Assembly: GCF_040026395.1 (NCBI RefSeq) | Contig: NZ_CP157278.1 | Span: 5,456,001-5,520,000, forward strand | Direction: 5' to 3' | DNA from: Pedobacter lusitanus | GTDB taxonomy: Bacteria > Bacteroidota > Bacteroidia > Sphingobacteriales > Sphingobacteriaceae | DNA: 64,000 bases | Shown here: positions 1 through 64,000 of the stretch, in pieces | How positions within the stretch are numbered: the first letter of the stretch is position 1 | Layout of the letters: each line of letters begins with the position of its first letter | The notes under the pieces: generated by a model | What the model saw: the letters and a program-made list of their open reading frames with translations, nothing else | What the model was told of the DNA's origin: nothing | The model's database searches: none | Made by a program: the position numbers and the translations under genes

Positions 1-107
1 TACCAACCCCGAACCTCGGGTGACCTGTCACAACTCTCCATGATACGTGTCGGTGCTGAGCAATTTTAAGCTCAGTTTCTTCCGGATCAGCAGTCGGGTA
101 ATCACGA

Positions 108-148
108 CCTGAAACTTATACCGGCTGATTGCCGGTATAAGTTTCAGG
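108..148. terminator. Strong hairpin downstream of the histidine kinase
   Basis: Perfect 18-bp inverted repeat (arms 108-125 and 131-148) with a 5-nt loop, 46 bp past the stop of the minus-strand kinase gene. No T tract follows on either strand, so it is not a textbook intrinsic terminator, but its place at a gene end fits transcript termination or 3'-end protection. Confidence 0.45.
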
Positions 149-193
149 AACCCTGGTTCCATTGAAAAAAGGTTAAAGAAGATGAAAAAAGAG

Positions 194-2329
194 TTAAGGA
201 AGATAATCGAGGATTTTTTCCAGCAGTTCTTTCTCTTTATAGGGTTTCACCAGGTAGTCATTCAGACCAGAAGAAATATAATTCTGATGAGACTCCGGAG
301 ATATCTGGCCGGTTATAGCTATAATCGGTGTTCCGCATTTTTTGCTATCCTGATGTGCCCTGATTTTTTTGGTCAGTTCAACTCCGTCCATTCCTGGCAT
401 TTCAATGTCAGTCAGGACCATATCGTAATGTTTTTGATCAAATGCCTTTAAAGCATCTTCGCCATTGGTGGCCGTATCAAAACTAATATCAAGCTTATTG
501 AATATCATTTTAATCACCAGAAGATTCATATTTGCATCATCTACGACCAGTAAATGGATATTTTTGAAACGATCGGCCTGTGAAACCAGACTTTCTGTTT
601 CTGTTAAATCTTCCTGTGTCTGTTCTGTAATAGGGTAAGGTAATTCCAGATAAAACGTAGATCCTTTGCCCAGGGTACTGTTTACTGTAATTTTACCATG
701 ATGAAGATCTACCAGTTTTTTACAGATAGGTAAGCCCAGGCCGGAGCCTTTTTGCCAGTCCATGCGTTTGTTGTTCATGACCTGCGAAAATTCATCAAAA
801 ATAAACGGCAGTTCTTTTTCTGAAATTCCAATTCCGGTATCGCTAACCTCTATATATAGCTGGATATGACCGGCTTCGGTCTTTTTTGTATTTACTTTTA
901 CCAACACTTCGCCCTTGTCGGTGAATTTAATGGCATTGGCAATCAGGTTGACCAGGATCTGTTTCAGACGATAAGGATCTCCGGTTACCAGTAAATCAGG
1001 TGCGTCTTTTTGATTCAGAATCAATTTCAGACCCTTCTGATTTGCCAGTACAGCGGTAGCAGCAACGATTTCATGCAGAATAGTCTTATAATGAAAAGGG
1101 GTTTTCGAAAGCGATAGTTTTCCGGTTTCCAGACGTGAAAAGTCGAGGATTTCGTTTACCGCAGACAATAACATAGAAGAAGAGGTTTCCAGTAAATTGG
1201 CCATAGCTTCCTGTTCTGTGTTTAACGGGGTTGCTTTAAGCTGTTCCGTTGCGCCCAGAATTGCATTCAGGGGCGTACGCATTTCGTGACTTATACTGGT
1301 GAAAAATCTGGATTTAACAATTACCTGTTCTGAAGCCAGTTTGCTGGCCTGTACAATTTTATTGTAAGCAATATATAACGAAATCAGCAGGGAGACAATG
1401 ATTACAATAGCGAATACATTAATCAGGAAGTTGATTTTTACAGAAGTACCGAGAACTTCTAAAGAGTGCTGGGCCTGACTTCTGAATGAAGCTCTTCTAT
1501 TTTCCTGCAGCTGACGTTCCCTGTCACTGAACTCACTGAACATGACTTTGATATTAGCCAGAATCCGTTCATTCAACTTTAAAATAGAACGCTCATTCTC
1601 AGCTAGCAGCTTATGGTTTCCTCTCTGATTTTCAAAAATATTTTTGTAGAATTTTTCGATTTCGTCTATCTGTTTTTTACTGTAAACATTATCGTTTTCA
1701 GTAGCTTCGACAGTGACAGTTTCTATCTTACTTGTTTTAGCTGTATCTTTTTTATCTCCTTTATTGAGGATCGCGCTTTTTAAACGTTGAAAGAATTTTG
1801 TCTTTTTAACTTCGGGCACCGGGGCGATAACCTCAGTTCTGATAGTCTTTTTAACTACTGGTCTGGGAGATCTTTTAAATACAATCGCCGGAATCGGATT
1901 TCTTGAAGTATCTGTTTTTAAGTTGACAGACATCAGGGAATCCGTCATCTTTTTAATGCTGGCGTAAAGCAGAATCTGTTTGTTTCTTTTAGCCAGATCA
2001 TTTGATATGTCTGTAGAAACATCTTTCATTTCATCTTTGGAAAAGCTCTCCAGCAGGGCAGAAACACGTTGTATTCCTTTACTATACTTTATGAAATATT
2101 GTTTATCCCAAAGGGAGGTGTACATTCTAAAGTTGTTTTCGGCTTCCTGAAGTCCCATGTTAATGGTGTCCAGTTTATAGATCTGCTCATTATTAACATC
2201 TCTCAGCAGACTGGTAGCCTGAAGTGTTTTTTGTCCGGTATAATGTATATAAGAGGTTCTTAGCAGCAGCACAATAAAGAATGCAATGATTACCAGAATG
2301 ATTATAAAGGAGACTTGCTTATTCTTCAT
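194..2329 (-). CDS. Hybrid sensor histidine kinase / response regulator
   Basis: Membrane-bound signalling kinase of 711 residues that should autophosphorylate on His and pass phosphate to its own receiver. An N-terminal helix (about 7-23) and a second helix (about 300-322) flank a long, partly Lys/Thr-rich extracytoplasmic region of unknown ligand. The HisKA box SHEMRTPLNAILG holds His348. HATPase motifs follow (NLIANAIKF, DTGIGI, GSGLGLPICKKL). The C-terminal receiver has the acidic pair in LLVVDDANMN and the phospho-acceptor Asp641 in LTDIEMPGMDG. No output DNA-binding domain and no partner regulator are adjacent, so the target is unknown. It is divergent from the LysR gene. Kinase class is certain; signal is not. 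Confidence 0.95.
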   Translation of the reverse strand: MKNKQVSFIIILVIIAFFIVLLLRTSYIHYTGQKTLQATSLLRDVNNEQIYKLDTINMGLQEAENNFRMYTSLWDKQYFIKYSKGIQRVSALLESFSKDEMKDVSTDISNDLAKRNKQILLYASIKKMTDSLMSVNLKTDTSRNPIPAIVFKRSPRPVVKKTIRTEVIAPVPEVKKTKFFQRLKSAILNKGDKKDTAKTSKIETVTVEATENDNVYSKKQIDEIEKFYKNIFENQRGNHKLLAENERSILKLNERILANIKVMFSEFSDRERQLQENRRASFRSQAQHSLEVLGTSVKINFLINVFAIVIIVSLLISLYIAYNKIVQASKLASEQVIVKSRFFTSISHEMRTPLNAILGATEQLKATPLNTEQEAMANLLETSSSMLLSAVNEILDFSRLETGKLSLSKTPFHYKTILHEIVAATAVLANQKGLKLILNQKDAPDLLVTGDPYRLKQILVNLIANAIKFTDKGEVLVKVNTKKTEAGHIQLYIEVSDTGIGISEKELPFIFDEFSQVMNNKRMDWQKGSGLGLPICKKLVDLHHGKITVNSTLGKGSTFYLELPYPITEQTQEDLTETESLVSQADRFKNIHLLVVDDANMNLLVIKMIFNKLDISFDTATNGEDALKAFDQKHYDMVLTDIEMPGMDGVELTKKIRAHQDSKKCGTPIIAITGQISPESHQNYISSGLNDYLVKPYKEKELLEKILDYLP

Positions 2330-2512
2330 TTCGTTTTTTAGTTCTTTCTCTCGCTTATCCGCTTTGCAGGTTAATGATGTTTGCAGAAATAGCTTATTAA
2401 TTTGTAAATGTAGCGGAAAATTTTGTTAGATAAATATATTGTCCGCCAGCATTATAATTTGGATGGCCTGGTTATTTCGTTTATTGCTGTTTTATTAAGA
2501 CCTTGGCAGTCT

Positions 2513-3409
2513 ATGTCAGACTTTCGTTTAGAGGTTTTTTATACCGTTGCCAGAAGGCTCAGTTTTACCAAAGCTGCGGCCGCATTATTTATTACGCAGC
2601 CTGCTGTTACCAAACATATCAATGAACTGGAACAGCAATATGATAATAAATTGTTTGAGCGTAAAGGCAATAAAATACAACTGACCGCTGCAGGAGAACT
2701 GTTACTAAGCCATACAGAAGCCTTGTTTGATGTTTACAGGAATATTGATTTTGATATGAACGCGCTGGTTCATAAAAAAGAGGGGATTTTGTATCTCGGT
2801 GCCAGTACCACAGTTTCTCAATATATTATAGCACCAATACTTGCCGGATTCAGGAAGAAGTTTAAAGCTATAGAGATCAGACTGATCAATGGCAATACTG
2901 AACAGATAGAAAGAGCTTTACTGGAAAAGGAAATTCAGCTGGGGATCATAGAAGGAAGATCTAAACATCAGGAAATCAGTTATACCGAGTTTATCAGGGA
3001 TGAAATCGTACTGGTTTGTGGCAAAGATCATCCGCTGGCCAGAAAATCTGAACTGAGTAAAGAATCAATTCTGGAAAGTTCTTTTGTAATGCGGGAGCAG
3101 GGATCAGGAACGCTTGAAGTCATTGATTATGCTTTAAAAGAGATAGGGATGAGGGTTGCTGATCTTAAGGTGGAAATTCAGCTGGGCAGTACCGAAAGTA
3201 TCAAATCATATCTGATGCACTCTCATTGTCTGGCTTTTATTTCTGTTCATGCCTTAACAGATGAGCTGCAGCGTGGAACATTAAGGATCATTGACGTAGC
3301 CGGATTAAACATAGAACGCTATTTTTATTTCATTCAGCTTCATGGTAAACCGGATGGTTTGTCAGAAGTTTTTCTTCGCCATGCACAATTGGCTCATAAC
3401 CTGAAGTAA
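2513..3409 (+). CDS. LysR-family transcriptional regulator
   Basis: LysR-type activator/repressor of 298 residues. The winged HTH occupies residues 1-60 (VARRLSFTKAAAALFITQPA, then KLFERKGNKIQLTAAG), followed by a periplasmic-binding-like effector domain (about 90-295). An upstream TTG at 2423 is open in frame, but the ATG at 2513 starts exactly where LysR proteins start (MSDFRLEVF), so it is chosen. The next gene, same strand, is a YeiH-type membrane protein. A LysR gene beside a yeiH homologue is a recurring pair (yeiE-yeiH in E. coli), so the exporter is the likely target. The effector is unknown. Confidence 0.92.
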   Translation: MSDFRLEVFYTVARRLSFTKAAAALFITQPAVTKHINELEQQYDNKLFERKGNKIQLTAAGELLLSHTEALFDVYRNIDFDMNALVHKKEGILYLGASTTVSQYIIAPILAGFRKKFKAIEIRLINGNTEQIERALLEKEIQLGIIEGRSKHQEISYTEFIRDEIVLVCGKDHPLARKSELSKESILESSFVMREQGSGTLEVIDYALKEIGMRVADLKVEIQLGSTESIKSYLMHSHCLAFISVHALTDELQRGTLRIIDVAGLNIERYFYFIQLHGKPDGLSEVFLRHAQLAHNLK

Positions 3410-3430
3410 TGGGGGATTAGTTTTATCAAT

Positions 3431-3461
3431 TTGACCTGTCTGGCTATTTGGGACATCTTTG
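3431..3461 (+). promoter_or_regulatory. Predicted promoter of the YeiH-type gene
   Basis: TTG at 3431-3433, a 20-nt spacer, then CATCTTTG at 3454-3461, one mismatch from the Bacteroidota -7 element TAnnTTTG. The expected start of transcription near 3468 favours the ATG at 3482 over the in-frame TTG at 3431. Confidence 0.45.
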
Positions 3462-3481
3462 CTGCACAAAACACAAAGATT

Positions 3482-4414
3482 ATGCAAATGAGTCTAACCA
3501 CCCGTAAAATTATATTTATTCTTGCAGCATTATGCTGTCTGCTACCATTCATGTCTCCACCGCTGGCTTTACTGCTGGGGCTGATCGTTGCCCAGATTAT
3601 GGAACATCCATTTCTGCACCTGAATCATCGGGCTACTAACTGGCTGTTGAAATTAGCGGTAGTCGGACTGGGTTTTGGGATGAATCTTTCATCTGCGCTG
3701 GCAGCAGGCAGGGAAGGCTTTTTATTCACGGTAGCTTCTATATTTGGTGTGCTTATACTGGGTTTTATTCTGGGTAAACTATTTAAAACAGAACGTAAAA
3801 CCTCCTTCCTGATTTCTTCAGGCACAGCAATATGCGGAGGAAGTGCTATTGCTGCGCTATCTCCGGTCATGAAAGCCGGGGAAAAGGAGATCTCAGCTGC
3901 GCTTGGAATTGTATTTATACTGAATTCTGCAGCCTTATTTATATTTCCCGGTATTGGCCATATGCTGAATTTAACACAGAACCAGTTTGGAATATGGTGT
4001 GCAATAGCTATTCATGATACCAGTTCTGTAGTAGGAGCAGCCAGTAAATACGGGGAACAGGCGTTACAAATCGCTACGACGGTTAAACTGGCGCGTGCAT
4101 TATGGATTATTCCTGTAGCGCTTGGTACTGCTTTTCTTTTTAAAACTGATCAGAAAAAGATTAAAATCCCTTACTTTATCGGCTTGTTTATTCTGGCAAT
4201 GCTGGCAAATACCTATCTGCCGGGTGTGAAAACTTTGGCACCTTATCTGGTTTCTCTGGCTAAGGTGGGATTGACTTTAACACTGTTTCTGATCGGGAGC
4301 GGGTTATCATTTCAGGTTATCGGCGCTGTTGGGATCAAACCTTTTGCTCAGGGAGTTTTATTATGGGTAGCTATTTCTGTAGCTTCTTTATGGGCAATTA
4401 TGGTACTGGTCTGA
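3482..4414 (+). CDS. YeiH-family putative sulfate exporter (membrane protein)
   Basis: Integral membrane protein of about 310 residues with roughly ten hydrophobic segments and the family signatures NWLLKLAVVGLGFGMNL, GTAICGGSAIAA and HDTSSVVGAASKYG. These mark the UPF0324/YeiH family, annotated as putative sulfate exporters; the substrate is not firmly established in most members. Start set at ATG 3482 (a second ATG at 3488 is equally possible) because the upstream TTG lies in the predicted promoter. It follows the LysR gene on the same strand and is probably controlled by it. Confidence 0.85.
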   Translation: MQMSLTTRKIIFILAALCCLLPFMSPPLALLLGLIVAQIMEHPFLHLNHRATNWLLKLAVVGLGFGMNLSSALAAGREGFLFTVASIFGVLILGFILGKLFKTERKTSFLISSGTAICGGSAIAALSPVMKAGEKEISAALGIVFILNSAALFIFPGIGHMLNLTQNQFGIWCAIAIHDTSSVVGAASKYGEQALQIATTVKLARALWIIPVALGTAFLFKTDQKKIKIPYFIGLFILAMLANTYLPGVKTLAPYLVSLAKVGLTLTLFLIGSGLSFQVIGAVGIKPFAQGVLLWVAISVASLWAIMVLV

Positions 4415-4456
4415 ACAGGAATTCCAATCAACAGCCATGCGGCATAAAATTTTGCG

Positions 4457-4466
4457 CAAACGTTTG
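4457..4466. promoter_or_regulatory. Palindrome CAAACGTTTG, operator candidate 1
   Basis: Perfect 10-bp palindrome in the 345-bp space between the exporter gene and the metallopeptidase gene. The same palindrome recurs at 4650-4659. AAACGTTT cores are typical of LacI/GalR-family sites, but no LacI-type gene lies in this window. Apart from these two sites and a small hairpin (4709-4729), nothing recognisable fills 4415-4759. Confidence 0.35.
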
Positions 4467-4648
4467 ATATGGTCATTTGAGCTGTAGTTATCTTTTATCA
4501 AATGATAACAGCCCGGATGATCATTAGTTTTCAGGCTGGTTTTGATGGTTTCCGTTTTGAAATTTCTATTAATACCGTGGATTATATTGTTTATTAGGAC
4601 GTTTTGATGGAAAAAGAGGAGGAAATGCAACAATGTTTTTTCCGTAGA

Positions 4649-4660
4649 ACAAACGTTTGT
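4649..4660. promoter_or_regulatory. Palindrome ACAAACGTTTGT, operator candidate 2
   Basis: A 12-bp perfect palindrome containing the same CAAACGTTTG core as 4457-4466, 193 bp away, and about 100 bp upstream of the metallopeptidase start. Two identical sites suggest a looped operator pair controlling that gene. Confidence 0.4.
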
Positions 4661-4759
4661 GTATCATTTATGATGCATGTTTTTTATAGTTATCTATAGA
4701 TTACAGTTAACTAAAGTGTTGTGCTTTAGTAAGCTATCATACACCTAACCATTTTACTT

Positions 4760-6358
4760 ATGAAAACAAAACTATTACTATTAATTCCGGTACTAATCAG
4801 CTTTATGGCTTGTAAGAAAGTCACGGACACCGCAGGACCAGGTGGTGGCAGTGCGAAAGCCGACTCAGTAACTACTGCTGATGGATATAGCAGCGATCAT
4901 ATCCATAACCTTAATCTTGTCTATTTTATACCGAATGATCTGGATACTTTACCGGGTTATCAGAAACGTTTAAGTGATCTGATGCTTTGGGGACAAAAAT
5001 TCTATAAAGATGAAATGACCCGCAACGGTTATGCAGATAAAACTTTTGGCTTATTTACAAGCCTGACAAAAGGGGTGAAAATTATTGTAATCAGAGGTAC
5101 TAAACCAAAAAGCGGTTATCCGTATTCTGGTGGAAGTGGTGCGGTTTCACAAGAGATCAATGCATATTTTACCGCACATCCGACAGAAAATACAAGTGCA
5201 CATACTCTGGTTATTATACCACGTTATGAATTTAAAGCGGATGGAACACCAAGTGGCGGACCATTTTATGGAACAGGAAAATGGTGTTATGCACTGGATT
5301 ATGAAGGGCTGGATATTAAAAACCTGGGAAAAACTGATGCTGACGGCAAACGTTTCAGCGTTTGGTTTGGTGGAATGATGCATGAATTAGGACATGGTCT
5401 TAATTTGCCGCATAACTGCCAGAAAGTATCAGAAAATGCAACGCTGGGTATGGCGCTGATGTGGGCTGGTAATGGTACACTGGGAATCTCTAAAACTTTT
5501 TTAACAGCTACAGATGCTGCTATTTTAAATGTAAACCAGATCTTTAATAAAGATGATAAGCCCCGTTATGGAGCTGTTAAAGCATCAATTAGTAAGATTC
5601 ATGCGAAATACGACGCTGGCAAAGCTGCAATTGTGGTTTCAGGCAGATTTACTTCTGATGTAAAGGTTAACAGTGTGGTTTATTATAATGACCCGAATGT
5701 CAACAATGAAGGTACAGGCGTCAATAAAGATTATAATGCAACTACCTGGGAATCCAAGGCGATCGGACTGGATAGTTTTTATGTTGAAATGCCGATTTCC
5801 GAGCTTAAATATAAAGACGGTAATCCTTATGAGCTGAAAGTAAAACTGGTTCATGATAATGGAAATGTCACTGAAACAATTTATAACTATGAATTTGTAA
5901 ATAATATTCCGGTATTGAATTTCAGCAGCAGAGATGAATTCAGTAAAACAGGATGGAGTGTAATCAATGTAAGCTCGCAGGAGACTTCACAGGAGGATGG
6001 TAAATCTGCCAACCTGATTGATGGAGTAATCAATACTTACTGGCATTCACAATATTCTGGTACAACAGCTGCTTATCCGCACTCTTTTACTATTGATATG
6101 GCGGCTGCTAAACAGGTAACGGGTATTAGTATTACACAGAGAAATGGTTTACAAAGAGCTGTGAAAGATCTTGAGATCTTATATAGCACTGATGGATCTT
6201 CGTTTGTTTCTGCGGGATCTTATGTGCTGGCTAATGTTAATGGTGCGCAGTATATTAATCTGCCATCACCGCAAAACTTCCGTTATTATAAAATAATTGC
6301 CAAATCTTCTTATGATGGACAGCCATTTGCTGCCCTATCAGAAGTTGGGGCTTATTGA
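4760..6358 (+). CDS. Lipoprotein zinc metallopeptidase with F5/8 type C (discoidin) domain
   Basis: Secreted, lipid-anchored protease candidate of 532 residues. The signal peptide ends in a lipobox (SFMACKK, Cys18). The zinc site HELGHGLNLPH (His208, Glu209, His212, His218) is the extended HExxHxx(G/N)xxH metzincin pattern, with Asn where most metzincins have Gly. The region from about 390 to the end looks like an F5/8 type C carbohydrate-binding domain (NLIDGVINTYWHSQY, then AVKDLEILYSTDGSSF). Together they suggest a surface enzyme acting on glycoproteins or a glycan-rich matrix. The substrate is unknown. Two palindromic operator candidates lie upstream and a terminator follows. Confidence 0.8.
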   Translation: MKTKLLLLIPVLISFMACKKVTDTAGPGGGSAKADSVTTADGYSSDHIHNLNLVYFIPNDLDTLPGYQKRLSDLMLWGQKFYKDEMTRNGYADKTFGLFTSLTKGVKIIVIRGTKPKSGYPYSGGSGAVSQEINAYFTAHPTENTSAHTLVIIPRYEFKADGTPSGGPFYGTGKWCYALDYEGLDIKNLGKTDADGKRFSVWFGGMMHELGHGLNLPHNCQKVSENATLGMALMWAGNGTLGISKTFLTATDAAILNVNQIFNKDDKPRYGAVKASISKIHAKYDAGKAAIVVSGRFTSDVKVNSVVYYNDPNVNNEGTGVNKDYNATTWESKAIGLDSFYVEMPISELKYKDGNPYELKVKLVHDNGNVTETIYNYEFVNNIPVLNFSSRDEFSKTGWSVINVSSQETSQEDGKSANLIDGVINTYWHSQYSGTTAAYPHSFTIDMAAAKQVTGISITQRNGLQRAVKDLEILYSTDGSSFVSAGSYVLANVNGAQYINLPSPQNFRYYKIIAKSSYDGQPFAALSEVGAY

Positions 6359-6378
6359 TAGTTTGGTTTATTGATTCG

Positions 6379-6418
6379 AGCCCCTGGTCTGCCTGCATGC
6401 AGATCGGGGGCTTTTTTA
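6379..6418 (+). terminator. Rho-independent terminator after the metallopeptidase
   Basis: Outer stem AGCCCC/GGGGCT and inner stem TCTGC/GCAGA, followed by CTTTTTTAT. It begins 20 bp past the stop codon. Confidence 0.8.
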
Positions 6419-6427
6419 TGAGGTTGA

Positions 6428-7603
6428 TTAAAAGATTCCTTTTTTATGATTTGCCAGTACAGCTGTTTGTGCCGGGGTAATGCCGAAGTGATCCTCTACC
6501 AGTTGTGCCGGGTTAGATGCCAGCCAGTCATTGAGTGATATATCCTGATATTCGTCAGAGTTGAAAACAATAATCAATTTGAGGGTTTCAGTACCGGTGT
6601 TTTCTATATAGTGGCCAAAACCTTGTTTGATAAACGAAACCATACCCTTTTTGTAGGGCATTGTTTTTACCCGTCCATGTGAACCAAAAATACTCAGATT
6701 TCCCTGTCCGCTCATAACATATTGCCATTCGTCAGCATTGGGGTGCCAATGCAATTCACGGATTGCTCCCGGTTCAATGTCCATCCTTAAAGCAGTTAAT
6801 GTCTTTTGAATAGGGAATTCCTGAACAGATACTTTTCTGGTAGAACCGCCATGGTATTTTTGATAAACACCATCGGTCTCCATGCGGAATTTATGGGCAG
6901 CGTAACTCGGTGGTATATTTGGATCTATGTTTTGTGGTTTTGTGGCTGTGGCTATTTTACCTGTACCAATATAAAGCTCTTTATGAGGGGAAGATGCAAA
7001 TGCACTTGCCGGTAATCCGGAATTGCGTGCCAGTATCTCAGGAGAGAGATGATTTATCCAGTCTGTTGAACTGAACGTTCCAAATTCAGAAAAGTGACCA
7101 TTGTCAAAGACCAATAAGAACAGGCATGATTTATTACCTATACACTGCAGGCAATGTCCGTGGCCTTTTGGGAAATACCAGATATCACCTTTTTCGAAAT
7201 CATCTGTTGCTGTAGTTCCATCCGGAGCAACAACGGTTGTACGTACACTTCCTTCCAAAACATAGGCCCATTCTGCTGCGATAGAGTGCCAGTGTAATTC
7301 ACGGAAACTGCCTGGATTTAACCGCATAATTACTCCTGCAATACTTTGGGATACCGGAAATTCTTCGACGGTGGCTTCCTTAGCTGTACCACCAGGGCCA
7401 ACCCAACCTTTACTGCCGTTTTCAATGTCGTATACGAAATCTTCCAATTCTGCTTGTGGGCCTTCATAGCCATTTTTTACTGTTGATTTTACTGCTGCCT
7501 CAGCCTTTTTGGGAATTAATAAATCTAAGCTTGTTGCTGCTGTTACCAAACCGAAAGTTGATAAAGATGCTGTGGAAATGAATCCGCGTCTTGTAGTTGT
7601 CAT
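6428..7603 (-). CDS. Bicupin, oxalate decarboxylase family, with Tat-type signal
   Basis: Two-cupin manganese enzyme of 391 residues. The N-terminus has a twin-arginine motif (TTRRGFIS) and a hydrophobic stretch, so export by Tat is likely. Each cupin carries its metal motif: ELHWHSIAAEWAYVLEG and ELHWHPNADEWQYVMSG. The lid segment of the first domain (GHFSEFGTFSSTDW) keeps the Glu that in Bacillus OxdC separates decarboxylase from oxidase activity, though the rest of the lid differs from SENST. Oxalate to formate plus CO2 is the family reaction; the real substrate is not proven. It is divergent from a GntR gene with three shared operator-like sites between them. Confidence 0.85.
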   Translation of the reverse strand: MTTTRRGFISTASLSTFGLVTAATSLDLLIPKKAEAAVKSTVKNGYEGPQAELEDFVYDIENGSKGWVGPGGTAKEATVEEFPVSQSIAGVIMRLNPGSFRELHWHSIAAEWAYVLEGSVRTTVVAPDGTTATDDFEKGDIWYFPKGHGHCLQCIGNKSCLFLLVFDNGHFSEFGTFSSTDWINHLSPEILARNSGLPASAFASSPHKELYIGTGKIATATKPQNIDPNIPPSYAAHKFRMETDGVYQKYHGGSTRKVSVQEFPIQKTLTALRMDIEPGAIRELHWHPNADEWQYVMSGQGNLSIFGSHGRVKTMPYKKGMVSFIKQGFGHYIENTGTETLKLIIVFNSDEYQDISLNDWLASNPAQLVEDHFGITPAQTAVLANHKKGIF

Positions 7604-7625
7604 ATCTTTTTAGATTAATATAAGG

Positions 7626-7633
7626 CAAATATA
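7626..7633 (-). promoter_or_regulatory. Predicted -7 element of the bicupin gene
   Basis: TATATTTG on the minus strand matches TAnnTTTG and lies 23 bp before the bicupin start codon. No clear TTG -33 box precedes it; the space where it should be is close to the first GntR-like operator, as expected for a repressed promoter. Confidence 0.5.
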
Positions 7634-7659
7634 GAATGCATATTTGAAAATTCATAATA

Positions 7660-7674
7660 AAACATCATATGTTT
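7660..7674. promoter_or_regulatory. GntR operator candidate 1
   Basis: AAACATCATATGTTT, a 15-mer with 6-bp inverted arms AAACAT/ATGTTT around a 3-bp centre. It is one of three near-identical sites between the divergent bicupin and gntR genes. Confidence 0.65.
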
Positions 7675-7678
7675 GATT

Positions 7679-7693
7679 TAACATCATATGTTT
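7679..7693. promoter_or_regulatory. GntR operator candidate 2
   Basis: TAACATCATATGTTT, one base off operator 1 and starting 19 bp from its start, so the two sites lie about two helical turns apart. Confidence 0.6.
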
Positions 7694-7801
7694 GTGGTCA
7701 ATGATCATTTTGCAGTGGTAAACTTGAATTAATGGCTATATCTTGTTGCAGACAAACTAAAAACTATTAATATTTAGGTCTGTTTTTATGATGTTTAAAA
7801 T

Positions 7802-7816
7802 AAACATCGTATGTTT
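7802..7816. promoter_or_regulatory. GntR operator candidate 3, overlapping the gntR -7 element
   Basis: AAACATCGTATGTTT with the same inverted arms as sites 1 and 2. Its right half overlaps TATGTTTG (7810-7817), a perfect TAnnTTTG -7 element pointing into gntR, so binding here should repress gntR itself. Confidence 0.6.
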
Positions 7817-7833
7817 GTTGCAAAGCAATTATT

Positions 7834-8487
7834 TTGAGCAACTCCATCAAACTTTACGAAAAGGTCATCAATCTGATTAAGGAAGATATCTCTCAGGGAA
7901 AATATAAAGCAGGGGAGAAGATTCCATCTGAACCTGAGCTGATGAAATTATACAGTGTTGGCCGGTCAAGTATCAGGGAAGCCATTAAAACGCTTGCAAT
8001 TTCAGGAATTTTGAAAGTACAGCAGGGATCTGGTACTTTTGTCAATAATAGTTTTCAGGAGGTCAGTATTGAACAGCGGTTAAGACGGGCCGATTTTGAT
8101 GATGTCAACGCAGTCAGAAGATTACTGGAAAAGGAGCTTGTAAAGCTCGCTACGCAAAATCGTACAGATGAACAGCTTTTAGAGATTGAACAATGCCTGG
8201 AGAATCGTAAAACAGCTATTCAGGCCGAAGATGCCCAGTCTTGTGCTGATGCAGATATTGCTTTTCATACGGCTATTGCCAGGGCTTCTGCCAATCCGGT
8301 ATTATCCGATTTATATTATAGTTTTACGCTGATCATGCGTAATTTCTTTAGTGCCAGAGAGAAACAGGGAATCAGCCGTTTTGCTATGAATCATCATTTG
8401 CATGAGCAATTATTTAAAGCCATTAAAAGTAAAAAACTAAGCCAGTCACAGGCTGTGTTGCAAAAGATTCTGGATAATAACTATTAA
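7834..8487 (+). CDS. GntR-family (FadR/FCD) transcriptional regulator
   Basis: Repressor-type regulator of 217 residues: winged HTH at 5-70 (IPSEPELMKLYSVGRSSIRE, then GILKVQQGSGTFV) and an alpha-helical FCD effector domain at about 80-215 with the His-rich positions that usually bind a metal and an organic acid. The frame begins with TTG at 7834; no ATG precedes the first HTH helix in frame, and an intact helix needs this start. Three matching palindromes upstream point to autoregulation and control of the divergent bicupin. A carboxylic acid such as oxalate is a reasonable but unproven effector. Confidence 0.88.
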   Translation: MSNSIKLYEKVINLIKEDISQGKYKAGEKIPSEPELMKLYSVGRSSIREAIKTLAISGILKVQQGSGTFVNNSFQEVSIEQRLRRADFDDVNAVRRLLEKELVKLATQNRTDEQLLEIEQCLENRKTAIQAEDAQSCADADIAFHTAIARASANPVLSDLYYSFTLIMRNFFSAREKQGISRFAMNHHLHEQLFKAIKSKKLSQSQAVLQKILDNNY

Positions 8488-8513
8488 GGCTTTTTTAACG
8501 TGTGGTATCAGAT

Positions 8514-8544
8514 CAAAAAAAAAGCCTGCTAATTATTAGCAGGC
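8514..8544 (-). terminator. Terminator of the lyase-like gene
   Basis: GCCTGCT/AGCAGGC stem (8524-8530 and 8538-8544) with a 7-nt loop. On the minus strand it runs into nine T residues. It lies between the convergent gntR and lyase-like genes. Confidence 0.8.
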
Positions 8545-8586
8545 CGGGTTAAACTGGTAGTTTTATTTTCCTGATGAATACAGTTA

Positions 8587-9372
8587 TTACTGAGCTGCGT
8601 CAGCATAGGTTGAGGCAATGCGTATTTTCTTTACCACGTGAGTTACCTTTGAAGAGTCGCCACCATATACACCCCATTTCGGATCGCAGTAGTCGCTATC
8701 CAATGTTCTGCATTTTAGTCTTTTACTGCCATTGGTAAAGGTTTGCTGAACTCCATTATACCAGAATTCTATAAAACCAACTGTGTCATCTTCTGATACT
8801 TTCATGCGGACAACAAATTGTTGCCAGGTACCGGAAGTTAGCGCAATTGACCATGGAACTGTAGCGGTATGATTTTCATCAAAATGCTGTAATTCTAATC
8901 TGCCATTATTTGTGCGCAGCATCAGCGGGTGATTCGCTTTTGCTTTAGAAGTAGGATAGGCTTTCCACTGAAATACAGCTTCAGTTTTTAAAGTGAGCGG
9001 AATGTATAATTTGCTGGTCCATCCGATATAAATATCTGATCCTTCAACAGCCTGGAAATTCTTTGCCCCATGCCCTTCTGCACGATGGCTTCCAATTGGT
9101 TTATTGAAACTCCAGCATAGTGTTCCTGTTTCGTCATTGACTGTCGTAACAGTTCCGGTTTGTTCCACATTGATGTCTTTCCAGACATTGCTGCTGCCAT
9201 TGGAGGCATCTCCGTTAAATAATAAGGCTAAGGTGTTTACGGCATTGGTCTGAGTACCTGAAGTTTTTAAATCATTCTGTAAAAGCGGACTTTCGGCCTG
9301 TTTTTTACAATTTGTCAGTAAAAAAAGGCTGCTTAGGGCCAGCGTGATTCCTGCAATTTTTGTGTTTTTCAT
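8587..9372 (-). CDS. Lipoprotein resembling heparin-lyase-type polysaccharide lyases
   Basis: Lipid-anchored secreted protein of 261 residues; lipobox LLTNCKK with Cys22. The body resembles the concanavalin-like jelly roll of the polysaccharide lyase family PF14099: SHRAEGHG early, LMLRTNNGRLEL and TWQQFVVRMKVS in the middle, and the late strand PKWGVYGG where the family usually has KxGxYR. A beta-elimination on an acidic polysaccharide is the family activity, but the Arg in KxGxYR is missing and I cannot assign a substrate. It may be a carbohydrate-binding relative without activity. Confidence 0.6.
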   Translation of the reverse strand: MKNTKIAGITLALSSLFLLTNCKKQAESPLLQNDLKTSGTQTNAVNTLALLFNGDASNGSSNVWKDINVEQTGTVTTVNDETGTLCWSFNKPIGSHRAEGHGAKNFQAVEGSDIYIGWTSKLYIPLTLKTEAVFQWKAYPTSKAKANHPLMLRTNNGRLELQHFDENHTATVPWSIALTSGTWQQFVVRMKVSEDDTVGFIEFWYNGVQQTFTNGSKRLKCRTLDSDYCDPKWGVYGGDSSKVTHVVKKIRIASTYADAAQ

Positions 9373-9628
9373 AGTTTATGTTTTGATAGGTTAGATTTTT
9401 GATAAATGTTGTTATTGTTTAATTTAATAAACTTTTAATAAATGTAATGAAAAACATATTTATTGTAGAAAAATAAAATACGTGTTATTTGTTCTTGTTT
9501 TAATGTAAAATTGAATTATTGGTTTTTAATGCATGATAAAGCCGAATTAGAGATTAAGAGATTTTGATTCAGGAATATTTCAGATATGATTTTGCTTAAA
9601 TAGCTGTTATCTTTAATAAAAAAGGACA

Positions 9629-10117
9629 ATGAAGAACCTAAGACTATTTTCTACGGCTCTGATTTTTATAATCAGTACCAGTGTTTACGGACAAGCACAG
9701 AACGGGGGCAACAAACAGACGGGAGCAAAACCTACGCTGAAAAAACTGGAATGGCTGATCGGGAAATGGAAGCGTACTAATGTTAAACCTGGCCAGACAG
9801 CTACAGAAAGCTGGGTGAAAGAGTCTGCTTCCCGGTTTAAAGGGCAGGGGGTAGTGATTAAAGGAAATGACACGACTTTTGTTGAAAAGCTCAGCTTGCT
9901 CGTGAAAGATGATCAGATTTTTTATGTCGCCGATGTCAAAGAAAATAAAGGTCTTGTTTATTTTAAGCTGAGCTCAATTACTTCAACTGGTTTTGTCTGC
10001 GAGAATGCGGAACATGATTTCCCTAAAAAAATTGTATATCAGGTATCCGGCAAAGATCTGAAAGCAACTATTTCAGGAAATGGTAAAAGCATTGATTATT
10101 CTTTTGTGAAATTATAA
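9629..10117 (+). CDS. Exported DUF6265-like protein
   Basis: Secreted protein of 162 residues with a cleavable signal peptide (about 1-21, ending VYGQA). The mature part has LEWLIGKWKR near the start and the motif ENAEHDFPKKIVYQV, both typical of DUF6265, a small lipocalin-like family of unknown function. It stands alone, with the PIN gene convergent on the other strand. A weak promoter (TATCTTTA) lies about 20 bp upstream of the start. Confidence 0.7.
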   Translation: MKNLRLFSTALIFIISTSVYGQAQNGGNKQTGAKPTLKKLEWLIGKWKRTNVKPGQTATESWVKESASRFKGQGVVIKGNDTTFVEKLSLLVKDDQIFYVADVKENKGLVYFKLSSITSTGFVCENAEHDFPKKIVYQVSGKDLKATISGNGKSIDYSFVKL

Positions 10118-10130
10118 TTGGTTATGAAGA

Positions 10131-11174
10131 TTAATTAATTATTTGTAGACTACTCAATTCTTGCTTAAATGTTTTTCTGTTCTTTACAGTGATTATGATA
10201 TGCAATGCAACGTATAAATATTCAATCGTAATTATTTGATCTTTGTTTTGGCTATAGCAATTAAAATGCTCTATGGTTTTACAAGAATCCTCGGGGATAT
10301 ATTTAAATTCAATTTTTAATTCTGCTTTAATAATGGCATTGACAATAATGCTATTGTCGATCATTTCATATATGAAAAAATCATCATCATAGGGTTGAAT
10401 TAATAATGGTTTGAAGATTAATTGTTTGTTCTTTGTTTTTTGTGTGAAATAAGAATAAACAGTTTTTTTATTACTGTTATTCAGGGAATCAAATACATCT
10501 GTTTTTAAGACTTCGAAATCTAGATTTTCTGCAAGCCAATCTTCATTTATAAAACTAATTTCAGTTGCGTGTGCAGCAATAAATTCTTCGACAGATTGAA
10601 AATAATTTATTCTGATTTGTAATAAATCACATTCGGCTATTAGAGATCTCTCTAATGTTTTCTTATCTGATCCAGCAAAATCACTATGGTTTTTACTAAT
10701 TAAAGTAACTTGTTTTTGATGAGTATTTTCACAGTATTGTTTAATAGTTAGCCAAATTAATGTATCTCTAGCTTCGTATTTTTCTCCTGCCGGCTTCTGT
10801 CTCTTGATACACCTTTTAATAATCTCAGGAAGAAAATCATTATTAATGGGAATGACTTTTTCCTTTTTAATATTAAGACGCCGCTTGATATAAAGCTCAT
10901 ATTTTTCAACCTCTAAATTAATATCAATCGTAGGTGGTGAATTATGTATTGTTTTATCTATTAATGCTAAATTTAATTCATTTATGTTAGTACGAATTTT
11001 AGATTGTCGTTGTTGAAGTGCTCTTAAATACAGCTCTTTAGTTTCATCAAGTACTATTTGTGGGAGGACTATTGAGGAATTTGTTTTGATTAAATAATCA
11101 TTCAGAAGATCAAAATATTTCGATCTAAGTAGAATATCATCTCTATATATATTAGAATCAAGTATCACATCCAT
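10131..11174 (-). CDS. Solitary PIN-like (DUF4935-type) nuclease
   Basis: Protein of 347 residues whose first half looks like a PIN ribonuclease fold: Asp6 in VILDSN, Glu44 in VLDETKEL, Asp137 in ARDTLIWL and Asp165 in NHSDFAG give the four acidic positions expected. The second half has no motif I recognise. There is no antitoxin-like gene directly upstream or downstream, so it is not a standard VapC pair; DUF4935-type PIN proteins often occur singly. It is visibly more AT-rich than its neighbours, which suggests acquisition. RNase activity and a role in stress or defence are inferences. Confidence 0.7.
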   Translation of the reverse strand: MDVILDSNIYRDDILLRSKYFDLLNDYLIKTNSSIVLPQIVLDETKELYLRALQQRQSKIRTNINELNLALIDKTIHNSPPTIDINLEVEKYELYIKRRLNIKKEKVIPINNDFLPEIIKRCIKRQKPAGEKYEARDTLIWLTIKQYCENTHQKQVTLISKNHSDFAGSDKKTLERSLIAECDLLQIRINYFQSVEEFIAAHATEISFINEDWLAENLDFEVLKTDVFDSLNNSNKKTVYSYFTQKTKNKQLIFKPLLIQPYDDDFFIYEMIDNSIIVNAIIKAELKIEFKYIPEDSCKTIEHFNCYSQNKDQIITIEYLYVALHIIITVKNRKTFKQELSSLQIIN

Positions 11175-11290
11175 TAACCATAAACAATGTGATTGAAGTT
11201 ATGTTGATGTTTTTTGCAAAATTTCCAGAGGCAAAATTATACTTGTGTCGAATTGAAAATAATCATCAGAACAATATGAACTCTTTAAGC

Positions 11291-11337
11291 AAAAAAACAC
11301 CTTGATAAAATGAATTAATCCAAGGTGTTTCTTTTTT
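11291..11337. terminator. Bidirectional terminator
   Basis: AAACACCTTG/CAAGGTGTTT (11295-11304 and 11321-11330) with A residues on the left and CTTTTTTG on the right. On the minus strand it ends the phosphatidylserine decarboxylase-like gene. Confidence 0.75.
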
Positions 11338-11365
11338 GTGATTAGGTCTTGATCTGATTTTTTTT

Positions 11366-12634
11366 CTAGGTTATCACAGTTGCGATTTTTGATTTTAATG
11401 GAATATTGCTGGAATCAAGCCCCGGAGTCTGTCCATGCATATCAAATACCAGTTTGACCTGTGGTCCAAAGAATAGGCAATGAGTAGAACCTCCAAAATG
11501 GAACATCCCTAGTTGTTCTCCTTTTTTGACATGCTGACCTTCATAAACTGTAATCTGACAGGAAGAAACCTCGGCCATTCCAACTGGCATGACACACATC
11601 AGCCCGATCGCAGGATTATCGGCCTCTATAAATATCAGCGCTCTTGTGGCAAGTTCAGTGATGTAGCCTTGTGAGTCATTCGGACCGGCAGGATCATAGC
11701 CTTCTGACAATGCCTCGGCATAATAAGTACCATCCTGTACATAGGCTTTTACAATTTTCCCGCTTACAGGGCTATGCCAGCGATGATAACTTAAAGCGCT
11801 TAAAAAAGCCTGATAAACTGTTCCTCCGATAAAATTTTCCAGCAGTGGGTCATTGGCCATCATATGTTCCAGGGAATATGGTTGTGCTTTAATCCAGAAT
11901 TTGTCATGCTGTTTTACCTGATGGGCGATTCTGTAGGGCGCAGATTCACATGCATTTGCTATAACGGCATCATTATCCGGATCTGCCAGAGGCCGCTGGC
12001 CGTCTCTGAATTCTCTGGTAAAGAAGTCATCCCAGGATTTAAATCCGTGATAGGGCAGGGAGGGGTCGCATTTAAATTCTTTATCAAAATCGGGCATTGC
12101 TTTTTTAGCATCTGCACCAAACCATCCTGTTTTAGGATCTTCATTCAATACATACTTTGAATCATTGGAGCACAGAAAAATTGACCATTCGGTCAGGATT
12201 CTCTTTAATTGCCAGTTGACTTTTTCATTTAAAAAAGCGGCATAACCGGCGGTAGTACCCATAGACCAGTCCAGAATAGCGTTAATAGGAAAACCGACCA
12301 ATCCTGTTTCATTGAATTCCGGGGCTTTGGTCATTATTCTGTTGATCAGCCTTAACATCAAATGATAGTTTCTGACCTGTGGTTGTCCGGCGGGATTGTT
12401 ATTAAAAGGCGGTTTGCGCGGAACCTCCTCGAACATGAGATGGAACCACATAAAGATTTCCGGATCATCTTCTATTAATTCCTTAAATTCTTCAATTACA
12501 GGGAGCAAAGGATGTTTATCCTTTTCGACTTCAGCAATTAAATCATTTAACCATTTTTCCAGGATAGTCTGATCGGATGGAAGCCATCTGCCGACACGGA
12601 AGGCTTGTAACTTTTTGTTAGCTGTTGTTTTCAT
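11366..12634 (-). CDS. Phosphatidylserine decarboxylase-like protein
   Basis: Proenzyme of 422 residues in the long two-part class of phosphatidylserine decarboxylases. An N-terminal helical extension (about 1-170) precedes the catalytic part. Visible motifs are DDFFTREFRDGQRPL, YHRWHSPVSGKI and, near the end, MFHFGGSTHCLFF, where GGST replaces the usual LGST self-cleavage site; cleavage there would give a pyruvoyl group on Ser. Classical family reaction: phosphatidylserine to phosphatidylethanolamine plus CO2. This long class often sits outside the normal pss-psd operon, and no phospholipid gene is next to it here, so another substrate is possible. Confidence 0.82.
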   Translation of the reverse strand: MKTTANKKLQAFRVGRWLPSDQTILEKWLNDLIAEVEKDKHPLLPVIEEFKELIEDDPEIFMWFHLMFEEVPRKPPFNNNPAGQPQVRNYHLMLRLINRIMTKAPEFNETGLVGFPINAILDWSMGTTAGYAAFLNEKVNWQLKRILTEWSIFLCSNDSKYVLNEDPKTGWFGADAKKAMPDFDKEFKCDPSLPYHGFKSWDDFFTREFRDGQRPLADPDNDAVIANACESAPYRIAHQVKQHDKFWIKAQPYSLEHMMANDPLLENFIGGTVYQAFLSALSYHRWHSPVSGKIVKAYVQDGTYYAEALSEGYDPAGPNDSQGYITELATRALIFIEADNPAIGLMCVMPVGMAEVSSCQITVYEGQHVKKGEQLGMFHFGGSTHCLFFGPQVKLVFDMHGQTPGLDSSNIPLKSKIATVIT

Positions 12635-12862
12635 AAATGCTTGTTTTGCTATATGAAATTAGGCAAACCAATGAAAAACAATAAAGGTTGTTCCCGTTCA
12701 TTTTCTGTTCATTTTAGTAGAATGTAAAATGTTTGTATTCTGTTTATCAGTGTAATACGTTTTAGATATCGTTACAAAGAACAGGGGATTTGATTTAGAT
12801 GTGCTGTTTTTATTCCGGTATGCTGAAGAAGAAAAACCCGGGTATTTTTGTTGTATAAAACA

Positions 12863-12896
12863 AAAACTGCCTATGATAAGTATCATAGGCAGTTTT
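12863..12896 (-). terminator. Terminator of the Hsp70-like gene, in a 331-bp gap
   Basis: A 16-bp perfect inverted repeat (12863-12878 and 12881-12896). On the minus strand it is followed by TTGTTTT and lies 70 bp past the stop of the Hsp70-like gene. The rest of 12635-12965 shows no gene that I can support. Confidence 0.75.
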
Positions 12897-12965
12897 AATG
12901 AAAATCAGCTCAGTTTATTATACAGGATTATTACTTGGCTTCTTGTGTTCGAATTCCAGCTCAGC

Positions 12966-14237
12966 TTAGTCGGCATCAAACAAATAACCGCTATAAGCCA
13001 GTCCTTTTGCAACGCTGGTAAAGTTGTCTCCTGAGTTTACCGGGATGTGAGGGAATTTATTTCTGAACAGGTTTTGTACACCTCCAACCAGTGAGCTTCC
13101 ACCAGTTAGAAACAAACTGTCGATCTCTTCTGCTTTAATGTTGTTTTTCAGCATGAACTCATCCAGATAGACACTGATTTTATTAATATCTTTTTCGATT
13201 ACAGCAGCATATTGTTCTTTAGAAACTTCTTCATCGATCTCTATTTCCATATTGGAATAGCTAAACTGAGATACCGGCTCATCTGACAGGGTGATCTTTG
13301 TTTTTTCTATAGAACGGAATACGGAATAACCCAGGTTGTTTTCAATAAGGGTGATCAGGTTTTTAAATTTGCGGTCTTTTTTAGAATAATGATAATAATC
13401 CTGTAAGTCTTTCTGTATTCTGAGTCCGTTGAAAAAGTTCATTTTGTCCCAGGTACAGATATTGGCAAAAAGTGACATCGGAACGGTCAGGATTTTGCCT
13501 GGAGTGGCTTCATATAAAGTGTTTTTACCAAAGTAAGGTGTCCCTTTATCCCACATAAATGCTGAATCAAAACTGTCACCGCCAATATAAATACCACCGG
13601 AAGCAATCATATCATTTCTTCTGTCTTTATTGCCTACATTATCCGGGTCGAGAATCAGGTAAGTGAAATCTGTTGTACCTCCACCTAAATCGGCTACAAG
13701 TACCTTTTCCTTCTTTTTGATAGTCTTCTCGTAGGCAAATGCAGCTCCGATAGGTTCAAACTGGAAACGTACTTCATTAAAGCCTGCATTTTCTGCTGCT
13801 TTACTTAAACGGGTTTGCGCAAGTGTATCTTTTGATGTACTGTCATCATCAAAAAATACAGGTCTTCCGATAACTGCTTTCTGACAATCGTATCCAATAA
13901 TTTCATCTGCTTTGGTCTTCAGATCCTTAAGAATTAATGCGACAAGATCTGATGCATTGTATCTTTTGTTATGTATCCGTGTTTCTATAAAGCTGCTTCT
14001 TGATAAGATTTGCTTGATGGATTTGATAAACCGGCCTTTCATACCATCACTCAGGTAAGCATCAATGGCGTTTTCACCTACTACATAGTTTAATGGCTGT
14101 GTTGCACTTTGTTCCTGTTGAAAATACAACAGGGAAGGGACTGTAATTGTACTGATGATTTCATTTTTTTCTTCATCATAAATAGAAAGAGCAGAATTGG
14201 TTGTTCCAAAATCAATTCCATATAGAAACTTACTCAT
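12966..14237 (-). CDS. Hsp70-family actin-like ATPase (YegD-like)
   Basis: Chaperone-like ATPase of 423 residues. The phosphate-1 loop GIDFGTTNSALSIYD opens the protein, the phosphate-2 loop is VLVADLGGGTTDFTY, and the adenosine motif is LFLTGGSSLVGGVQ. Length covers only the nucleotide-binding domain; there is no DnaK-type substrate-binding domain, as in YegD. Start set at ATG 14237 (MSKFLYGIDFG) because the frame upstream of it adds 20 unlike residues. No DnaJ or GrpE partner nearby. Cellular client unknown. Confidence 0.88.
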   Translation of the reverse strand: MSKFLYGIDFGTTNSALSIYDEEKNEIISTITVPSLLYFQQEQSATQPLNYVVGENAIDAYLSDGMKGRFIKSIKQILSRSSFIETRIHNKRYNASDLVALILKDLKTKADEIIGYDCQKAVIGRPVFFDDDSTSKDTLAQTRLSKAAENAGFNEVRFQFEPIGAAFAYEKTIKKKEKVLVADLGGGTTDFTYLILDPDNVGNKDRRNDMIASGGIYIGGDSFDSAFMWDKGTPYFGKNTLYEATPGKILTVPMSLFANICTWDKMNFFNGLRIQKDLQDYYHYSKKDRKFKNLITLIENNLGYSVFRSIEKTKITLSDEPVSQFSYSNMEIEIDEEVSKEQYAAVIEKDINKISVYLDEFMLKNNIKAEEIDSLFLTGGSSLVGGVQNLFRNKFPHIPVNSGDNFTSVAKGLAYSGYLFDAD

Positions 14238-14496
14238 TGCGAAAGGGAAATGTTGTTTTATAATATTTTTTCTGTAGGCAATTCTCCGTTCAATCATTTA
14301 TAAAATGATCCGGGGAGATTTTACAGCTGTATTAAGATTGATATTCTTGTTGATATACGCTGTTTTAGCGCGTGCAAAGGTAGATTATTAGAATAATATC
14401 TGGGTTAAATTTGTGCAATTTGATTTAAAAATTAAAAGAAGCTGATTTTTTAAGGTTAGGAGTTGAAAAGAAGGTAGTTGTATTTCAAGATATCTG

Positions 14497-14538
14497 TTGC
14501 TATCTGTTTGCATATTTATCTACATTTGCCAATTGGCA
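14497..14538 (+). promoter_or_regulatory. Promoter with overlapping operator of the HTH/S24-like gene
   Basis: TTG (14497-14499), 21-nt spacer, TACATTTG (14521-14528, a perfect TAnnTTTG). The perfect palindrome TGCCAATTGGCA (14527-14538) covers the end of the -7 box and the expected start of transcription, about 20 bp before the ATG. This is a good candidate for autorepression by the gene product. Confidence 0.6.
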
Positions 14539-14556
14539 TAAATTACCTGAATTGAA

Positions 14557-15246
14557 ATGGATATAATCAAAAAAGTAAACGATATCGCAGTAGAATTTTT
14601 TGATGATAATAACTCGAGGTTCGCTTCTAAAATGGGAACGAGTGAAACCAATATCAGGAATTACCGGAGTAAAATTATTCCAAAGGTAGATTTCATAGTC
14701 AGATTGTGTAATGAACTCGAAATAAGTCTGGAGTGGATGTTTAATAACTCGGGCCCGATGAGGGTCATTCAAACAGAAACTTTAAAACCTGTTGCGGGAC
14801 AGCCGGTCATTCAAACAGAGCATAGAAAGGATGAGGGGGTACCACTGTATGATAGTAGTGCACAGTTAAGTCTGGTTGATCTATTTGAAGGGCATGGAAG
14901 TATAATAGATTATATCACTATACCTGGCCTTCCTAAAAGTGATGGTGCTCTGCATATCAAAGGGGATAGTATGTATCCTTTGTTGAAAAGCGGAGATATC
15001 GCTATTTATAAAAAAGTAAGGAATATTGAAGATGGGATTTTCTATGGTGAAATGTATCTGCTTTCTGTAAATATAGACGGGGATGATGCCACTATGGTAA
15101 GATATATTCAGAAATCTGATCTTGGAGTGGAATATGTCAGGTTAGTCAGTCAGCATATCAATCACTCCCCAAAAGATATGCACCTTAAACATATTAAAGC
15201 GCTGGCGCTGATTAAGGCGAGTATCCGTATCAATAGCATGCATTAA
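14557..15246 (+). CDS. HTH / S24-like (LexA-CI type) transcriptional regulator
   Basis: Regulator of 229 residues. The N-terminal domain is an HTH (SRFASKMGTSETNIRNYRSK, then LCNELEISLEWMF). The C-terminal half resembles peptidase S24: LHIKGDSMYPLLKSGDIAIY supplies the Ser-bearing GDSM loop. At the place where LexA and CI have the catalytic Lys (V-K-R) I read M-V-R-Y, so Arg may replace Lys and self-cleavage may be lost; alignment is by eye. Similar proteins are phage or stress repressors. It has its own promoter with an overlapping palindrome. No phage gene adjoins it directly; the next gene is an unknown protein. Confidence 0.8.
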   Translation: MDIIKKVNDIAVEFFDDNNSRFASKMGTSETNIRNYRSKIIPKVDFIVRLCNELEISLEWMFNNSGPMRVIQTETLKPVAGQPVIQTEHRKDEGVPLYDSSAQLSLVDLFEGHGSIIDYITIPGLPKSDGALHIKGDSMYPLLKSGDIAIYKKVRNIEDGIFYGEMYLLSVNIDGDDATMVRYIQKSDLGVEYVRLVSQHINHSPKDMHLKHIKALALIKASIRINSMH

Positions 15247-15426
15247 TAGCACGCATTAATTGCATAATTTAATTTAACATACAGGTCTGCACGGTATTTT
15301 CTAATGCATCGTACACTAAACAGGAATGTTTTTTAGTTGAATTTAGTAGATCGGATTCCATTATTCAATGGAATAATTGTTTTAGCTTTAATAGACAAAA
15401 CAACTCAAACCTTAACAAACCAGATT

Positions 15427-16380
15427 ATGCAAACACAAACTATTGCTACCAAAAGAGCTGCACAGGATGTAGGCCAAAGGATTAGTGTGGAGCTGTCGGA
15501 TTATTTGAAAAGTGGATTTAAGCAGAGATTTCCTGAGGAAAAGACTGCTGTATATCTTTCAAAAGAGACTATTTTGAAGTCTTTTGAGCATTCTGATAAG
15601 ATTTCCGGAATCAGATTTATGTATGGTTTTGAAAATGCGGATGATCCTGAATCAAGAGTATTGCTGCTGATGCCATGCAATATAACTTCAATGCATCTCT
15701 CTATTCCGAATATTATGGTAGAGTATAAGGGTTATCTGACTGATAAGGGTACCTGGGTAAGTCTGGAGAGGAGCTGGGAGCTTTTATACAATCATACTTT
15801 ACGATTCAGTGCTTACTACCCTCATCATAATTATAATAAAATAATGCGTGGTTCATTTATTGGGATCAGAAGTCTGCTCTCTTTATTGGATACCGAAGGA
15901 TGTGTGGGTATCAATTTTAATTTTGGTTATGATGATACTATCTCAGATATATCTATCAAAAACAAGCCTGTTTTTGAAGCCGTAAATTCATGGGGGGATG
16001 GTCTGGATGTGTTTGATTTCACTATGCCTTGTCCTCCGACATGTTCTCCAACTGATCCAAGATCGGTTGGTCATCATACTGAAAATATAAGCAAAAGCTA
16101 TTCTCATCCGGATAGTTTAAATCTGAATACTCATTTCCGGGATGAATATCTGTTAAAATACAATGATAACGGCCCGCTCGTTGAAATGTATTATTCTGTC
16201 AGCCCTGCTATAAGTGAAAAACTCAATGCTGTTCTGGATAGTAACAGCATTGAAGGGCATGCACACAGGTTACAGATACAAGACTTTAATAACCTGGTTA
16301 ATACGGGTAATTATGGTGAGGCAAAAATCGTCTTTGAACGTATTGTAAAGGAAATGATGGACATTTATCTATTCCAGTAA
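15427..16380 (+). CDS. Conserved-looking protein of unknown function
   Basis: Soluble protein of 317 residues with no signal peptide or membrane helix and no motif I recognise. Start taken as ATG 15427 (MQTQTIATKRAAQDVG); the TTG at 15337 would add a hydrophobic stretch that looks like untranslated leader, and a promoter-like TAGCTTTA lies there. A Pro/Cys segment (FTMPCPPTCSPTDPRS) in the last third could bind metal. It follows the HTH/S24-like gene on the same strand by 180 bp and might be its target. Confidence 0.6.
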   Translation: MQTQTIATKRAAQDVGQRISVELSDYLKSGFKQRFPEEKTAVYLSKETILKSFEHSDKISGIRFMYGFENADDPESRVLLLMPCNITSMHLSIPNIMVEYKGYLTDKGTWVSLERSWELLYNHTLRFSAYYPHHNYNKIMRGSFIGIRSLLSLLDTEGCVGINFNFGYDDTISDISIKNKPVFEAVNSWGDGLDVFDFTMPCPPTCSPTDPRSVGHHTENISKSYSHPDSLNLNTHFRDEYLLKYNDNGPLVEMYYSVSPAISEKLNAVLDSNSIEGHAHRLQIQDFNNLVNTGNYGEAKIVFERIVKEMMDIYLFQ

Positions 16381-16389
16381 GATTATATC

Positions 16390-16420
16390 TTCAGCATTCT
16401 GTATCCTGCAGAATGCTGAA
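16390..16420. terminator. Hairpin between convergent genes
   Basis: Perfect 12-bp stem TTCAGCATTCTG/CAGAATGCTGAA with a 7-nt loop, in the 40 bp separating the unknown protein from the SDR gene. T tracts are weak on both sides. Confidence 0.5.
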
Positions 16421-17320
16421 TTAAATTGCTTTTGAAGCAATCCACTCTGAAACAGATTGAGCTGCAGGTTTCCATCCCAATAATTTACGGGCATGCACAG
16501 CGCGGACACGACTGTTTGAAGCTATGGCAAATCTTGCCCAGTCCCCCAGTTCAGCTATTGCCTCTGCTACCGGCCAGCTGATCGTTTTACCGCCAAATCC
16601 CAGTGCATGGCTGACATATCCGGCAATATCGCCGTAAGACTCTTCTCCATTTTCAGCATAGAAATAAGAGGCTGAAGCTGCATTTTCCAGGGCAAGAAGA
16701 TATAAATTGGCTAAATCTGCTATATGTACATTGGACCAGCGGTTAAGCCCTTTTCCAACATAGATGCCAGCACCCGCTTCTTTTGATTTTCTAAAGATCA
16801 CTGGCAACTGATCACTCTGGACATCCAGCCCCAAAGCATCACCATATACCATTGTTGGTACAATGACTATGGATCTGACCCAGCTATTAACTCCTGCACG
16901 ACGCACCAGATCATTGATAGCGACTCTTTCTTCTCTGATATCCATTGGTTTAAATGGGGTTTCTTCAGTGAAGATTTCTGCAGATGTTGAGTCACCGCGG
17001 GCATCATCACCCACAACGCTTGATCCGGAAGTATGAATAAAGGCCTTTCCCGTTCCTTTCAGTGCTTCAATAAAAGTTTCAACAGCAATTCTGTGATCAG
17101 AGTTGGCTGTGTTAATAACTGCGTCTGCTTTTTTAGCCTGTGTGATTAATATTTCTGTATCATTCAATGTACCAATTACGGGTGTAATTCCCAGTGATAA
17201 AACAGCATCTGCTTTTTCTTTGCTGCGCACCACGCCGGTCACCTGATGACCTGCATCGATTAATATTTTTGCTACTGAACCACCTATATAACCTGTAACT
17301 CCGGTCAGAAAAACTTTCAT
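16421..17320 (-). CDS. NAD(P)-dependent epimerase/dehydratase (extended SDR)
   Basis: Rossmann-fold protein of 299 residues. The nucleotide motif GVTGYIGGSVAKIL starts at residue 7, followed by DAVINTANSDHR and the TSGSSVVGD region after strand 5. The classical YxxxK pair is not obvious, which is common among atypical SDRs of the NmrA or RfbD-like type. It may act on a sugar nucleotide or a small carbonyl compound; substrate unknown. Monocistronic, divergent from the acetyltransferase gene. Confidence 0.8.
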   Translation of the reverse strand: MKVFLTGVTGYIGGSVAKILIDAGHQVTGVVRSKEKADAVLSLGITPVIGTLNDTEILITQAKKADAVINTANSDHRIAVETFIEALKGTGKAFIHTSGSSVVGDDARGDSTSAEIFTEETPFKPMDIREERVAINDLVRRAGVNSWVRSIVIVPTMVYGDALGLDVQSDQLPVIFRKSKEAGAGIYVGKGLNRWSNVHIADLANLYLLALENAASASYFYAENGEESYGDIAGYVSHALGFGGKTISWPVAEAIAELGDWARFAIASNSRVRAVHARKLLGWKPAAQSVSEWIASKAI

Positions 17321-17470
17321 ATGTTTTAATTTGAAAAATTAGATGTACGAATTTCTGTTATATAACTTTATAATAGAAATAAGGTAATTTATAGAATAGT
17401 ATCAGGATTGTAATATCACTGGACTATCCATGATAATATTACTGGTCTACAATGATTTTTGACTGGTATG

Positions 17471-17478
17471 TAAATTTG
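17471..17478 (+). promoter_or_regulatory. Predicted -7 element of the acetyltransferase gene
   Basis: TAAATTTG matches TAnnTTTG and lies 18 bp upstream of ATG 17497, which makes that ATG the better start than ATG 17452. Confidence 0.45.
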
Positions 17479-17496
17479 TATCACAATATAATTTAT

Positions 17497-18261
17497 ATGA
17501 TACAAGACGAGAAAATTGTTATTGATAACCTGTTTGAATTTTGGGATTTCACAGGTAATCTATCTAAGACTATCTTATCTGCAGAGGACTTTAAGGCGGT
17601 TTATCCTAAAAATTCAGACTGGCCAAAAAGAATATTCAGCCTGAAAAATGATATGGATCCAAAAACAGATGTGTTTGAAAAAATATCGGCTCAGATAGGT
17701 AATGGAAGTTTGCCTAATATGCTCACACTTACTGAATCAATGAGTAATCTATATCAGGAGGATTTATCGGAAGCCGGGTTTATTCCTAAAATGAAGCAAA
17801 GGGGGATGAGAATTGATTTGTCCGGATTGGGTTTTATAGAACAGCCATCGGAATATAAGTTTAAGACCGTTAGTGGCGCTGCGGAAGCTGATTTGTTTGC
17901 ATCTATTGCTTCTGCTTCATTTAAATATCAGGTTGATGGCAGAATTATAGAATTACTTTCAGCTAATGATCACAGCATCAGGTTATTCATTGGGTATTTT
18001 AATGAAACACCTGCTGCCTGTGGGCTTGTATTTTATGATCGATATGGGAACGCTGGTTTGCACATGATTGGAACACTACCTGAATTCAGAGGTAAGGGAC
18101 TGGCATATTATATGACTGTTCATTTGATGACAGCGTGTATTGAAGACGGCAGGATGACCTGTGTGCTACATGCTTCTGAAGCTGGAGAGAAGGTTTATTT
18201 AAAGCTTGGTTTTATACCCGTAAAACAGATTATAGGCTATTCTTTGCCTCTTTTGAATTGA
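17497..18261 (+). CDS. GNAT-family N-acetyltransferase
   Basis: Protein of 254 residues with an unassigned N-terminal half and a GNAT fold in the second half. The acetyl-CoA loop is visible as GTLPEFRGKGLAYYMTVHLM (R-x-G-K-G-L/A), preceded by a strand AACGLVFYDRYGNAG. Transfer of an acetyl group from acetyl-CoA to an amine is the family reaction; acceptor unknown. The start follows the promoter argument given for 17471-17478. Confidence 0.78.
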   Translation: MIQDEKIVIDNLFEFWDFTGNLSKTILSAEDFKAVYPKNSDWPKRIFSLKNDMDPKTDVFEKISAQIGNGSLPNMLTLTESMSNLYQEDLSEAGFIPKMKQRGMRIDLSGLGFIEQPSEYKFKTVSGAAEADLFASIASASFKYQVDGRIIELLSANDHSIRLFIGYFNETPAACGLVFYDRYGNAGLHMIGTLPEFRGKGLAYYMTVHLMTACIEDGRMTCVLHASEAGEKVYLKLGFIPVKQIIGYSLPLLN

Positions 18262-18332
18262 TTACTAAGGATGATGTTGTCAGAATGCTATTTTGATGCT
18301 GTACACCGGTAAAAATACGTGAAACTATTCTT

Positions 18333-18383
18333 CACACCTGATTTATTCCTGGAATTTTTTTATCAGAGAATAAATCAGGTGTG
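18333..18383. terminator. Long-stem hairpin between convergent genes
   Basis: Perfect 16-bp inverted repeat (18333-18348 and 18368-18383) with a 19-nt T-rich loop. It lies just after the acetyltransferase gene and 20 bp from the stop of the S24 repressor gene. Confidence 0.5.
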
Positions 18384-18403
18384 ATAAGCTCTTTTGATGC
18401 TGG

Positions 18404-19162
18404 TTATCTTTTTTGCAGCACATTAACTATGTTAAAGATTTGCTTTACTTCATCAAGCTGGATATCAAAATCCGGATAAGTAGTTTTATCAGGATTTAAT
18501 GAGTGACAGGTGATAATACCAGTTTCAATATCATGGTTTGATATGCGTTTGGCTATAATTCCCATTTTTCTATGTACAATGATATAATCTTTGAACCGGT
18601 GGGTATGGAATTTGGAAGTCCATAAATGCTGCTGAATTTCTCTGCCTGTGGCAATACTACCATCACTGATACTTTCTTTGGTATTGTCATCCATACTGTC
18701 TCCAACTATTTCAAATGCTCTGTAACTGCCTTTATGATATTTGTCCACGATAATTGTATGCTTTGGTAATACTTCTAAATACTCTGGATCTTTATAACCG
18801 GATAAATAACCTGCATAAGCATATTCATTTACTAATGGTACGACCATCAGGTACTGACCATCTCCCAGATCAATAAAAGGAGAGTCGGTAAACTCAAGTG
18901 GATATTGTATCTCCCCAATAGCTCTTGCGTTGGGTTTAACACTATCAGTTGTCATTTCTCCATGGCCGGTTTCCAGCCATTCTATATTTAAAGAAAATTC
19001 TTTATTTAATGCGTTTTTGATATCTCCGGATACCTTCACTTTACCTCTTTCGACATCTGCGAAGCTGCCTTGTTTTAGCCCGGTTACTGCTCCAAACTCT
19101 ATCTGAGTCTTATTGAGTGATTTTCTAAAAATTTTAAGGCGTTGATTTTCAGTATTTTCCAT
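18404..19162 (-). CDS. Phage-type XRE/S24 repressor
   Basis: CI/LexA-like repressor of 252 residues. An XRE-type HTH at about 8-65 (NKTQIEFGAVTGLKQGSFAD, then LNIEWLETG) is followed by a linker and an S24 domain with the Ser loop EIVGDSMDDN and a Lys in IIAKRISN, so the Ser/Lys pair needed for RecA-stimulated self-cleavage seems present. Two AGAATATTCT palindromes lie directly upstream within a divergent promoter pair. The divergent genes encode a one-helix membrane protein and a beta-helix protein, an arrangement that resembles a phage immunity region. No integrase, terminase or capsid gene is in the window. Confidence 0.85.
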   Translation of the reverse strand: MENTENQRLKIFRKSLNKTQIEFGAVTGLKQGSFADVERGKVKVSGDIKNALNKEFSLNIEWLETGHGEMTTDSVKPNARAIGEIQYPLEFTDSPFIDLGDGQYLMVVPLVNEYAYAGYLSGYKDPEYLEVLPKHTIIVDKYHKGSYRAFEIVGDSMDDNTKESISDGSIATGREIQQHLWTSKFHTHRFKDYIIVHRKMGIIAKRISNHDIETGIITCHSLNPDKTTYPDFDIQLDEVKQIFNIVNVLQKR

Positions 19163-19171
19163 CTTTGTTTA

Positions 19172-19183
19172 AAGAATATTCTA
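19172..19183. promoter_or_regulatory. Repressor operator candidate, proximal
   Basis: AAGAATATTCTA, containing the perfect palindrome AGAATATTCT. It lies 10 bp before the repressor start codon and 29 bp from a second copy. Confidence 0.6.
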
Positions 19184-19191
19184 TTTATATA

Positions 19192-19223
19192 TTGCAAATA
19201 TAGAATATTCTATATTATCTTTG
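19192..19223 (+). promoter_or_regulatory. Divergent promoters with operator TAGAATATTCTA
   Basis: Rightward promoter: TTG 19192-19194, 21-nt spacer, TATCTTTG 19216-19223 (perfect TAnnTTTG). Leftward -7 element TATATTTG on the minus strand at 19195-19202. The 12-bp palindrome TAGAATATTCTA (19201-19212) lies between the rightward boxes and against the leftward one, so bound repressor would block both directions. Confidence 0.6.
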
Positions 19224-19302
19224 TAGTGTACAACGAAGTAAATGTACAAAAAATAGAATTATACAAGAAATACATAATTGCAAATCATTGATTTTTAGTG
19301 TT

Positions 19303-19374
19303 ATGGGATCGGTTGTTCAAAGGGTTATAGGGAAATGTAATTGCTGCTGGTATACTGATGAAAATATAGAATGA
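19303..19374 (+). CDS. Possible 23-residue Cys-rich peptide
   Basis: Short open frame in the leader between the divergent promoter and the membrane protein gene; it reads MGSVVQRVIGKCNCCWYTDE and ends NIE. The CNCC cluster and position right behind the controlled promoter are suggestive, but no ribosome-binding site or homologue is evident and chance is likely. Confidence 0.2.
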   Translation: MGSVVQRVIGKCNCCWYTDENIE

Positions 19375-19435
19375 TTAGCAAATTTTATGAAGTAGAAAAA
19401 ATAATGGACTTACACTACCTATAAAACTTAACAAA

Positions 19436-19816
19436 ATGGAAGAGCTACAAAACCCACAGGCAGAAACACAGGATATGATTGACAGAAAGGCCGCATGGAT
19501 TGAAAGAATGTTTGACAGATTGTTTTCTGCCGTGCAGAAGAACCCTTTTGCAACTATGCTTATCCTCTCCGTAGTCTTAAATTTCTGGCAGTATAACGTC
19601 GTTAATGAAATGAACAGACTCCGGATTGCGGATATCACCTTATTAAATGAAAAGATCAACAGAGCGGTGGAGAAGGGGGGACAACTGGATTTGTCCGGAC
19701 AACTTACTCCTTACAATAAAGAGCTGCGGGATAGCAACAACAAAAAATCTGATACAAGTCTGTTTCATCTGAACGGAGCTGTTGAGTCAGTCAGAAAATA
19801 CTGGAATTTCAAATAA
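19436..19816 (+). CDS. Small one-helix membrane protein of the phage-like island
   Basis: Protein of 126 residues with one membrane helix (about 40-58, FATMLILSVVLNFWQYNVV), an acidic N-terminal part and a charged C-terminal part. I do not recognise a family. Its place, first substantial gene after an operator-controlled promoter and 24 bp before a beta-helix gene, suggests a phage-derived membrane function such as a holin or an anchor, without direct proof. Confidence 0.6.
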   Translation: MEELQNPQAETQDMIDRKAAWIERMFDRLFSAVQKNPFATMLILSVVLNFWQYNVVNEMNRLRIADITLLNEKINRAVEKGGQLDLSGQLTPYNKELRDSNNKKSDTSLFHLNGAVESVRKYWNFK

Positions 19817-19840
19817 TCAATTATATAAAATAAATAAATT

Positions 19841-21190
19841 ATGAATAAAGCAGCAGCAGAGGCGGCGGCAGTAACCGCACAAAATCAAACAGGGTCAATT
19901 ATTGTCAATGGTCAGGTCATCACCTATGTAGTAGAGGGTAGTAAAATTACCTATTCGGATGGTAAAATTGCAGGACCTTCTATTGCAAGTACTGATTTTG
20001 AAAAGGCATATGCAACAGCAGTTGCTTCGCCGGTTATCGTTCCGGTAGATCCTGATTTTGTAAATGTGGGCACAGGTTCGGGGCAACTTATACTGGATCC
20101 TCTGGTAAATGCCAGTATCAGGATTGTATCTGGTAATTATAATTATATCTATGTGCAGAAGGCTACAAACGTTAGAATAGATGCAACAGGAGTAGTTTTA
20201 AATGGTGGTACCATTGACATCGGCCAGGCTGATAATCTGGAGTTATGGGGAGCGGCAATTATTGATCAGCCATATCGTGCGCTTTCTATCGGAGAGCAGA
20301 GCAATGGTATTTATCTGCATGATATAAGTTTCAAAAATGTAGGTAATTATACGATTGCCTACGAAAACAAAACTGTCTATGATGGTACAGATAGTACAGC
20401 TTCAAAAGACTGGAAATTTGAGAGATTAACTTTTGAAAACACAGGTACAGGATTCCATAGTGGCGGTGGTTTTACAGATGAAGGAATAGTAAGTCTGATG
20501 GTTAATTTTAAGTTCCTGAACTGCAGTGTTAAAAACTGTCCTGATATTGGAAATGTGGTTTATCTGGGATCCGCGGAAAATTATGAAATCGCCGGGAATA
20601 CAGTGGATAATATTAATACACTGTATGCCGATCCCAATGCGCCTAACGGGTACCATAATGGTATATTCCAGGCAAGAGGAAATGGTTCATTCCATGATAA
20701 TAAAATCACTAATCATCAGGGAAATGCGATCCGTGCATGGGGCGCATCCTTTCAATCTGAAGTTAAAAATGTCATGATCTATAATAATATTGTATGGAAC
20801 AGCTGGAAATATTCTGCCTTTGAATTACAGGCTACTCCGGATATGCAGGAGTACATGCAGAGTTTTCCTTCCAGAATGAAACCTGCCAATGCAAAGGTTT
20901 ATCATAATACAGCTGGTCTTTTAAACAGATCTCATGACTGGGAAGGTGTAATGCTTGATCTGTATCAGACAGGAGGTACACTGGAATATTACAATAACCT
21001 TGGTTTTGAACTATACAGGCCAGATGACTGGCGTCCGATTGGTGATATGACTAATATGGGTGGCCCGGTAATTATCCGTAATGAGAATAATCGTTATTTC
21101 CCGTTACAGCAGGATGCCGTAACAGATACGGTGACTTTCAAATCACTTATCACAGGAATTGGTGCACAAGAAGGAATCGGTGCCCAGTAA
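19841..21190 (+). CDS. Right-handed beta-helix protein (tailspike/pectate-lyase-like), no signal peptide
   Basis: Protein of 449 residues. After an Ala-rich start (MNKAAAEAAAVTAQ) and a segment of small strands, residues from about 80 to 380 show parallel beta-helix rhythm with many Asn and Gly turns (NLELWGAAIID, KFLNCSVKNCPDIGN, NYEIAGNTVDNI, NGSFHDNKITNHQGN, NVMIYNNIVWNSW). No signal peptide and no secretion tail are seen, unlike secreted pectate lyases of this group; a phage tailspike-like or cytoplasmic role fits better. It shares the operator-controlled promoter with the membrane protein gene 24 bp upstream. No catalytic residues are assigned. Confidence 0.7.
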   Translation: MNKAAAEAAAVTAQNQTGSIIVNGQVITYVVEGSKITYSDGKIAGPSIASTDFEKAYATAVASPVIVPVDPDFVNVGTGSGQLILDPLVNASIRIVSGNYNYIYVQKATNVRIDATGVVLNGGTIDIGQADNLELWGAAIIDQPYRALSIGEQSNGIYLHDISFKNVGNYTIAYENKTVYDGTDSTASKDWKFERLTFENTGTGFHSGGGFTDEGIVSLMVNFKFLNCSVKNCPDIGNVVYLGSAENYEIAGNTVDNINTLYADPNAPNGYHNGIFQARGNGSFHDNKITNHQGNAIRAWGASFQSEVKNVMIYNNIVWNSWKYSAFELQATPDMQEYMQSFPSRMKPANAKVYHNTAGLLNRSHDWEGVMLDLYQTGGTLEYYNNLGFELYRPDDWRPIGDMTNMGGPVIIRNENNRYFPLQQDAVTDTVTFKSLITGIGAQEGIGAQ

Positions 21191-21344
21191 TCAAAAGATT
21201 AAATAAACTGGTTTGAATACAGAAGTTTATAATTGAGAGGCACAAACCCAGGAATTTAGCTAACTGTATTCGAACTGGTTTTATCAAATTATATGATCTT
21301 CAGACTCTGGAAAATCCTATCTTGTAATAAAAAATAGTATAAAT

Positions 21345-21707
21345 ATGGATTCAGGAGGTATTGCATTTGAAAACACAGACTGGGAAAATATTCCTGCAAC
21401 CAGACATAACGGAGAGACTGGATTTGCACTCTGGAAAACCATAGACTATGGCGATCTACGCATTAGAGTAGTGGAATATTCAAAAAATTATAAGGCAGAT
21501 CATTGGTGCTCCAAAGGACATGTCATTTACTGTATTGAAGGTGAAATGGTTTCAGAATTAGCAGATGGGAGTGAATATAAACTAACTAAAGGAATGTCTT
21601 ATCAGGTTTCAGATGAATTAAGCTCTCACCGGACCTATTCTGAACAGGGCGTGAAATTGTTTATCGTAGATGGTTCATTTCTTGGACAGAGACCAGAAAA
21701 ACAATAA
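21345..21707 (+). CDS. DHCW-motif cupin-fold protein
   Basis: Small single-domain cupin of 120 residues. The metal-site region reads ADHWCSKGHVIYCIEGE and the second motif SYQVSDELSSHRTYSEQG. Proteins of this shape are annotated as DHCW-motif cupin fold proteins, with no established activity. No signal peptide. It precedes the tandem DJ-1/PfpI genes on the same strand, but a good promoter separates them. Confidence 0.7.
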   Translation: MDSGGIAFENTDWENIPATRHNGETGFALWKTIDYGDLRIRVVEYSKNYKADHWCSKGHVIYCIEGEMVSELADGSEYKLTKGMSYQVSDELSSHRTYSEQGVKLFIVDGSFLGQRPEKQ

Positions 21708-21752
21708 AAATGCTGGTGATTATGTTTGGCAGAAATTGACTGAAAGTTGTCA

Positions 21753-21783
21753 TTGCTGTCGCTTTTGTTAAGGGCTACCTTTG
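21753..21783 (+). promoter_or_regulatory. Promoter of the first DJ-1/PfpI gene
   Basis: TTG 21753-21755, 20-nt spacer, TACCTTTG 21776-21783, a perfect TAnnTTTG. It supports ATG 21807 as the start rather than TTG 21747. Confidence 0.6.
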
Positions 21784-21806
21784 CTTCATACAAAACGATT
21801 AATCCA

Positions 21807-22523
21807 ATGAGAAGTATTCAGTTTCTACTAATAATGGCGGTTATTTTCACGTCATTCGGATCGGTAAATGCGCAAACCGGTCATCAGTTCAATTTCAAAA
21901 AAAACAAGAAAATCAACGTAGCCTTTTTTGTCTTCAACGATGTGGAGGCTTTAGATTTAAATGGCCCGATCGATGTTTTGACTAAGGCTAACACAATGGA
22001 TCCGGTTTATAATTTATATACGGTTTCATTAACCAGAGAGGCAGTAAAAGCGCAGGGAGATGTGTTTAAGATGAATGCTACTTATACGATTGAAGATGCC
22101 CCGCAAGCAGATATCTTAATTATGCCTGGCGGGTCCACTATGCAGATCAACAAATTGTGTGCTGATCATCCTGAACTGATAACATGGCTAAAAAAACAAC
22201 ATGAATCGACTGAGGTAACCATGTCTGTATGTACCGGTGCTTTCTTTTTAGCTTCTTCAGGTATTTTAGATGGAAAACAGGCTACCACGCATTTCAGCGC
22301 AATTGATTTGTTAAGGAAAAATGAGAAATTTAAGGTTGTAGAAAACCTTCGTTATATTCAGGATGGCAAAGTTTTAACTACTGCCGGGATTACCTCAGGT
22401 TTGGATGGTGCTTTATACTTAAGCGAATTGATCAGCGGTAAGGCTGTAGCAGATCAGATTGCACAAATACTTATTTATAACCGTAATGGTGATTTAAGTT
22501 TCATGGATGCTGTGGCAAAATAG
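21807..22523 (+). CDS. Exported DJ-1/PfpI-family protein, copy 1
   Basis: Class I glutamine-amidotransferase-like protein of 238 residues. A signal peptide (1-22, ending SVNAQ) is followed by VAFFVFNDVEALDLNGPIDV, which is the DJ-1/PfpI strand with its conserved acidic residue, and by the nucleophile elbow VTMSVCTGAFFLASSG. Relatives include isonitrile hydratase and AraC-type regulators' sensor domains, normally in the cytoplasm; export is unusual. A second copy lies 180 bp downstream on the same strand. Substrate unknown. Confidence 0.82.
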   Translation: MRSIQFLLIMAVIFTSFGSVNAQTGHQFNFKKNKKINVAFFVFNDVEALDLNGPIDVLTKANTMDPVYNLYTVSLTREAVKAQGDVFKMNATYTIEDAPQADILIMPGGSTMQINKLCADHPELITWLKKQHESTEVTMSVCTGAFFLASSGILDGKQATTHFSAIDLLRKNEKFKVVENLRYIQDGKVLTTAGITSGLDGALYLSELISGKAVADQIAQILIYNRNGDLSFMDAVAK

Positions 22524-22703
22524 TACTCCAATTTATCCCTCACGCTAATTTATCAAAGGATGATATAACGTCCATAATTGTCATATGCAGGACTTGAAAT
22601 GCATATGATCAGGAATCCGTATGCCCCAATAATTAGCAATTGTAATTTCGGAAACGGCCTGTTTGACAGCAGGAATACAAGAACAATTTTAATATATAAA
22701 TCA

Positions 22704-23429
22704 ATGAAAATATTCAAAGTAATTTTGATACTGGCGGTAATCATACTCTCTATGGCTGCCTTAAATGCACAAACTCTTAAAAAAGAACCTCAACTCAATT
22801 TTAAAAAAGGAAAGAAGATTAATGTTGCGTTTTTAGTTTTTGATCAGGTAGAATCTCTGGATCTGAATGGACCTGTAGATATTTTTACCAAAGCAAATCA
22901 TGCTGATACTGTTTATAACCTGTACACGGTATCGTTAACTAAAAAAGCGGTTAATGCAGAAGGCAATGTATTGAAAATGAATGCTACCTATACTATAAAT
23001 GATGCCCCTCAGGCTGATATTCTGGTTATTCCCGGCGCATTTCCACCTGTTATTCTTCAGTTATCAAAAGAGCATCCGGAACTGATTCGCTGGCTGCAGG
23101 AACAAAGTAAATCTTCAGTAGTGACGATGTCTGTCTGTACAGGGGCACTTCTGCTGGCTGAAGCCGGTATTTTAAATCATAAGGAGGCAACTACTCATCA
23201 TCAGGCTTTGGATATACTTAAAAAATATCCTCAAGTCAAAATAGTAGAGCATGTTCGTTATGTACAGGACGGGAAGATATTGACCACTGCGGGTATTACT
23301 TCTGGTTTTGATGGCAGTTTACATCTGGTGGACCTGATTAATGACAAAGAGGTTGCTGACAGGATAGCTCATATGTTAATTTACAACAGAAATGGAAATC
23401 TGGACTTCATGGAAATTCAGGCAAAATAG
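22704..23429 (+). CDS. Exported DJ-1/PfpI-family protein, copy 2
   Basis: Tandem paralogue of the preceding gene, 241 residues: signal peptide (1-22, ending ALNAQ), then VAFLVFDQVESLDLNGPVDI and the elbow VTMSVCTGALLLAEAG. The two mature proteins align over their whole length, including the last residues (LIYNRNG, then DFME), so this is an old duplication with both active-site cysteines kept. Start is ATG 22704, which opens the signal peptide; an in-frame start at 22578 would hide it. Confidence 0.82.
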   Translation: MKIFKVILILAVIILSMAALNAQTLKKEPQLNFKKGKKINVAFLVFDQVESLDLNGPVDIFTKANHADTVYNLYTVSLTKKAVNAEGNVLKMNATYTINDAPQADILVIPGAFPPVILQLSKEHPELIRWLQEQSKSSVVTMSVCTGALLLAEAGILNHKEATTHHQALDILKKYPQVKIVEHVRYVQDGKILTTAGITSGFDGSLHLVDLINDKEVADRIAHMLIYNRNGNLDFMEIQAK

Positions 23430-23464
23430 CAATTGAATTACAGGGAATCGGCGCAGGATGCTAT

Positions 23465-23502
23465 AAAACAGGCAGAGAAATTTGATGATCTCTGCCTGTT
23501 TT
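23465..23502 (+). terminator. Terminator after the DJ-1/PfpI pair
   Basis: Perfect 14-bp stem AAAACAGGCAGAGA/TCTCTGCCTGTTTT with a 10-nt loop and a short T-rich tail, 35 bp past the stop codon. Confidence 0.7.
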
Positions 23503-23518
23503 GTTTCGCTTCAGGCGA

Positions 23519-23794
23519 TTATTGCTTGTTCACAAAGATTCCTCTGAAAGCTGACCAGCAAGCATTCTTTATATCAATAGGAAGTGAGTCTTTTACATAA
23601 AACTGTATGCCATTTTCGTCATAGAAATAACGGAAGTAATTTCCAAGTTTGTCTGGTTTCTCACCCGTATGAATATTTTCACGATTAATCAGCCAGCGGG
23701 AGTAGGTTATTTCTACACCATCCAGTGCATCCTCAAGATCTTTAATCTTGCCGGAATTTTTATCGCTATTAATCAAATCACTATAATCTTTCAT
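23519..23794 (-). CDS. Small protein of unknown function
   Basis: Soluble, charged protein of 91 residues with no signal peptide or helix pair that I recognise. Tyr- and Trp-containing stretches (ITYSRWLINRENIH, GNYFRYFYDENGIQFYV) suggest a compact folded domain. It starts from ATG 23794 and is convergent with the DJ-1 pair. Confidence 0.5.
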   Translation of the reverse strand: MKDYSDLINSDKNSGKIKDLEDALDGVEITYSRWLINRENIHTGEKPDKLGNYFRYFYDENGIQFYVKDSLPIDIKNACWSAFRGIFVNKQ

Positions 23795-23952
23795 ATTAAA
23801 TATTCATTTAACTGGTAAAGGTACGGATTATATAAGGGTTAGGCGATTATTGACCAGATTGGCTGTTTAATCCTGCTGGTGGACAGATTATCTTATTCTG
23901 GCATGGATTTTTCTCTATCTTTTGGAACGCATAGCTGCTAAATCAATAAAAT

Positions 23953-25614
23953 ATGATGGTTAATCAAAAGAGGAAACTCAAAAGAACAGTCTCACTTGTC
24001 AGCATATTTGTGAAATATGGATTTGAGGAATTATTAATCAGAAGTAATATCAAAAGCTTGTTGCCTTCTGATGATGACAATGAGCAGGCAGCAGAAGCGG
24101 AGTTATCTCTGACTGTTTATGAACGGATCAGAATGGCGCTGGAAGAATTGGGGCCAACTTATGTGAAATTTGGACAGGCATTTAGCAGCAGAGAAGACCT
24201 TCTGCCTGCAGAAATGATTGTTGAGCTGCAAAAACTGCAGGATAATGTAGAAATTGAGGTTCTGGACGTCAAAGAAAGAATCGAAGCAGAATTAGGTATT
24301 GATCCTGATGAGTATTTTGAAAGTGTTGACACGGAGCCTTTTGCATCTGCTTCCATATCGCAGGTTTATAAAGCTAAATTAAAAAGTGGTGCGCCTGTAG
24401 TGTTGAAGATAAAACGGGCTGGAATCAGAGAGGTCGTGGCTTCAGATATGCTCATCATGAAAGATGTAGCAAAACTGCTGACTAATTATAGTGAATTGTT
24501 CCGGAAGATCAATCTGAATGAAGTACTCGAAGCGTTTGAAAAGTCTATTTTTCAGGAGCTTTCTTTTTTGAATGAGCTGGCTAATATAGAGAAGTTCAAC
24601 AGAAACTTTAAAGGGGTGGATACTATCTATCTGGTTAAGGCTTATCCGGAGTTAAGCAACGACAATATACTTTGTATGGAGTTTGTTGAGGGGGTAAAAA
24701 TAACGAATAAAGAAGCTATCATTGCTTTGGGGCTGAATCCTGCTTCGATTGCTTCCCGGGGTCTTGATCTTTATCTGGTACAGGTGCTGGAGCATGGCTT
24801 CTTTCATGCCGACCCTCATCCGGGCAATCTTTTAGTAATGGATAGTGGTAAAATTGCTTTCATTGACTTTGGTTCAATGGGCAGTATGGTTCCGAAAGAA
24901 AAGGAGCTGCTGGAAGATTTTATCTCTCATTTTATAGAACAGGATGCCCGCAGACTGATTGCTACTATCAAAAAGATGGCGATACGTTTCAATATCAGTG
25001 ACGAAAAGAAACTGGAAAAAGATATTCATCATTTTTTCAATTTACTGAACAGTACATCATTGCAGGAAATTGACGTCAAAGAAGTATTAAGCCGGTTTTC
25101 GGCTATTCTGAATGAAAATGAAATCCTGATGCCAGAACATCTTTATCTTTTGGTAAGAGGAATTGTATTAATTGAAGGTATAGGCAGAGCATTGATCCCT
25201 GATCTGAATATTATTGAGAGTTTAAAACCTTATATATTCAAAATTGCCATTCGTAAACTCAGTCCTGAAAATCTGAAAATCAGTGGAATGAAGCTTTTAA
25301 GAACATTAACAGATGCACTGAAAACTATGCCGGATGATGTGCAGTCTGTTCTGGCAAAACTTAATAACGGAGATCTGAAAGTTGTACAGGAAATTGAAGG
25401 TTTATCACTGATTAAAAAACTGATAAGCCGATTGATGAACCGGTTGGTCTTTGCTATACTGATGTCCGGATTATTTATTAGCTCGGCTATATTGGTACTG
25501 GCTGATAAACCGCCTTATTTTAATGGAATTCCAGTTCTGGCTCTGATTGGTTTTATACTGAGTCTGGTTTTTGGAATTTCACTGCTGATTTCCTGGCTGT
25601 CAAAAAATAAATAG
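23953..25614 (+). CDS. AarF/UbiB/ABC1-family atypical kinase
   Basis: Membrane-anchored kinase-like protein of 553 residues. The family KxGQ motif is in YVKFGQAFSSRED, the nucleotide-loop segment is ASISQVYKAKL, the catalytic loop reads HADPHPGNLLV and the metal motif FIDFGSMG. Two hydrophobic helices close the C-terminus (about 495-550). UbiB-type proteins support quinone biosynthesis or lipid homeostasis through an ATPase-like activity; the role in menaquinone-using Bacteroidota is not settled. Translation can start at either of two consecutive ATGs. Confidence 0.9.
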   Translation: MMVNQKRKLKRTVSLVSIFVKYGFEELLIRSNIKSLLPSDDDNEQAAEAELSLTVYERIRMALEELGPTYVKFGQAFSSREDLLPAEMIVELQKLQDNVEIEVLDVKERIEAELGIDPDEYFESVDTEPFASASISQVYKAKLKSGAPVVLKIKRAGIREVVASDMLIMKDVAKLLTNYSELFRKINLNEVLEAFEKSIFQELSFLNELANIEKFNRNFKGVDTIYLVKAYPELSNDNILCMEFVEGVKITNKEAIIALGLNPASIASRGLDLYLVQVLEHGFFHADPHPGNLLVMDSGKIAFIDFGSMGSMVPKEKELLEDFISHFIEQDARRLIATIKKMAIRFNISDEKKLEKDIHHFFNLLNSTSLQEIDVKEVLSRFSAILNENEILMPEHLYLLVRGIVLIEGIGRALIPDLNIIESLKPYIFKIAIRKLSPENLKISGMKLLRTLTDALKTMPDDVQSVLAKLNNGDLKVVQEIEGLSLIKKLISRLMNRLVFAILMSGLFISSAILVLADKPPYFNGIPVLALIGFILSLVFGISLLISWLSKNK

Positions 25615-25622
25615 TTATAATC

Positions 25623-25652
25623 AAAGGCAAGGCTATTTTTTGCCTCGCCTTT
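25623..25652 (+). terminator. Terminator after the AarF gene
   Basis: AAAGGC-A-AGGC/GCCT-C-GCCTTT stem with a loop rich in T, starting 9 bp past the stop codon. Confidence 0.65.
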
Positions 25653-25706
25653 AATCATAACTGAATTCTGTTTGTCAAGCGATGTGATGCTGAATTTGGA
25701 GGCTAA

Positions 25707-26060
25707 TTATTTTTTAAGAGAACTTGCCGGAACAGATTTTACATTAACTACTCCTAACTGTTGTAATAGCAGTAGCTGATCCCAGAAAAGGTATTCTTTG
25801 TTGACTCTTCCATCAACAAAATTGGCAACTGTACAAAAAAGTACATGGATTTTCTTACCTGTAGGAGGAATAACCCTTCCGTTACCGAGATCCAACGGCC
25901 CGGTATGTGTACCTACAAGTTCACTTACACTACAAACGGTATTGCCTGAACCAAACTGATAAATGTAATTTACGCTGCTGTCTGCACGGGCAGGAATAAT
26001 TTGCATATCAGGAAAGGCCTTAAATAAGGTGTACATATCGCTGCTGTGATCTTTAATATA
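25707..26060 (-). pseudogene. SnoaL-like ester cyclase / NTF2-fold protein, 5' end missing
   Basis: The readable frame from ATG 26036 gives 109 residues that match the later two thirds of a SnoaL-like ester cyclase (FKAFPDMQIIPARADSS, VSELVGTHTGPLDLGNGRVI, GKKIHVLFCTVANFVDG). The usual N-terminal helices of about 30-40 residues are absent. The frame stays open upstream through KDHSSD, which still looks like family sequence, then runs into the start of the opposite-strand fragment at about 26050-26060. I read this as a 3' fragment left by a rearrangement. Confidence 0.6.
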
Positions 26061-26456
26061 TATGATTTCTGGAATAATGGTTTAGTTGGGTTGATTAATG
26101 GTGGTGACCATTTTGAACAACAATTAAGACCAGGTGAAATCAGAATGATGTCTGTTCACGCTAAAGAAAATCATCCGCAGTTTATTGCGACCAATCGTCA
26201 TATTATGCAGGGCTATTTAGACTTGAAGGATTGCATATGGAATAGTAAAAAGAAAACACTTAAAGGTGTTTCAGATGTGATCAAAGATGATACATACAAA
26301 GTGATCATTGCTACCAATGGTTACCAGATTTCAACTTGCAATGTTTCAGCAGGGAAGTATAAGGTTAAAATGATTGAGGGGAATTCTGGTATAGCAGAGC
26401 TAATTATTAATACAACGAAGAATGCAACGGTAAACTGGGAGGTGAAGTTTAAATAA
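26049..26456 (+). pseudogene. C-terminal fragment of an alpha-galactosidase-like glycoside hydrolase
   Basis: About 135 codons that look like the end of a large secreted glycosidase: IYDFWNNGLVG, then the C-terminal beta-sandwich with LRPGEIRMMSVHAKENHPQF and ATNRHIMQGYLDLKDCIW. No catalytic barrel, signal peptide or start precedes it; the reading frame begins where the opposite-strand ester cyclase fragment also begins. It is therefore the 3' remnant of a gene whose first 1.5 kb or so is gone. Confidence 0.6.
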
Positions 26457-26502
26457 TATTCTTCGGTGGCAGGAGCTGGTATGCTGATAATATATAAATC
26501 TT

Positions 26503-26859
26503 CTATTTACCGGTAATTCTTTTTCTGTGATCCGTTCCCCAGGCAGATAGTGCTTTAAGAACATTTTCCAGGGTGCGGCCGTACTCGGTAAGTTCATATT
26601 CAACACCTATGGGTTGAGTATTTAATATCGTTCTTGTAACAAGCTGGTTGATCTCCAGATCTTTTAGTTCACGGCTTAACATTTTACCGGAAATCCCATT
26701 TATCTCACGTAAAAGATCTGTAAATCTCATTTTACCTAAGAAGAGTGCACCTATAATGGTAATCTTCCAGCGTCCATTTAAGATATCCATAGCGTCATGT
26801 ACAGAAAGTATAGTCTTACTGCATTTTTCTGTTAGGGTTTGAACTTTCTCTTCCATCAT
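26503..26859 (-). CDS. HxlR-family transcriptional regulator
   Basis: Winged-helix regulator of 118 residues with the HxlR signature (MDILNGRWKITIIGALF, RFTDLLREINGISGKMLSRE, EYELTEYGRTLENVLKAL). Residue Cys in the N-terminal tail (TEKCSKTI) is at the place where redox-sensing HxlR proteins carry their reactive Cys. It is divergent from a nitroreductase gene with both promoters and a palindrome in the 100-bp space, the usual arrangement for self-regulation and control of an NAD(P)H oxidoreductase in response to electrophiles or quinones. Confidence 0.9.
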   Translation of the reverse strand: MMEEKVQTLTEKCSKTILSVHDAMDILNGRWKITIIGALFLGKMRFTDLLREINGISGKMLSRELKDLEINQLVTRTILNTQPIGVEYELTEYGRTLENVLKALSAWGTDHRKRITGK

Positions 26860-26886
26860 ATGTTAGTTAGTATACTTTTTGTCACT

Positions 26887-26937
26887 GTTACTTTTGGTAA
26901 CTGGATGACAAAAGTACATAAAGTGTTCTTACTTTTG
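26887..26937. promoter_or_regulatory. Divergent hxlR/nitroreductase promoters with palindrome
   Basis: GTTACTTTTGGTAAC (26887-26901, arms GTTAC/GTAAC) is the operator candidate. The leftward -7 element TACTTTTG is on the minus strand at 26909-26916, and the rightward one, the same TACTTTTG, is at 26930-26937. The palindrome lies at the expected start of the hxlR transcript. Confidence 0.6.
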
Positions 26938-26960
26938 CCTCGTTAATTAATTTTTTTAAA

Positions 26961-27593
26961 ATGGTCTTACTGGAAGCATTAAATTGGCGATATGCCACAA
27001 AAAAAATGAACGGACAAGTTGTCCCACAAGACAAACTTGATTATATTTTAGAAGCAGCGCGACTTGCTCCATCCTCATCAGGGTTACAGCCTTTTCGTGT
27101 TTTTGTGATTTCTAATAAAGAATTACTGGAGAAAATACAACCCATTGCCTATAACCAAAGCCAGATTACTGATGCTTCGCATTTATTGGTCTTTGCAGCC
27201 TGGGATGGTTACAGCTTAGAAAGAATAGAAGAGGTCTTTAATAAAACTATTGCAGAAAGAGGACTGCCAGCTGCTGCAATGGATGATTATAAAGCGACAC
27301 TTTGGGGTATGTATGAACCTCTTGGGCAAGAGTGGCATGCAAATCATGCTGCAAGACAAGCTTATATTTCATTTGGTCTGGCAATTGGAGCAGCGGCAGA
27401 ACAAAGAGTTGATGCAACTCCGATTGAAGGATTTTTACCACCAGCTTTAGATGAGTTGCTGGGTTTGAAAGAACTGGGGCTGAAAAGTGCGGTGATCTTA
27501 GCCTTAGGTTATAGAGATGAAGCCAATGACTGGCTGGTGAATATGAAAAAGGTCAGAACTCCAAAAGAAAACTTTGTAACAGCAATCATTTAA
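26961..27593 (+). CDS. Nitroreductase-family NAD(P)H-dependent oxidoreductase
   Basis: FMN enzyme of 210 residues of the NfsB type. The FMN/phosphate binding start RYATKKMNGQVV and the APSSSGLQPFRVFVI motif are present, as is FGLAIGAAAEQRVDATPIEG near the dimer interface and ALGYRDEAND at the end. It reduces quinones, nitroaromatics or similar electrophiles with NAD(P)H. Divergent from hxlR, which probably regulates it. Confidence 0.9.
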   Translation: MVLLEALNWRYATKKMNGQVVPQDKLDYILEAARLAPSSSGLQPFRVFVISNKELLEKIQPIAYNQSQITDASHLLVFAAWDGYSLERIEEVFNKTIAERGLPAAAMDDYKATLWGMYEPLGQEWHANHAARQAYISFGLAIGAAAEQRVDATPIEGFLPPALDELLGLKELGLKSAVILALGYRDEANDWLVNMKKVRTPKENFVTAII

Positions 27594-27683
27594 AAAAAAG
27601 GCGATCAGAGAGCAGCGGCGGAAGGCTGATTAGCTTATTGCCAATAAGAAATACAAGCGAAAGAAACAGATTTTTTGTTTGTT

Positions 27684-27735
27684 AAAAGGTGATTTTAACC
27701 AGGCTTACGAGGTTGGTTAAAATCACCTTTTTTGT
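27684..27735 (+). terminator. Terminator after the nitroreductase
   Basis: Perfect 18-bp stem (27684-27701 and 27714-27731) with a 12-nt loop, continuing into a T tract. It lies 90 bp past the stop codon. Confidence 0.7.
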
Positions 27736-27889
27736 GAAATATTCTGGCTGTCAATATCAAAGCCAGCTTCATTTAACAGTTGAATCAATGGAAAAGCATA
27801 CCTGTTCCGTGCGGTAAAATATTTGGAACCTTACCAGATAAAATACAATAAAGTATATCCAGGCATTCTGGATATACTTCTAATAAGTA

Positions 27890-28339
27890 TCAGGCATCAG
27901 GTATCTCAGGTTCAACCAGCTTATTCAGTTTTTCCAGTGATTCCTGCCAGCCCAGATAACACATTTCTGCAGGTATCATAGCAGGTATCCCTTCCTGCAA
28001 TATTTTTAATTCTGTACCAACAGATGTTTTTTGAATCCAAACAGAAGTGGTCATTGTACCAGGCAGGTTTGGATCATCAAATTTATCAGTATACTTCAGA
28101 AACTCATTGGGCTTGAGCTCTAAATACTCTCCGCCAAAGGAGTGACCGTTGCCAGTTGTGAAATTGTGAAATGACATCTTAAAAGTACCGCCTACCTGTA
28201 CATTCATATTGTGTACTGTACAAAGATAACCATACGGTGGCAACCATGAAGCGATTGCTATAGCTTCAGTGAAGGCACGATATATCTTTTCAGGTGAGGC
28301 CTTAATAACTCTGTGCAATGAAACTTTGTTGTCTGACAT
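27890..28339 (-). CDS. SRPBCC / AHSA1-type START-like domain protein
   Basis: Small protein of 149 residues with the AHSA1 (activator of Hsp90 ATPase homologue) pattern: HRVIKASPEKIYRAFTEAIA at the start, GGTFKMSFHNFTTGNGHSF, and the closing helix YLGWQESLEKLNKLV. Such proteins bind hydrophobic ligands; specific role unknown. It is convergent with the nitroreductase gene across a terminator. Confidence 0.85.
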   Translation of the reverse strand: MSDNKVSLHRVIKASPEKIYRAFTEAIAIASWLPPYGYLCTVHNMNVQVGGTFKMSFHNFTTGNGHSFGGEYLELKPNEFLKYTDKFDDPNLPGTMTTSVWIQKTSVGTELKILQEGIPAMIPAEMCYLGWQESLEKLNKLVEPEIPDA

Positions 28340-28568
28340 AAAATCATTTTTTTGTATTCCTACTCATTTGGCTTTTCGGTTCGCCCGTTTTTTTATATGG
28401 TAGCTGCTCCACTGTTTATATTTGCTTTATCAAAGATGCAAGTAAAAACAGCTGTAGAGGAGGGGTGTATACGACAATTTACAGTCTGATTTACGACAGT
28501 TATACTTTCACCGGACTATCTGACTCCAGGTTCGACCCTATACTGCCTGCAGGTGATCTCAGTGTTTT

Positions 28569-28919
28569 TCACGTTCTTAAAATCTTATCCATTGCCTTTC
28601 CTTTTGCCAATTCATCTACCAGCTTATCCAGGTAACGTATCTTTTGCATGAGCCCGTCTTCGATTTCCTCCACACGGTAACCGCAGATTACGCCTGTAAT
28701 TTTTGAAACATTTGGATTTATTTGTGGTGCCTGAGCAAAAAAGTCTTCAAAATTGGTCTTGTTGTCGATAAGCTGTTGCAGAGTTTGTTTATCGTATCCC
28801 GTTAGCCAGTATATGATCGTATCTACTTCATCTTTTGTGCGGTTTTTTTTCTCTGCTTTTTGAATGTAGTGAGGATAGACACCAGCAAAAGACATTTGAT
28901 ATACTCTTGTATTATTCAT
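28569..28919 (-). CDS. DUF2200 family protein
   Basis: Protein of 116 residues with the family pattern [39 protein letters not shown], and [19 protein letters not shown]. Function unknown, although members are often labelled DNA-binding or regulatory. It stands alone between the SRPBCC gene and the tRNA gene. Confidence 0.85.
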
Positions 28920-29092
28920 TTTACGTGTTATTAATGCAGCTAACTCATTTATGTGTCAGAAAAACTACAGATATCAGGTTGGGTTAATGTAACTGTTTGC
29001 CACACTAATATTTGCTTTGTCCGCAATGGGCGGGACCTGTATGTGAATATACTAAAGATTGTATAGGAAAAAAAGCTGTTGGAAAACCTCTA

Positions 29093-29130
29093 AACAAAAA
29101 AAGGCAACGTCTGGAGCAACGTCGCCTCTA
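29093..29130 (-). terminator. Terminator downstream of tRNA-Arg
   Basis: On the minus strand GGCGACGT pairs with ACGTTGCC (one G-T), followed by seven T residues, 20 bp past the tRNA 3' end. Confidence 0.7.
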
Positions 29131-29149
29131 ATTAAGAAATAAATCTTGT

Positions 29150-29222
29150 ACACCCAATAGGATTCGAACCTATGACCTACGGTTTAGAAAACCGTTGCTC
29201 TATCCAGCTGAGCTATGGATGC
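29150..29222 (-). tRNA. tRNA-Arg (anticodon UCU)
   Basis: 73-nt cloverleaf on the minus strand. The acceptor GCATCCA pairs with TGGGTGT (G-U pairs at 1-72 and 4-69), the D arm is GCTC/GAGC, the anticodon stem is ACGGT/ACCGT around TTTCTAA (anticodon TCT, positions 34-36), and the T arm is ATAGG TTCGAAT CCTAT. The CCA is not encoded. It reads AGA and AGG. No phage or integrase gene flanks it. Confidence 0.95.
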
Positions 29223-29291
29223 GTTTTCCCTTGTTGGAGCGACAAAGGTAGGATTAAAGTACTTTAAACGCAAATCTATTTGAAAATAATT

Positions 29292-30683
29292 CTACAAGGC
29301 TATAGATTTTAAAATATCTATTCTTTGCTGAGGATGCGATTCTGCATAAGAAAGAACCATATTCAGGATATAATCATTTGATGGATAAGGTACTATACAA
29401 GACTTCAGGTTTTCCAGATCCGTGATGTCAGTGTAAAAAGAAATATAGCCCATACCGTAAAATTTACCTCCTTCGATCCATAAACAGCTCTTTTCTTCTT
29501 CGTTTCTTCCGGAATCTATCAGTGCAAAGGAGGGAAGAGCTGATTTTAAATGTAAGATTGCCTCATTTACCCGCTGATTATATTCAGCTGGATCTTCCTG
29601 GCCAAGACAGGCACCATTACATCCACCTTTCTCCTGAGCAGTACAAGCAGATCTGTTTTTCTGAATAAAACACAGTTTTTCACATAACCGGTGTTCGGTA
29701 ATCATGCCTCTTAGCAAACTCTGCCCCGACAATAGGCTATTGAATGTGTACAACGCATTCGTGTTTTTCTTGTATTTGTCAATTCCCAGACGGACATAGC
29801 CGTTCTGATCCTCAAAATCGTAAAGCGCATACTTTTGCTCAAACCGCTTTAAAGCCCTGTTTTTTTCTGGCCAGTATTTCTGTATTTCTGATGCTTCAAG
29901 AATCAGCGCCATGAGTTCAGTACCACAGATCGTGAAATCTACTTCATAAATGTTTCTTAGAAAATCCTGTCTCTGCTGATTGATCTTGTTTCCTGAAAAA
30001 TGGGAGTACACCCGTTTTCTGAGATTAATAGCTTTACCAATGTAGATGATTTTTCCTTTCTGATCTTTAAAATAATATACACCCGGGTTAGCCGGTAAAG
30101 CTTCGATACTATCCTTTGATAAATTTGGAGGTAACAGCTGTTCTTTAGAACTTTTATGTAAGGAAAGCGGGATGGCGCCTTCCGTATCTTTTTCCAGCAG
30201 CAATGTTAACAATAATGCCGTTGCAGCAGCATCACCACCGGCACGGTGCCGGTCATTTAAAGGAATATGCAATGACGAACAGAGTTTACCCAGACTATAA
30301 GAAGGAAGACCAGGGATAATTTTTCTGCTCATTCTGACTGTACAAAGCTTTTTTGACTGCAGTACAAATCCCGATTGGGCAAGCTGATGCCTGACAAAAG
30401 AGAAATCAAAATTTACGTTATGCGCAACAAATACTTTATCATTCAGCAGCTCATAAATTTTAGGGGCTACCTCTTCGAAAAGCGGCGCATCATAAACCAT
30501 TTTATTACTGATACCGGTAAGTGTTTGAATATAAACAGGGATGTCCTGTCTGGGATTAATCAGTGTTTCAAAACTTTCTATGACTTTTAAACCATCATGA
30601 ATAAGGATGGAGATTTCTGTAATCCCATTACCGGAGGCAAAACCGCCGGTAGTTTCAATATCAACTACTGCATATTTTAACAT
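29292..30683 (-). CDS. DnaQ-type exonuclease fused to a GIY-YIG (UvrC-like) domain
   Basis: Two-domain DNA repair nuclease of 463 residues. Residues about 1-165 form a DEDDh 3'-5' exonuclease (VVDIETTGGFASGNG, HNVNFDFSFVRHQL, then HRAGGDAAAT). The GIY-YIG nuclease follows at about 205-285 (NPGVYYFKDQKGKIIYIGKA, then LRKRVYSHF), and the remainder resembles the UvrC/Cho N-terminal region, with a Cys cluster (CEKLCFIQKNRSACTAQ, then GGCNGACLGQ) that may bind zinc or an Fe-S cluster. This fusion is known in Bacteroidota and other phyla; Cho-type proteins incise beside bulky lesions. Confidence 0.9.
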   Translation of the reverse strand: MLKYAVVDIETTGGFASGNGITEISILIHDGLKVIESFETLINPRQDIPVYIQTLTGISNKMVYDAPLFEEVAPKIYELLNDKVFVAHNVNFDFSFVRHQLAQSGFVLQSKKLCTVRMSRKIIPGLPSYSLGKLCSSLHIPLNDRHRAGGDAAATALLLTLLLEKDTEGAIPLSLHKSSKEQLLPPNLSKDSIEALPANPGVYYFKDQKGKIIYIGKAINLRKRVYSHFSGNKINQQRQDFLRNIYEVDFTICGTELMALILEASEIQKYWPEKNRALKRFEQKYALYDFEDQNGYVRLGIDKYKKNTNALYTFNSLLSGQSLLRGMITEHRLCEKLCFIQKNRSACTAQEKGGCNGACLGQEDPAEYNQRVNEAILHLKSALPSFALIDSGRNEEEKSCLWIEGGKFYGMGYISFYTDITDLENLKSCIVPYPSNDYILNMVLSYAESHPQQRIDILKSIAL

Positions 30684-30800
30684 TTATAGAGCTATAGGCT
30701 GATACAAATGTGCTAATAATTTTAGTAAAATAAATAATTATTGAAAATATAATCTATGTGGCACGTAAATAGCTGTGAATAAAGTAAATATGAAAGATAA

Positions 30801-31160
30801 ATGTTGAAAATTCTGGCAGTGGATGACGATAAGGCTATCCTGGACGTTATCAGATTTATCCTGGAAGAAGAAGGTTATGAAGTGATCACGCTGGCTAACG
30901 GGAATAATATATTGGATATGGTGAAGCAAATTTCTCCGGATCTGATTTTACTTGATGTAATGCTTGGTGGCTTAGATGGCAGAGAAATCTGTAAAGCATT
31001 GAAAGCGCACGAGCAATTCAAAAAAATACCTGTGGTAATCATCTCGGCTAGTCATCAGCTGAGTGATTTGCTGCTGCCCGGATCTCCTGATAACTTTCTG
31101 GCTAAACCCTTTGATATAGATCACCTGGTTCAAATTGTTAAAGCACAGCTTGCTGCTTAA
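30801..31160 (+). CDS. Single-domain response regulator (REC only)
   Basis: Receiver protein of 119 residues with the acidic pair in AVDDDKAIL, the phospho-acceptor in LILLDVMLGGLDG, and the Lys in LAKPFD. There is no output domain, so it probably works in a phosphorelay or binds a partner protein. No histidine kinase is adjacent; the hybrid kinase at the start of the window is 28 kb away. Confidence 0.9.
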   Translation: MLKILAVDDDKAILDVIRFILEEEGYEVITLANGNNILDMVKQISPDLILLDVMLGGLDGREICKALKAHEQFKKIPVVIISASHQLSDLLLPGSPDNFLAKPFDIDHLVQIVKAQLAA

Positions 31161-31202
31161 AACAAGCTGTACTAATTTATATGTTATACCAGATTCCCGG
31201 AA

Positions 31203-31610
31203 TTATGCGGTAGTAGTTTCTATTTGTATAGGATTAGTTAAGATTTTGTGAATAGGGCATTTATCTGCAATCTGCATCAGTCTGCTTATTTCTGCTTCTG
31301 ATAAGTCTCCGGTAAACTCAATTTCCCTGGTAATCTTAGTTCCGGCATCCATCTGTTCTTCGTTACAGATCGCCAGATGAATTCTAATGCTCTCTAAAGC
31401 CATATTCTTTCTGTCTGCATACATTCTGATGGTAATTGCGGTACAGCTTCCTAAACTGGCTAAAAGCAATGCACCAGGATTCATACCCTCATCAGTTCCA
31501 CCAACATCAGTAGGTTCATCCGCATAAATGAAATGTCCGCCTGCATATACTTTAGTCAGATAATGTGAACGGTCCAGTTCTGTAACTGCGGTGATTTGTT
31601 TCTTGTCCAT
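31203..31610 (-). CDS. OsmC/Ohr-family protein
   Basis: Protein of 135 residues of the OsmC fold. The first active-site Cys is in LASLGSCTAITIRMYADRK and the second in ADKCPIHKILTNP; these two reduce organic or fatty-acid hydroperoxides. The sequence GGTDEGMNPGALLLASLG is typical. It stands alone, divergent from a small gene. Confidence 0.9.
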   Translation of the reverse strand: MDKKQITAVTELDRSHYLTKVYAGGHFIYADEPTDVGGTDEGMNPGALLLASLGSCTAITIRMYADRKNMALESIRIHLAICNEEQMDAGTKITREIEFTGDLSEAEISRLMQIADKCPIHKILTNPIQIETTTA

Positions 31611-31856
31611 AGGGTTATTTGTTTGCTAAAGCTAAAAATAAAGAAATTCGGCCGGGGAACAACCCGAAATACATGAACAGTGCTTTTTTGACCTCAGTAA
31701 AACAATTTATAAGATTTGAAAAATAAGGTGAAGATTAAACTAAGGGGCTCTATAATGTTAAATGTTAACCAGGAATTTAACAGAAAAGTATTATCAACTT
31801 AAAATTAGTTAAACATTTGATAACCATATTTGTTATGATTGATGAACTAACCAGAT

Positions 31857-32102
31857 ATGACTATGTTAAGTAATTATCTCAATTTCCAGTTTGATGTACA
31901 GGGTAAGCCTGTCAAAGGTTTTTGCATGAGAATTCAGGATGATTTTCATGAAACCTACGCCGTTATTGTTGATGGTTATCATTCCTTTTGCGTCTGGCTT
32001 GATCAGCCATCATCCACATGGCGGTCATCTAAGTATACAAATGTAGAACCTGGCGTGCTTGAGAAGATCATAAGCCATCTGAAAGTTCATAAGTTAGCAT
32101 AA
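31857..32102 (+). CDS. Small protein of unknown function
   Basis: Protein of 81 residues, soluble, with aromatic strands (YAVIVDGYHSFCVWLDQ, then SSKYTNVEPGVLEKII). No known family recognised. A strong terminator 12 bp past its stop and a plausible promoter (CATATTTG, one mismatch, near 31826) support it as a real gene. Confidence 0.6.
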   Translation: MTMLSNYLNFQFDVQGKPVKGFCMRIQDDFHETYAVIVDGYHSFCVWLDQPSSTWRSSKYTNVEPGVLEKIISHLKVHKLA

Positions 32103-32113
32103 TCCATATATAG

Positions 32114-32151
32114 AAAAATGCCCCTCCTGATAATTCAGGAGGGGCATTTTT
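32114..32151 (+). terminator. Terminator
   Basis: Perfect 17-bp stem (32114-32130 and 32135-32151) with a TAAT loop and a T tract on the right; the A tract on the left makes it usable from both sides. Confidence 0.9.
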
Positions 32152-32192
32152 TATGATAAGCCAGATTTTGCAGGGCGATAATGAGTTTATGA

Positions 32193-33431
32193 TTAATGGA
32201 AAAACAGGTAAGCCACAAATACAGCTGCTATAATTCCTGCTAAATCTGCCAGAAGCCCGAACGGAATGGCATAACGTGTACGTTTAATACCTACAGAACC
32301 AAAATAAAGGGCTACAATATAAAAAGTAGTATCTGCTGACCCGTTAAAAACACAGGACAGACGGCCTACAAATGAATCAGGACCAAAAGTTTTCATCGTA
32401 TCCACCATCATTGCTTTTGCACCACTGCCACTCAGTGGTTTGATCAGTGCCGTTGGCAGAGCAGGGGTAAAGTCTGCGTTGATCCCCGAATGTACAAAAC
32501 ACCAGGTAAAACCATCAACAATATACCCCAGTACACCAGAATTTCGTAAAACTCCGATTGCAACAAGCATACCTACCAGATAAGGGATAATCGTAATACA
32601 GGTTGTAAAACCATTTTTTGCTCCCTCTATAAATGCATCATACACATTTACCTTTTTGCGAACGGCACCTAAAATAAAGGCTATAATAATGGAAAAAAGA
32701 ATAAAATTAGAGACAACTCTGGAAACTACCTCTATCTGTTCTTTACTCAGGAAGTTAGTGAAATAATAAATCATCCCCACTAAAAACAAAGTAATGCCGC
32801 CCAGCCAGGAAATCACTACCGAATTAAACAGGTTGATTTTTTGTTTGATAGCAACGGCGATCAGTCCAACTACAGTAGCCACATAAGTCGCAATCATGCA
32901 GGGAATAAAGATATCCGAAGGATCTGCAGCACCCAGTATAGCTCTTTGTGCCATAATACTCAGTGGAATCAGCGTAAGACCGGAAGTATGCAGTACCAGG
33001 AACATGATCTGCGCATTACTGGCAGTATCTTTATCCGGGTTGATTTCCTGTAAACTCTGCATGGCCTTTAAACCAAAAGGAGTGGCTGCATTATCCAGAC
33101 CCAGTAAATTAGCAGAGAAATTCATCACCATATGTCCTGTGGCAGGGTGATTTTTAGGTACTTCAGGAAAGATACGGCTGAAAAAAGGACCGATAATACG
33201 GGATAGAAAATTAATAGCACCAGCTTTTTCCCCGATATTCATAATCCCAAGCCATAAAGTCATGATCCCTACCAGTGGTAAAGCAATATCCATTACCCCG
33301 ACTTTGGCAGATTCAAAAGTGCCGTCTACTATAAGTTTGAATATTTCAGTATCACCAAAAAAGATTAATCTGATCAGTGCAACAACGAATGCGATGATGA
33401 AAAACGCAATCCATAAATAATTTAATGCCAT
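32193..33431 (-). CDS. SpmA-SpmB-type nucleoside recognition (Gate) membrane protein
   Basis: Fused spore-maturation-type membrane protein of 412 residues with about nine hydrophobic segments. The SpmA part carries LLGLDNAATPFGLKAMQSL and VLHTSGLTLIPLSIMA; the SpmB part carries PALPTALIKPLSGSGAKAMM and CVFNGSADTTFYIVALYFGS. In Bacillus the two are separate proteins acting in spore dehydration; in non-sporulating Bacteroidota the fusion is common and its transported substrate is unknown. Confidence 0.85.
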   Translation of the reverse strand: MALNYLWIAFFIIAFVVALIRLIFFGDTEIFKLIVDGTFESAKVGVMDIALPLVGIMTLWLGIMNIGEKAGAINFLSRIIGPFFSRIFPEVPKNHPATGHMVMNFSANLLGLDNAATPFGLKAMQSLQEINPDKDTASNAQIMFLVLHTSGLTLIPLSIMAQRAILGAADPSDIFIPCMIATYVATVVGLIAVAIKQKINLFNSVVISWLGGITLFLVGMIYYFTNFLSKEQIEVVSRVVSNFILFSIIIAFILGAVRKKVNVYDAFIEGAKNGFTTCITIIPYLVGMLVAIGVLRNSGVLGYIVDGFTWCFVHSGINADFTPALPTALIKPLSGSGAKAMMVDTMKTFGPDSFVGRLSCVFNGSADTTFYIVALYFGSVGIKRTRYAIPFGLLADLAGIIAAVFVAYLFFH

Positions 33432-33457
33432 ATTTTAGTTTGAAGCTATGAAAGTAA

Positions 33458-33498
33458 AAAAAAAGGATCTGTATTCAGTAGAATACAGATCCTTTTTT
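33458..33498. terminator. Bidirectional terminator
   Basis: Perfect stem GGATCTGTATTC/GAATACAGATCC (33465-33476 and 33481-33492) with A residues on the left and T residues on the right. On the minus strand it ends the S9 peptidase gene. Confidence 0.8.
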
Positions 33499-33522
33499 AT
33501 GATCACAACGAAGAATGTCTGA

Positions 33523-36363
33523 TTAAGGCTTGTCGTCCGTCAGATCAAAACCCCATGTTTTACCTTTTTCCGTAGCAGGAATTCCTGTTGTCATCCAAAC
33601 CGGCGCTTTAGCACCTTTCAGATAATAATCAAAAAACTGCTGTTCACGAATCTGGATATCTTTTCTGTTTTGACGAAGTACCAGGTTATGCGCTTCATTA
33701 TTATAATTTAATAACCATGCAGGTTTACCTAATCTTTTCAGACCTGTAAACATTTCAATTCCCTGATACCATGGTACAGCTCCGTCAGCGTCATTAGCCA
33801 TAATCACTACCGGCGTTGTCACTTTAGGAAGCGAGAAAAGAGGAGAGTTCTCTATATATAACTCTGGTTTTTCCCATAAAGTTGCACCAATTCTGCTTTG
33901 TGTCTTTTCATACTGGAATTGTCTGTTCATTCCCGATTCCCAGCGGATACCACCATATGCAGAAGTCATGTTTACCACTGGCGCACCAGCCCATGCAGCG
34001 GCATACATACTGGTCCGTGTAATCAGGTGGGCAACCTGATAGCCGCCCCAGCTCTGACCCTGGATACCAATTTTAGTACCATCAACCCAGCTGTTCTTTT
34101 TCAGTGATTCTACGCCCGAATTGATATATTCTTCAGCAGATTTTCCTGGATATCCTTTTTCATAACTGATATCCGGTGCAAATACCAGGTAGCCATTACT
34201 TACAAAAAATGAAATATTCAATCTTGATGGAGTAGGGGCAGGAGCCTGATAACTGTAAAGTCCGTCCGAAAGTTTCTCATAGAAATAAGCTATCATCGGA
34301 TACTTTTTAGCCGGATCAAAATTCTCAGGCTTATACAAGATACCTTCAGACTGATGTCCTTTCGGTGTAGTCCATTTAACCAGCTCTGCAGTACCCCAGT
34401 TATAATTCTGCTGCTGCGGATTGGTATTGCTTAATTTCGTCTCTGTTTTTAAATCAGTTGATACATATACATTTGGAGAAGTCTGATAATTTGCTTTATC
34501 ATAGATCATACGATCTGCTCCTTTAGCTTTAACCAATGAAGAGTATTTGAATTTAGCCATTACTGCTAATTCAGGATTCTTGTTGTCACCTGCTTTTGTC
34601 TTATAAAAGCCTCTTTCTTTAGTTAGGTTATTATAGGCACTTAACCACATGTCATCTCTTTTGCTGATAAACTGTGCAGCGGTATCTAATTTTTCGTAAC
34701 GGAAAGTAATGCTGTTCAGTCTGCCAAATCCATTAGTCATGTTTTTTGGTGCCGATTTACCATCTGGTGTAAAGTTCCAGATATCATATTTATCATAGAT
34801 TAAAATCTGCTTATCTTCTTCAGTCCATCCTGCAATACCGTAAACTCTCGGATCATCCGGTACATCATTGTCTTCATCAGCAAATTTTACATTTATGCTG
34901 GCATTTAATACCGTTGTTTTGCCTGTAGCTACTGTGTAAGTAGACCAGATTCCTGTTTTATTGTTATAGAATAATACATAATTTCCACCCGGAGAAACAG
35001 TTGCCTGACCATCCAGAGCAGATATGATTTTTTTTCTGGTGCCCGTCTTGGTATCAACCAGGTAATAATCACTTATTCTGGCACCCGTCCATTGTGTTTG
35101 CGCACGATTTCCATAATCTGTAGCAGCCAGGACAAAATTTGCATCACCTTCTTTAACGATACTTGCTTCAGGAAGTTTAATGTCAGTTAACGGAACGATT
35201 TTAGGGTCACTGCTAAAAATATCGATTACTGATAAATAACTTCTTTTAGCGTCTTTAGCAGCGTTTTTTAACTGGATAGGTTGCAAATAATCATCTTTAT
35301 AACCCCATATATCCAGTTTTGCATGTTCAAAATCAACCAATGTGGTGTCTTTCTCTTTTTTTACTGGTGCGATACCGAAAAACAACTTGTTACCATCTTT
35401 ACTGAAAGTCAATTTTCCATCTCCGCTAACTGCCCATTTGGCTGGCATGCCATCAATTTCATAATCCACTAAAGCCTGGGCGGTATCAAGCGTAAGCGAA
35501 TTGAAATAAATGCTGTAATCTTTAATCTCTTTTTTCTCTGGCGAAGTCTCACCTAAAAAGGCAACCTGCTCACCTGCTTCATCAAAAATGAATTCTTTGA
35601 AATGGCCTTTAGCGTTAACCAGTGTTTTGATTGTTCCTTTTTCTGTATTCAGTAAAAATACGCCTGTTTTAACTGTTTTATCTTTTTTGGAGCCTATGCA
35701 GTCAAAGATCAGTTGTTTTCCATTTTTACTGAATTCATAATCAGTAACGTATTTGAAAGTTCTTTCTGCACCAGTTGCCAGATTTCTTAAAATCAGATCT
35801 GATCCTGTTTTTTTAGCAGACTCTTTCGTATCTTCTTTAGCAAAGAAATCATTGGCATTATCTTCTTTCTCTTCTGCTGCGGTTTTAGCTTTTTTAGCAG
35901 TATCTAATAGTGGTTCTTTCTGATAAGCCAGATAGTTTCCTGCATTTTCAGGTATCTTGAATGATTTTACTCTTGGTACTTTAACAATTGCAGCAGAGGT
36001 CAGGTTAACAAAACCTAAAGAGTCTTTCGTCATTTCATCCGCTTTCTTCTTTTTGATTTTTTCCTGACGGGTGGTCGCAAATAAAGGCTTAATCAAAAAA
36101 GCAGCAAATTTTGAATCTGCGCTGAATCTGAGCTTTTCGCCTCTGGGCACATTTATCTTTGAAGTTGTAGTCAGGTTATTCAGGTACAAATTTGCATCAC
36201 CTTCCTGTTGAAGTATGGAATAAGCTGCCCATTGTCCATTGTCTGACAACTGTTTGACGCCAATACTTTGCCATGAATCATACACTGTATGGTCAAGTGG
36301 CTTTTTCTGGGCGAAAGTAGCGGTTGCAAAGAGTAAGAAAATAAGAGTAAAGTGTTTCTGCAT
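33523..36363 (-). CDS. Secreted S9-family (prolyl-oligopeptidase type) serine peptidase
   Basis: Exported peptidase of 946 residues. A signal peptide (1-18, ATFAQ) is followed by a large beta-propeller region rich in GT and YD turns and by the C-terminal alpha/beta hydrolase. The nucleophile is Ser in GIQGQSWGGYQVAHL, the Asp is in MANDADGAVPWYQG and the His in YNNEAHNLVLRQ. Length and order fit Bacteroidota S9 peptidases that cleave after Pro or hydrophobic residues in the periplasm. Its own terminator separates it from yidC. Confidence 0.92.
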   Translation of the reverse strand: MQKHFTLIFLLFATATFAQKKPLDHTVYDSWQSIGVKQLSDNGQWAAYSILQQEGDANLYLNNLTTTSKINVPRGEKLRFSADSKFAAFLIKPLFATTRQEKIKKKKADEMTKDSLGFVNLTSAAIVKVPRVKSFKIPENAGNYLAYQKEPLLDTAKKAKTAAEEKEDNANDFFAKEDTKESAKKTGSDLILRNLATGAERTFKYVTDYEFSKNGKQLIFDCIGSKKDKTVKTGVFLLNTEKGTIKTLVNAKGHFKEFIFDEAGEQVAFLGETSPEKKEIKDYSIYFNSLTLDTAQALVDYEIDGMPAKWAVSGDGKLTFSKDGNKLFFGIAPVKKEKDTTLVDFEHAKLDIWGYKDDYLQPIQLKNAAKDAKRSYLSVIDIFSSDPKIVPLTDIKLPEASIVKEGDANFVLAATDYGNRAQTQWTGARISDYYLVDTKTGTRKKIISALDGQATVSPGGNYVLFYNNKTGIWSTYTVATGKTTVLNASINVKFADEDNDVPDDPRVYGIAGWTEEDKQILIYDKYDIWNFTPDGKSAPKNMTNGFGRLNSITFRYEKLDTAAQFISKRDDMWLSAYNNLTKERGFYKTKAGDNKNPELAVMAKFKYSSLVKAKGADRMIYDKANYQTSPNVYVSTDLKTETKLSNTNPQQQNYNWGTAELVKWTTPKGHQSEGILYKPENFDPAKKYPMIAYFYEKLSDGLYSYQAPAPTPSRLNISFFVSNGYLVFAPDISYEKGYPGKSAEEYINSGVESLKKNSWVDGTKIGIQGQSWGGYQVAHLITRTSMYAAAWAGAPVVNMTSAYGGIRWESGMNRQFQYEKTQSRIGATLWEKPELYIENSPLFSLPKVTTPVVIMANDADGAVPWYQGIEMFTGLKRLGKPAWLLNYNNEAHNLVLRQNRKDIQIREQQFFDYYLKGAKAPVWMTTGIPATEKGKTWGFDLTDDKP

Positions 36364-36485
36364 AATTGGTGGTTGTGATTTGAATTAACTCTAAAATTTG
36401 TAATTTTTCACCAATATATGCCATTTGTATATTAAATTTTACAAAATTCATAAACAATTGCGCTATGCTAAAAGCTATTAAATAA

Positions 36486-36522
36486 CAAAAGGCTGTCTTT
36501 CATTAAGAAAGACAGCCTTTTG
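36486..36522. terminator. Terminator between yidC and the S9 peptidase
   Basis: CAAAAGGCTGTCTTTC/GAAAGACAGCCTTTTG around a short loop, 20 bp past the yidC stop. A and T tracts at the ends allow action in both directions. Confidence 0.8.
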
Positions 36523-36542
36523 TCAGCTGAAAAAGCGGATAA

Positions 36543-38339
36543 TTATTTATCCTTTTTTTCCTGAGTTTTAGCTTGTTGTTGCTGACGCATATAATCGTCT
36601 AAACGAGTCTGGAACTTAGATTTTTTCTTTTGTTCTTCAGGTTTCTTTTTGTTTTCCTTAAGAATATTATGAATTTTCTCATCATTAACCATTGATTTGA
36701 TCAGGAACTGCTGACCAAAGGTTAACATGTTTGCCAGGAAATAATAATAGTTCAGACCAGAAGGGTAGCTGTTCAGTACACCTAAGAATACGATTGGCAT
36801 AATATAACCGATGTATTTCATTTGTCCTGTAGCGCCTGATACCTGGTTATTGAAATAAGTATAAATCAGGGTAGAAATAGTCATCAATACACACATTAAA
36901 CTTAAGTGGTCACCAATAAATGGAATACTAAATCCAAATTTAATGAAGTCATCATAAGTTGAAAGGTCATGCATCCATAAGAAACTCTGTCCTCTTAATT
37001 CAAATAAATTCGGGAAGAAGAAGAAGAAAGCCATTACGATTGGTAACTGCAGTAACATCGGTAAACAACCACCCAATGGATTTACACCCACCTGTTTGTA
37101 GAGTTTAAGATATTCCTGTTGTAATAAAGTCGCATTGTCTTCACCTACTTTGGCTTTGATCTCATCCATTTCTGGTTTCAATATTCTCATTTTAGCCATA
37201 GAGATATAAGACTTGTAAGTCAATGGTGACAATACAACTTTTAAGGCAATGGTTAAGATCAGAATAATCAAACCGTAATTCCATCCGAAACCTTCAAGGA
37301 AGTTAAATACTGGCAATACAACAAATCTGTTGATGTATTTCAATGGCCAGTAACCCATTTCTACCAGTTTCTCGATTTCCTGTCCCTGCGCTTTTAATAC
37401 TTTGAACTGATTGGTTCCGAAATAGAACTTCATCTTGTAGCTCTGTGCATCAAGCTGGTTGAATGGAAGATTTACTTTTGCAGCATAACCTTTTACCTGA
37501 CCTGGTGTAGTTAAGATTTTTACACCCAGATTCACTTTTGCAAAAGGATCAGCAGGAATCAGCACAGCTGAGAAAAAGTGTTGCTTAAAGGCAATCCACT
37601 CAATTTTGGCTTTAGAAAGATTCTCTGTTTCATCTTTAGCAATGCTCAGATGATCCGGATTCTTTTCTACATACTTGTAATAAGGAGCAGAATACTGCTG
37701 CTCGTTTTTCAACGATTTTTCCTGTTGAAGTAATACAGTTTCCCAGTCCAGTGAGATACTATCTCTCTGAATAACCTGGTTCATCCCTTTTAAGTTGATA
37801 TTAAAACCAACGTTATGAGAGTTCGGCTGTAAATCGTAAACAAACTCAATGTATTTATCTGCGTTGTAATTAGCACGCATCACCATTGAATTACCTGTTT
37901 TTGTTGCCGTGAAATAAAGGTCATTGGTTTTTACCAGTTTACCGCCAACGTTTAAGGTTAAGCCGAAAATGTTCTCGTCACCATCAAACAATACTACCGG
38001 TTTATCCAGGTAAGTTTTTTCACCTTTTACTTCTACAGCTTTAATTTTACCACCTTTATTAGTGAAAGTTAATTTTAAAGCATCATTTTCTAATACACTT
38101 GTAGTTGCAGTACCAGAAATACTTGTGCCGAAAGGACCTTTCAGCGCTGCTGAATCTAATTGAGGAGCAGGTGCGTTTTCAGCAAGGGCAGCAGGTTTAA
38201 CACCAGCCTTACCAGCGGAATCAAGAGATATCCGCTCCCGTTCTTTCTTCATTTCAGCCTCACTAGGCTTGAAGAAATAGAAAGAACCCGCCAAAACGAT
38301 CATGATCAGGAACAATCCTGTGAATGTATTTTTATCCAT
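36543..38339 (-). CDS. yidC: Membrane protein insertase YidC
   Basis: Inner-membrane insertase of 598 residues in the long Gram-negative form. Helix 1 is at about 6-23 (FTGLFLIMIVLAGSFYFF), the periplasmic beta-domain follows (about 60-345), and the conserved five-helix core is at 350-550 (GWNYGLIILILTIALKVVLS, VGVNPLGGCLPMLLQLPIVM). The Lys-rich tail is typical of Bacteroidota and would contact the ribosome. It is 20 bp downstream of pyrG on the same strand, a conserved order in this phylum. Essential for respiratory and secretory membrane protein insertion. Confidence 0.97.
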   Translation of the reverse strand: MDKNTFTGLFLIMIVLAGSFYFFKPSEAEMKKERERISLDSAGKAGVKPAALAENAPAPQLDSAALKGPFGTSISGTATTSVLENDALKLTFTNKGGKIKAVEVKGEKTYLDKPVVLFDGDENIFGLTLNVGGKLVKTNDLYFTATKTGNSMVMRANYNADKYIEFVYDLQPNSHNVGFNINLKGMNQVIQRDSISLDWETVLLQQEKSLKNEQQYSAPYYKYVEKNPDHLSIAKDETENLSKAKIEWIAFKQHFFSAVLIPADPFAKVNLGVKILTTPGQVKGYAAKVNLPFNQLDAQSYKMKFYFGTNQFKVLKAQGQEIEKLVEMGYWPLKYINRFVVLPVFNFLEGFGWNYGLIILILTIALKVVLSPLTYKSYISMAKMRILKPEMDEIKAKVGEDNATLLQQEYLKLYKQVGVNPLGGCLPMLLQLPIVMAFFFFFPNLFELRGQSFLWMHDLSTYDDFIKFGFSIPFIGDHLSLMCVLMTISTLIYTYFNNQVSGATGQMKYIGYIMPIVFLGVLNSYPSGLNYYYFLANMLTFGQQFLIKSMVNDEKIHNILKENKKKPEEQKKKSKFQTRLDDYMRQQQQAKTQEKKDK

Positions 38340-38359
38340 TATTGTTATTTAAACGCGTA

Positions 38360-39976
38360 TTAGTTTGTTTTTTTCTTCGCATACTCCATCGCAGCGGCGA
38401 CAAATTTAACAAAAAGTGGGTGAGGATTAGCAACTGTTGATTTTAATTCCGGATGAAATTGTCCACCAACAAAAAACGGATGGTTTTTAAGCTCTACAAT
38501 TTCTACTAAATGACTGTCCGGATTAGTACCTGAAGCAATCATACCAGCTTCTTCGTACTGATTTAAATAAGCACTGTTAAACTCATAACGATGTCTGTGA
38601 CGTTCGTTGATATGTTGTTTACCATAAGCAGCAAAAGCTTTGGTTCCTTTTTTAAGATCACATGGATAAGAACCCAGACGCATGGTACCACCTTTGGTCG
38701 TTACTGTCTTCTGATCTTCCATCATATTGATCACAGGGTCAATAGTCAGTTCATCAATCTCTGTAGTATTGGCAGTTTTTAAGCCCAGTACGTTACGGCC
38801 AAATTCAATAACCGCACATTGCATACCTAAACAGATACCAAAGAAAGGAACATTGTTTTCACGGACATAACGAATAGCATCAATTTTTCCTTCAATACCA
38901 CGGCTACCAAATCCGGGAGCAACTAAAACACCATCAAGATGACCCAGTTTTTCTTTTGCATTATCAGCACTTAATTCTTCTGAATGAATGTATTCTACTC
39001 TTACTTTACATTCATTTTTAGCACCCGCATGAATAAATGCTTCGATAATTGATTTATAGGCATCCGGTAATTCAACATATTTACCTACCAGACCAACTCT
39101 GACTTCGGCTGTAGGGTTTTTAAGTCTACCTAAAAAGTCCTTCCAGCTTTCCATATCCGGCTCGTTTTTCTGTGCCAGTTTAAGTTTGCTCAATACTGTT
39201 TTATCCAGTTGTTCCTTCATCATTAATAATGGAACAGAATAGATTGATGAAGCATCAATAGATTCAATTACTGCATTTACGTTTACATTACAGAACAAGG
39301 CGATCTTTTTACGGATATCCATAGTAATATGCTGCTCGGTACGGCATACTAAAATATCCGGCTGAATACCATATTCCAGTAATGCTTTAACAGAGTGCTG
39401 TGTAGGCTTTGTTTTAAGTTCACCAGCTGCAGCTAAATAAGGGATCAGTGTTAAGTGGATCACTATAGCGTTATTCGCGCCAGCTTCCCATTTAAATTGT
39501 CTTACAGCTTCAATGAATGGAAGAGATTCGATATCTCCGACAGTTCCACCCAGTTCAGTGATCACAATATCATAATCACCGGTTTCACCAAGGATACGCA
39601 TATTACGTTTGATCTCATCAGTGATATGCGGAACAACCTGAACTGTTTTTCCCAGGTATTCACCCTGACGCTCCTTGTTGATTACATTCTGATAAATACG
39701 ACCAGTGGTGATATTATTAGCCTGTGAGGTAGGAACATTTAAAAAACGCTCATAATGACCTAAGTCTAAATCAGTTTCTGCACCGTCTTCTGTTACGTAG
39801 CATTCGCCATGCTCATATGGGTTTAAAGTTCCCGGATCAATATTGATATACGGATCGAATTTCTGAATGGTTACACGGTAACCTCTTGCTTGTAAAAGTT
39901 TGGCCAATGAAGCGGAGATGATGCCCTTACCTAATGAGGAAGTAACACCGCCCGTAACAAAAATATACTTAGTCAT
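38360..39976 (-). CDS. pyrG: CTP synthase
   Basis: CTP synthase of 538 residues, UTP to CTP with glutamine and ATP. The amidoligase domain opens with [20 protein letters not shown] and continues through [10 protein letters not shown]. The glutaminase domain has its nucleophile Cys in [16 protein letters not shown] and the His/Glu pair in [12 protein letters not shown]. It leads a two-gene unit with yidC. A TAGCTTTG promoter element lies 63 bp upstream, beyond which a 24-bp palindrome and a terminator-like hairpin are found. Confidence 0.98.
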
Positions 39977-40039
39977 GTTTGTGAGTTTGTGAAATAAAAG
40001 CCGCTTGTAAAGGCGTTTTTATTGTTTTTGTACGGGATA

Positions 40040-40047
40040 CAAAGCTA
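40040..40047 (-). promoter_or_regulatory. Predicted -7 element of pyrG
   Basis: TAGCTTTG on the minus strand, a perfect TAnnTTTG, giving a leader of about 55 nt before the pyrG start. The -33 box is not clear (TTC near the expected place). Confidence 0.5.
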
Positions 40048-40094
40048 CGGAAATATTGTTGAACTGGGAAACTAAATTATTAATCTGATAGAAT

Positions 40095-40148
40095 ATCTAT
40101 AATCAGCTGATTATAGATGATATAAAAAAGACCAGGTAAATTACCTGG
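40095..40148. repeat. 24-bp palindrome plus terminator-like hairpin in a 462-bp gap
   Basis: A perfect 24-bp palindrome (40095-40118, centre CAGCTG) is followed by the hairpin CCAGGTAA/TTACCTGG (40132-40148) with A and T tracts. The hairpin fits a terminator for the kdsB-group transcript reading through from the right or for anything from the left. The rest of 39977-40438 holds only the pyrG promoter. Confidence 0.55.
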
Positions 40149-40438
40149 CCTTTTTCAATTTTATATTTGGTTAGAATATGCTTGTATAAACGAATGTTAA
40201 AAGGCTATGCCATAACACTAAGGTAAATCTAATATTAATTTTAGAATTTAGTATACACATTGATGAATAAAACAAGTTTTAATTGTAACTGTTTGATTAT
40301 CAGAGTTATTATTTATTGTTTTATTCTGTAGTGTTTTGTTTTTGGTCAAAATAAGGCTTTAATAGCTGCATTCAGGGTAAATAACAGGGGATTCACTGAC
40401 AATTATTAGCAGGTCATATTATACACTAACATTCCAGC

Positions 40439-40978
40439 TTATTTACAACATTCGTAGTAGTTTTTTACCTTTTTTTCCTGCTCAGACCAGGCGATATACA
40501 CCTTGCTTTCTTTGCCTAAACGGTATTTGAAACCATTCACGCCAGTTTTTTTTAATTCTTCGAAAAAGTTTTTGTCTGGTGTATTCTTATCTGGTTTTTC
40601 AGTATCGGTCACTGCCGGCTCAATAAAATTTTCATCATCAAAAAACAGGGAAAGTTCTTCTTTCATGAACTTTAGCTGTGCTTTCTTTTTTTCCAGATCA
40701 AGACTCTCTTTATAATTGTCCAGCAATGCTGTAGCCTTCAGTGTTTTTGTATAAATCTGATGTCCGTCCTGAGGAGTAATAGTAAAAACGAGCTCCATGT
40801 TTTTGGGCTGATCACCTTTAAGTACAATTCTGAAAGTATCCAGTTTGGTGGTATCACTAAAAGAGCGTAAAGCAGTTTTAGTATTGGATGCAGGATCGGT
40901 TCCGCCGGCAGGTTCAGAAGAGTTACAGGCCGCCAGAAACAGGGGTAAAGTCAAAAGGTAAGTATAAATGCTTTTCAT
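40439..40978 (-). CDS. Lipoprotein of unknown function at the end of the trpS-kdsB group
   Basis: Lipid-anchored protein of 179 residues; lipobox FLAACNS with Cys18. The mature part is charged (Lys/Glu-rich), with MELVFTITPQDGHQIYTKTL and a short C-terminal CC pair (YYECCK). No family recognised. It is the last gene of a minus-strand run trpS, deoxynucleoside kinase, kdsB, lipoprotein; the gap to kdsB is 30 bp. Confidence 0.65.
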   Translation of the reverse strand: MKSIYTYLLTLPLFLAACNSSEPAGGTDPASNTKTALRSFSDTTKLDTFRIVLKGDQPKNMELVFTITPQDGHQIYTKTLKATALLDNYKESLDLEKKKAQLKFMKEELSLFFDDENFIEPAVTDTEKPDKNTPDKNFFEELKKTGVNGFKYRLGKESKVYIAWSEQEKKVKNYYECCK

Positions 40979-41008
40979 GCAGAGGTATTTTAACCCTAAG
41001 ATAGGGAA

Positions 41009-41749
41009 TTAATTGCCCTTGATTTTAACAATCTTCTCCAGATCTTCGGGAGTGTCGATGGCAATGGTCTCCAGATCAGTTACTCTGGTTTGGATTTTAT
41101 AGCCGTTTTCTATCCACCGCAGTTGTTCAAGACTTTCTGCAATTTCCAGCAGGGAAGGCTTGAGCTGTGTGATTTTTAACAACGTTTCTGTGGTGTAGCC
41201 ATAAATCCCGATGTGTTTGTAAAACTGAAAAGTCTTTACCCAGTCTTGCGGAGCCGCATTTCTGATAAACGGGATAGTCTGTCTGCTGAAATATATAGCT
41301 TCCTGTGCAGCATTCAGTACTACTTTAGGAATATTAGGATTGAACAATTCTTCTTCATGATGAATTTCCTTAACCAGGGTGGCTAATTTTACCTGCGGAT
41401 CTTCAAAACAGGAGCTCAGCAGGTCAATCTGTACCGGATCAATATAAGGCTCATCACCCTGAATATTGATGATCACATCAAAGCCGCTGAAGTTTGCAGC
41501 TACTTCGGCACAACGGTCTGTACCGCTCTGGTGATCTGCCCGGGTTAAGGCATAGTCTCCTCCAAAGCGTTTTATTTCGGTAATTATCCTTTCATCATCG
41601 GTAGCTATGACAACTTTGTCCAGGCTGGCCGAACTGCAGGCCTGTTCATAAACCCGCTGAATCATGCTCTTGCCATTGATATCAATCAATGGTTTACCCG
41701 GAAACCGCGTGGACGCGTACCGGGCCGGGATAATTCCTAGTTTAGCCAT
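41009..41749 (-). CDS. kdsB: 3-deoxy-manno-octulosonate cytidylyltransferase
   Basis: CMP-Kdo synthetase of 246 residues for lipopolysaccharide inner core assembly. The nucleotide motif is GIIPARYASTRFPGKPL and the metal/sugar region includes VIINIQGDEPYIDP and FYKHIGIYGYT. Length matches the family. Its ATG is one base beyond the stop of the deoxynucleoside kinase gene, so the two are translated from one message. Confidence 0.96.
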   Translation of the reverse strand: MAKLGIIPARYASTRFPGKPLIDINGKSMIQRVYEQACSSASLDKVVIATDDERIITEIKRFGGDYALTRADHQSGTDRCAEVAANFSGFDVIINIQGDEPYIDPVQIDLLSSCFEDPQVKLATLVKEIHHEEELFNPNIPKVVLNAAQEAIYFSRQTIPFIRNAAPQDWVKTFQFYKHIGIYGYTTETLLKITQLKPSLLEIAESLEQLRWIENGYKIQTRVTDLETIAIDTPEDLEKIVKIKGN

Positions 41750-41750
41750 T

Positions 41751-42365
41751 TTAAAAAAGTCCGTGAATTTCTGCTTCTATAGCTTGTATTACAGTACCCA
41801 GATCTTCCGGATTATTCGTGAAATCCAGTTTGTCCTTATCCAGAATCAATAATTTACCTAACTGGTAATTTTTAATCCAGGCTTCGTATTTTTCATTCAG
41901 TTTTGATAAATAGTCCAGACGGATACTGGCTTCGTAATCACGGCCTCTGCGCTGAATGTTATTAACCAGTGTAGGAACAGATGCACGCAGATAAACCAGT
42001 AAATCAGGTGGCTTAATGAAAGAAGTAATGTTTTCAAAAATATCCCTGTAATTCTGATGATCCCTGGTGGTCATTAAGCCCATTTCGTGCAGGTTTTCTG
42101 CAAAAATATGCGCATCCTCATAAATCGTTCTGTCTTGTATAACATCCCTTTTGTTGGATTGTATGTCTACAATCTGTTGAAAGCGGTTATTCAGGAAATA
42201 GATCTGCAGATTGAAACTCCAGCGTTTCATATCACTGTAGAAATCTTCCAGATATGGGTTGTTATCTACTTCTTCGTACAAAGCTTCCCAACCATAATTC
42301 TTAGCCAACAGGCTTGTTAAAGTTGTTTTACCGGCGCCTATGTTGCCAACTATTGCTATATGCAT
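41751..42365 (-). CDS. Deoxynucleoside kinase
   Basis: Salvage kinase of 204 residues, probably for deoxyadenosine/deoxyguanosine. P-loop AIVGNIGAGKTTLTSLLA, the substrate motif in VIQDRTIYEDAHIFA and the LID-like arginines in NIQRRGRDYEASI fit the dCK/dGK type. It lies between trpS and kdsB in the same run; the gap to kdsB is one base and to trpS 44 bp. Which deoxynucleoside is preferred cannot be told. Confidence 0.9.
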   Translation of the reverse strand: MHIAIVGNIGAGKTTLTSLLAKNYGWEALYEEVDNNPYLEDFYSDMKRWSFNLQIYFLNNRFQQIVDIQSNKRDVIQDRTIYEDAHIFAENLHEMGLMTTRDHQNYRDIFENITSFIKPPDLLVYLRASVPTLVNNIQRRGRDYEASIRLDYLSKLNEKYEAWIKNYQLGKLLILDKDKLDFTNNPEDLGTVIQAIEAEIHGLF

Positions 42366-42409
42366 ATGCTATTTATGATGAGCTTAATTTAAGCTAATGT
42401 ATTAAATTA

Positions 42410-43408
42410 TTAAAATTGTTTGAACCCAATCAGTTCTCTAACGTCTTTTATTGTCTTTTTAGCACTTTCTCTTGCTTTTTCAGCACCAAGATTAGCTACT
42501 TTGCGTAAATAAGCTGAATCTTTTGAGATCTCTTCGATACGTTCACGTATCGGAGAATTGAAAATAATCATGTCTTCGGCCAGTTGCTTTTTAAAGTCAC
42601 CGTAACGGATCTGACATTTATTGTAAAGCTCGTCAAAATGTGCAATGGTATCATCAGTTGAAACGATTTTCATCAGGTCGAACAGATTTTGAATCGCTTC
42701 TGGTTTTGGCTGGTTCTCTTCAGTCGGGCCACCATCAGAAACTGCTTTTGATACTTTTTTACGGATATTTTCCGGAGAATCGGCCAGATAAATGCAATTC
42801 GCATCACCTTCTGATTTTCCCATTTTCCCTTTTCCATCCAGACCCGGAACTTTAACCAGGTTGGCAGAATAGCTGAACGCGAAAGGTTCAGGGAAATAAT
42901 CTGAATTATATAAACGGTTAAAACGGTTTCCAAAAGTACGGGTCATTTCCAGATGCTGCTCCTGATCTTTTCCTACCGGAACTTTTAAAGCTTTATGAAT
43001 CAGGATATCTGCAGCCATTAATGAAGGATAAGTAAGCAGGCCCGCATTCACATTATCCGGCTGGGAACGGACTTTGTCTTTGAAAGAAGTACTTCTTTCC
43101 AGCTCACCCATATAGGCATTCATATTCAGATACAGATACAGTTCGGTTACATCCGGAACATCAGACTGGATATAGATTGTTGCTGTTTCAGGATCAATTC
43201 CGCAAGCCAGGTATTCTACGAGTACATTTCTAACATGGCCATGCAGGTCACCGGGAGTAGGGTGGGTAGTTAAAGAGTGTAAATCAGCAATGAAGAAAAA
43301 ACAATTATATTCATGCTGCATTTTTATAAAATTGGCTACTGCGCCAAAATAATTGCCAAGATGTAATTTTCCTGTTGGACGTATACCACTTACTACTATT
43401 TCTTTCAT
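42410..43408 (-). CDS. trpS: Tryptophanyl-tRNA synthetase
   Basis: Class I aminoacyl-tRNA synthetase of 332 residues that charges tRNA-Trp. The HIGH-like signature is PTGKLHLGNYFGAV and the KMSKS-like loop is GKMGKSEGD. Length matches bacterial TrpRS. It is the first gene of a four-gene minus-strand run. Upstream lies a repeat-bearing 406-bp gap shared with gatC. Confidence 0.97.
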   Translation of the reverse strand: MKEIVVSGIRPTGKLHLGNYFGAVANFIKMQHEYNCFFFIADLHSLTTHPTPGDLHGHVRNVLVEYLACGIDPETATIYIQSDVPDVTELYLYLNMNAYMGELERSTSFKDKVRSQPDNVNAGLLTYPSLMAADILIHKALKVPVGKDQEQHLEMTRTFGNRFNRLYNSDYFPEPFAFSYSANLVKVPGLDGKGKMGKSEGDANCIYLADSPENIRKKVSKAVSDGGPTEENQPKPEAIQNLFDLMKIVSTDDTIAHFDELYNKCQIRYGDFKKQLAEDMIIFNSPIRERIEEISKDSAYLRKVANLGAEKARESAKKTIKDVRELIGFKQF

Positions 43409-43590
43409 TTTCCCGGATTTTTTTACTGAAACCTGTAATGATTAATATGAATTGGCAGATATAAATTCTGCCGGTACAGGCTTCCAGAGGTCGAAATTAA
43501 TAAAAAACCCTTATCCGAAGGTTGAATAATTGATTTTTATGTTTGAATAGCCTGTGTATGACCGATATAATAAGTGTCTGACAACTCTGT

Positions 43591-43656
43591 GAGTCCACCG
43601 CAAGTCCACAGTGAGTCCACGTCGAGTCCACCTTTTTGAACAAAAAGGTGGACTCG
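43591..43656. repeat. Four 11-bp direct repeats ending in a hairpin, in a 406-bp gap
   Basis: The octamer (G/A)AGTCCAC starts at 43591, 43602, 43613 and 43624, an exact 11-bp period. The last unit is the left arm of a 16-bp perfect hairpin (43623-43638 and 43641-43656), so the octamer also appears once inverted at 43648-43655. It lies between divergent trpS and gatC. The rest of 43409-43814 shows no gene. Confidence 0.75.
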
Positions 43657-43814
43657 CTATGGAGAGGCGATGCAGCTGAGGTAGATTCGTACGTTTCCTG
43701 TATTCAACTTAACTGGTGTACCGAAGCCGGTCTGCAGCAAAGTGTCCTGATTTTAGCGTAAATTATTGCCGGCAAAACAGTATTTTTGAGCTGATATAAA
43801 ATATCCTTTAAAAG

Positions 43815-44105
43815 ATGAACATAGATAAAGCGACGATTTATAAGGTGGCAGACCTGGCAAGGATTGAGATTGCGGAGGAAGAAGTGGGGACTTTGCAGGC
43901 TGATATGAACAAAATCCTCACCTTTATGGAGAAGTTAAATGAGCTGGATACCAAAAATGTGGAACCGCTTGTTTATATGAATCCTGAGGTGAATGTCTGG
44001 AGAGAGGATGAAGTGAAACAGGAGCTGACAGTCAGTGAAGGTTTGAAAAATGCTGCATTGCATAACGAAGAATTCTTTCTTGTACCGAAAATACTGGATA
44101 AATAA
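43815..44105 (+). CDS. gatC: Asp-tRNA(Asn)/Glu-tRNA(Gln) amidotransferase subunit C
   Basis: Small subunit of 96 residues that stabilises the GatCAB amidotransferase. It shows the family pattern VADLARIEIAEEEVGTLQAD, ILTFMEKLNELDTKNVEPL and WREDEVKQELTVSE. gatA and gatB are not in the window, as is usual for dispersed gat genes. An ABC ATPase gene follows 82 bp later on the same strand. Confidence 0.95.
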   Translation: MNIDKATIYKVADLARIEIAEEEVGTLQADMNKILTFMEKLNELDTKNVEPLVYMNPEVNVWREDEVKQELTVSEGLKNAALHNEEFFLVPKILDK

Positions 44106-44187
44106 TTTCGTTTGTAACAACAGGACGCTGATGATGTCTAACCTCAGAAGCTACTAAAAGCTTGTCATTGTTAAAATAAAGGCACAG

Positions 44188-44952
44188 ATGGAAAAACCGT
44201 TAATAGATATCAAAGAAATAGGCCGTAAATACGTGATAGGGACTGAGGTTATCCATGCCCTGAAATCAGTTTCACTTCAGATTAATAAAGGTGAGTTTGT
44301 GGCCTTAATGGGCCCCTCAGGCTCAGGAAAGTCAACTTTGATGAATATTTTGGGTTGTTTGGATACACCCAGTAAAGGAGATTATATCCTCAACGGCATT
44401 AATGTAAGTCATATGACTGATGATGCACTTGCTGAGGTAAGGAACCAGGAAATCGGGTTCGTATTCCAGACTTTTAACCTGCTGCCAAGATCCACCTCGC
44501 TGGATAATGTGGCTTTACCGTTGATTTATGCCGGGGTTGCCAAAAAAGACCGCGACAAACGTGCGACTACAGCTCTGGAGAATGTTGGTCTGGGAAATCG
44601 TGTAACCCATAAACCGAATGAGCTTTCAGGTGGTCAGCGGCAGCGTGTGGCTGTTGCCAGGGCATTGATCAATGATCCTTCCATTATTCTTGCCGATGAG
44701 CCTACAGGTAATCTGGATACTAAAACCTCTGTTGAAATTATGGGGCTGCTGGAAGAAATTCACAGTAAAGGAAATACGATCATTTTAGTAACGCACGAGG
44801 AAGATATTGCGATGCATGCACACCGTATTGTCAGAATGCGTGACGGACTGATTGAAAATGATTATCTGAATACAGACATTAAAACTGTTTCTCCCCGTCT
44901 TTCTAAATTAATGGAGACTGGAGAGAACTTTGAGAAAATGGGACATAATTAA
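44188..44952 (+). CDS. MacB/LolD-type ABC transporter ATP-binding protein
   Basis: ATPase of 254 residues. Walker A is [15 protein letters not shown], the signature is [15 protein letters not shown] and Walker B is [14 protein letters not shown], followed by the switch His in LVTHEED. Its class pairs with FtsX-like permeases that move substrates across or out of the membrane mechanically. A permease of exactly this type lies 3.4 kb downstream on the same strand and is a likely partner. Its stop overlaps the next start by one base (TAATG). Confidence 0.93.
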
Positions 44953-45500
44953 TGAAGATATATACCAAAACCGGTGATAAGGGACAAACCTCGTTAATCG
45001 GGGGGACACGTGTCCCAAAATTTCATCTCCGTATAGAATGTTATGGTACGGTAGATGAGCTGAATTCATATGTTGGCCTGATTCAATGTCAGGATATTGA
45101 CATACATGCAAAACAGGTACTAAAGGAAATTCAGGATCGTTTATTCACCATAGGTGCTTCACTGGCTGCTGATCCGGAAAAATCAAAGATGAAAATCCCC
45201 GATTTAAATCTGACTGATATCACGCTGCTTGAAGAAGAGATGGACAAAATGAACGAAATTTTGCCTGAACTGAAGCACTTTGTATTGCCAGGAGGAAATA
45301 CTGTAGTTTCTTATTGTCATATAGCCCGGTGTATTTGCAGAAGAGCAGAAAGACTGACCGTACATCTGGCCACAGAAAGTTTTGTTGATGATAAGGTTAC
45401 CATATACTTAAACAGATTAAGCGATTATCTGTTTGTTCTGGCAAGAAAGCTTGGTTTTGATGATAAAACAGATGAAAGTATCTGGTTGCCAAGACTATAA
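44952..45500 (+). CDS. ATP:cob(I)alamin adenosyltransferase (PduO type)
   Basis: Enzyme of 182 residues making adenosylcobalamin from cob(I)alamin and ATP. The N-terminal nucleotide segment KIYTKTGDKGQTSLIGGTRV and the later RCICRRAERLTVHL with YLNRLSDYLFVLAR are diagnostic. It overlaps the ABC ATPase gene by one base, so the two are co-transcribed, although the functions look unrelated. Confidence 0.95.
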   Translation: MKIYTKTGDKGQTSLIGGTRVPKFHLRIECYGTVDELNSYVGLIQCQDIDIHAKQVLKEIQDRLFTIGASLAADPEKSKMKIPDLNLTDITLLEEEMDKMNEILPELKHFVLPGGNTVVSYCHIARCICRRAERLTVHLATESFVDDKVTIYLNRLSDYLFVLARKLGFDDKTDESIWLPRL

Positions 45501-45584
45501 AATGGTGGAGAAAAAAATTTGTTTTCATCAGTATTTTTAATATACTTTTGCAAAATAAATAAGCACAATAAAATAGTATAGAAT

Positions 45585-45806
45585 ATGTATTGGACATTAG
45601 AATTAGCATCGCATTTGGAAGACGCTCCATGGCCTGCAACAAAAGACGAACTTATTGATTACGGTATCAGATCTGGTGCACCGGTAGAAGTTATAGAAAA
45701 CCTTCAGGCATTAGAAGATGATGGTGAGCCGTATGAAACTATTGAAGAGATCTGGCCGGATTATCCGACTAAAGACGACTTCTTCTTTAATGAAGACGAA
45801 TATTAA
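45585..45806 (+). CDS. DUF2795 family protein
   Basis: Acidic protein of 73 residues (MYWTLELASHLEDAPWPATK, then VIENLQALEDDGEPYETIEE) that matches DUF2795, conserved across Bacteroidota and of unknown function. It has its own terminator and probably its own promoter; it is an intact housekeeping-like gene rather than a fragment. Confidence 0.88.
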   Translation: MYWTLELASHLEDAPWPATKDELIDYGIRSGAPVEVIENLQALEDDGEPYETIEEIWPDYPTKDDFFFNEDEY

Positions 45807-45853
45807 AAACTGCTTAAATACGATTTAAACAGTATTCTTGAATACGCATAATT

Positions 45854-45887
45854 GGAAGCTCCGTTGACGGGGCTTTCTTTTTTTGGA
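45854..45887 (+). terminator. Terminator after the DUF2795 gene
   Basis: AAGCTCC/GGGGCTT stem with one G-T pair and a GTTGAC loop, followed by TCTTTTTTT. Confidence 0.8.
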
Positions 45888-45965
45888 ACGATGATTGTTT
45901 ATGAATTGTCAGGAGTTTGTCTAAACTTTCAAATCATTTAATTAACAAACCAAAAAAATACTATT

Positions 45966-46124
45966 ATGGGAAATTTACTTTATTTAGTTGCAGTAGTGTT
46001 AGTCATCCTTTGGGTAATTGGCTTTTTCTTTCACGGATTTGGTGATGTAGGAGGTTTAATCCACGTATTACTGGTGATTGCTGTAATTGCAATTATCTTG
46101 AAAATAATCAATAGGGCCGCTTAA
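45966..46124 (+). CDS. Small lmo0937/DUF5670-type membrane protein
   Basis: An open frame of 52 residues, shorter than usual cut-offs, starting at ATG 45966 after an A-rich leader. It has two hydrophobic helices (about 4-22 and 31-48) around FFHGFGDVGGLIHVL, the pattern of lmo0937/DUF5670-like membrane peptides found widely in Bacteroidota. Function unknown; often stress-induced. A terminator follows 30 bp later. Confidence 0.8.
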   Translation: MGNLLYLVAVVLVILWVIGFFFHGFGDVGGLIHVLLVIAVIAIILKIINRAA

Positions 46125-46153
46125 CAGCAAGACATAGCGAATATCATAGACAG

Positions 46154-46182
46154 AGGCTTCTGAGAAATCAGAAGCCTTTCTT
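46154..46182. terminator. Terminator between the small membrane protein and ispD
   Basis: AGGCTTCTGA/TCAGAAGCCT around GAAA, then TTCTTTTTG on the plus strand. Its right arm overlaps the last codons of the convergent ispD gene. Confidence 0.75.
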
Positions 46183-46845
46183 TTTGAGCAGGAAGGAGGC
46201 CATTTCCAGATCCTGTTCATAAGTGATTTTAATATTATTCCGTTCTCCGGGTAACAGGTTAATAGGATATCCGGCTCTTTCTACAACTGAAGCATCATCT
46301 GTGAATTCATTTCTGTAAGGCTGCAAATAAGCCTTTTTGAGCTGTTCTATCTGGAAAGTCTGAGGTGTTTGAATTAAAAACAATTCGTCTCTGTTTAAGG
46401 CTTCTGAGGCCTGTCCCTCGCGTTTCATTCTAACTGAATCTACAGGTTGTATGGCAGTAACTGCGTTGCCTGTTTCTTCGGCCATCTGATAAGACCGGAG
46501 GATAAGCTCTGGAGTAATTAAAGGACGCACTGCATCATGAATAGCTACAATTGCTTTGCCTTTAATTGTTTTCAGGCCATTACGTACCGAATCAAAGCGT
46601 TCCTGTCCGCCTTTAACCACCTCATGAGGAACTTTAAAGTCATGTTTGCTGCATAATTCTTCCCAGAACAGATGCTGATGGATATTCAGAACTAAAATGA
46701 TCTTCGGATTCAGGGCACATTGACTAAAGGCCTCCAGGGTATGCATTAGAATAGGTTTGCCATCCAGTTCCAGAAATTGTTTCGCGATAGCTAAATTCAT
46801 TCTGTTGCCTTTGCCACCTGCAACAATTATAGCAAAATAGTTCAT
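46168..46845 (-). CDS. ispD: 2-C-methyl-D-erythritol 4-phosphate cytidylyltransferase
   Basis: Enzyme of 225 residues in the MEP isoprenoid pathway, transferring CMP from CTP. It has AIIVAGGKGNRMNLAIAKQF (nucleotide loop), AIHDAVRPLI and the late TDDASVVERAGYP. Start set at ATG 46845 because the family begins right before AIIVAGG; the longer frame from 46875 adds ten unlike residues. A single gene here; no ispF follows. Confidence 0.95.
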   Translation of the reverse strand: MNYFAIIVAGGKGNRMNLAIAKQFLELDGKPILMHTLEAFSQCALNPKIILVLNIHQHLFWEELCSKHDFKVPHEVVKGGQERFDSVRNGLKTIKGKAIVAIHDAVRPLITPELILRSYQMAEETGNAVTAIQPVDSVRMKREGQASEALNRDELFLIQTPQTFQIEQLKKAYLQPYRNEFTDDASVVERAGYPINLLPGERNNIKITYEQDLEMASFLLKKKGF

Positions 46846-46956
46846 TTGTTCGTTTATTGGGTCAGCGGAATACACGAAAATTAAGAGCTGCTTAAAATTA
46901 TAAATTTAAAACAGGTTTTAAGAATTAAATGTAGTATTGAGTTTTTTAGGCAAAAA

Positions 46957-46986
46957 AAATAGGAGAATCAAAAGATCCTCCTATTT
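46957..46986 (-). terminator. Terminator of queA
   Basis: AAATAGGAG-A-ATC paired with GAT-C-CTCCTATTT around AAAA. On the minus strand T residues follow; it lies 20 bp past the queA stop. Confidence 0.75.
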
Positions 46987-47006
46987 ATCAGCTTTGTTTT
47001 AAACAA

Positions 47007-48056
47007 TTAGATGATCAGCATAGCGTCACCGTAACTGTAGAAACGATATTTTTCTTTTAATGCAACGTCATAAGCATGTCTTACGTAGTCATAACCACCG
47101 AATGCACTGATCATCATCAATAAAGTTGATTCAGGAGTGTGGAAGTTGGTGATCATAGAGTTTGCAATGCTGAAGTCATATGGAGGGAAGATAAACTTAC
47201 TTGTCCAGTCATTGGCTGGTTTAAGTGTTCTTCCTGAAGAAACAGCAGATTCAATAGCACGCATAGAAGTAGTACCAACAGCACAGATACGTCTTTTTTC
47301 GGCCAGTGCCTTGTTAACGATATTTGCCTGTGATTCTTCAATAATGAATTGCTCAGAATCCATTTTGTGTTTAGTTAAATCTTCTACCTCAACAGATCTG
47401 AAAGTACCTAAACCTACGTGAAGGGTTACTTCTGCAAAGTTGATTCCTTTCAGTTCAAGACGTTTCATTAACTCACGGCTAAAGTGCATACCTGCAGTTG
47501 GAGCGGCAACAGCACCTTCATGTTTAGCGAAGATAGTCTGGTAACGTTCTTTATCCTGTGCAGTAGCTTTACGTTTGATATATTTTGGAAGTGGAGTTTC
47601 TCCAAGGATCTCAATATTCTTTCTGAATTCTTCGTCAGTACCGTCAAAAAGGAAACGGATAGTACGTCCGCGGGAAGTCGTGTTGTCAACAACTTCTGCT
47701 ACCAGCAAATCATCATCACCAAAATAAAGTTTGTTTCCTACACGGATTTTACGTGCCGGGTCTACTAAAACATCCCATAAACGTAGTTCTTTATTTAGCT
47801 CACGTAGTAAAAACACTTCAATTGTAGCACCGGTTTTCTCTTTATTACCGTATAAACGCGCAGGAAAAACCTTCGTGTTATTCAATATCATTACATCCTG
47901 ATCATCAAAATATTCCAAAATATCTTTAAAGATTTTATGTTCAATTTTGCCTGAGTCTCTATGCAAAACCATCAAACGGGCTTCGTCCCTGTGTTCTGAA
48001 GGATTATTGGCAATTAATGATTCAGGTAGATTAAACTTAAATTGAGATAACTTCAT
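47007..48056 (-). CDS. queA: S-adenosylmethionine:tRNA ribosyltransferase-isomerase
   Basis: Enzyme of 349 residues that turns preQ1 in tRNA into epoxyqueuosine. Visible family motifs are [51 protein letters not shown] and [19 protein letters not shown]. Length matches the family. Monocistronic between two terminators. Confidence 0.97.
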
Positions 48057-48306
48057 GTTTTTATAAAATAATTAAGGCCGCAAATTTACGAAAATTAATG
48101 CTTACTAGTATATAAATATTTATTCTGATAAATTTATGCTATTTTTCATTTGGATAGGGTTGTTTTTTTTTGTGGTATTCAGGCTTTTGATCGTACTGAG
48201 GAATAAACGCGGATTAGTGACAATGATTATCCCGGTTAAATAAATTTTAATAATAAACTGACTTTTACTGTAACCTTTTCACCCTTTTTTAATCTAAAGT
48301 GTAATT

Positions 48307-49551
48307 ATGATGATATTCAGACTTATAGGTGAAAGTTTCAGGTTTGCTGCCGATGCACTCCGTCAGAATAAACTGAGAACTATGCTCTCCTTATTGGGGA
48401 TTACGATCGGTATATTCACGATTATTGCTGTTTTCTCTGGTGTGGACACGCTGAGAAATAAATTACAGGAAAGTGTCGATAAATTAGGTTCCAACACGCT
48501 TTTTGTGCAGAAATGGCCATGGGGTTTTGGTGGAGATTATCCCTGGTGGAAATATATTAACAGACCTGATCCGAGTCTGAGAGATTATACGGCTTTAAAA
48601 GAGCGTATGGAAAATGTTGATGGAATTTCTTTTGAAGCTTCGGCTGGTAACAGAACCATCAAGTACAGAAGCAGTTCTGTAAGTGGAGTAACTTTAAATG
48701 CGGGAACGCAGGATTATGATAAGACCTGGACGCTGGATTTCCAGGAAGGCAGATATTTTACAGAAAGCGAAGGTAAATCAGGTGCTCCGGTTACCATTAT
48801 CGGTGCGCTGGTGGCAGAGGGCCTGTTTAATGGGGAACCGGCTGTAGGTAAGCAGATTAAAGTGATGGGGCGCAGAGTGACTGTAGTTGGAGTATTCAAG
48901 AAAGAGGGTGAAGACATGATCGGGATGTCTCAGGATAAAAACGTGCTGATCCCTTTAAATCTGGCAAAAGGATTATTTGATGTTCAGAATGGTAATTACG
49001 GGCCTCAGATTACGGTAAGAGGGAAAGAAGGAGTTCGATTGGAAGAAGTGGAAAGTGAGCTTGAAGGAGCTATGCGTGCTATACACCGGACCAAACCCGG
49101 ATCTGAAGAGGATTTCGCACTGAACAAAACAACAATGATTTCTAATCAGCTGGATATGATGTTTAAGATGGTCAGAATAGCTGGTTGGGTAATTGGAGGT
49201 TTTTCTATTTTGGTGGGAGGATTTGGTATCGCAAACATTATGTTCGTTTCTGTGAAGGAAAGAACCAATATTATAGGTATACAAAAATCGCTCGGCGCAA
49301 AGAATTATTTTATTTTACTGCAGTTCATGTTTGAAGCTATTGCACTTTGTGTACTGGGAGGGTTACTGGGGCTGTTACTGGTGTATAGTTTAACGCTGGT
49401 GTTTACTTATGGGTTTAAAGTCGAGGTCGTTCTTTATCTGAAAAATATCATTATGGGAATCAGTATATCGGTAATTATCGGAATGATATCTGGTTTCTGG
49501 CCGGCTTATTCAGCTTCAAGACTGGATCCGGTAGAGGCGATAAGGTCTTAA
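48307..49551 (+). CDS. MacB/FtsX-type ABC transporter permease
   Basis: Membrane protein of 414 residues: helix 1 at about 22-45 (KLRTMLSLLGITIGIFTIIA), a periplasmic MacB_PCD domain, then three C-terminal helices (IAGWVIGGFSILVGGFGIAN, FMFEAIALCVLGGLLGLLL, IIMGISISVIIGMISGFWPA) and the closing SRLDPVEAIRS. This four-helix plan and the SLLGITIGIF start are typical of MacB-type exporters. The ATPase it needs is probably the one at 44188-44952. Confidence 0.93.
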   Translation: MMIFRLIGESFRFAADALRQNKLRTMLSLLGITIGIFTIIAVFSGVDTLRNKLQESVDKLGSNTLFVQKWPWGFGGDYPWWKYINRPDPSLRDYTALKERMENVDGISFEASAGNRTIKYRSSSVSGVTLNAGTQDYDKTWTLDFQEGRYFTESEGKSGAPVTIIGALVAEGLFNGEPAVGKQIKVMGRRVTVVGVFKKEGEDMIGMSQDKNVLIPLNLAKGLFDVQNGNYGPQITVRGKEGVRLEEVESELEGAMRAIHRTKPGSEEDFALNKTTMISNQLDMMFKMVRIAGWVIGGFSILVGGFGIANIMFVSVKERTNIIGIQKSLGAKNYFILLQFMFEAIALCVLGGLLGLLLVYSLTLVFTYGFKVEVVLYLKNIIMGISISVIIGMISGFWPAYSASRLDPVEAIRS

Positions 49552-49570
49552 ACAGGAAGAAGAATTTTTT

Positions 49571-49602
49571 AAAAACGCTATATAATAATATGGCGTTTTT
49601 TT
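49571..49602 (+). terminator. Terminator after the permease gene
   Basis: AAAAACGC paired with GCGTTTTT, with an AT-rich inner stem, running into a T tract 20 bp past the stop. Confidence 0.75.
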
Positions 49603-49684
49603 ATACAATACACATTGTTGCATGTTTATATAATTAATATATTTGAATGATTACCTATCATTATTCATCTATTAATTAATTATT

Positions 49685-51052
49685 ATGAAAAACAAAGCAC
49701 TATTGTTGATCCCTTTTATTGCAGTCACTGCATGCAGTAAAGTTGGAGCGCTCAAAGAAGGTGGTGGAGCTCCGTCGGCGTCAGTCAGTTCTACAGCCAG
49801 GTTATTTACCGGAACCGGTAAGGATACCAAAGATTATGTCACCAAATATTTTGGCAGCAATATTGAAGTGAGTAATCTAGCAAACCCGGCTACAAATTAC
49901 TATGATTCGCTGGTAAACAGCAACAACTTCTCTTCGGCAAAGACATTGTTATGGGATAGTTGGAAAGCTGCTAATTCCAGCAGACTCAGTACTTTTAGCG
50001 GACCTGCTGAGAATAGTACTGCTGACTTTGTATGGGATATCCCATCTGGTGAACGTATGCCTGTTCAGCTAAGGAAGAAAGGTTCTAAACCGGTAACTGG
50101 TTATCCTTTTTTAATTAATCTGCATGGCGGCGGATCTTATCCGGGTACAACCACACCATGGGGTGCATCCGGGAATACTTCGGAATGGAATGCTGCAAAA
50201 AGTTTAGGACTGGCATATGCTGATGCACCCAGTTATTATTTTATTCCCCGCATGGCTGATGACAGAAAAGGCCGCTGGTATTATAAGCCACAACAGACAG
50301 CATGGTTAAGAGCATGGCAGTTAGCGGTTCTGGCTGGAGATGTTAATCCTGATAAAACCTATATACTGGGAATTTCGGAAGGCGGATATGGCAGTTTCAG
50401 AATGGGGGCATTTTTTGCTGATTATTTTGCCGGATTAGGACCAATGGCCGGGCCGGAAACTCCTGAAGGGGCAGCTATAGAAAATCTGAGAAATACTGCT
50501 ACCAGAGTAGAGGTAGGAGAGTTTGATACTGGTTTTGGCAGAAATGCAATGGGAGCGGACTGGAAAAAAAGATTAGATAGTGCTACTGCTGCAAACCCGG
50601 GGCAATTTAATCATGTTGTGGTTATTCAGCCTGGAAAAGGGCATGGAATTAATTATTATGATGTATCGCCATGGCTGGTCAAACAAACCAGAAAGAATTA
50701 TCCGGATACTTTATCTTTTCTTTATTATGATACTGACGGGGCATACAGAACAGGTTTTGGTCATGTCAGACTTGATGGCTTAAGTAAAGCAGGGAAAAAA
50801 GAGTTTAAAGTCATTAAGACTGGAAATACATTTGCTATTACAACAGGCAACAGGTCAGGTAGTGTAACGGGTAATATTACACTATATATTGATAAAGTTG
50901 ATTTTACTAAGCCTGTAGTGATTACCTTAAATGGTACTGAAAAATATAATGGTGTGGTTCAGCAAAACTTAGGCACTATGATTGAAAGTATTGCACTGTT
51001 TGGAGATCCTAAAAGGATATTCACTGCCAGGGCGGATATTGCAATTAACTAA
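49685..51052 (+). CDS. Lipoprotein alpha/beta hydrolase (esterase-like)
   Basis: Lipid-anchored hydrolase candidate of 455 residues; lipobox AVTACSK with Cys17. The oxyanion segment LINLHGGGSYPGT and the nucleophile elbow YILGISEGGYGSFR are clear, and a His in GKGHGINYYD is a candidate third residue. The C-terminal part (about 360-455) looks like an extra beta-domain. The precise reaction, such as an esterase on sugars or peptides, cannot be told. Own terminator downstream. Confidence 0.75.
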   Translation: MKNKALLLIPFIAVTACSKVGALKEGGGAPSASVSSTARLFTGTGKDTKDYVTKYFGSNIEVSNLANPATNYYDSLVNSNNFSSAKTLLWDSWKAANSSRLSTFSGPAENSTADFVWDIPSGERMPVQLRKKGSKPVTGYPFLINLHGGGSYPGTTTPWGASGNTSEWNAAKSLGLAYADAPSYYFIPRMADDRKGRWYYKPQQTAWLRAWQLAVLAGDVNPDKTYILGISEGGYGSFRMGAFFADYFAGLGPMAGPETPEGAAIENLRNTATRVEVGEFDTGFGRNAMGADWKKRLDSATAANPGQFNHVVVIQPGKGHGINYYDVSPWLVKQTRKNYPDTLSFLYYDTDGAYRTGFGHVRLDGLSKAGKKEFKVIKTGNTFAITTGNRSGSVTGNITLYIDKVDFTKPVVITLNGTEKYNGVVQQNLGTMIESIALFGDPKRIFTARADIAIN

Positions 51053-51056
51053 ATAT

Positions 51057-51106
51057 AAAGGCTGGCTATTGCAACATTCTTAAATTGTAATAGCCGGCCT
51101 TTTTAT
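51057..51106. terminator. Terminator between the hydrolase and MFS genes
   Basis: Long imperfect stem AAGGCTGGCTATTGCAA / TTGTAATAGCCGGCCTT (two wobble pairs) followed by TTTTATC on the plus strand; 5 bp past the hydrolase stop and 7 bp from the convergent MFS stop. Confidence 0.75.
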
Positions 51107-51112
51107 CTTGAA

Positions 51113-52300
51113 TTATCCCCGTTTGTACTGGATCAGTACAGCGAGAATAAAACCTGTAAATACAACGGCCATACTGAAAGGGAAAATGTACAGCATTCCA
51201 AAATGACTGGCAACACCGCCTACCAGTGGACCGGTAAGTCCGAGTGATAAGTCTATGAATAATCCATAACCTCCCAATGCAGCTCCCTGGTTGGAAGCTG
51301 GTACTCTTTTAACGGCTTCTACACCAAGTGCCGGGAAGATCAGTGAAAAACCAAGTCCGGCTATACCTGCGCCTATAAGTGCAACATGAGGATTAGTAGC
51401 TAAAGATAGGATGAGCAAGCCTGTGGATTCCATGGCAAGACAGGCTATAGCTGTTTTCATCCCGCCATAGGTTTCTATAGAACGTCCGAATATCAGACGG
51501 CCAACTATAAAAAGGACACTAAAAACAGATAAGCATAAAACAGCGCCAGTCCAGTTTAAGGAAGAATAGTACAGGGTGATAAAGGTAGAAATTGTTCCAA
51601 ATCCCAGACCACCAAGGGCAAGACAGATTCCGTAGGGAGATACTGTTTTAAGTACTTGCAGGAAGGGTTTTCTTGGTTCTTTATTATTTCCTTTTAAGGC
51701 TTTCTGACTTCTGGCATAGAAAAATCCGGTTACTCCGACTACGATTATCAGCAGACCAATACTGCCTATTCCGTAAGCATTATGAAGGATAACGCCCAGC
51801 GGAGCTCCAACAGCTAATGCACCGTAACTGGCAATACCGTTAAAAGAAATCGCTTTGCCGGTATGCTGGTCTCCAACAGCAATGATTGCCCAGTTAACGG
51901 GACTGGCACCAATCAGACCTTCGCCAAAACCGGTCATAAATCTGGTCAGTACAAGAACACCGAGACTCAGTGCAGGGATGTTTTGCAGATGATAAGCTAC
52001 AAATAGTAGGATCCCACTTAAAGCAAATCCGCCCATGCCTATTAAGACTGCTGGTTTTGGTCCTTTTTTATCAACAATATTTCCGGCATATCCGCGGAAT
52101 AAAAATGTAGTAACATATTGCAGACTGATCACTATACCTGCAATCATTGGGCTATAGCCAAGTTGATGATGAATAAAGACTGGTAATACGGCCAGTGACA
52201 ATCCGATAGTGAAATATCCGAGAAAAGTAAATGCGACGAATTTAGTAATTGTAAGGCGGATGTTTGATGATGAAATCTCCGCAATTGTATATGCTTGCAT
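51113..52300 (-). CDS. MFS transporter (YhhS-like)
   Basis: Twelve-helix major facilitator of 395 residues with the signature loop GYAGNIVDKKGPKPAVLIG between helices 2 and 3 and the motif LTRFMTGFGEGLIGASPVNW in helix 4. Related proteins export arabinose-like sugars, drugs or siderophores; substrate unknown. It is preceded by a good promoter at 52351-52358 and ends at a terminator shared with the hydrolase gene. Confidence 0.9.
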   Translation of the reverse strand: MQAYTIAEISSSNIRLTITKFVAFTFLGYFTIGLSLAVLPVFIHHQLGYSPMIAGIVISLQYVTTFLFRGYAGNIVDKKGPKPAVLIGMGGFALSGILLFVAYHLQNIPALSLGVLVLTRFMTGFGEGLIGASPVNWAIIAVGDQHTGKAISFNGIASYGALAVGAPLGVILHNAYGIGSIGLLIIVVGVTGFFYARSQKALKGNNKEPRKPFLQVLKTVSPYGICLALGGLGFGTISTFITLYYSSLNWTGAVLCLSVFSVLFIVGRLIFGRSIETYGGMKTAIACLAMESTGLLILSLATNPHVALIGAGIAGLGFSLIFPALGVEAVKRVPASNQGAALGGYGLFIDLSLGLTGPLVGGVASHFGMLYIFPFSMAVVFTGFILAVLIQYKRG

Positions 52301-52350
52301 AACGTTTATGTATCCTCAGGATAATTTGAGGTGATCCTGAGATGAAGGTG

Positions 52351-52358
52351 CAAAGTTA
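52351..52358 (-). promoter_or_regulatory. Predicted -7 element of the MFS gene; rest of 52301-52739 unassigned
   Basis: TAACTTTG on the minus strand, a perfect TAnnTTTG, about 50 bp before the MFS start. The remaining 380 bp up to the RHS gene are AT-rich; I see no gene and no convincing promoter for the RHS gene there. Confidence 0.45.
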
Positions 52359-52739
52359 AAGAGATTTCAGAGTGAGTTGGTATTTGTAAAGTCATGAATG
52401 TGGATGATTACTTTGAGATGAAATTTAGGAGGAGGTTTGGTGAGATTTTTTTGTCTGGTAGATATAGGTTTGATTTTTAAGAAGTTAATAATAATTCAAA
52501 GTTTTTTTTGATTATCATTAATTAGGAAGACGGGTAGAGGAGAAATAATTTATATATTTATTGATTATATGATATGCTCTTTTTGTGAATAAATTATCGC
52601 AATTTATATTAGTTGCTTCTTTTATGCCCAGACTGACCGATATGAGGTAAAATATAGAGTAGGGGTAATACAACAGCTTACATTTTTATTGGACGGATTA
52701 TCGGAAGCATTATATATATGTTATAAGAATTAACGTCTC

Positions 52740-55700
52740 ATGAAATTAAGATATTCTGGTTTACTTTTTTCTTCCTTGTTGATGGTGACAGGTGGTGTGT
52801 TGGCACAGGTTCCTCAGGATACGGTGTTGAATGCATATACCGGCCAAACTGAGATTACCGCTAAACGGCGGATTACACTTAAGTCTGGATTTCGTATTCC
52901 TGCGGGAAAAAAAGTAAGGATTTATACTGGTGCAAGTTTTGGGAAATGGGTTACTATTTCGAGTAAGCCAAGTACTGATCAGAATTATATACTGACCAGG
53001 ATATTTAAAAAGCCTGGTATAAAAGATGATGCTGCTGCGAGCTCGAATGCTTATAATACGGGTGAAGTTAACCAGAGTATACAATACTTTGATGGCTTGG
53101 GCCGTCCGCTACAAACGGTAACGGTACAGGGTAGTCCCAGTTTTGCTGATGTAGTGCAGCCTGTTGTTTATGATGCTTTTGGACGTGAGGCGGTAAAGTA
53201 TCAGCCTTATGCTATTGGGAGCAACGGGGGTGGGTATCGAGGTAGCGGGGTAACTGAACAAGGGGCTTTCTATACAACGCCTCCGGCGGGTATCGCAGCA
53301 ACAGCTAATGCTTATGGGGTAACTGTTTTTGAGTCTTCACCCTTGAACCGTGTTTTAGAACAGGGTGCACCTGGTGTTGCATGGCAACCAGTTGCTGGTA
53401 ATACTACCGGGCATACTCAGAAGATTGAGTATGGAACTAATGCTGCTGAGGTAAAACTTTGGGTGGTGAATACAACTGGTGCCTCGGCTAGCTCTAATTA
53501 TGCTGCAGGGACATTATATAAAACGACGACAAAAGATGAGAACTGGGTTGCTGCGGATTTAAAAGCAGGGACAGTAGATGAGTATAAAGATTTTGAAGGC
53601 AGAGTGGTTTTAAAACGTGTGTGGGAAAGTGACGCGCAAGGTCTTTCTACATATTATGTGTATGATGATCTGGGCAATTTGCGCTATGTATTGCCTCCGG
53701 GAGTTGGAAGTATCAGCACTTTTTCTGAGAGTGATGATGTCTATAAGCAGTTTATTTACGGGTATCATTATGATGGCAGGAAGAGACTGGTAGAAAAGAA
53801 AATTCCGGGCAAAGGTCAGGAATCTATGGTGTATAATACATTGGATCAGGTGATTTTGACCCGGGATGCGAATCAGGGAGCAGGTCAGTGGTTGTTTACC
53901 AAATATGATGCTTTTGGGCGGGTAGTGAGTTCGGGTATATATAGCGGAGAGAATGATAGAACTACTTTACAAGGAGTTGTCAATGCACAGACTGTACTTT
54001 GGGAGAAAAGAGTTGCTGGTGGTATAGGTTATGATAATCTTTCTTTTCCAGAGGTTTCTTCGATAAGTTCTTATCATGTGATCAATTATTATGATGATTA
54101 TAGTTTTCCGGAGAATACTTTTGGTGAGCCATCAGGAAGCCAGATGAAGGGTGACCGGGTTAAATCGTTATTAACCGGGACTAAAGTGACTACTTTGGGG
54201 ACGACAAATTCATTGCTTTCAGTTCATTATTATGATGATGAAGGTCGGGTGATTCAGAGCAAAAGTGAGAACCATCTGGGTGGAAAGGATATTATAGATA
54301 ATACCTACAATTTTGCGGGTGAGCTGACAGCGAGTACACGTAGTCATACCACTGGTAGTACGACCACAGAGATTGCCAATCGTTATTTCTATGACCATAT
54401 GGGGCGTAAGATTGCGACACTGGAAAAGATTAACAAGGATGCCGAAGTGGTGTTGAGTCAGCTGGATTATACTGAAACCGGACAGCTGCTGAAGAAACAG
54501 TTACATAGTACGGATAACGGATCGAACTATCTACAACATACAGATTATGCCTATAATGAAAGAGGCTGGTTGAACAAGGCTACAGGCAAAGAGTTCAATC
54601 TGCAGCTGAAATATACTGAGGGTGATGTGCCTCAATGGAATGGTAATATTTCTGGTCAGGTTTGGGGTAGAGGAGAAGGTAAATTTGATAATACGTTCAA
54701 ATACAGTTATGATAAACTAAACAGGTTGACTTCAGCGGTATCACCAGGTTTGGGAGAGAACATCATTTATGATGTGATGGGAAATATCAAGATGCTGAAC
54801 CGGGAAGGTCAAGTGATCAATAACTATAGTGGATATACCGGGAATCAGCTGACTAAAATAGAGGGGGCTACCAATAGCACTTATAGTTACGATAGCAATG
54901 GAAACTTAATCACGGATAGCGGGAAGGGGATAACGCTGACTTATAATTACCTGAATTTGCCGGAGAAAGTTACGGGTAATAAGACTTTGAGTTATACTTA
55001 TGATGCGACTGGGAACAAACTGAGAAAAACAAGTGGATCGGAGGTTACGGATTATATCGGCGGCATTCAGCACAAGACTGATGGAAGTATTGATTTCATT
55101 GCTACTGAGGAAGGATTAGCCAGGAATAACGGCGGAACTTACAGTTATGAATATAACCTGAGTGATCATTTGGGCAATGTGCGTTATAGTTTTAACAAGC
55201 ATCCGGTGACGGGTCTGTTACAACCAATACAGAGTGATGATTATTATGCGTTTGGACTAAGGAAAGTTGTAAGCGCGGGAACTAATAAATATCTTTATAA
55301 TAAGAAAGAGTTACAGGAGGAGTTGGAGGAGTACGATTACGGGGCAAGGTTCTATGATCCGGTGATAGGAAGGTGGAGTGTAATAGATCCTAAAGCACAA
55401 CTTCTTGAAATGGCTTCACCTTATGTATATGCATTGAACAGTCCTTCTTCCTTTATTGATAAAGATGGTGAACTTCCAATTTATATTGGAGGAAATACAA
55501 GTAATGATAGTGAACGCAATAGTAAAACATATTGGGATAGTCAATTATTGGCAACGATAGCTGGTTCTGGGATTCCTAACCCTGGCCATACCGCCATGTT
55601 CGTTGATGGCAATAGATATTTATATAGATTTGCTAGCAAAAAGGAGGTTAGGTACTCTGGATTAATCGAAGGACAGACTGCTGAAGGTCGAAGAGAAGCC

Positions 55701-56201
55701 GGCTATGAGGTGGGAAAGGGTGATTTTAAGAGAATTCTTTCTCAACTTGAAAGAGATCCTAAAACAGGGAAGATTGTTGAAAAAATACAAATATATACTC
55801 ACAGTAGGGGAGCTGCATTTGGTGCAGGATATACGGAAGCTTTATTGGAAATGATTAAACAAAATGCATCAGAATTTGCAGATGCAGTACATGAAATTGA
55901 TTATGTCTTAAATATGGCACCTCATCAGTCTGATGCAATAGATGCCCCGGCAGATGTCAAATCATATTCTATTGATCATGATTGGGATATGTTATCGGGC
56001 GATGACATGGGTAATAATATTGGCTTTAAGACAAATACAAAATCAGGTAGCGCAGGTTTGTCACATAAAAATATGACTTTTGTAAATGAAGTAAGAGCTT
56101 TTATCAGCTCCTTTCAGGGAAGTAATGGGGATAATAGTAAGTTAATAAGTAACTTTATTAAGCAAATGAGTGCATATGGTATTAATGTAACTGTAAATTA
56201 A
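52740..56201 (+). CDS. RHS-repeat protein with C-terminal predicted hydrolase toxin
   Basis: Polymorphic toxin of 1153 residues. A signal peptide (1-22, GGVLAQ) and a DUF6443-like N-terminal segment (IQYFDGLGRPLQTVTVQGSP) precede many YD repeats (YDAFGR, YDDLGNLRYVLP, YNTLDQVILTRDANQ). The RHS core ends with YDYGARFYDPVIGRWSVIDP at about 865-885. The variable tip follows from about 912. It has a lipase-like nucleophile elbow YTHSRGAAFG (Ser1022), DHDWD (Asp1079-1083) and SHKN (His1109), so an alpha/beta-hydrolase acting on lipid is my inference. The immunity gene starts 2 bp after the stop. Confidence 0.9.
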   Translation: MKLRYSGLLFSSLLMVTGGVLAQVPQDTVLNAYTGQTEITAKRRITLKSGFRIPAGKKVRIYTGASFGKWVTISSKPSTDQNYILTRIFKKPGIKDDAAASSNAYNTGEVNQSIQYFDGLGRPLQTVTVQGSPSFADVVQPVVYDAFGREAVKYQPYAIGSNGGGYRGSGVTEQGAFYTTPPAGIAATANAYGVTVFESSPLNRVLEQGAPGVAWQPVAGNTTGHTQKIEYGTNAAEVKLWVVNTTGASASSNYAAGTLYKTTTKDENWVAADLKAGTVDEYKDFEGRVVLKRVWESDAQGLSTYYVYDDLGNLRYVLPPGVGSISTFSESDDVYKQFIYGYHYDGRKRLVEKKIPGKGQESMVYNTLDQVILTRDANQGAGQWLFTKYDAFGRVVSSGIYSGENDRTTLQGVVNAQTVLWEKRVAGGIGYDNLSFPEVSSISSYHVINYYDDYSFPENTFGEPSGSQMKGDRVKSLLTGTKVTTLGTTNSLLSVHYYDDEGRVIQSKSENHLGGKDIIDNTYNFAGELTASTRSHTTGSTTTEIANRYFYDHMGRKIATLEKINKDAEVVLSQLDYTETGQLLKKQLHSTDNGSNYLQHTDYAYNERGWLNKATGKEFNLQLKYTEGDVPQWNGNISGQVWGRGEGKFDNTFKYSYDKLNRLTSAVSPGLGENIIYDVMGNIKMLNREGQVINNYSGYTGNQLTKIEGATNSTYSYDSNGNLITDSGKGITLTYNYLNLPEKVTGNKTLSYTYDATGNKLRKTSGSEVTDYIGGIQHKTDGSIDFIATEEGLARNNGGTYSYEYNLSDHLGNVRYSFNKHPVTGLLQPIQSDDYYAFGLRKVVSAGTNKYLYNKKELQEELEEYDYGARFYDPVIGRWSVIDPKAQLLEMASPYVYALNSPSSFIDKDGELPIYIGGNTSNDSERNSKTYWDSQLLATIAGSGIPNPGHTAMFVDGNRYLYRFASKKEVRYSGLIEGQTAEGRREAGYEVGKGDFKRILSQLERDPKTGKIVEKIQIYTHSRGAAFGAGYTEALLEMIKQNASEFADAVHEIDYVLNMAPHQSDAIDAPADVKSYSIDHDWDMLSGDDMGNNIGFKTNTKSGSAGLSHKNMTFVNEVRAFISSFQGSNGDNSKLISNFIKQMSAYGINVTVN

Positions 56202-56203
56202 TT

Positions 56204-56497
56204 ATGAAAAAAATATTTACATATATCTTGGTTTTAGTGTTAAATATTGGGTTGTATTTTTGCCTACAAATTATAGCATCATTTGTCGAATTTGGTTTAT
56301 TTGGTAGTGGAAAAAGTAGCGATAATGCAACAATTTTGGTTTCACTTTTTTTTGCACTATTACAGATATTGTTACTCTTGTTTTTATACAAAAAGAAGAT
56401 CTTTTTAAAAGATAAGCCAATATTAATTTTGAATATATTATTTATAATTTGTCTATTCCTATATTTTGTAGTTTATCTGTTTATAACTTGTTGCTAA
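56204..56497 (+). CDS. Predicted membrane immunity protein of the RHS toxin
   Basis: Protein of 97 residues with three hydrophobic helices (about 4-25, 42-62, 70-95). Its ATG is 2 bp after the RHS stop, the standard place of a cognate immunity gene, and a diverged paralogue holds the same place behind the second toxin-tip copy at 60990. Membrane location suits protection from a membrane-attacking toxin. Family unknown to me. Confidence 0.75.
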   Translation: MKKIFTYILVLVLNIGLYFCLQIIASFVEFGLFGSGKSSDNATILVSLFFALLQILLLLFLYKKKIFLKDKPILILNILFIICLFLYFVVYLFITCC

Positions 56498-56586
56498 TTA
56501 TCGATAAGAAAAACTATTAGTTTGATCGTTTAGGTAAATATCTAGCTCAGTGAAATAATATGATGTATTTGATGGAAGTTCTTGTT

Positions 56587-57143
56587 ATGATAAAATATTA
56601 TTCACGAATAATATTACAGTAGTTTTTTTTATCGTTAATTACGATTCTCTTTTTTAATTGTTGTCTACGTGGAGATAGTAAAATTGATTGTCACTCAGCT
56701 AATTTGGATAGTATTGTTCAAACGAAAGAGTATAAATTGATTATGCGTTCTGCATTAAATGATTTAAAAAATCTAGGAGATGTAAATCAAAGAAATCCTA
56801 TTATGGATAGTTCTTTTATTACTTCAAGTAAACTTGATATTTTAATAATGACAAGACCAAATGTCTTCTGTAAATTCTGGAGAAAACCGTTAAGGAATTA
56901 AATTTGGATCAGGTCCAGATTATTCAGGGAACATTAAAAAATAAAACGTGGTATTTTTCATAGAATAGATTACCTGATATTCCAGAGGCTATTATCACTG
57001 TAACTAAGAAGATGGAGAGTGGGAAAATAGTTAACAATTCCTTTGAAGTATTGTCCAAAGAAGGAAGAGATTTTGTATTGAATGGAAGAATGGTTGATAA
57101 AAAGAGATGTGATATTGATATGAAATACTGGTTTGGAAATTAG
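56587..57143 (+). pseudogene. Broken lipoprotein gene, probable lost immunity gene
   Basis: ATG 56587 opens MIKYYSRIILQ, then TAG at 56620 interrupts the signal peptide; the same frame continues FFLSLITILFFNCCLRG, a lipobox-like end, and VQTKEYKLIMRSALNDLKNL up to TAA near 56900. Sequence continues in another frame (KTVKELNLDQVQIIQG) with a further TAG, ending at 57143 (DIDMKYWFGN). At least three lesions, so a decayed gene. Its place in the RHS downstream region suggests a former immunity lipoprotein. Confidence 0.6.
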
Positions 57144-57292
57144 ACTGCAGAATGAGTTTCTTGGGTTTGGTAATAAGAAGATATAATATGCGACACTGAC
57201 TAAAGAAAAGTTATAGAGTCGTAACTCAGAATGACAACCTGTTAAAAAGCGAACAAAATAAAAAAAGTGCTGTTCCAGAGATGCTAATTAAT

Positions 57293-57898
57293 ATGAGATA
57301 TTTTATTTTATTCCTCTCTGTAGTCATGCTAGGTTCATGCTCAAATAGAGAGAGGTGTACATTAAACTTTAATCAATATTCGAACGATGATTTTTTGAGA
57401 TTGTGGAATGATGAAACCAACAGGGCTTTGCTTCAAAAAGGCGATGAGAAATCTATTCGTCTTCTTGATTTTGAAAAGAAAAATAATGCGTCTGTTTTCA
57501 GTAGAAAGAGTTTTTTTGAAATCTTCAAAGAGAAGGAAGACAACAATAACATTCAGTTCAGTGAACTTTCGATATTCGAGATTTTATATACGGGCGAAAA
57601 AAATCAAAGTATCAAGTATTTAATAAATTCTTGTGGCGAAGAGTCTATCATTGTGAAATATAGCCTGGGAATAAATGGTTGGATTGTTTCAGATAAATAT
57701 AAAATTAATATTGAAAAGGTCGAACACCTCTATAAAGTTCTAAAGGAAAAAGATAAAGAAGTATACTGGGGAGGTAATATTACTGAAGTTGCTTGTCTAA
57801 CCAGAATTAAAGGATCTAATCAGGTGAATGTTCAAGTAATTGAATCATTGAATAGATTGCAATTTGATGCTGTACTTGGATTGCGGGCAAAAGATTAA
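57293..57898 (+). CDS. Lipoprotein of the RHS cassette region (immunity candidate)
   Basis: Intact frame of 201 residues with a lipobox (SVVMLGSCSNRE, Cys17). Start ATG 57293 opens the signal peptide; the in-frame ATG 57281 adds four residues. The mature part is charged, with YSLGINGWIVSDKYKINIEK. I recognise no family. Size, lipoprotein nature and position between other toxin/immunity remnants make it an orphan immunity candidate; no toxin frame precedes it directly. Confidence 0.6.
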   Translation: MRYFILFLSVVMLGSCSNRERCTLNFNQYSNDDFLRLWNDETNRALLQKGDEKSIRLLDFEKKNNASVFSRKSFFEIFKEKEDNNNIQFSELSIFEILYTGEKNQSIKYLINSCGEESIIVKYSLGINGWIVSDKYKINIEKVEHLYKVLKEKDKEVYWGGNITEVACLTRIKGSNQVNVQVIESLNRLQFDAVLGLRAKD

Positions 57899-58028
57899 AA
57901 TAAGTTTTTAGGATCGGGTTGTATATACAGATTATAAAAATGAACCAGAAATGATACTGACAACACGTTGATGAGACTATAAGAGCTGAATGTGTATTCA
58001 AAGCTATAATCCCACAAGTAAATTTGAT

Positions 58029-58502
58029 ATGAATATCGTAAAAAAAATAGGTTTCGGATTGCTGCTCTTACTAGTCGGATTCGGCTTTTATAAACTAGCT
58101 AAACTTTATTCACCAGGAAGTTATCCTAATGCTGAAATATATGGTATTAGAGCAAGTGAAGGGAAAATAATTAATTCGATTAACAAATTTAAAGATGAAA
58201 ATCCAAAGTTTGTACCCCCAATTTCTTTTAATTTACAAGATGGTCGATTTAATGCTAACGATCATTGGTATGATGTCTATTTTTATTATCCGGAAAGTAA
58301 GGAAATTGTTCATGTTTGGACAAGACCAGATGGTTCGGGATCAACTACTATAGGTTTTGTAGGTGTTAATCAAGGTGATCGTTTGGGGAATTGGAAAGAT
58401 ATTAACAGAGATTTTAGCTCATCAGAAAATTCTATACAAAAAGACAGGTTTGAAAATTTAATTCTTAGTCCCATAAGGTACATTGTGGAAGCTAAACAAT
58501 AA
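58029..58502 (+). CDS. Membrane-anchored protein of the RHS cassette region (immunity candidate)
   Basis: Intact frame of 157 residues: N-terminal helix (IGFGLLLLLVGFGFYKLA) then a soluble domain with NDHWYDVYFYYPESKEIVHV and PDGSGSTTIGFVGVNQGDRL. Start ATG 58029 places the helix at the very N-terminus. Family unknown. The N-terminal anchor and location suggest an immunity function like its neighbours. The stop is followed at once by an orphan toxin-tail frame. Confidence 0.55.
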   Translation: MNIVKKIGFGLLLLLVGFGFYKLAKLYSPGSYPNAEIYGIRASEGKIINSINKFKDENPKFVPPISFNLQDGRFNANDHWYDVYFYYPESKEIVHVWTRPDGSGSTTIGFVGVNQGDRLGNWKDINRDFSSSENSIQKDRFENLILSPIRYIVEAKQ

Positions 58503-58730
58503 TTGTATGAAAAAAAACTCCGATTTATCTTCTGGTATTTGTTTCAAACTCCGCAAGACAAATCTTTTTTAACACTAATGCCTAATGTAAGATTTGATCG
58601 CATTGTTAAAAATAATCCAGGCGGTACATTATTTATCTTGCCGCAACCAAAACAGCAAAGAACAGGAACAGTCACTATATGGCCTTTATCACCTCCCGCC
58701 GTCTTACCTGGTAAAACCCCAAATCCATAA
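58503..58730 (+). pseudogene. Orphan RHS toxin C-terminal tail
   Basis: Open frame of about 75 codons without a proper start that ends 5 bp before the ATG of a membrane protein gene, the same layout as toxin tip plus immunity gene. From about 58578 it reads MPNVRFDRIVKNNPGGTLFI and then a Pro-rich end (PLSPPAVLPGKTPNP). No RHS core or secretion signal is attached. I regard it as the last part of a displaced toxin tip. Confidence 0.4.
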
Positions 58731-58735
58731 GCAAT

Positions 58736-59186
58736 ATGAAACTGCAAAAGATATCTATTATAGGCTTATTAACGCTTGTGTTGTTATTAAATATTATCAT
58801 TGGCCATATTTTACCACCAACGGGAATTTTGATCACTCCTCTTATAATATCAGTAATGATTGGACTAATCGTATTTACCGATAATGGTTTAAATGTTATT
58901 GAAAAATCAGTTCTTTCTTATTTGTATATAGGCTTATTTGTATATAGGACTAAATGATATTGGTATTAAACTTTTCTCGGGTGGCAGGCACGATATGGAA
59001 GGGGTTGGTTGGATACATACGATGCTTTTTATTGGATTAGTCCCTTGTTTTATTATGTTACTTATAGGTGTTTTTAGGGATAAGGATTCTTCTATTTGGC
59101 TTAAAGTTCTTAGCGTAATAATATTTGTATTATTGATTTATGCGCATCTTGAAATATTTGAAACGTTGGGTGTCGATGTAAGCTAG
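58736..59186 (+). pseudogene. Multi-helix membrane protein broken by a 16-bp tandem duplication
   Basis: ATG 58736 starts a membrane protein (ISIIGLLTLVLLLNIIIGHI). At 58917-58948 the 16-mer CTTATTTGTATATAGG occurs twice in tandem and the frame ends at TGA soon after (VYRTK). Removing one copy joins the frames: SVLSYLYIGLNDIGIKLFSG and on through IHTMLFIGLVPCFIMLL to the TAA at 59186, 145 codons including stop. So this gene was intact until a recent slipped duplication. It follows a toxin tail by 5 bp and is an immunity candidate. Confidence 0.7.
58917..58948. repeat. 16-bp exact tandem duplication
   Basis: Two abutting copies of CTTATTTGTATATAGG (58917-58932 and 58933-58948). Sixteen is not a multiple of three, so the copy number decides the reading frame of the surrounding membrane protein gene. 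Confidence 0.95.
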
Positions 59187-59302
59187 TGTCTCCTATTGTA
59201 AGTATTCATTGTACCACGTAGAACAAAACTAAAGCTTGATAATTAAGTGGTAGCATTCATCACACTGTCTCTAACTTATGTCGGGCTTTGTGTCGTTAAT
59301 GT

Positions 59303-59334
59303 AATAGGCTGCATATGTGTTCATGCAGCCTATT
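59303..59334. repeat. Cassette-border hairpin, copy A (in a 327-bp gap)
   Basis: AATAGGCTGCAT/ATGCAGCCTATT with an 8-nt loop. The same core (GGCTGCAT/ATGCAGCC, 8-nt loop) with a similar right flank (CAAGTTGT, then TTTGT) recurs at 60287-60352. It works as a terminator candidate after the preceding broken immunity gene. Confidence 0.7.
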
Positions 59335-59341
59335 ATTGTTT

Positions 59342-59530
59342 TTATACCTTCAAGTTGTATTTTTGTGTACCTAAAAACCTGCCTGCCTTCGCTTGGGCGA
59401 AGGAGAAATGAAACCTTCGCAACTTAGTTTCTGCTGTGGGGATACTTGTTTGCTTTATGAAGTTCGTTTTTTTCCGTTCAGCTTGAAAGAGGCGTTCATA
59501 AATTTCCATTACCTTGTCCAGCAGGTTATA
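59342..59530 (-). pseudogene. C-terminal remnant resembling an HTH regulator
   Basis: On the minus strand the frame DPYNLLDKVMEIYERLFQAE, followed by RKKTNFIKQTSI, resembles the closing helix common in Bacteroidota XRE-type regulators (a motif like IYERLLQAE). It stops at 59342. No HTH precedes it: the sequence upstream is the plus-strand toxin fragment. A 7-bp hairpin CCTTCGC/GCGAAGG with a TTGG loop (59386-59403) lies inside. Weak call; it may be chance. Confidence 0.3.
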
Positions 59531-59828
59531 TGGATCTGCAAGTATATTTGCCGATATTAAAGTTGTTGCAGGCGGTGGAGTAAATATTAGCAAATTTACA
59601 GGGGCAGGAAAAGATCCAGGTTGGAAGGGTGTGTCATTAGGAGTTAGTGTTGGAGTCGGAGCAGGTGGTAATTTGGGGGCGGTAAGCGCTACGTTATCCC
59701 GGACATGGCTATTAAATGATGTGAAGCCCACCACTCAAAGAAGTGTTCTTGATAAGGTATTTAACGCGCTAAATCCTGTGGATTCTGCTATAGCAACAGG
59801 AGCAACTGATAAAATAAAAAGGCTTTAA
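59514..59828 (+). pseudogene. Orphan RHS toxin C-terminal fragment, Gly/Val-rich
   Basis: About 104 codons without a proper start: KVVAGGGVNISKFTGAGKDP, WKGVSLGVSVGVGAGGNLGA, then VLDKVFNALNPVDSAIATGA. It ends with TAA directly followed by ATG of the next gene. Gly-rich runs of this kind occur before the ends of many Bacteroidota RHS tips. There is no RHS core upstream, so it is a displaced tip fragment. Confidence 0.45.
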
Positions 59829-60278
59829 ATGAATATAATGAGGTATTTACTGTATATTGTTTTGTTGATAGTTTTTTTTTACTCGATTTTTTATTATAAT
59901 CAAAAGTCAGGTAAAGAGACAGTAAAATTAAATGATTCTTTGAATAATAATGTATTATTTGAGGGAGTAGTCGTGAGAATAGAAAAATCAACTAACCATG
60001 CATTCGGTATAATTATGCTAAAGCATGTGAGATCTAGCGTTAATGAATTTAACAAACAGATTAAAGGAGGTATCTATCCTTATAGGATTACTGGGGATAC
60101 TGCAGAATTATATTGCACAGTTTCGGTTGATAGAAGATTAGGAGATTCAGTGAAAGTGGTTTCTAAAGATCTCACAATATACTATAATCCCCAAAAAAGC
60201 AAGGAAGAAGGTAGTCTTTATGTTATATCAGATCCGTATAATATAGATTATGTAAAAGAAAATACAGTGTTTAAGTAA
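59829..60278 (+). CDS. Membrane-anchored immunity candidate
   Basis: Intact frame of 149 residues that starts immediately after the stop of the toxin fragment (TAAATG). One N-terminal helix (about 5-20) is followed by a soluble beta-rich domain (GVVVRIEKSTNHAFGIIMLK, then YPYRITGDTAELYCTVSVD). No known family. The position directly behind a toxin tip argues for cognate immunity. Confidence 0.6.
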   Translation: MNIMRYLLYIVLLIVFFYSIFYYNQKSGKETVKLNDSLNNNVLFEGVVVRIEKSTNHAFGIIMLKHVRSSVNEFNKQIKGGIYPYRITGDTAELYCTVSVDRRLGDSVKVVSKDLTIYYNPQKSKEEGSLYVISDPYNIDYVKENTVFK

Positions 60279-60286
60279 GGTTACCT

Positions 60287-60352
60287 GTAGATCACAAAAC
60301 AACAACAGGCTGCATATCTGATTATGCAGCCTGTTGTTGTTTTGTGATCTAC
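60287..60352. repeat. Cassette-border hairpin, copy B (29-bp perfect stem)
   Basis: Perfect 29-bp inverted repeat (60287-60315 and 60324-60352) around an 8-nt loop, sharing its core with copy A at 59303. It separates the preceding immunity candidate from the second toxin-tip copy, 30 bp before the duplicated block begins. Strong enough to terminate transcription both ways. Confidence 0.85.
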
Positions 60353-60379
60353 AAGTTGTCTCTTTGTACTTACAGTCCA

Positions 60380-60987
60380 CCATGTTCGTTGATGGCAATA
60401 GATATTTATATAGATTTGCTAGCAAAAAGGAGGTTAGGTACTCTGGATTAATCGAAGGACAGACTGCTGAAGGTCGAAGAGAAGCCGGCTATGAGGTGGG
60501 AAAGGGTGATTTTAAGAGAATTCTTTCTCAACTTGAAAGAGATCCTAAAACAGGGAAGATTGTTGAAAAAATACAAATATATACTCACAGTAGGGGAGCT
60601 GCATTTGGTGCAGGATATACGGAAGCTTTATTGGAAATGATTAAACAAAATGCATCAGAATTTGCAGATGCAGTACATGAAATTGATTATGTCTTAAATA
60701 TGGCGCCTCATCAGTCTGATGCAATAGATGCCACGGCAGGTGTCAAATCATATTCTATTGATCATGATTGGGATATGTTATCGGGCGATGACATGGGTAA
60801 TAATATTGGCTTTAAGACAAATACTAAATCGGGTAAGGTAGGTGAGTCTCATAAAAATCAGACATTTGTTAATGAAGTTGGGGCTTTTATTAAATCCTTT
60901 CAGGAAAGTAATGGCGAAAATAGTAAGTTAATAGATGATTTCGCTAAACTAATGAGGTCATATGGTATTAATGTAACAGTAAATTAA
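60380..60987 (+). CDS. Orphan second copy of the RHS toxin tip
   Basis: From the ATG at 60382, 201 residues repeating the C-terminal part of the RHS protein, with no RHS core, signal or start of its own. The first 325 bp (60380-60704) are identical to 55594-55918; the rest has mounting differences (for example SGKVGESHKNQTF against SGSAGLSHKNMTF). The Ser elbow THSRG, the DHDWD motif and SHKN are all kept, so the fold should be active if attached. Without the core it cannot be delivered; I see it as a silent cassette. Confidence 0.7.
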
Positions 60988-60989
60988 TT

Positions 60990-61277
60990 ATGAAAAAAAT
61001 AATACTATATATTTTGACTTTCATGCTGAATGTGGCATTGTACTTTTTCCTGCAAATTATAGCATCATTCGTGCAATTTGGTCTACTTGGTAGTGGAGTG
61101 AGTAGTAATAATAAAACAATTTGGGTGTCACTTTCTTTTGCATTATTACAGATATCGCTATTATTTCTTTTGTATAAAAAGAAGATTCTTTTAAAAGATG
61201 GGGTAATATTGATCCTGAATGTATTGTGTGTAGTCTGTTTATCTTTATATTTCATAGTGGGTCTGTTCGGAACCTGA
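60990..61277 (+). CDS. Membrane immunity paralogue
   Basis: Protein of 95 residues with three helices, paralogous to 56204-56497: both share LQIIASFV, FALLQI and LLYKKKI/FLYKKKI segments but differ at many positions. It begins 2 bp past the orphan tip stop, the same spacing as in the main RHS locus. It would protect against the variant tip and may leave the host immune to kin carrying it. Confidence 0.7.
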   Translation: MKKIILYILTFMLNVALYFFLQIIASFVQFGLLGSGVSSNNKTIWVSLSFALLQISLLFLLYKKKILLKDGVILILNVLCVVCLSLYFIVGLFGT

Positions 61278-61336
61278 TCTTACGCTCATTTTTGCTTATA
61301 GTAATAGTATAAGTGAAGGAATCATTTTTCGCTATG

Positions 61337-61391
61337 ATAGTGTACACAAATCCTACGTCACACCATACCAAAATAAAAAAAAGTACACTAT
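61337..61391 (+). promoter_or_regulatory. Inverted repeat over a start codon
   Basis: ATAGTGTAC (61337-61345) and GTACACTAT (61383-61391) are perfect inverted arms 37 nt apart. The right arm covers the first bases of the ATG at 61390 and the A-rich segment between them, so a folded leader could hide the start of the next gene. The 61278-61389 space holds nothing else. Confidence 0.4.
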
Positions 61392-61686
61392 GAAAAATAG
61401 TAGATTTGGCGCTATAATTTTGTACTTATTATGGATAGGCTTGTGCTTAATTTTTAGTTTATATATTCCTGCCTTCAGTGCTGGCTCTGATTCAAGTGAT
61501 CCAGCTTCATTCGGATTACGGATTTATGCTATTATTGGTTTAGTTTGTGGTACATTTCTAATAAGTTTATCTAACATGTATTTCTTTAGGGAATGGGTCA
61601 AGAGATTTTGGTATATAAATGGTTCTATAACTCTAATCACAGGAGGGATAATTGTTTATTATATTGTGAAAATGAATAATCTGTAA
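61390..61686 (+). CDS. Small three-helix membrane protein
   Basis: Protein of 98 residues with helices at about 7-28, 44-62 and 74-93 (AIILYLLWIGLCLIFSLYI, YAIIGLVCGTFLISLSN, GSITLITGGIIVYYIVKMNN). Family unknown. It sits at the far end of the cassette region and may be another orphan immunity gene, but no toxin fragment precedes it. Confidence 0.5.
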   Translation: MKNSRFGAIILYLLWIGLCLIFSLYIPAFSAGSDSSDPASFGLRIYAIIGLVCGTFLISLSNMYFFREWVKRFWYINGSITLITGGIIVYYIVKMNNL

Positions 61687-61736
61687 TCCTAAGGTTATTA
61701 TTCTAAAATTGTTGATACAAACGAATTAGTAGTTAT

Positions 61737-62702
61737 ATGACTATAAAAAGGTTAATTAGTAGCCCGGGGAAAATTTATCTTTTATCAATTGCAATTATTA
61801 CTGTAACCTGTTCTAATCCCGAAATCAGTAAAATGAAGGATGGGCTGGAAAGTTTTGATGTATCCCCAGATGGGAAATCTTTAATTTTCACCTGGAATAT
61901 TGGAGGTAAATCCTGTCTGTTTCATTCAGATATAGACGGTAAGAATCCAAAATTACTTATTAACTCTGATAAGCATATATCTGTTTACAGGCCCAGGTTT
62001 TCTCCAGATGGAAGAAAAATAGTCTTTGTTGGCGGAATACCTGATACTTTTAACGGAGCAATATGGATTGCAAACATAAGTGGAGATAGTTTAAAACAAA
62101 TCACGGATACGAGCGGGATAAAAACTGAGGCAGTCTTTTCAAATAATGGGGAAAGTATATATTTTGCTCAGGCTAATGAATATGCATCTTACTCACCTTT
62201 AGCGAATAGAGCTGCCCATGATTTTGATATTTATTCAGTTGCATTGAATGGGGGGGAGGTGTCAAAAATATCGGATCTAAAGGCTTATTCATTAGCTAAT
62301 ATCTCAGATGTTGATAGTAATCGATTAATTCTTGATATGAAAGGAACAGAAAGCGGTGTTTTCTTTTATGAAAAGGGGAAGTCAGTATTGAATAAAGTGT
62401 CTTTTAAGAATGATAGTCTTTCTTATTCTAAAGGGTATTCAAATCCTATTTTAATAAATAAAGACAATATAATTTGTGCTTCTTATTATGTGCTAGTAGA
62501 CATTGATATGAAAATTCAGCAGGAAAAAGTGATTTTGCCATCTGACAACTCCTCTATTAGAGTGATTCGTTATAATAAAGGATTAGGTAGACTTTTCATT
62601 CAAAAGGGAGACAAGTTGAATTATATTCATTCTATGAATCTGGATGGATCGGATTTAAAAAACATTCCGATATTCATCAATAGTAAAACAACCAAAAATT
62701 AA
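61737..62702 (+). CDS. TolB-like beta-propeller lipoprotein
   Basis: Protein of 321 residues with an N-terminal signal and probable lipobox (IITVTCSN, Cys about 25). At least three PD40-type repeats are visible: FDVSPDGKSLIFTWN, PRFSPDGRKIVFVGG and AVFSNNGESIYFAQ, consistent with a TolB-like propeller. No Tol-Pal genes are adjacent, so it is not the canonical TolB; a surface binding role is likely. It marks the border between the cassette region and housekeeping genes. Confidence 0.75.
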   Translation: MTIKRLISSPGKIYLLSIAIITVTCSNPEISKMKDGLESFDVSPDGKSLIFTWNIGGKSCLFHSDIDGKNPKLLINSDKHISVYRPRFSPDGRKIVFVGGIPDTFNGAIWIANISGDSLKQITDTSGIKTEAVFSNNGESIYFAQANEYASYSPLANRAAHDFDIYSVALNGGEVSKISDLKAYSLANISDVDSNRLILDMKGTESGVFFYEKGKSVLNKVSFKNDSLSYSKGYSNPILINKDNIICASYYVLVDIDMKIQQEKVILPSDNSSIRVIRYNKGLGRLFIQKGDKLNYIHSMNLDGSDLKNIPIFINSKTTKN

Positions 62703-62707
62703 AGATC

Positions 62708-62758
62708 TAAAAAAACTCCGCCAAGAAAACCATCTTAGCAGAGCTTTTTTATTATTCT
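62708..62758. terminator. Weak terminator between convergent genes
   Basis: CTCCGCCAAGA and TCTTAGCAGAG can pair imperfectly, with A residues on the left and TTTTTTATT on the right. It lies between the propeller gene and the aminotransferase stop. Confidence 0.5.
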
Positions 62759-62767
62759 AATAAAACT

Positions 62768-63961
62768 CTAGCTCAATTTAGCCAGTGCTTCTTTAATTCT
62801 TGAAACAGCCTTAACCAACTGCTCTTCTGCAGCTGCGTAAGAAATACGGATACAGTTCTCATTACCGAAAGCCTCACCAGTAACTGTTGAAACATGTGCC
62901 TCATTCAACAAATACAAACATAATTCTTCAGCATTATTGATCACCTGACCATTTACGCTTTTTCCAAAGTACTCTTTAACTTCCGGGAAGAAATAGAAAG
63001 CACCATCAGGAAGGTTTACCTTAATACCAGGAACCTCTTTAAGCAGGCCGTAAACTAAATCTCTACGTTTTCTGAACTCATTTTTCATTGCAATTACACT
63101 GTCCAGGCTGCTTTGGTAAGCACCTAATGCTGCGCGTTGTGAGATAGAAGAAGTTCCTGAAGTGATCTGTCCCTGCAGTTTATCACAAGCTGCTGCAATT
63201 TCACTGTTAGAAGCCATATAGCCGACTCTCCAGCCTGTCATTGCATAAGCTTTTGAGAAACCATTGATAATGATTACACGGTCTTTAATCGCATCAAAAG
63301 CAGCGATTGAAGCATGTTTGTCTACAAAGTTGATATGTTCGTAAATTTCATCAGAGATGATGTAAATATTCGGGTGTTTTTCAAAAACTGCAGCAAGACT
63401 TGCCAGTTCTTCATGGCTGTAAACCGATCCTGTTGGGTTACAAGGCGAAGAGAACATAAAAAGCTTAGTTTTTGGAGTAATGGCAGCTTCCAGCTGATCA
63501 GCCGTGATTTTGAAATCATTTTCTACTGTTGCGTTGATGAACACAGTTTCACCTTCCGCCAGTTTAATCATTTCTGAGTAAGAAACCCAGTATGGAGTAG
63601 GTACGATAACTTCTTCTCCCGGATTAACCAGACACATTACCGCATTAGCCAATGATTGTTTAGCACCGGTTGATACTACGATCTGATCAAAAGTATAAGT
63701 TAATCCATTTTCATTCTTCAGCTTTTCAACTATCGCCTTTCGCAGTTCAGGGTAACCGGATACAGGAGTATAATAAGAATAGTTCTCATCTATAGCCTTC
63801 TTTGCGGCCTCCTTAACATGTTCTGGTGTAAAAAAGTCCGGCTCTCCGAAGCTCAGATTAATTACATCAATTCCTTTCGCGGTGAGTTCTCTCCCCAGCT
63901 TTGCCATTTTAATGGTCTGTGATTCTGATAGATTGTTGATTCTGTTCGATAAAAATGTCAT
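62768..63961 (-). CDS. Class I pyridoxal phosphate aminotransferase (AspC-like)
   Basis: Aminotransferase of 397 residues of the Igamma aspartate type. The PLP lysine is in NGFSKAYAMTGWRVGYMAS; SSPCNPTGSVYS and the Tyr/Asp pair in IISDEIYEHINF are the cofactor contacts; YTPVSGYPELRKAIVEKL is typical. Start set at ATG 63961 (MTFLSNRINNLSESQTI), seven residues inside the longest frame. It probably uses aspartate or another amino acid with 2-oxoglutarate. Confidence 0.95.
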   Translation of the reverse strand: MTFLSNRINNLSESQTIKMAKLGRELTAKGIDVINLSFGEPDFFTPEHVKEAAKKAIDENYSYYTPVSGYPELRKAIVEKLKNENGLTYTFDQIVVSTGAKQSLANAVMCLVNPGEEVIVPTPYWVSYSEMIKLAEGETVFINATVENDFKITADQLEAAITPKTKLFMFSSPCNPTGSVYSHEELASLAAVFEKHPNIYIISDEIYEHINFVDKHASIAAFDAIKDRVIIINGFSKAYAMTGWRVGYMASNSEIAAACDKLQGQITSGTSSISQRAALGAYQSSLDSVIAMKNEFRKRRDLVYGLLKEVPGIKVNLPDGAFYFFPEVKEYFGKSVNGQVINNAEELCLYLLNEAHVSTVTGEAFGNENCIRISYAAAEEQLVKAVSRIKEALAKLS

Positions 63962-64000
63962 GATTCGCTTATAAGATAGCAAATATAAAAACCTGAGTCA

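Follow-up and report, generated by a model that had tools for sequence, protein, structure and literature searches.

Does the DNA behind an RHS gene of Pedobacter lusitanus hold a store of displaced toxin tips and immunity genes, as the first-pass annotation had proposed, or have the small genes found there another origin? The locus in question occupies positions 52740-61686 of a window of 64,000 nucleotides (the whole stretch of DNA that was analysed; GCF_040026395.1, NZ_CP157278.1, 5,456,001-5,520,000, forward strand). With a probability that we put at roughly 87%, it is an RHS polymorphic-toxin locus followed by an orphan tip/immunity array. Counting the cognate gene of the full RHS gene, it contains eight immunity-like genes, six intact and two broken, all of them on the + strand, as are the RHS gene and the two severed tips (59531-59828 and 60377-60987). 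The array is thus a store of immunity genes more than of tips. When compared by sequence rather than by fold, the immunity-like proteins show no similarity to one another except within an 891-bp repeat. They had been described as belonging to no recognised family, and this holds, since no curated cut-off was reached by the seven proteins searched against Pfam or by the five searched against NCBIfam.

The full RHS gene (52740-56201, 1153 aa) joins DUF6443 and an RHS core to a variable tip that begins after about residue 880-914. The protein matches PF20041 (144.9 bits) and RHS_repeat (42.4 bits) in Pfam and the Rhs core TIGR03696 in NCBIfam, and its N-terminus was judged by eye to be of Sec type. 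These hits, together with relatives of the downstream genes at RHS ends elsewhere, bear out the initial description of a full RHS gene with an orphan store behind it. At the DNA level the core is 94-97% identical to that of two further RHS genes in the same genome, and the similarity is lost at 55369-55390. The tip proper, tip A (55461-56201), is predicted by a high-confidence structural model to adopt a lipase-like alpha/beta-hydrolase fold with Ser (in THSRG), Asp and His in the expected order, and these residues are invariant at the sequence level across 31 aligned rows. Tip A has no Pfam family of its own, and no named toxin family appeared in the VIA-align or Foldseek lists, which is not evidence against one. 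A protein search with the attached and orphan copies returned 38 relatives, and 36 of these carry DUF6443, which places homologues of the tip on RHS proteins. The cognate immunity-like gene (56204-56497, 97 aa, three TM segments by hydropathy) begins 2 bp after the RHS stop codon, and in genome G080 a relative with 53.7% identity is separated by 61 bp from the orphan tip A that precedes it.

Three core-less tails, at 58503, 59514 and 60380, had been listed downstream, each ending 0-5 bp before a partner gene. The gaps proved exact (58730/58736, 59828/59829 and 60987/60990), and two of the tails stand, the second with its start moved to 59531 and the third running from 60377. Their partners at 59829 and 60990 are intact, while that at 58736 is split into two overlapping frames. 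The frame at 58503-58730 has no support as a tip: it matched only itself among 148 genomes, with no relative in the 147 others and no match in Pfam.

The fragment at 59531-59828 is what is left of a longer RHS tip, its final 98 residues, and it is followed directly by an immunity-like gene (59829-60278, 149 aa, one N-terminal TM segment). Whether such tips have homologues at RHS ends elsewhere is answered by this pair, which terminates a 1137-aa RHS frame in the Pedobacter genome G049: the fragment is 88.8% identical to the end of that frame and its partner 91.9% identical to the gene 0 bp behind it. Over 59531-60374 the two loci share 753 of 844 nucleotides (89%), and the match stops at 60374, two bases ahead of the next orphan. 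The TTG at 59514 was rejected as a start because homology begins only at 59531, and the fragment contains no in-frame ATG. Among the relatives of 59829, 8 of 12 lack an RHS core within the stretches read. A terminator-like hairpin and tail precede the fragment on the + strand (59302-59530); parts of it recur behind other RHS modules, with resemblance to rhs4694 13216-13300 and to the G049 sequence behind its immunity gene. An AF2 model of a full RHS protein with a 59531-type tip (mean pLDDT 54.7) contains a run of long strands in the tip, too weak a signal to build on.

The second severed tip is an orphan copy of tip A without an RHS core (60377-60987), followed by a paralogue of 56204 (60990-61277, 95 aa). 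Together they form an 891-bp copy of the attached pair, with 788 of 891 positions identical. Its first in-frame ATG, at 60382, coincides with a Met that lies within the intact tip. Of the 246 residues that were modelled, the N-terminal 45 are thus absent from the orphan, and the initial strand and helix of the predicted fold are missing with them. An alternative TTG start at 60334 was discarded, given that it sits within a palindrome and similarity begins only at 60377. The palindrome itself (60286-60353) is perfect, with 31-bp arms, and looks terminator-like by eye; it is not listed by the terminator scan, and a similar hairpin follows the relative of 59829 in G049. The differences between the two copies are unevenly distributed, 3 in 445 nucleotides over 55594-56038 and 99 in 443 over 56039-56481, and 56 of 97 codons differ between 60990 and 56204. 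This mosaic indicates that exchange or conversion has taken place inside a tip too, since 445 nucleotides are nearly the same in both copies and the C-terminal part has diverged jointly with the immunity gene. It is a tentative and rather doubtful extension of this that the catalytic part of the hydrolase is held constant and the C-terminal quarter is swapped with the 3-TM immunity gene as one specificity cassette. If this were true, a cell would alter who is immune while keeping the same enzyme in the weapon.

The decayed and solitary immunity-like genes of the first description are also present. Pieces of a gene broken into several frames (56623-57140) show 39-48% identity to a 183-aa gene 4 bp behind a 1712-aa RHS frame (G049:C13), whose tip carries GHSQG and is related to tip A. 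The solitary lipoprotein gene at 57281-57898 (205 aa, lipobox by eye) has a 55% relative in its own genome, separated by 1 bp from a preceding orphan tip of the M91-peptidase type; its tie to a full RHS gene is suggested by a relative of 27-28% identity directly behind a full RHS gene with an M91 tip in G018. A second solitary gene (57990-58502, 170 aa, one TM segment) has a 58.8% relative in G080 that follows a full RHS gene at a distance of 7 bp; of the 6 relatives of 57990, 4 are preceded by an RHS core and the other 2 have none in the stretches read. The third (61390-61686, 98 aa) has a relative with 74% identity in its own genome, placed 3 bp after the full RHS gene found at 863 kb, whose tip is distantly related to tip A; no RHS core is present in the stretch read for 7 of 13 relatives. 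The broken membrane-protein gene at 58736-59186 is immunity-like by position only. Its two frames (58736-58957 and 58938-59186) both match a single 148-aa ORF in G097, at 35.6% and 50.6% identity, which starts 677 bases into a stretch read from the contig start; the 58938 piece reaches no curated cut-off.

Seven of the eight immunity-like genes are therefore linked to an RHS tip: five (56623-57140, 57281, 57990, 59829 and 61390) through relatives directly behind full RHS genes in the same genome or in genomes of the same genus, and two (56204 and its paralogue 60990) through the RHS gene of the window itself. For 58736-59186 alone no tie to RHS was found. By these sequence relationships, remnants of at least five further tip/immunity modules lie behind the main RHS gene, modules that in other places terminate full RHS genes. 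The cassette proposal is thus upheld as a whole, less the tip at 58503 and the tie of 58736-59186, and with a store that consists mostly of immunity genes.

Matches to the core end are frequent in the genus: they occur in 62 of 99 genomes, about 375 in all (a hand sum of counts), with 21 in the P. lusitanus genome. Three other RHS loci of this genome hold 6, 4 and 4 orphan tips, and all 14 retain the core end. None is left in the orphan array of the window, so recombination through the core could no longer load its orphans. When the tips of this genome were scanned against Pfam, 4 of 17 reached the cut-off of a toxin or peptidase family (Tox-REase-7 and TNT on full genes, Scabin-like and M91 on orphans). 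In a search of genome contigs, the sole related locus was that of Limnovirga soli. No excess of promoters was detected, neither over the whole window (5 sites against 4.66 expected) nor in a second scan (27 against 29.5).

The sequence itself establishes a full RHS gene in which an exchangeable tip takes over from the core at about 55369-55390 and an immunity-like gene comes next. From this it may be proposed that the RHS shell serves to export the tip and deliver it into a competitor, where tip A would act as a lipase/esterase-type enzyme on membrane lipids, and that the adjoining membrane protein would protect the producer. As to the delivery route, a T6SSiii TssC is encoded in the genome, but the N-terminus of the RHS protein is of Sec type. 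New tips would come in by recombination at the core end, and the displaced module would shift downstream, losing its start and core and then usually its tip. Its immunity gene may be retained as a protection against kin that go on deploying the old toxin.

A different emphasis is possible, although we do not favour it: the array could be mainly a defensive island of immunity genes, like a heterogeneous polyimmunity locus or an acquired interbacterial defence, with tips as passengers. Downstream of the RHS gene, intact immunity-like genes outnumber the truncated tips by six to two, which is consistent with this. So is a hydropathy comparison in which all 8 entries were membrane-type, compared with 8 of 21 for the other arrays of the genome, a post hoc contrast with a threshold set by the authors, in which the eight entries represent seven genes (one family twice, 56623 excluded) and one by-eye lipoprotein among the 21 fell under the threshold. 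However, tip fragments are interleaved with the immunity genes, two of the latter are broken, unlike a store under selection, and no recombinase was found among the 10 proteins of one scan and the 6 of another, 4 of these 6 being from flanking genes. The two broken genes, the two truncated tips and the loss of the RHS core downstream could be explained by plain decay into displaced remnants without present function, which we hold to be unlikely, given that six immunity-like frames are intact and that the orphan tip at 60377 keeps its THSRG, Asp and SHKN stretches. That the RHS gene has ordinary membrane-protein genes as its neighbours by chance, as a reader might suppose from those relatives that stand apart from RHS genes, is very improbable and largely refuted by the links of seven of the eight to an RHS tip, the counts above predicting a core end in only about 0.6% of 8-kb stretches by chance (an arithmetic estimate from those counts).

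Orphan rhs-CT/rhsI arrays are already known, and the Pedobacter locus, read as an RHS gene with its orphan array, is a further member with families missing from Pfam and NCBIfam. From the arrays of Poole et al., whose examples we take to be proteobacterial, it differs in its Bacteroidota host, its DUF6443-type RHS protein and its excess of solitary immunity genes over tips. In that account, orphan rhs-CT/rhsI and cdiA-CT/cdiI arrays consist of core-less downstream tips that lack start signals and are each paired with an immunity gene; the same tips occur on full genes of other strains, and some orphans have no upstream core sequence (Poole et al. 2011, PMC3150448). The plan is shared here: a full gene with a variable tip and immunity gene, then core-less tips found on full genes elsewhere. 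Switching between main and orphan rhs genes in Salmonella involves 522 bp at 95% common to both (Koskiniemi et al. 2014, PMC3967940). A near-identical stretch is likewise common to main gene and orphan in Pedobacter, but its 445 nucleotides belong to the tip itself, and a crossover there would leave everything unchanged except the C-terminal part of the tip and the immunity gene. The T6SS immunity arrays of V. cholerae likewise have displaced effectors and retained immunity genes but sit in T6SS clusters (Kirchberger et al. 2017, PMC5361080), whereas the Pedobacter array is placed behind an RHS gene, with the single TssC gene found in the genome (T6SSiii) located elsewhere. Heterogeneous polyimmunity loci are described as runs of unrelated immunity proteins never interrupted by toxin cassettes (Zhang et al. 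2012, PMC3482391), in contrast to an array broken up by the tip fragments 59531 and 60377. The same paper reports lipase-like alpha/beta-hydrolase toxin domains (Tox-ABhydrolase) on RHS proteins; tip A has THSRG and not the GHSxG listed there for Tox-ABhydrolase3. Orphan immunity genes of Bacteroidota are also known from rAID elements, together with a tyrosine recombinase (PMC12247911), unlike the present array, which holds tips and showed no recombinase among the proteins scanned. A search of open-licence PMC returned no papers on DUF6443, and among the papers listed there for orphan rhs genes, Bacteroidota included, no title or opening of an abstract dealt with Pedobacter RHS arrays.

The orphan tip/immunity architecture of Proteobacteria is thereby extended to DUF6443-type RHS genes of Bacteroidota, in a genus rich in core ends. 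The locus contributes several families of immunity-like proteins and two of tips that have no match in Pfam or NCBIfam, and most of these have an assigned partner. The two copies of tip A, near-identical in their 5' parts and diverged in their C-termini and immunity genes, constitute a natural pair with which the specificity of immunity could be tested.

The RHS gene that heads the array (52740-56201, forward strand) carries DUF6443, RHS repeats and the Rhs-associated core domain in domain profile scans, and is one of six DUF6443 RHS genes in the P. lusitanus genome (6.05 Mb, single contig). The gene order and spacings reported in the first-pass annotation proved exact when checked on the window sequence, and no core end, the conserved RHS sequence just before the variable tip, is kept in the array downstream of this gene. 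The earlier reading of the locus as a cassette of displaced tips and immunity genes stands, with corrections, after both were looked for at RHS ends elsewhere: seven of the eight immunity-like genes are tied to RHS genes, five to full RHS genes outside the locus and two, 56204 and its paralogue 60990, via the window's own RHS gene, leaving one without a tie.

Searches for relatives of the array pieces covered 148 genomes, that of P. lusitanus included. In one of them (G049, from the same genus), a relative of the severed tip at 59531-59828 ends a 1137-aa RHS frame (88.8% over 98 residues), and a relative of gene 59829 (91.9% identity) follows that frame at 0 bp. At the DNA level, 753 of 844 positions of 59531-60374 are identical to G049, including the hairpin behind the immunity gene; the G049 query matches the protein P0039 (Pedobacter kyungheensis OC25_07870) at 100% identity. 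Pieces of the decayed gene at 56623-57140 match a 183-aa gene of the same genome, 4 bp behind a 1712-aa RHS frame with a GHSQG tip. In G080, a 58.8% relative of 57990 lies 7 bp downstream of a full RHS gene; a core end comes next, then an orphan tip A (53.7%) and, after 61 bp, a relative of 56204 (53.7%). For 57281, a 55% relative in the own genome lies 1 bp downstream of an orphan tip that carries an M91-peptidase domain, and a 27-28% relative in G018 lies directly behind a full RHS gene with an M91 tip; the G126 stretch gave nothing at the tblastn cut-off, and G068 has a partial match. A 74% relative of 61390 lies 3 bp behind the full RHS gene at 863 kb of the own genome, whose tip is distantly related to tip A (33%, E 3e-9). 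Six of the 13 non-self matches of 61390 adjoin an RHS core or core end, with the next orphan's core end following in five of those six. RHS cores were absent from the stretch read for seven of the 13 relatives of 61390, eight of 12 of 59829 and two of six of 57990, some stretches stopping at contig ends. The broken gene at 58736-59186 has as its sole match one gene near a contig start in G097, and no tie to RHS was found for it in the 148 genomes. The ORF at 58503-58730, previously called a tip, was rejected as such, having no relative among the other genomes of this set.

At five relatives of 61390 (L090, L091, L100, L101, L102), the next orphan's core end begins 25-28 bases on, as though the gene marked a favoured junction.

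The RHS gene's end, together with 56204, is repeated over 891 bp at 60377-61267, and the repeat is a mosaic: 55594-56038 differs at three of 445 nt, and 56039-56481 at 99 of 443. From codon 55587 on, the copies differ at 31 tip codons, 12 of them silent, and the first two of the 31 stand at the repeat edge; 56204 and its paralogue differ at 56 of 97 codons, 25 silently. Because the near-identity of the first part extends to silent sites, selection on the protein is not its only source: it reflects recent recombination or conversion. The nearest relatives do not tell the older copy of tip A apart: of 55 positions in the C-terminal part, P0001 matches the attached copy at 40 and the orphan at 42. 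The orphan starts only at residue 46 of a model that spans 246, so that the first strand and helix of the fold are missing from it. That the sequence common to the main gene and its orphan lies inside the tip is peculiar to the window.

Across the genome, the window RHS gene and those at 3278 kb and 4694 kb share 94-97% of their core DNA and diverge at a single point, 55369-55390 in the window. Six, four and four orphan core ends lie downstream of the RHS genes at 3278, 4694 and 3007 kb, respectively, and behind each of these core ends come an open tip frame and a small gene. Core-end matches occur in 62 of 99 genomes of the genus. The scan of 17 own-genome tips found four that pass the Pfam cut-off for toxin or peptidase families, two belonging to full genes (Tox-REase-7, TNT) and two to orphans (Scabin-like, M91); one further tip, Ntox24, falls slightly short. 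By eye, another large gene whose end is RHS-like stands beside or near the RHS gene in four of the five other loci (L020, L021, L022, L023; upstream in three, downstream in one), and none was seen adjoining the window RHS gene. The 3278 kb array (L018, C1:3262000-3281000) contains a tandem duplication (reverse-strand array coordinates 4861-11043 and 11034-17216; period 6173 bp, 6183 bases identical), either very recent or an assembly effect. It is bounded by the RHS core end and holds an RHS tip (Tox-REase-7), the immunity-like gene of that tip and a set of genes that includes, by eye, two for tyrosine-recombinase-like proteins. A T6SSiii TssC gene (PF17541) is present at C1:5341906-5343195, which may or may not be connected with RHS delivery.

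A store made up mostly of immunity genes is also peculiar to the window. All seven genes tested by hydropathy are membrane-type, giving eight of eight entries against eight of 21 in the other arrays, a post hoc comparison. The terminator-like hairpin and tail at 59302-59530 recur in part behind the last 4694 kb module and after the immunity gene in G049; this element may be a right-hand end that RHS modules have in common and, as a weak lead, could act behind some of them as right-hand homology in exchange.

Earlier papers describe such orphan arrays in CDI and Rhs systems (PMC3150448), report that in Salmonella the main gene recombines with an orphan under selection (PMC3967940) and argue that V. 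cholerae keeps immunity genes after displacement (PMC5361080), and the window array fits the picture these papers give. The kind of system is already known; new here are its host group, its protein families and the mosaic below the level of the tip.
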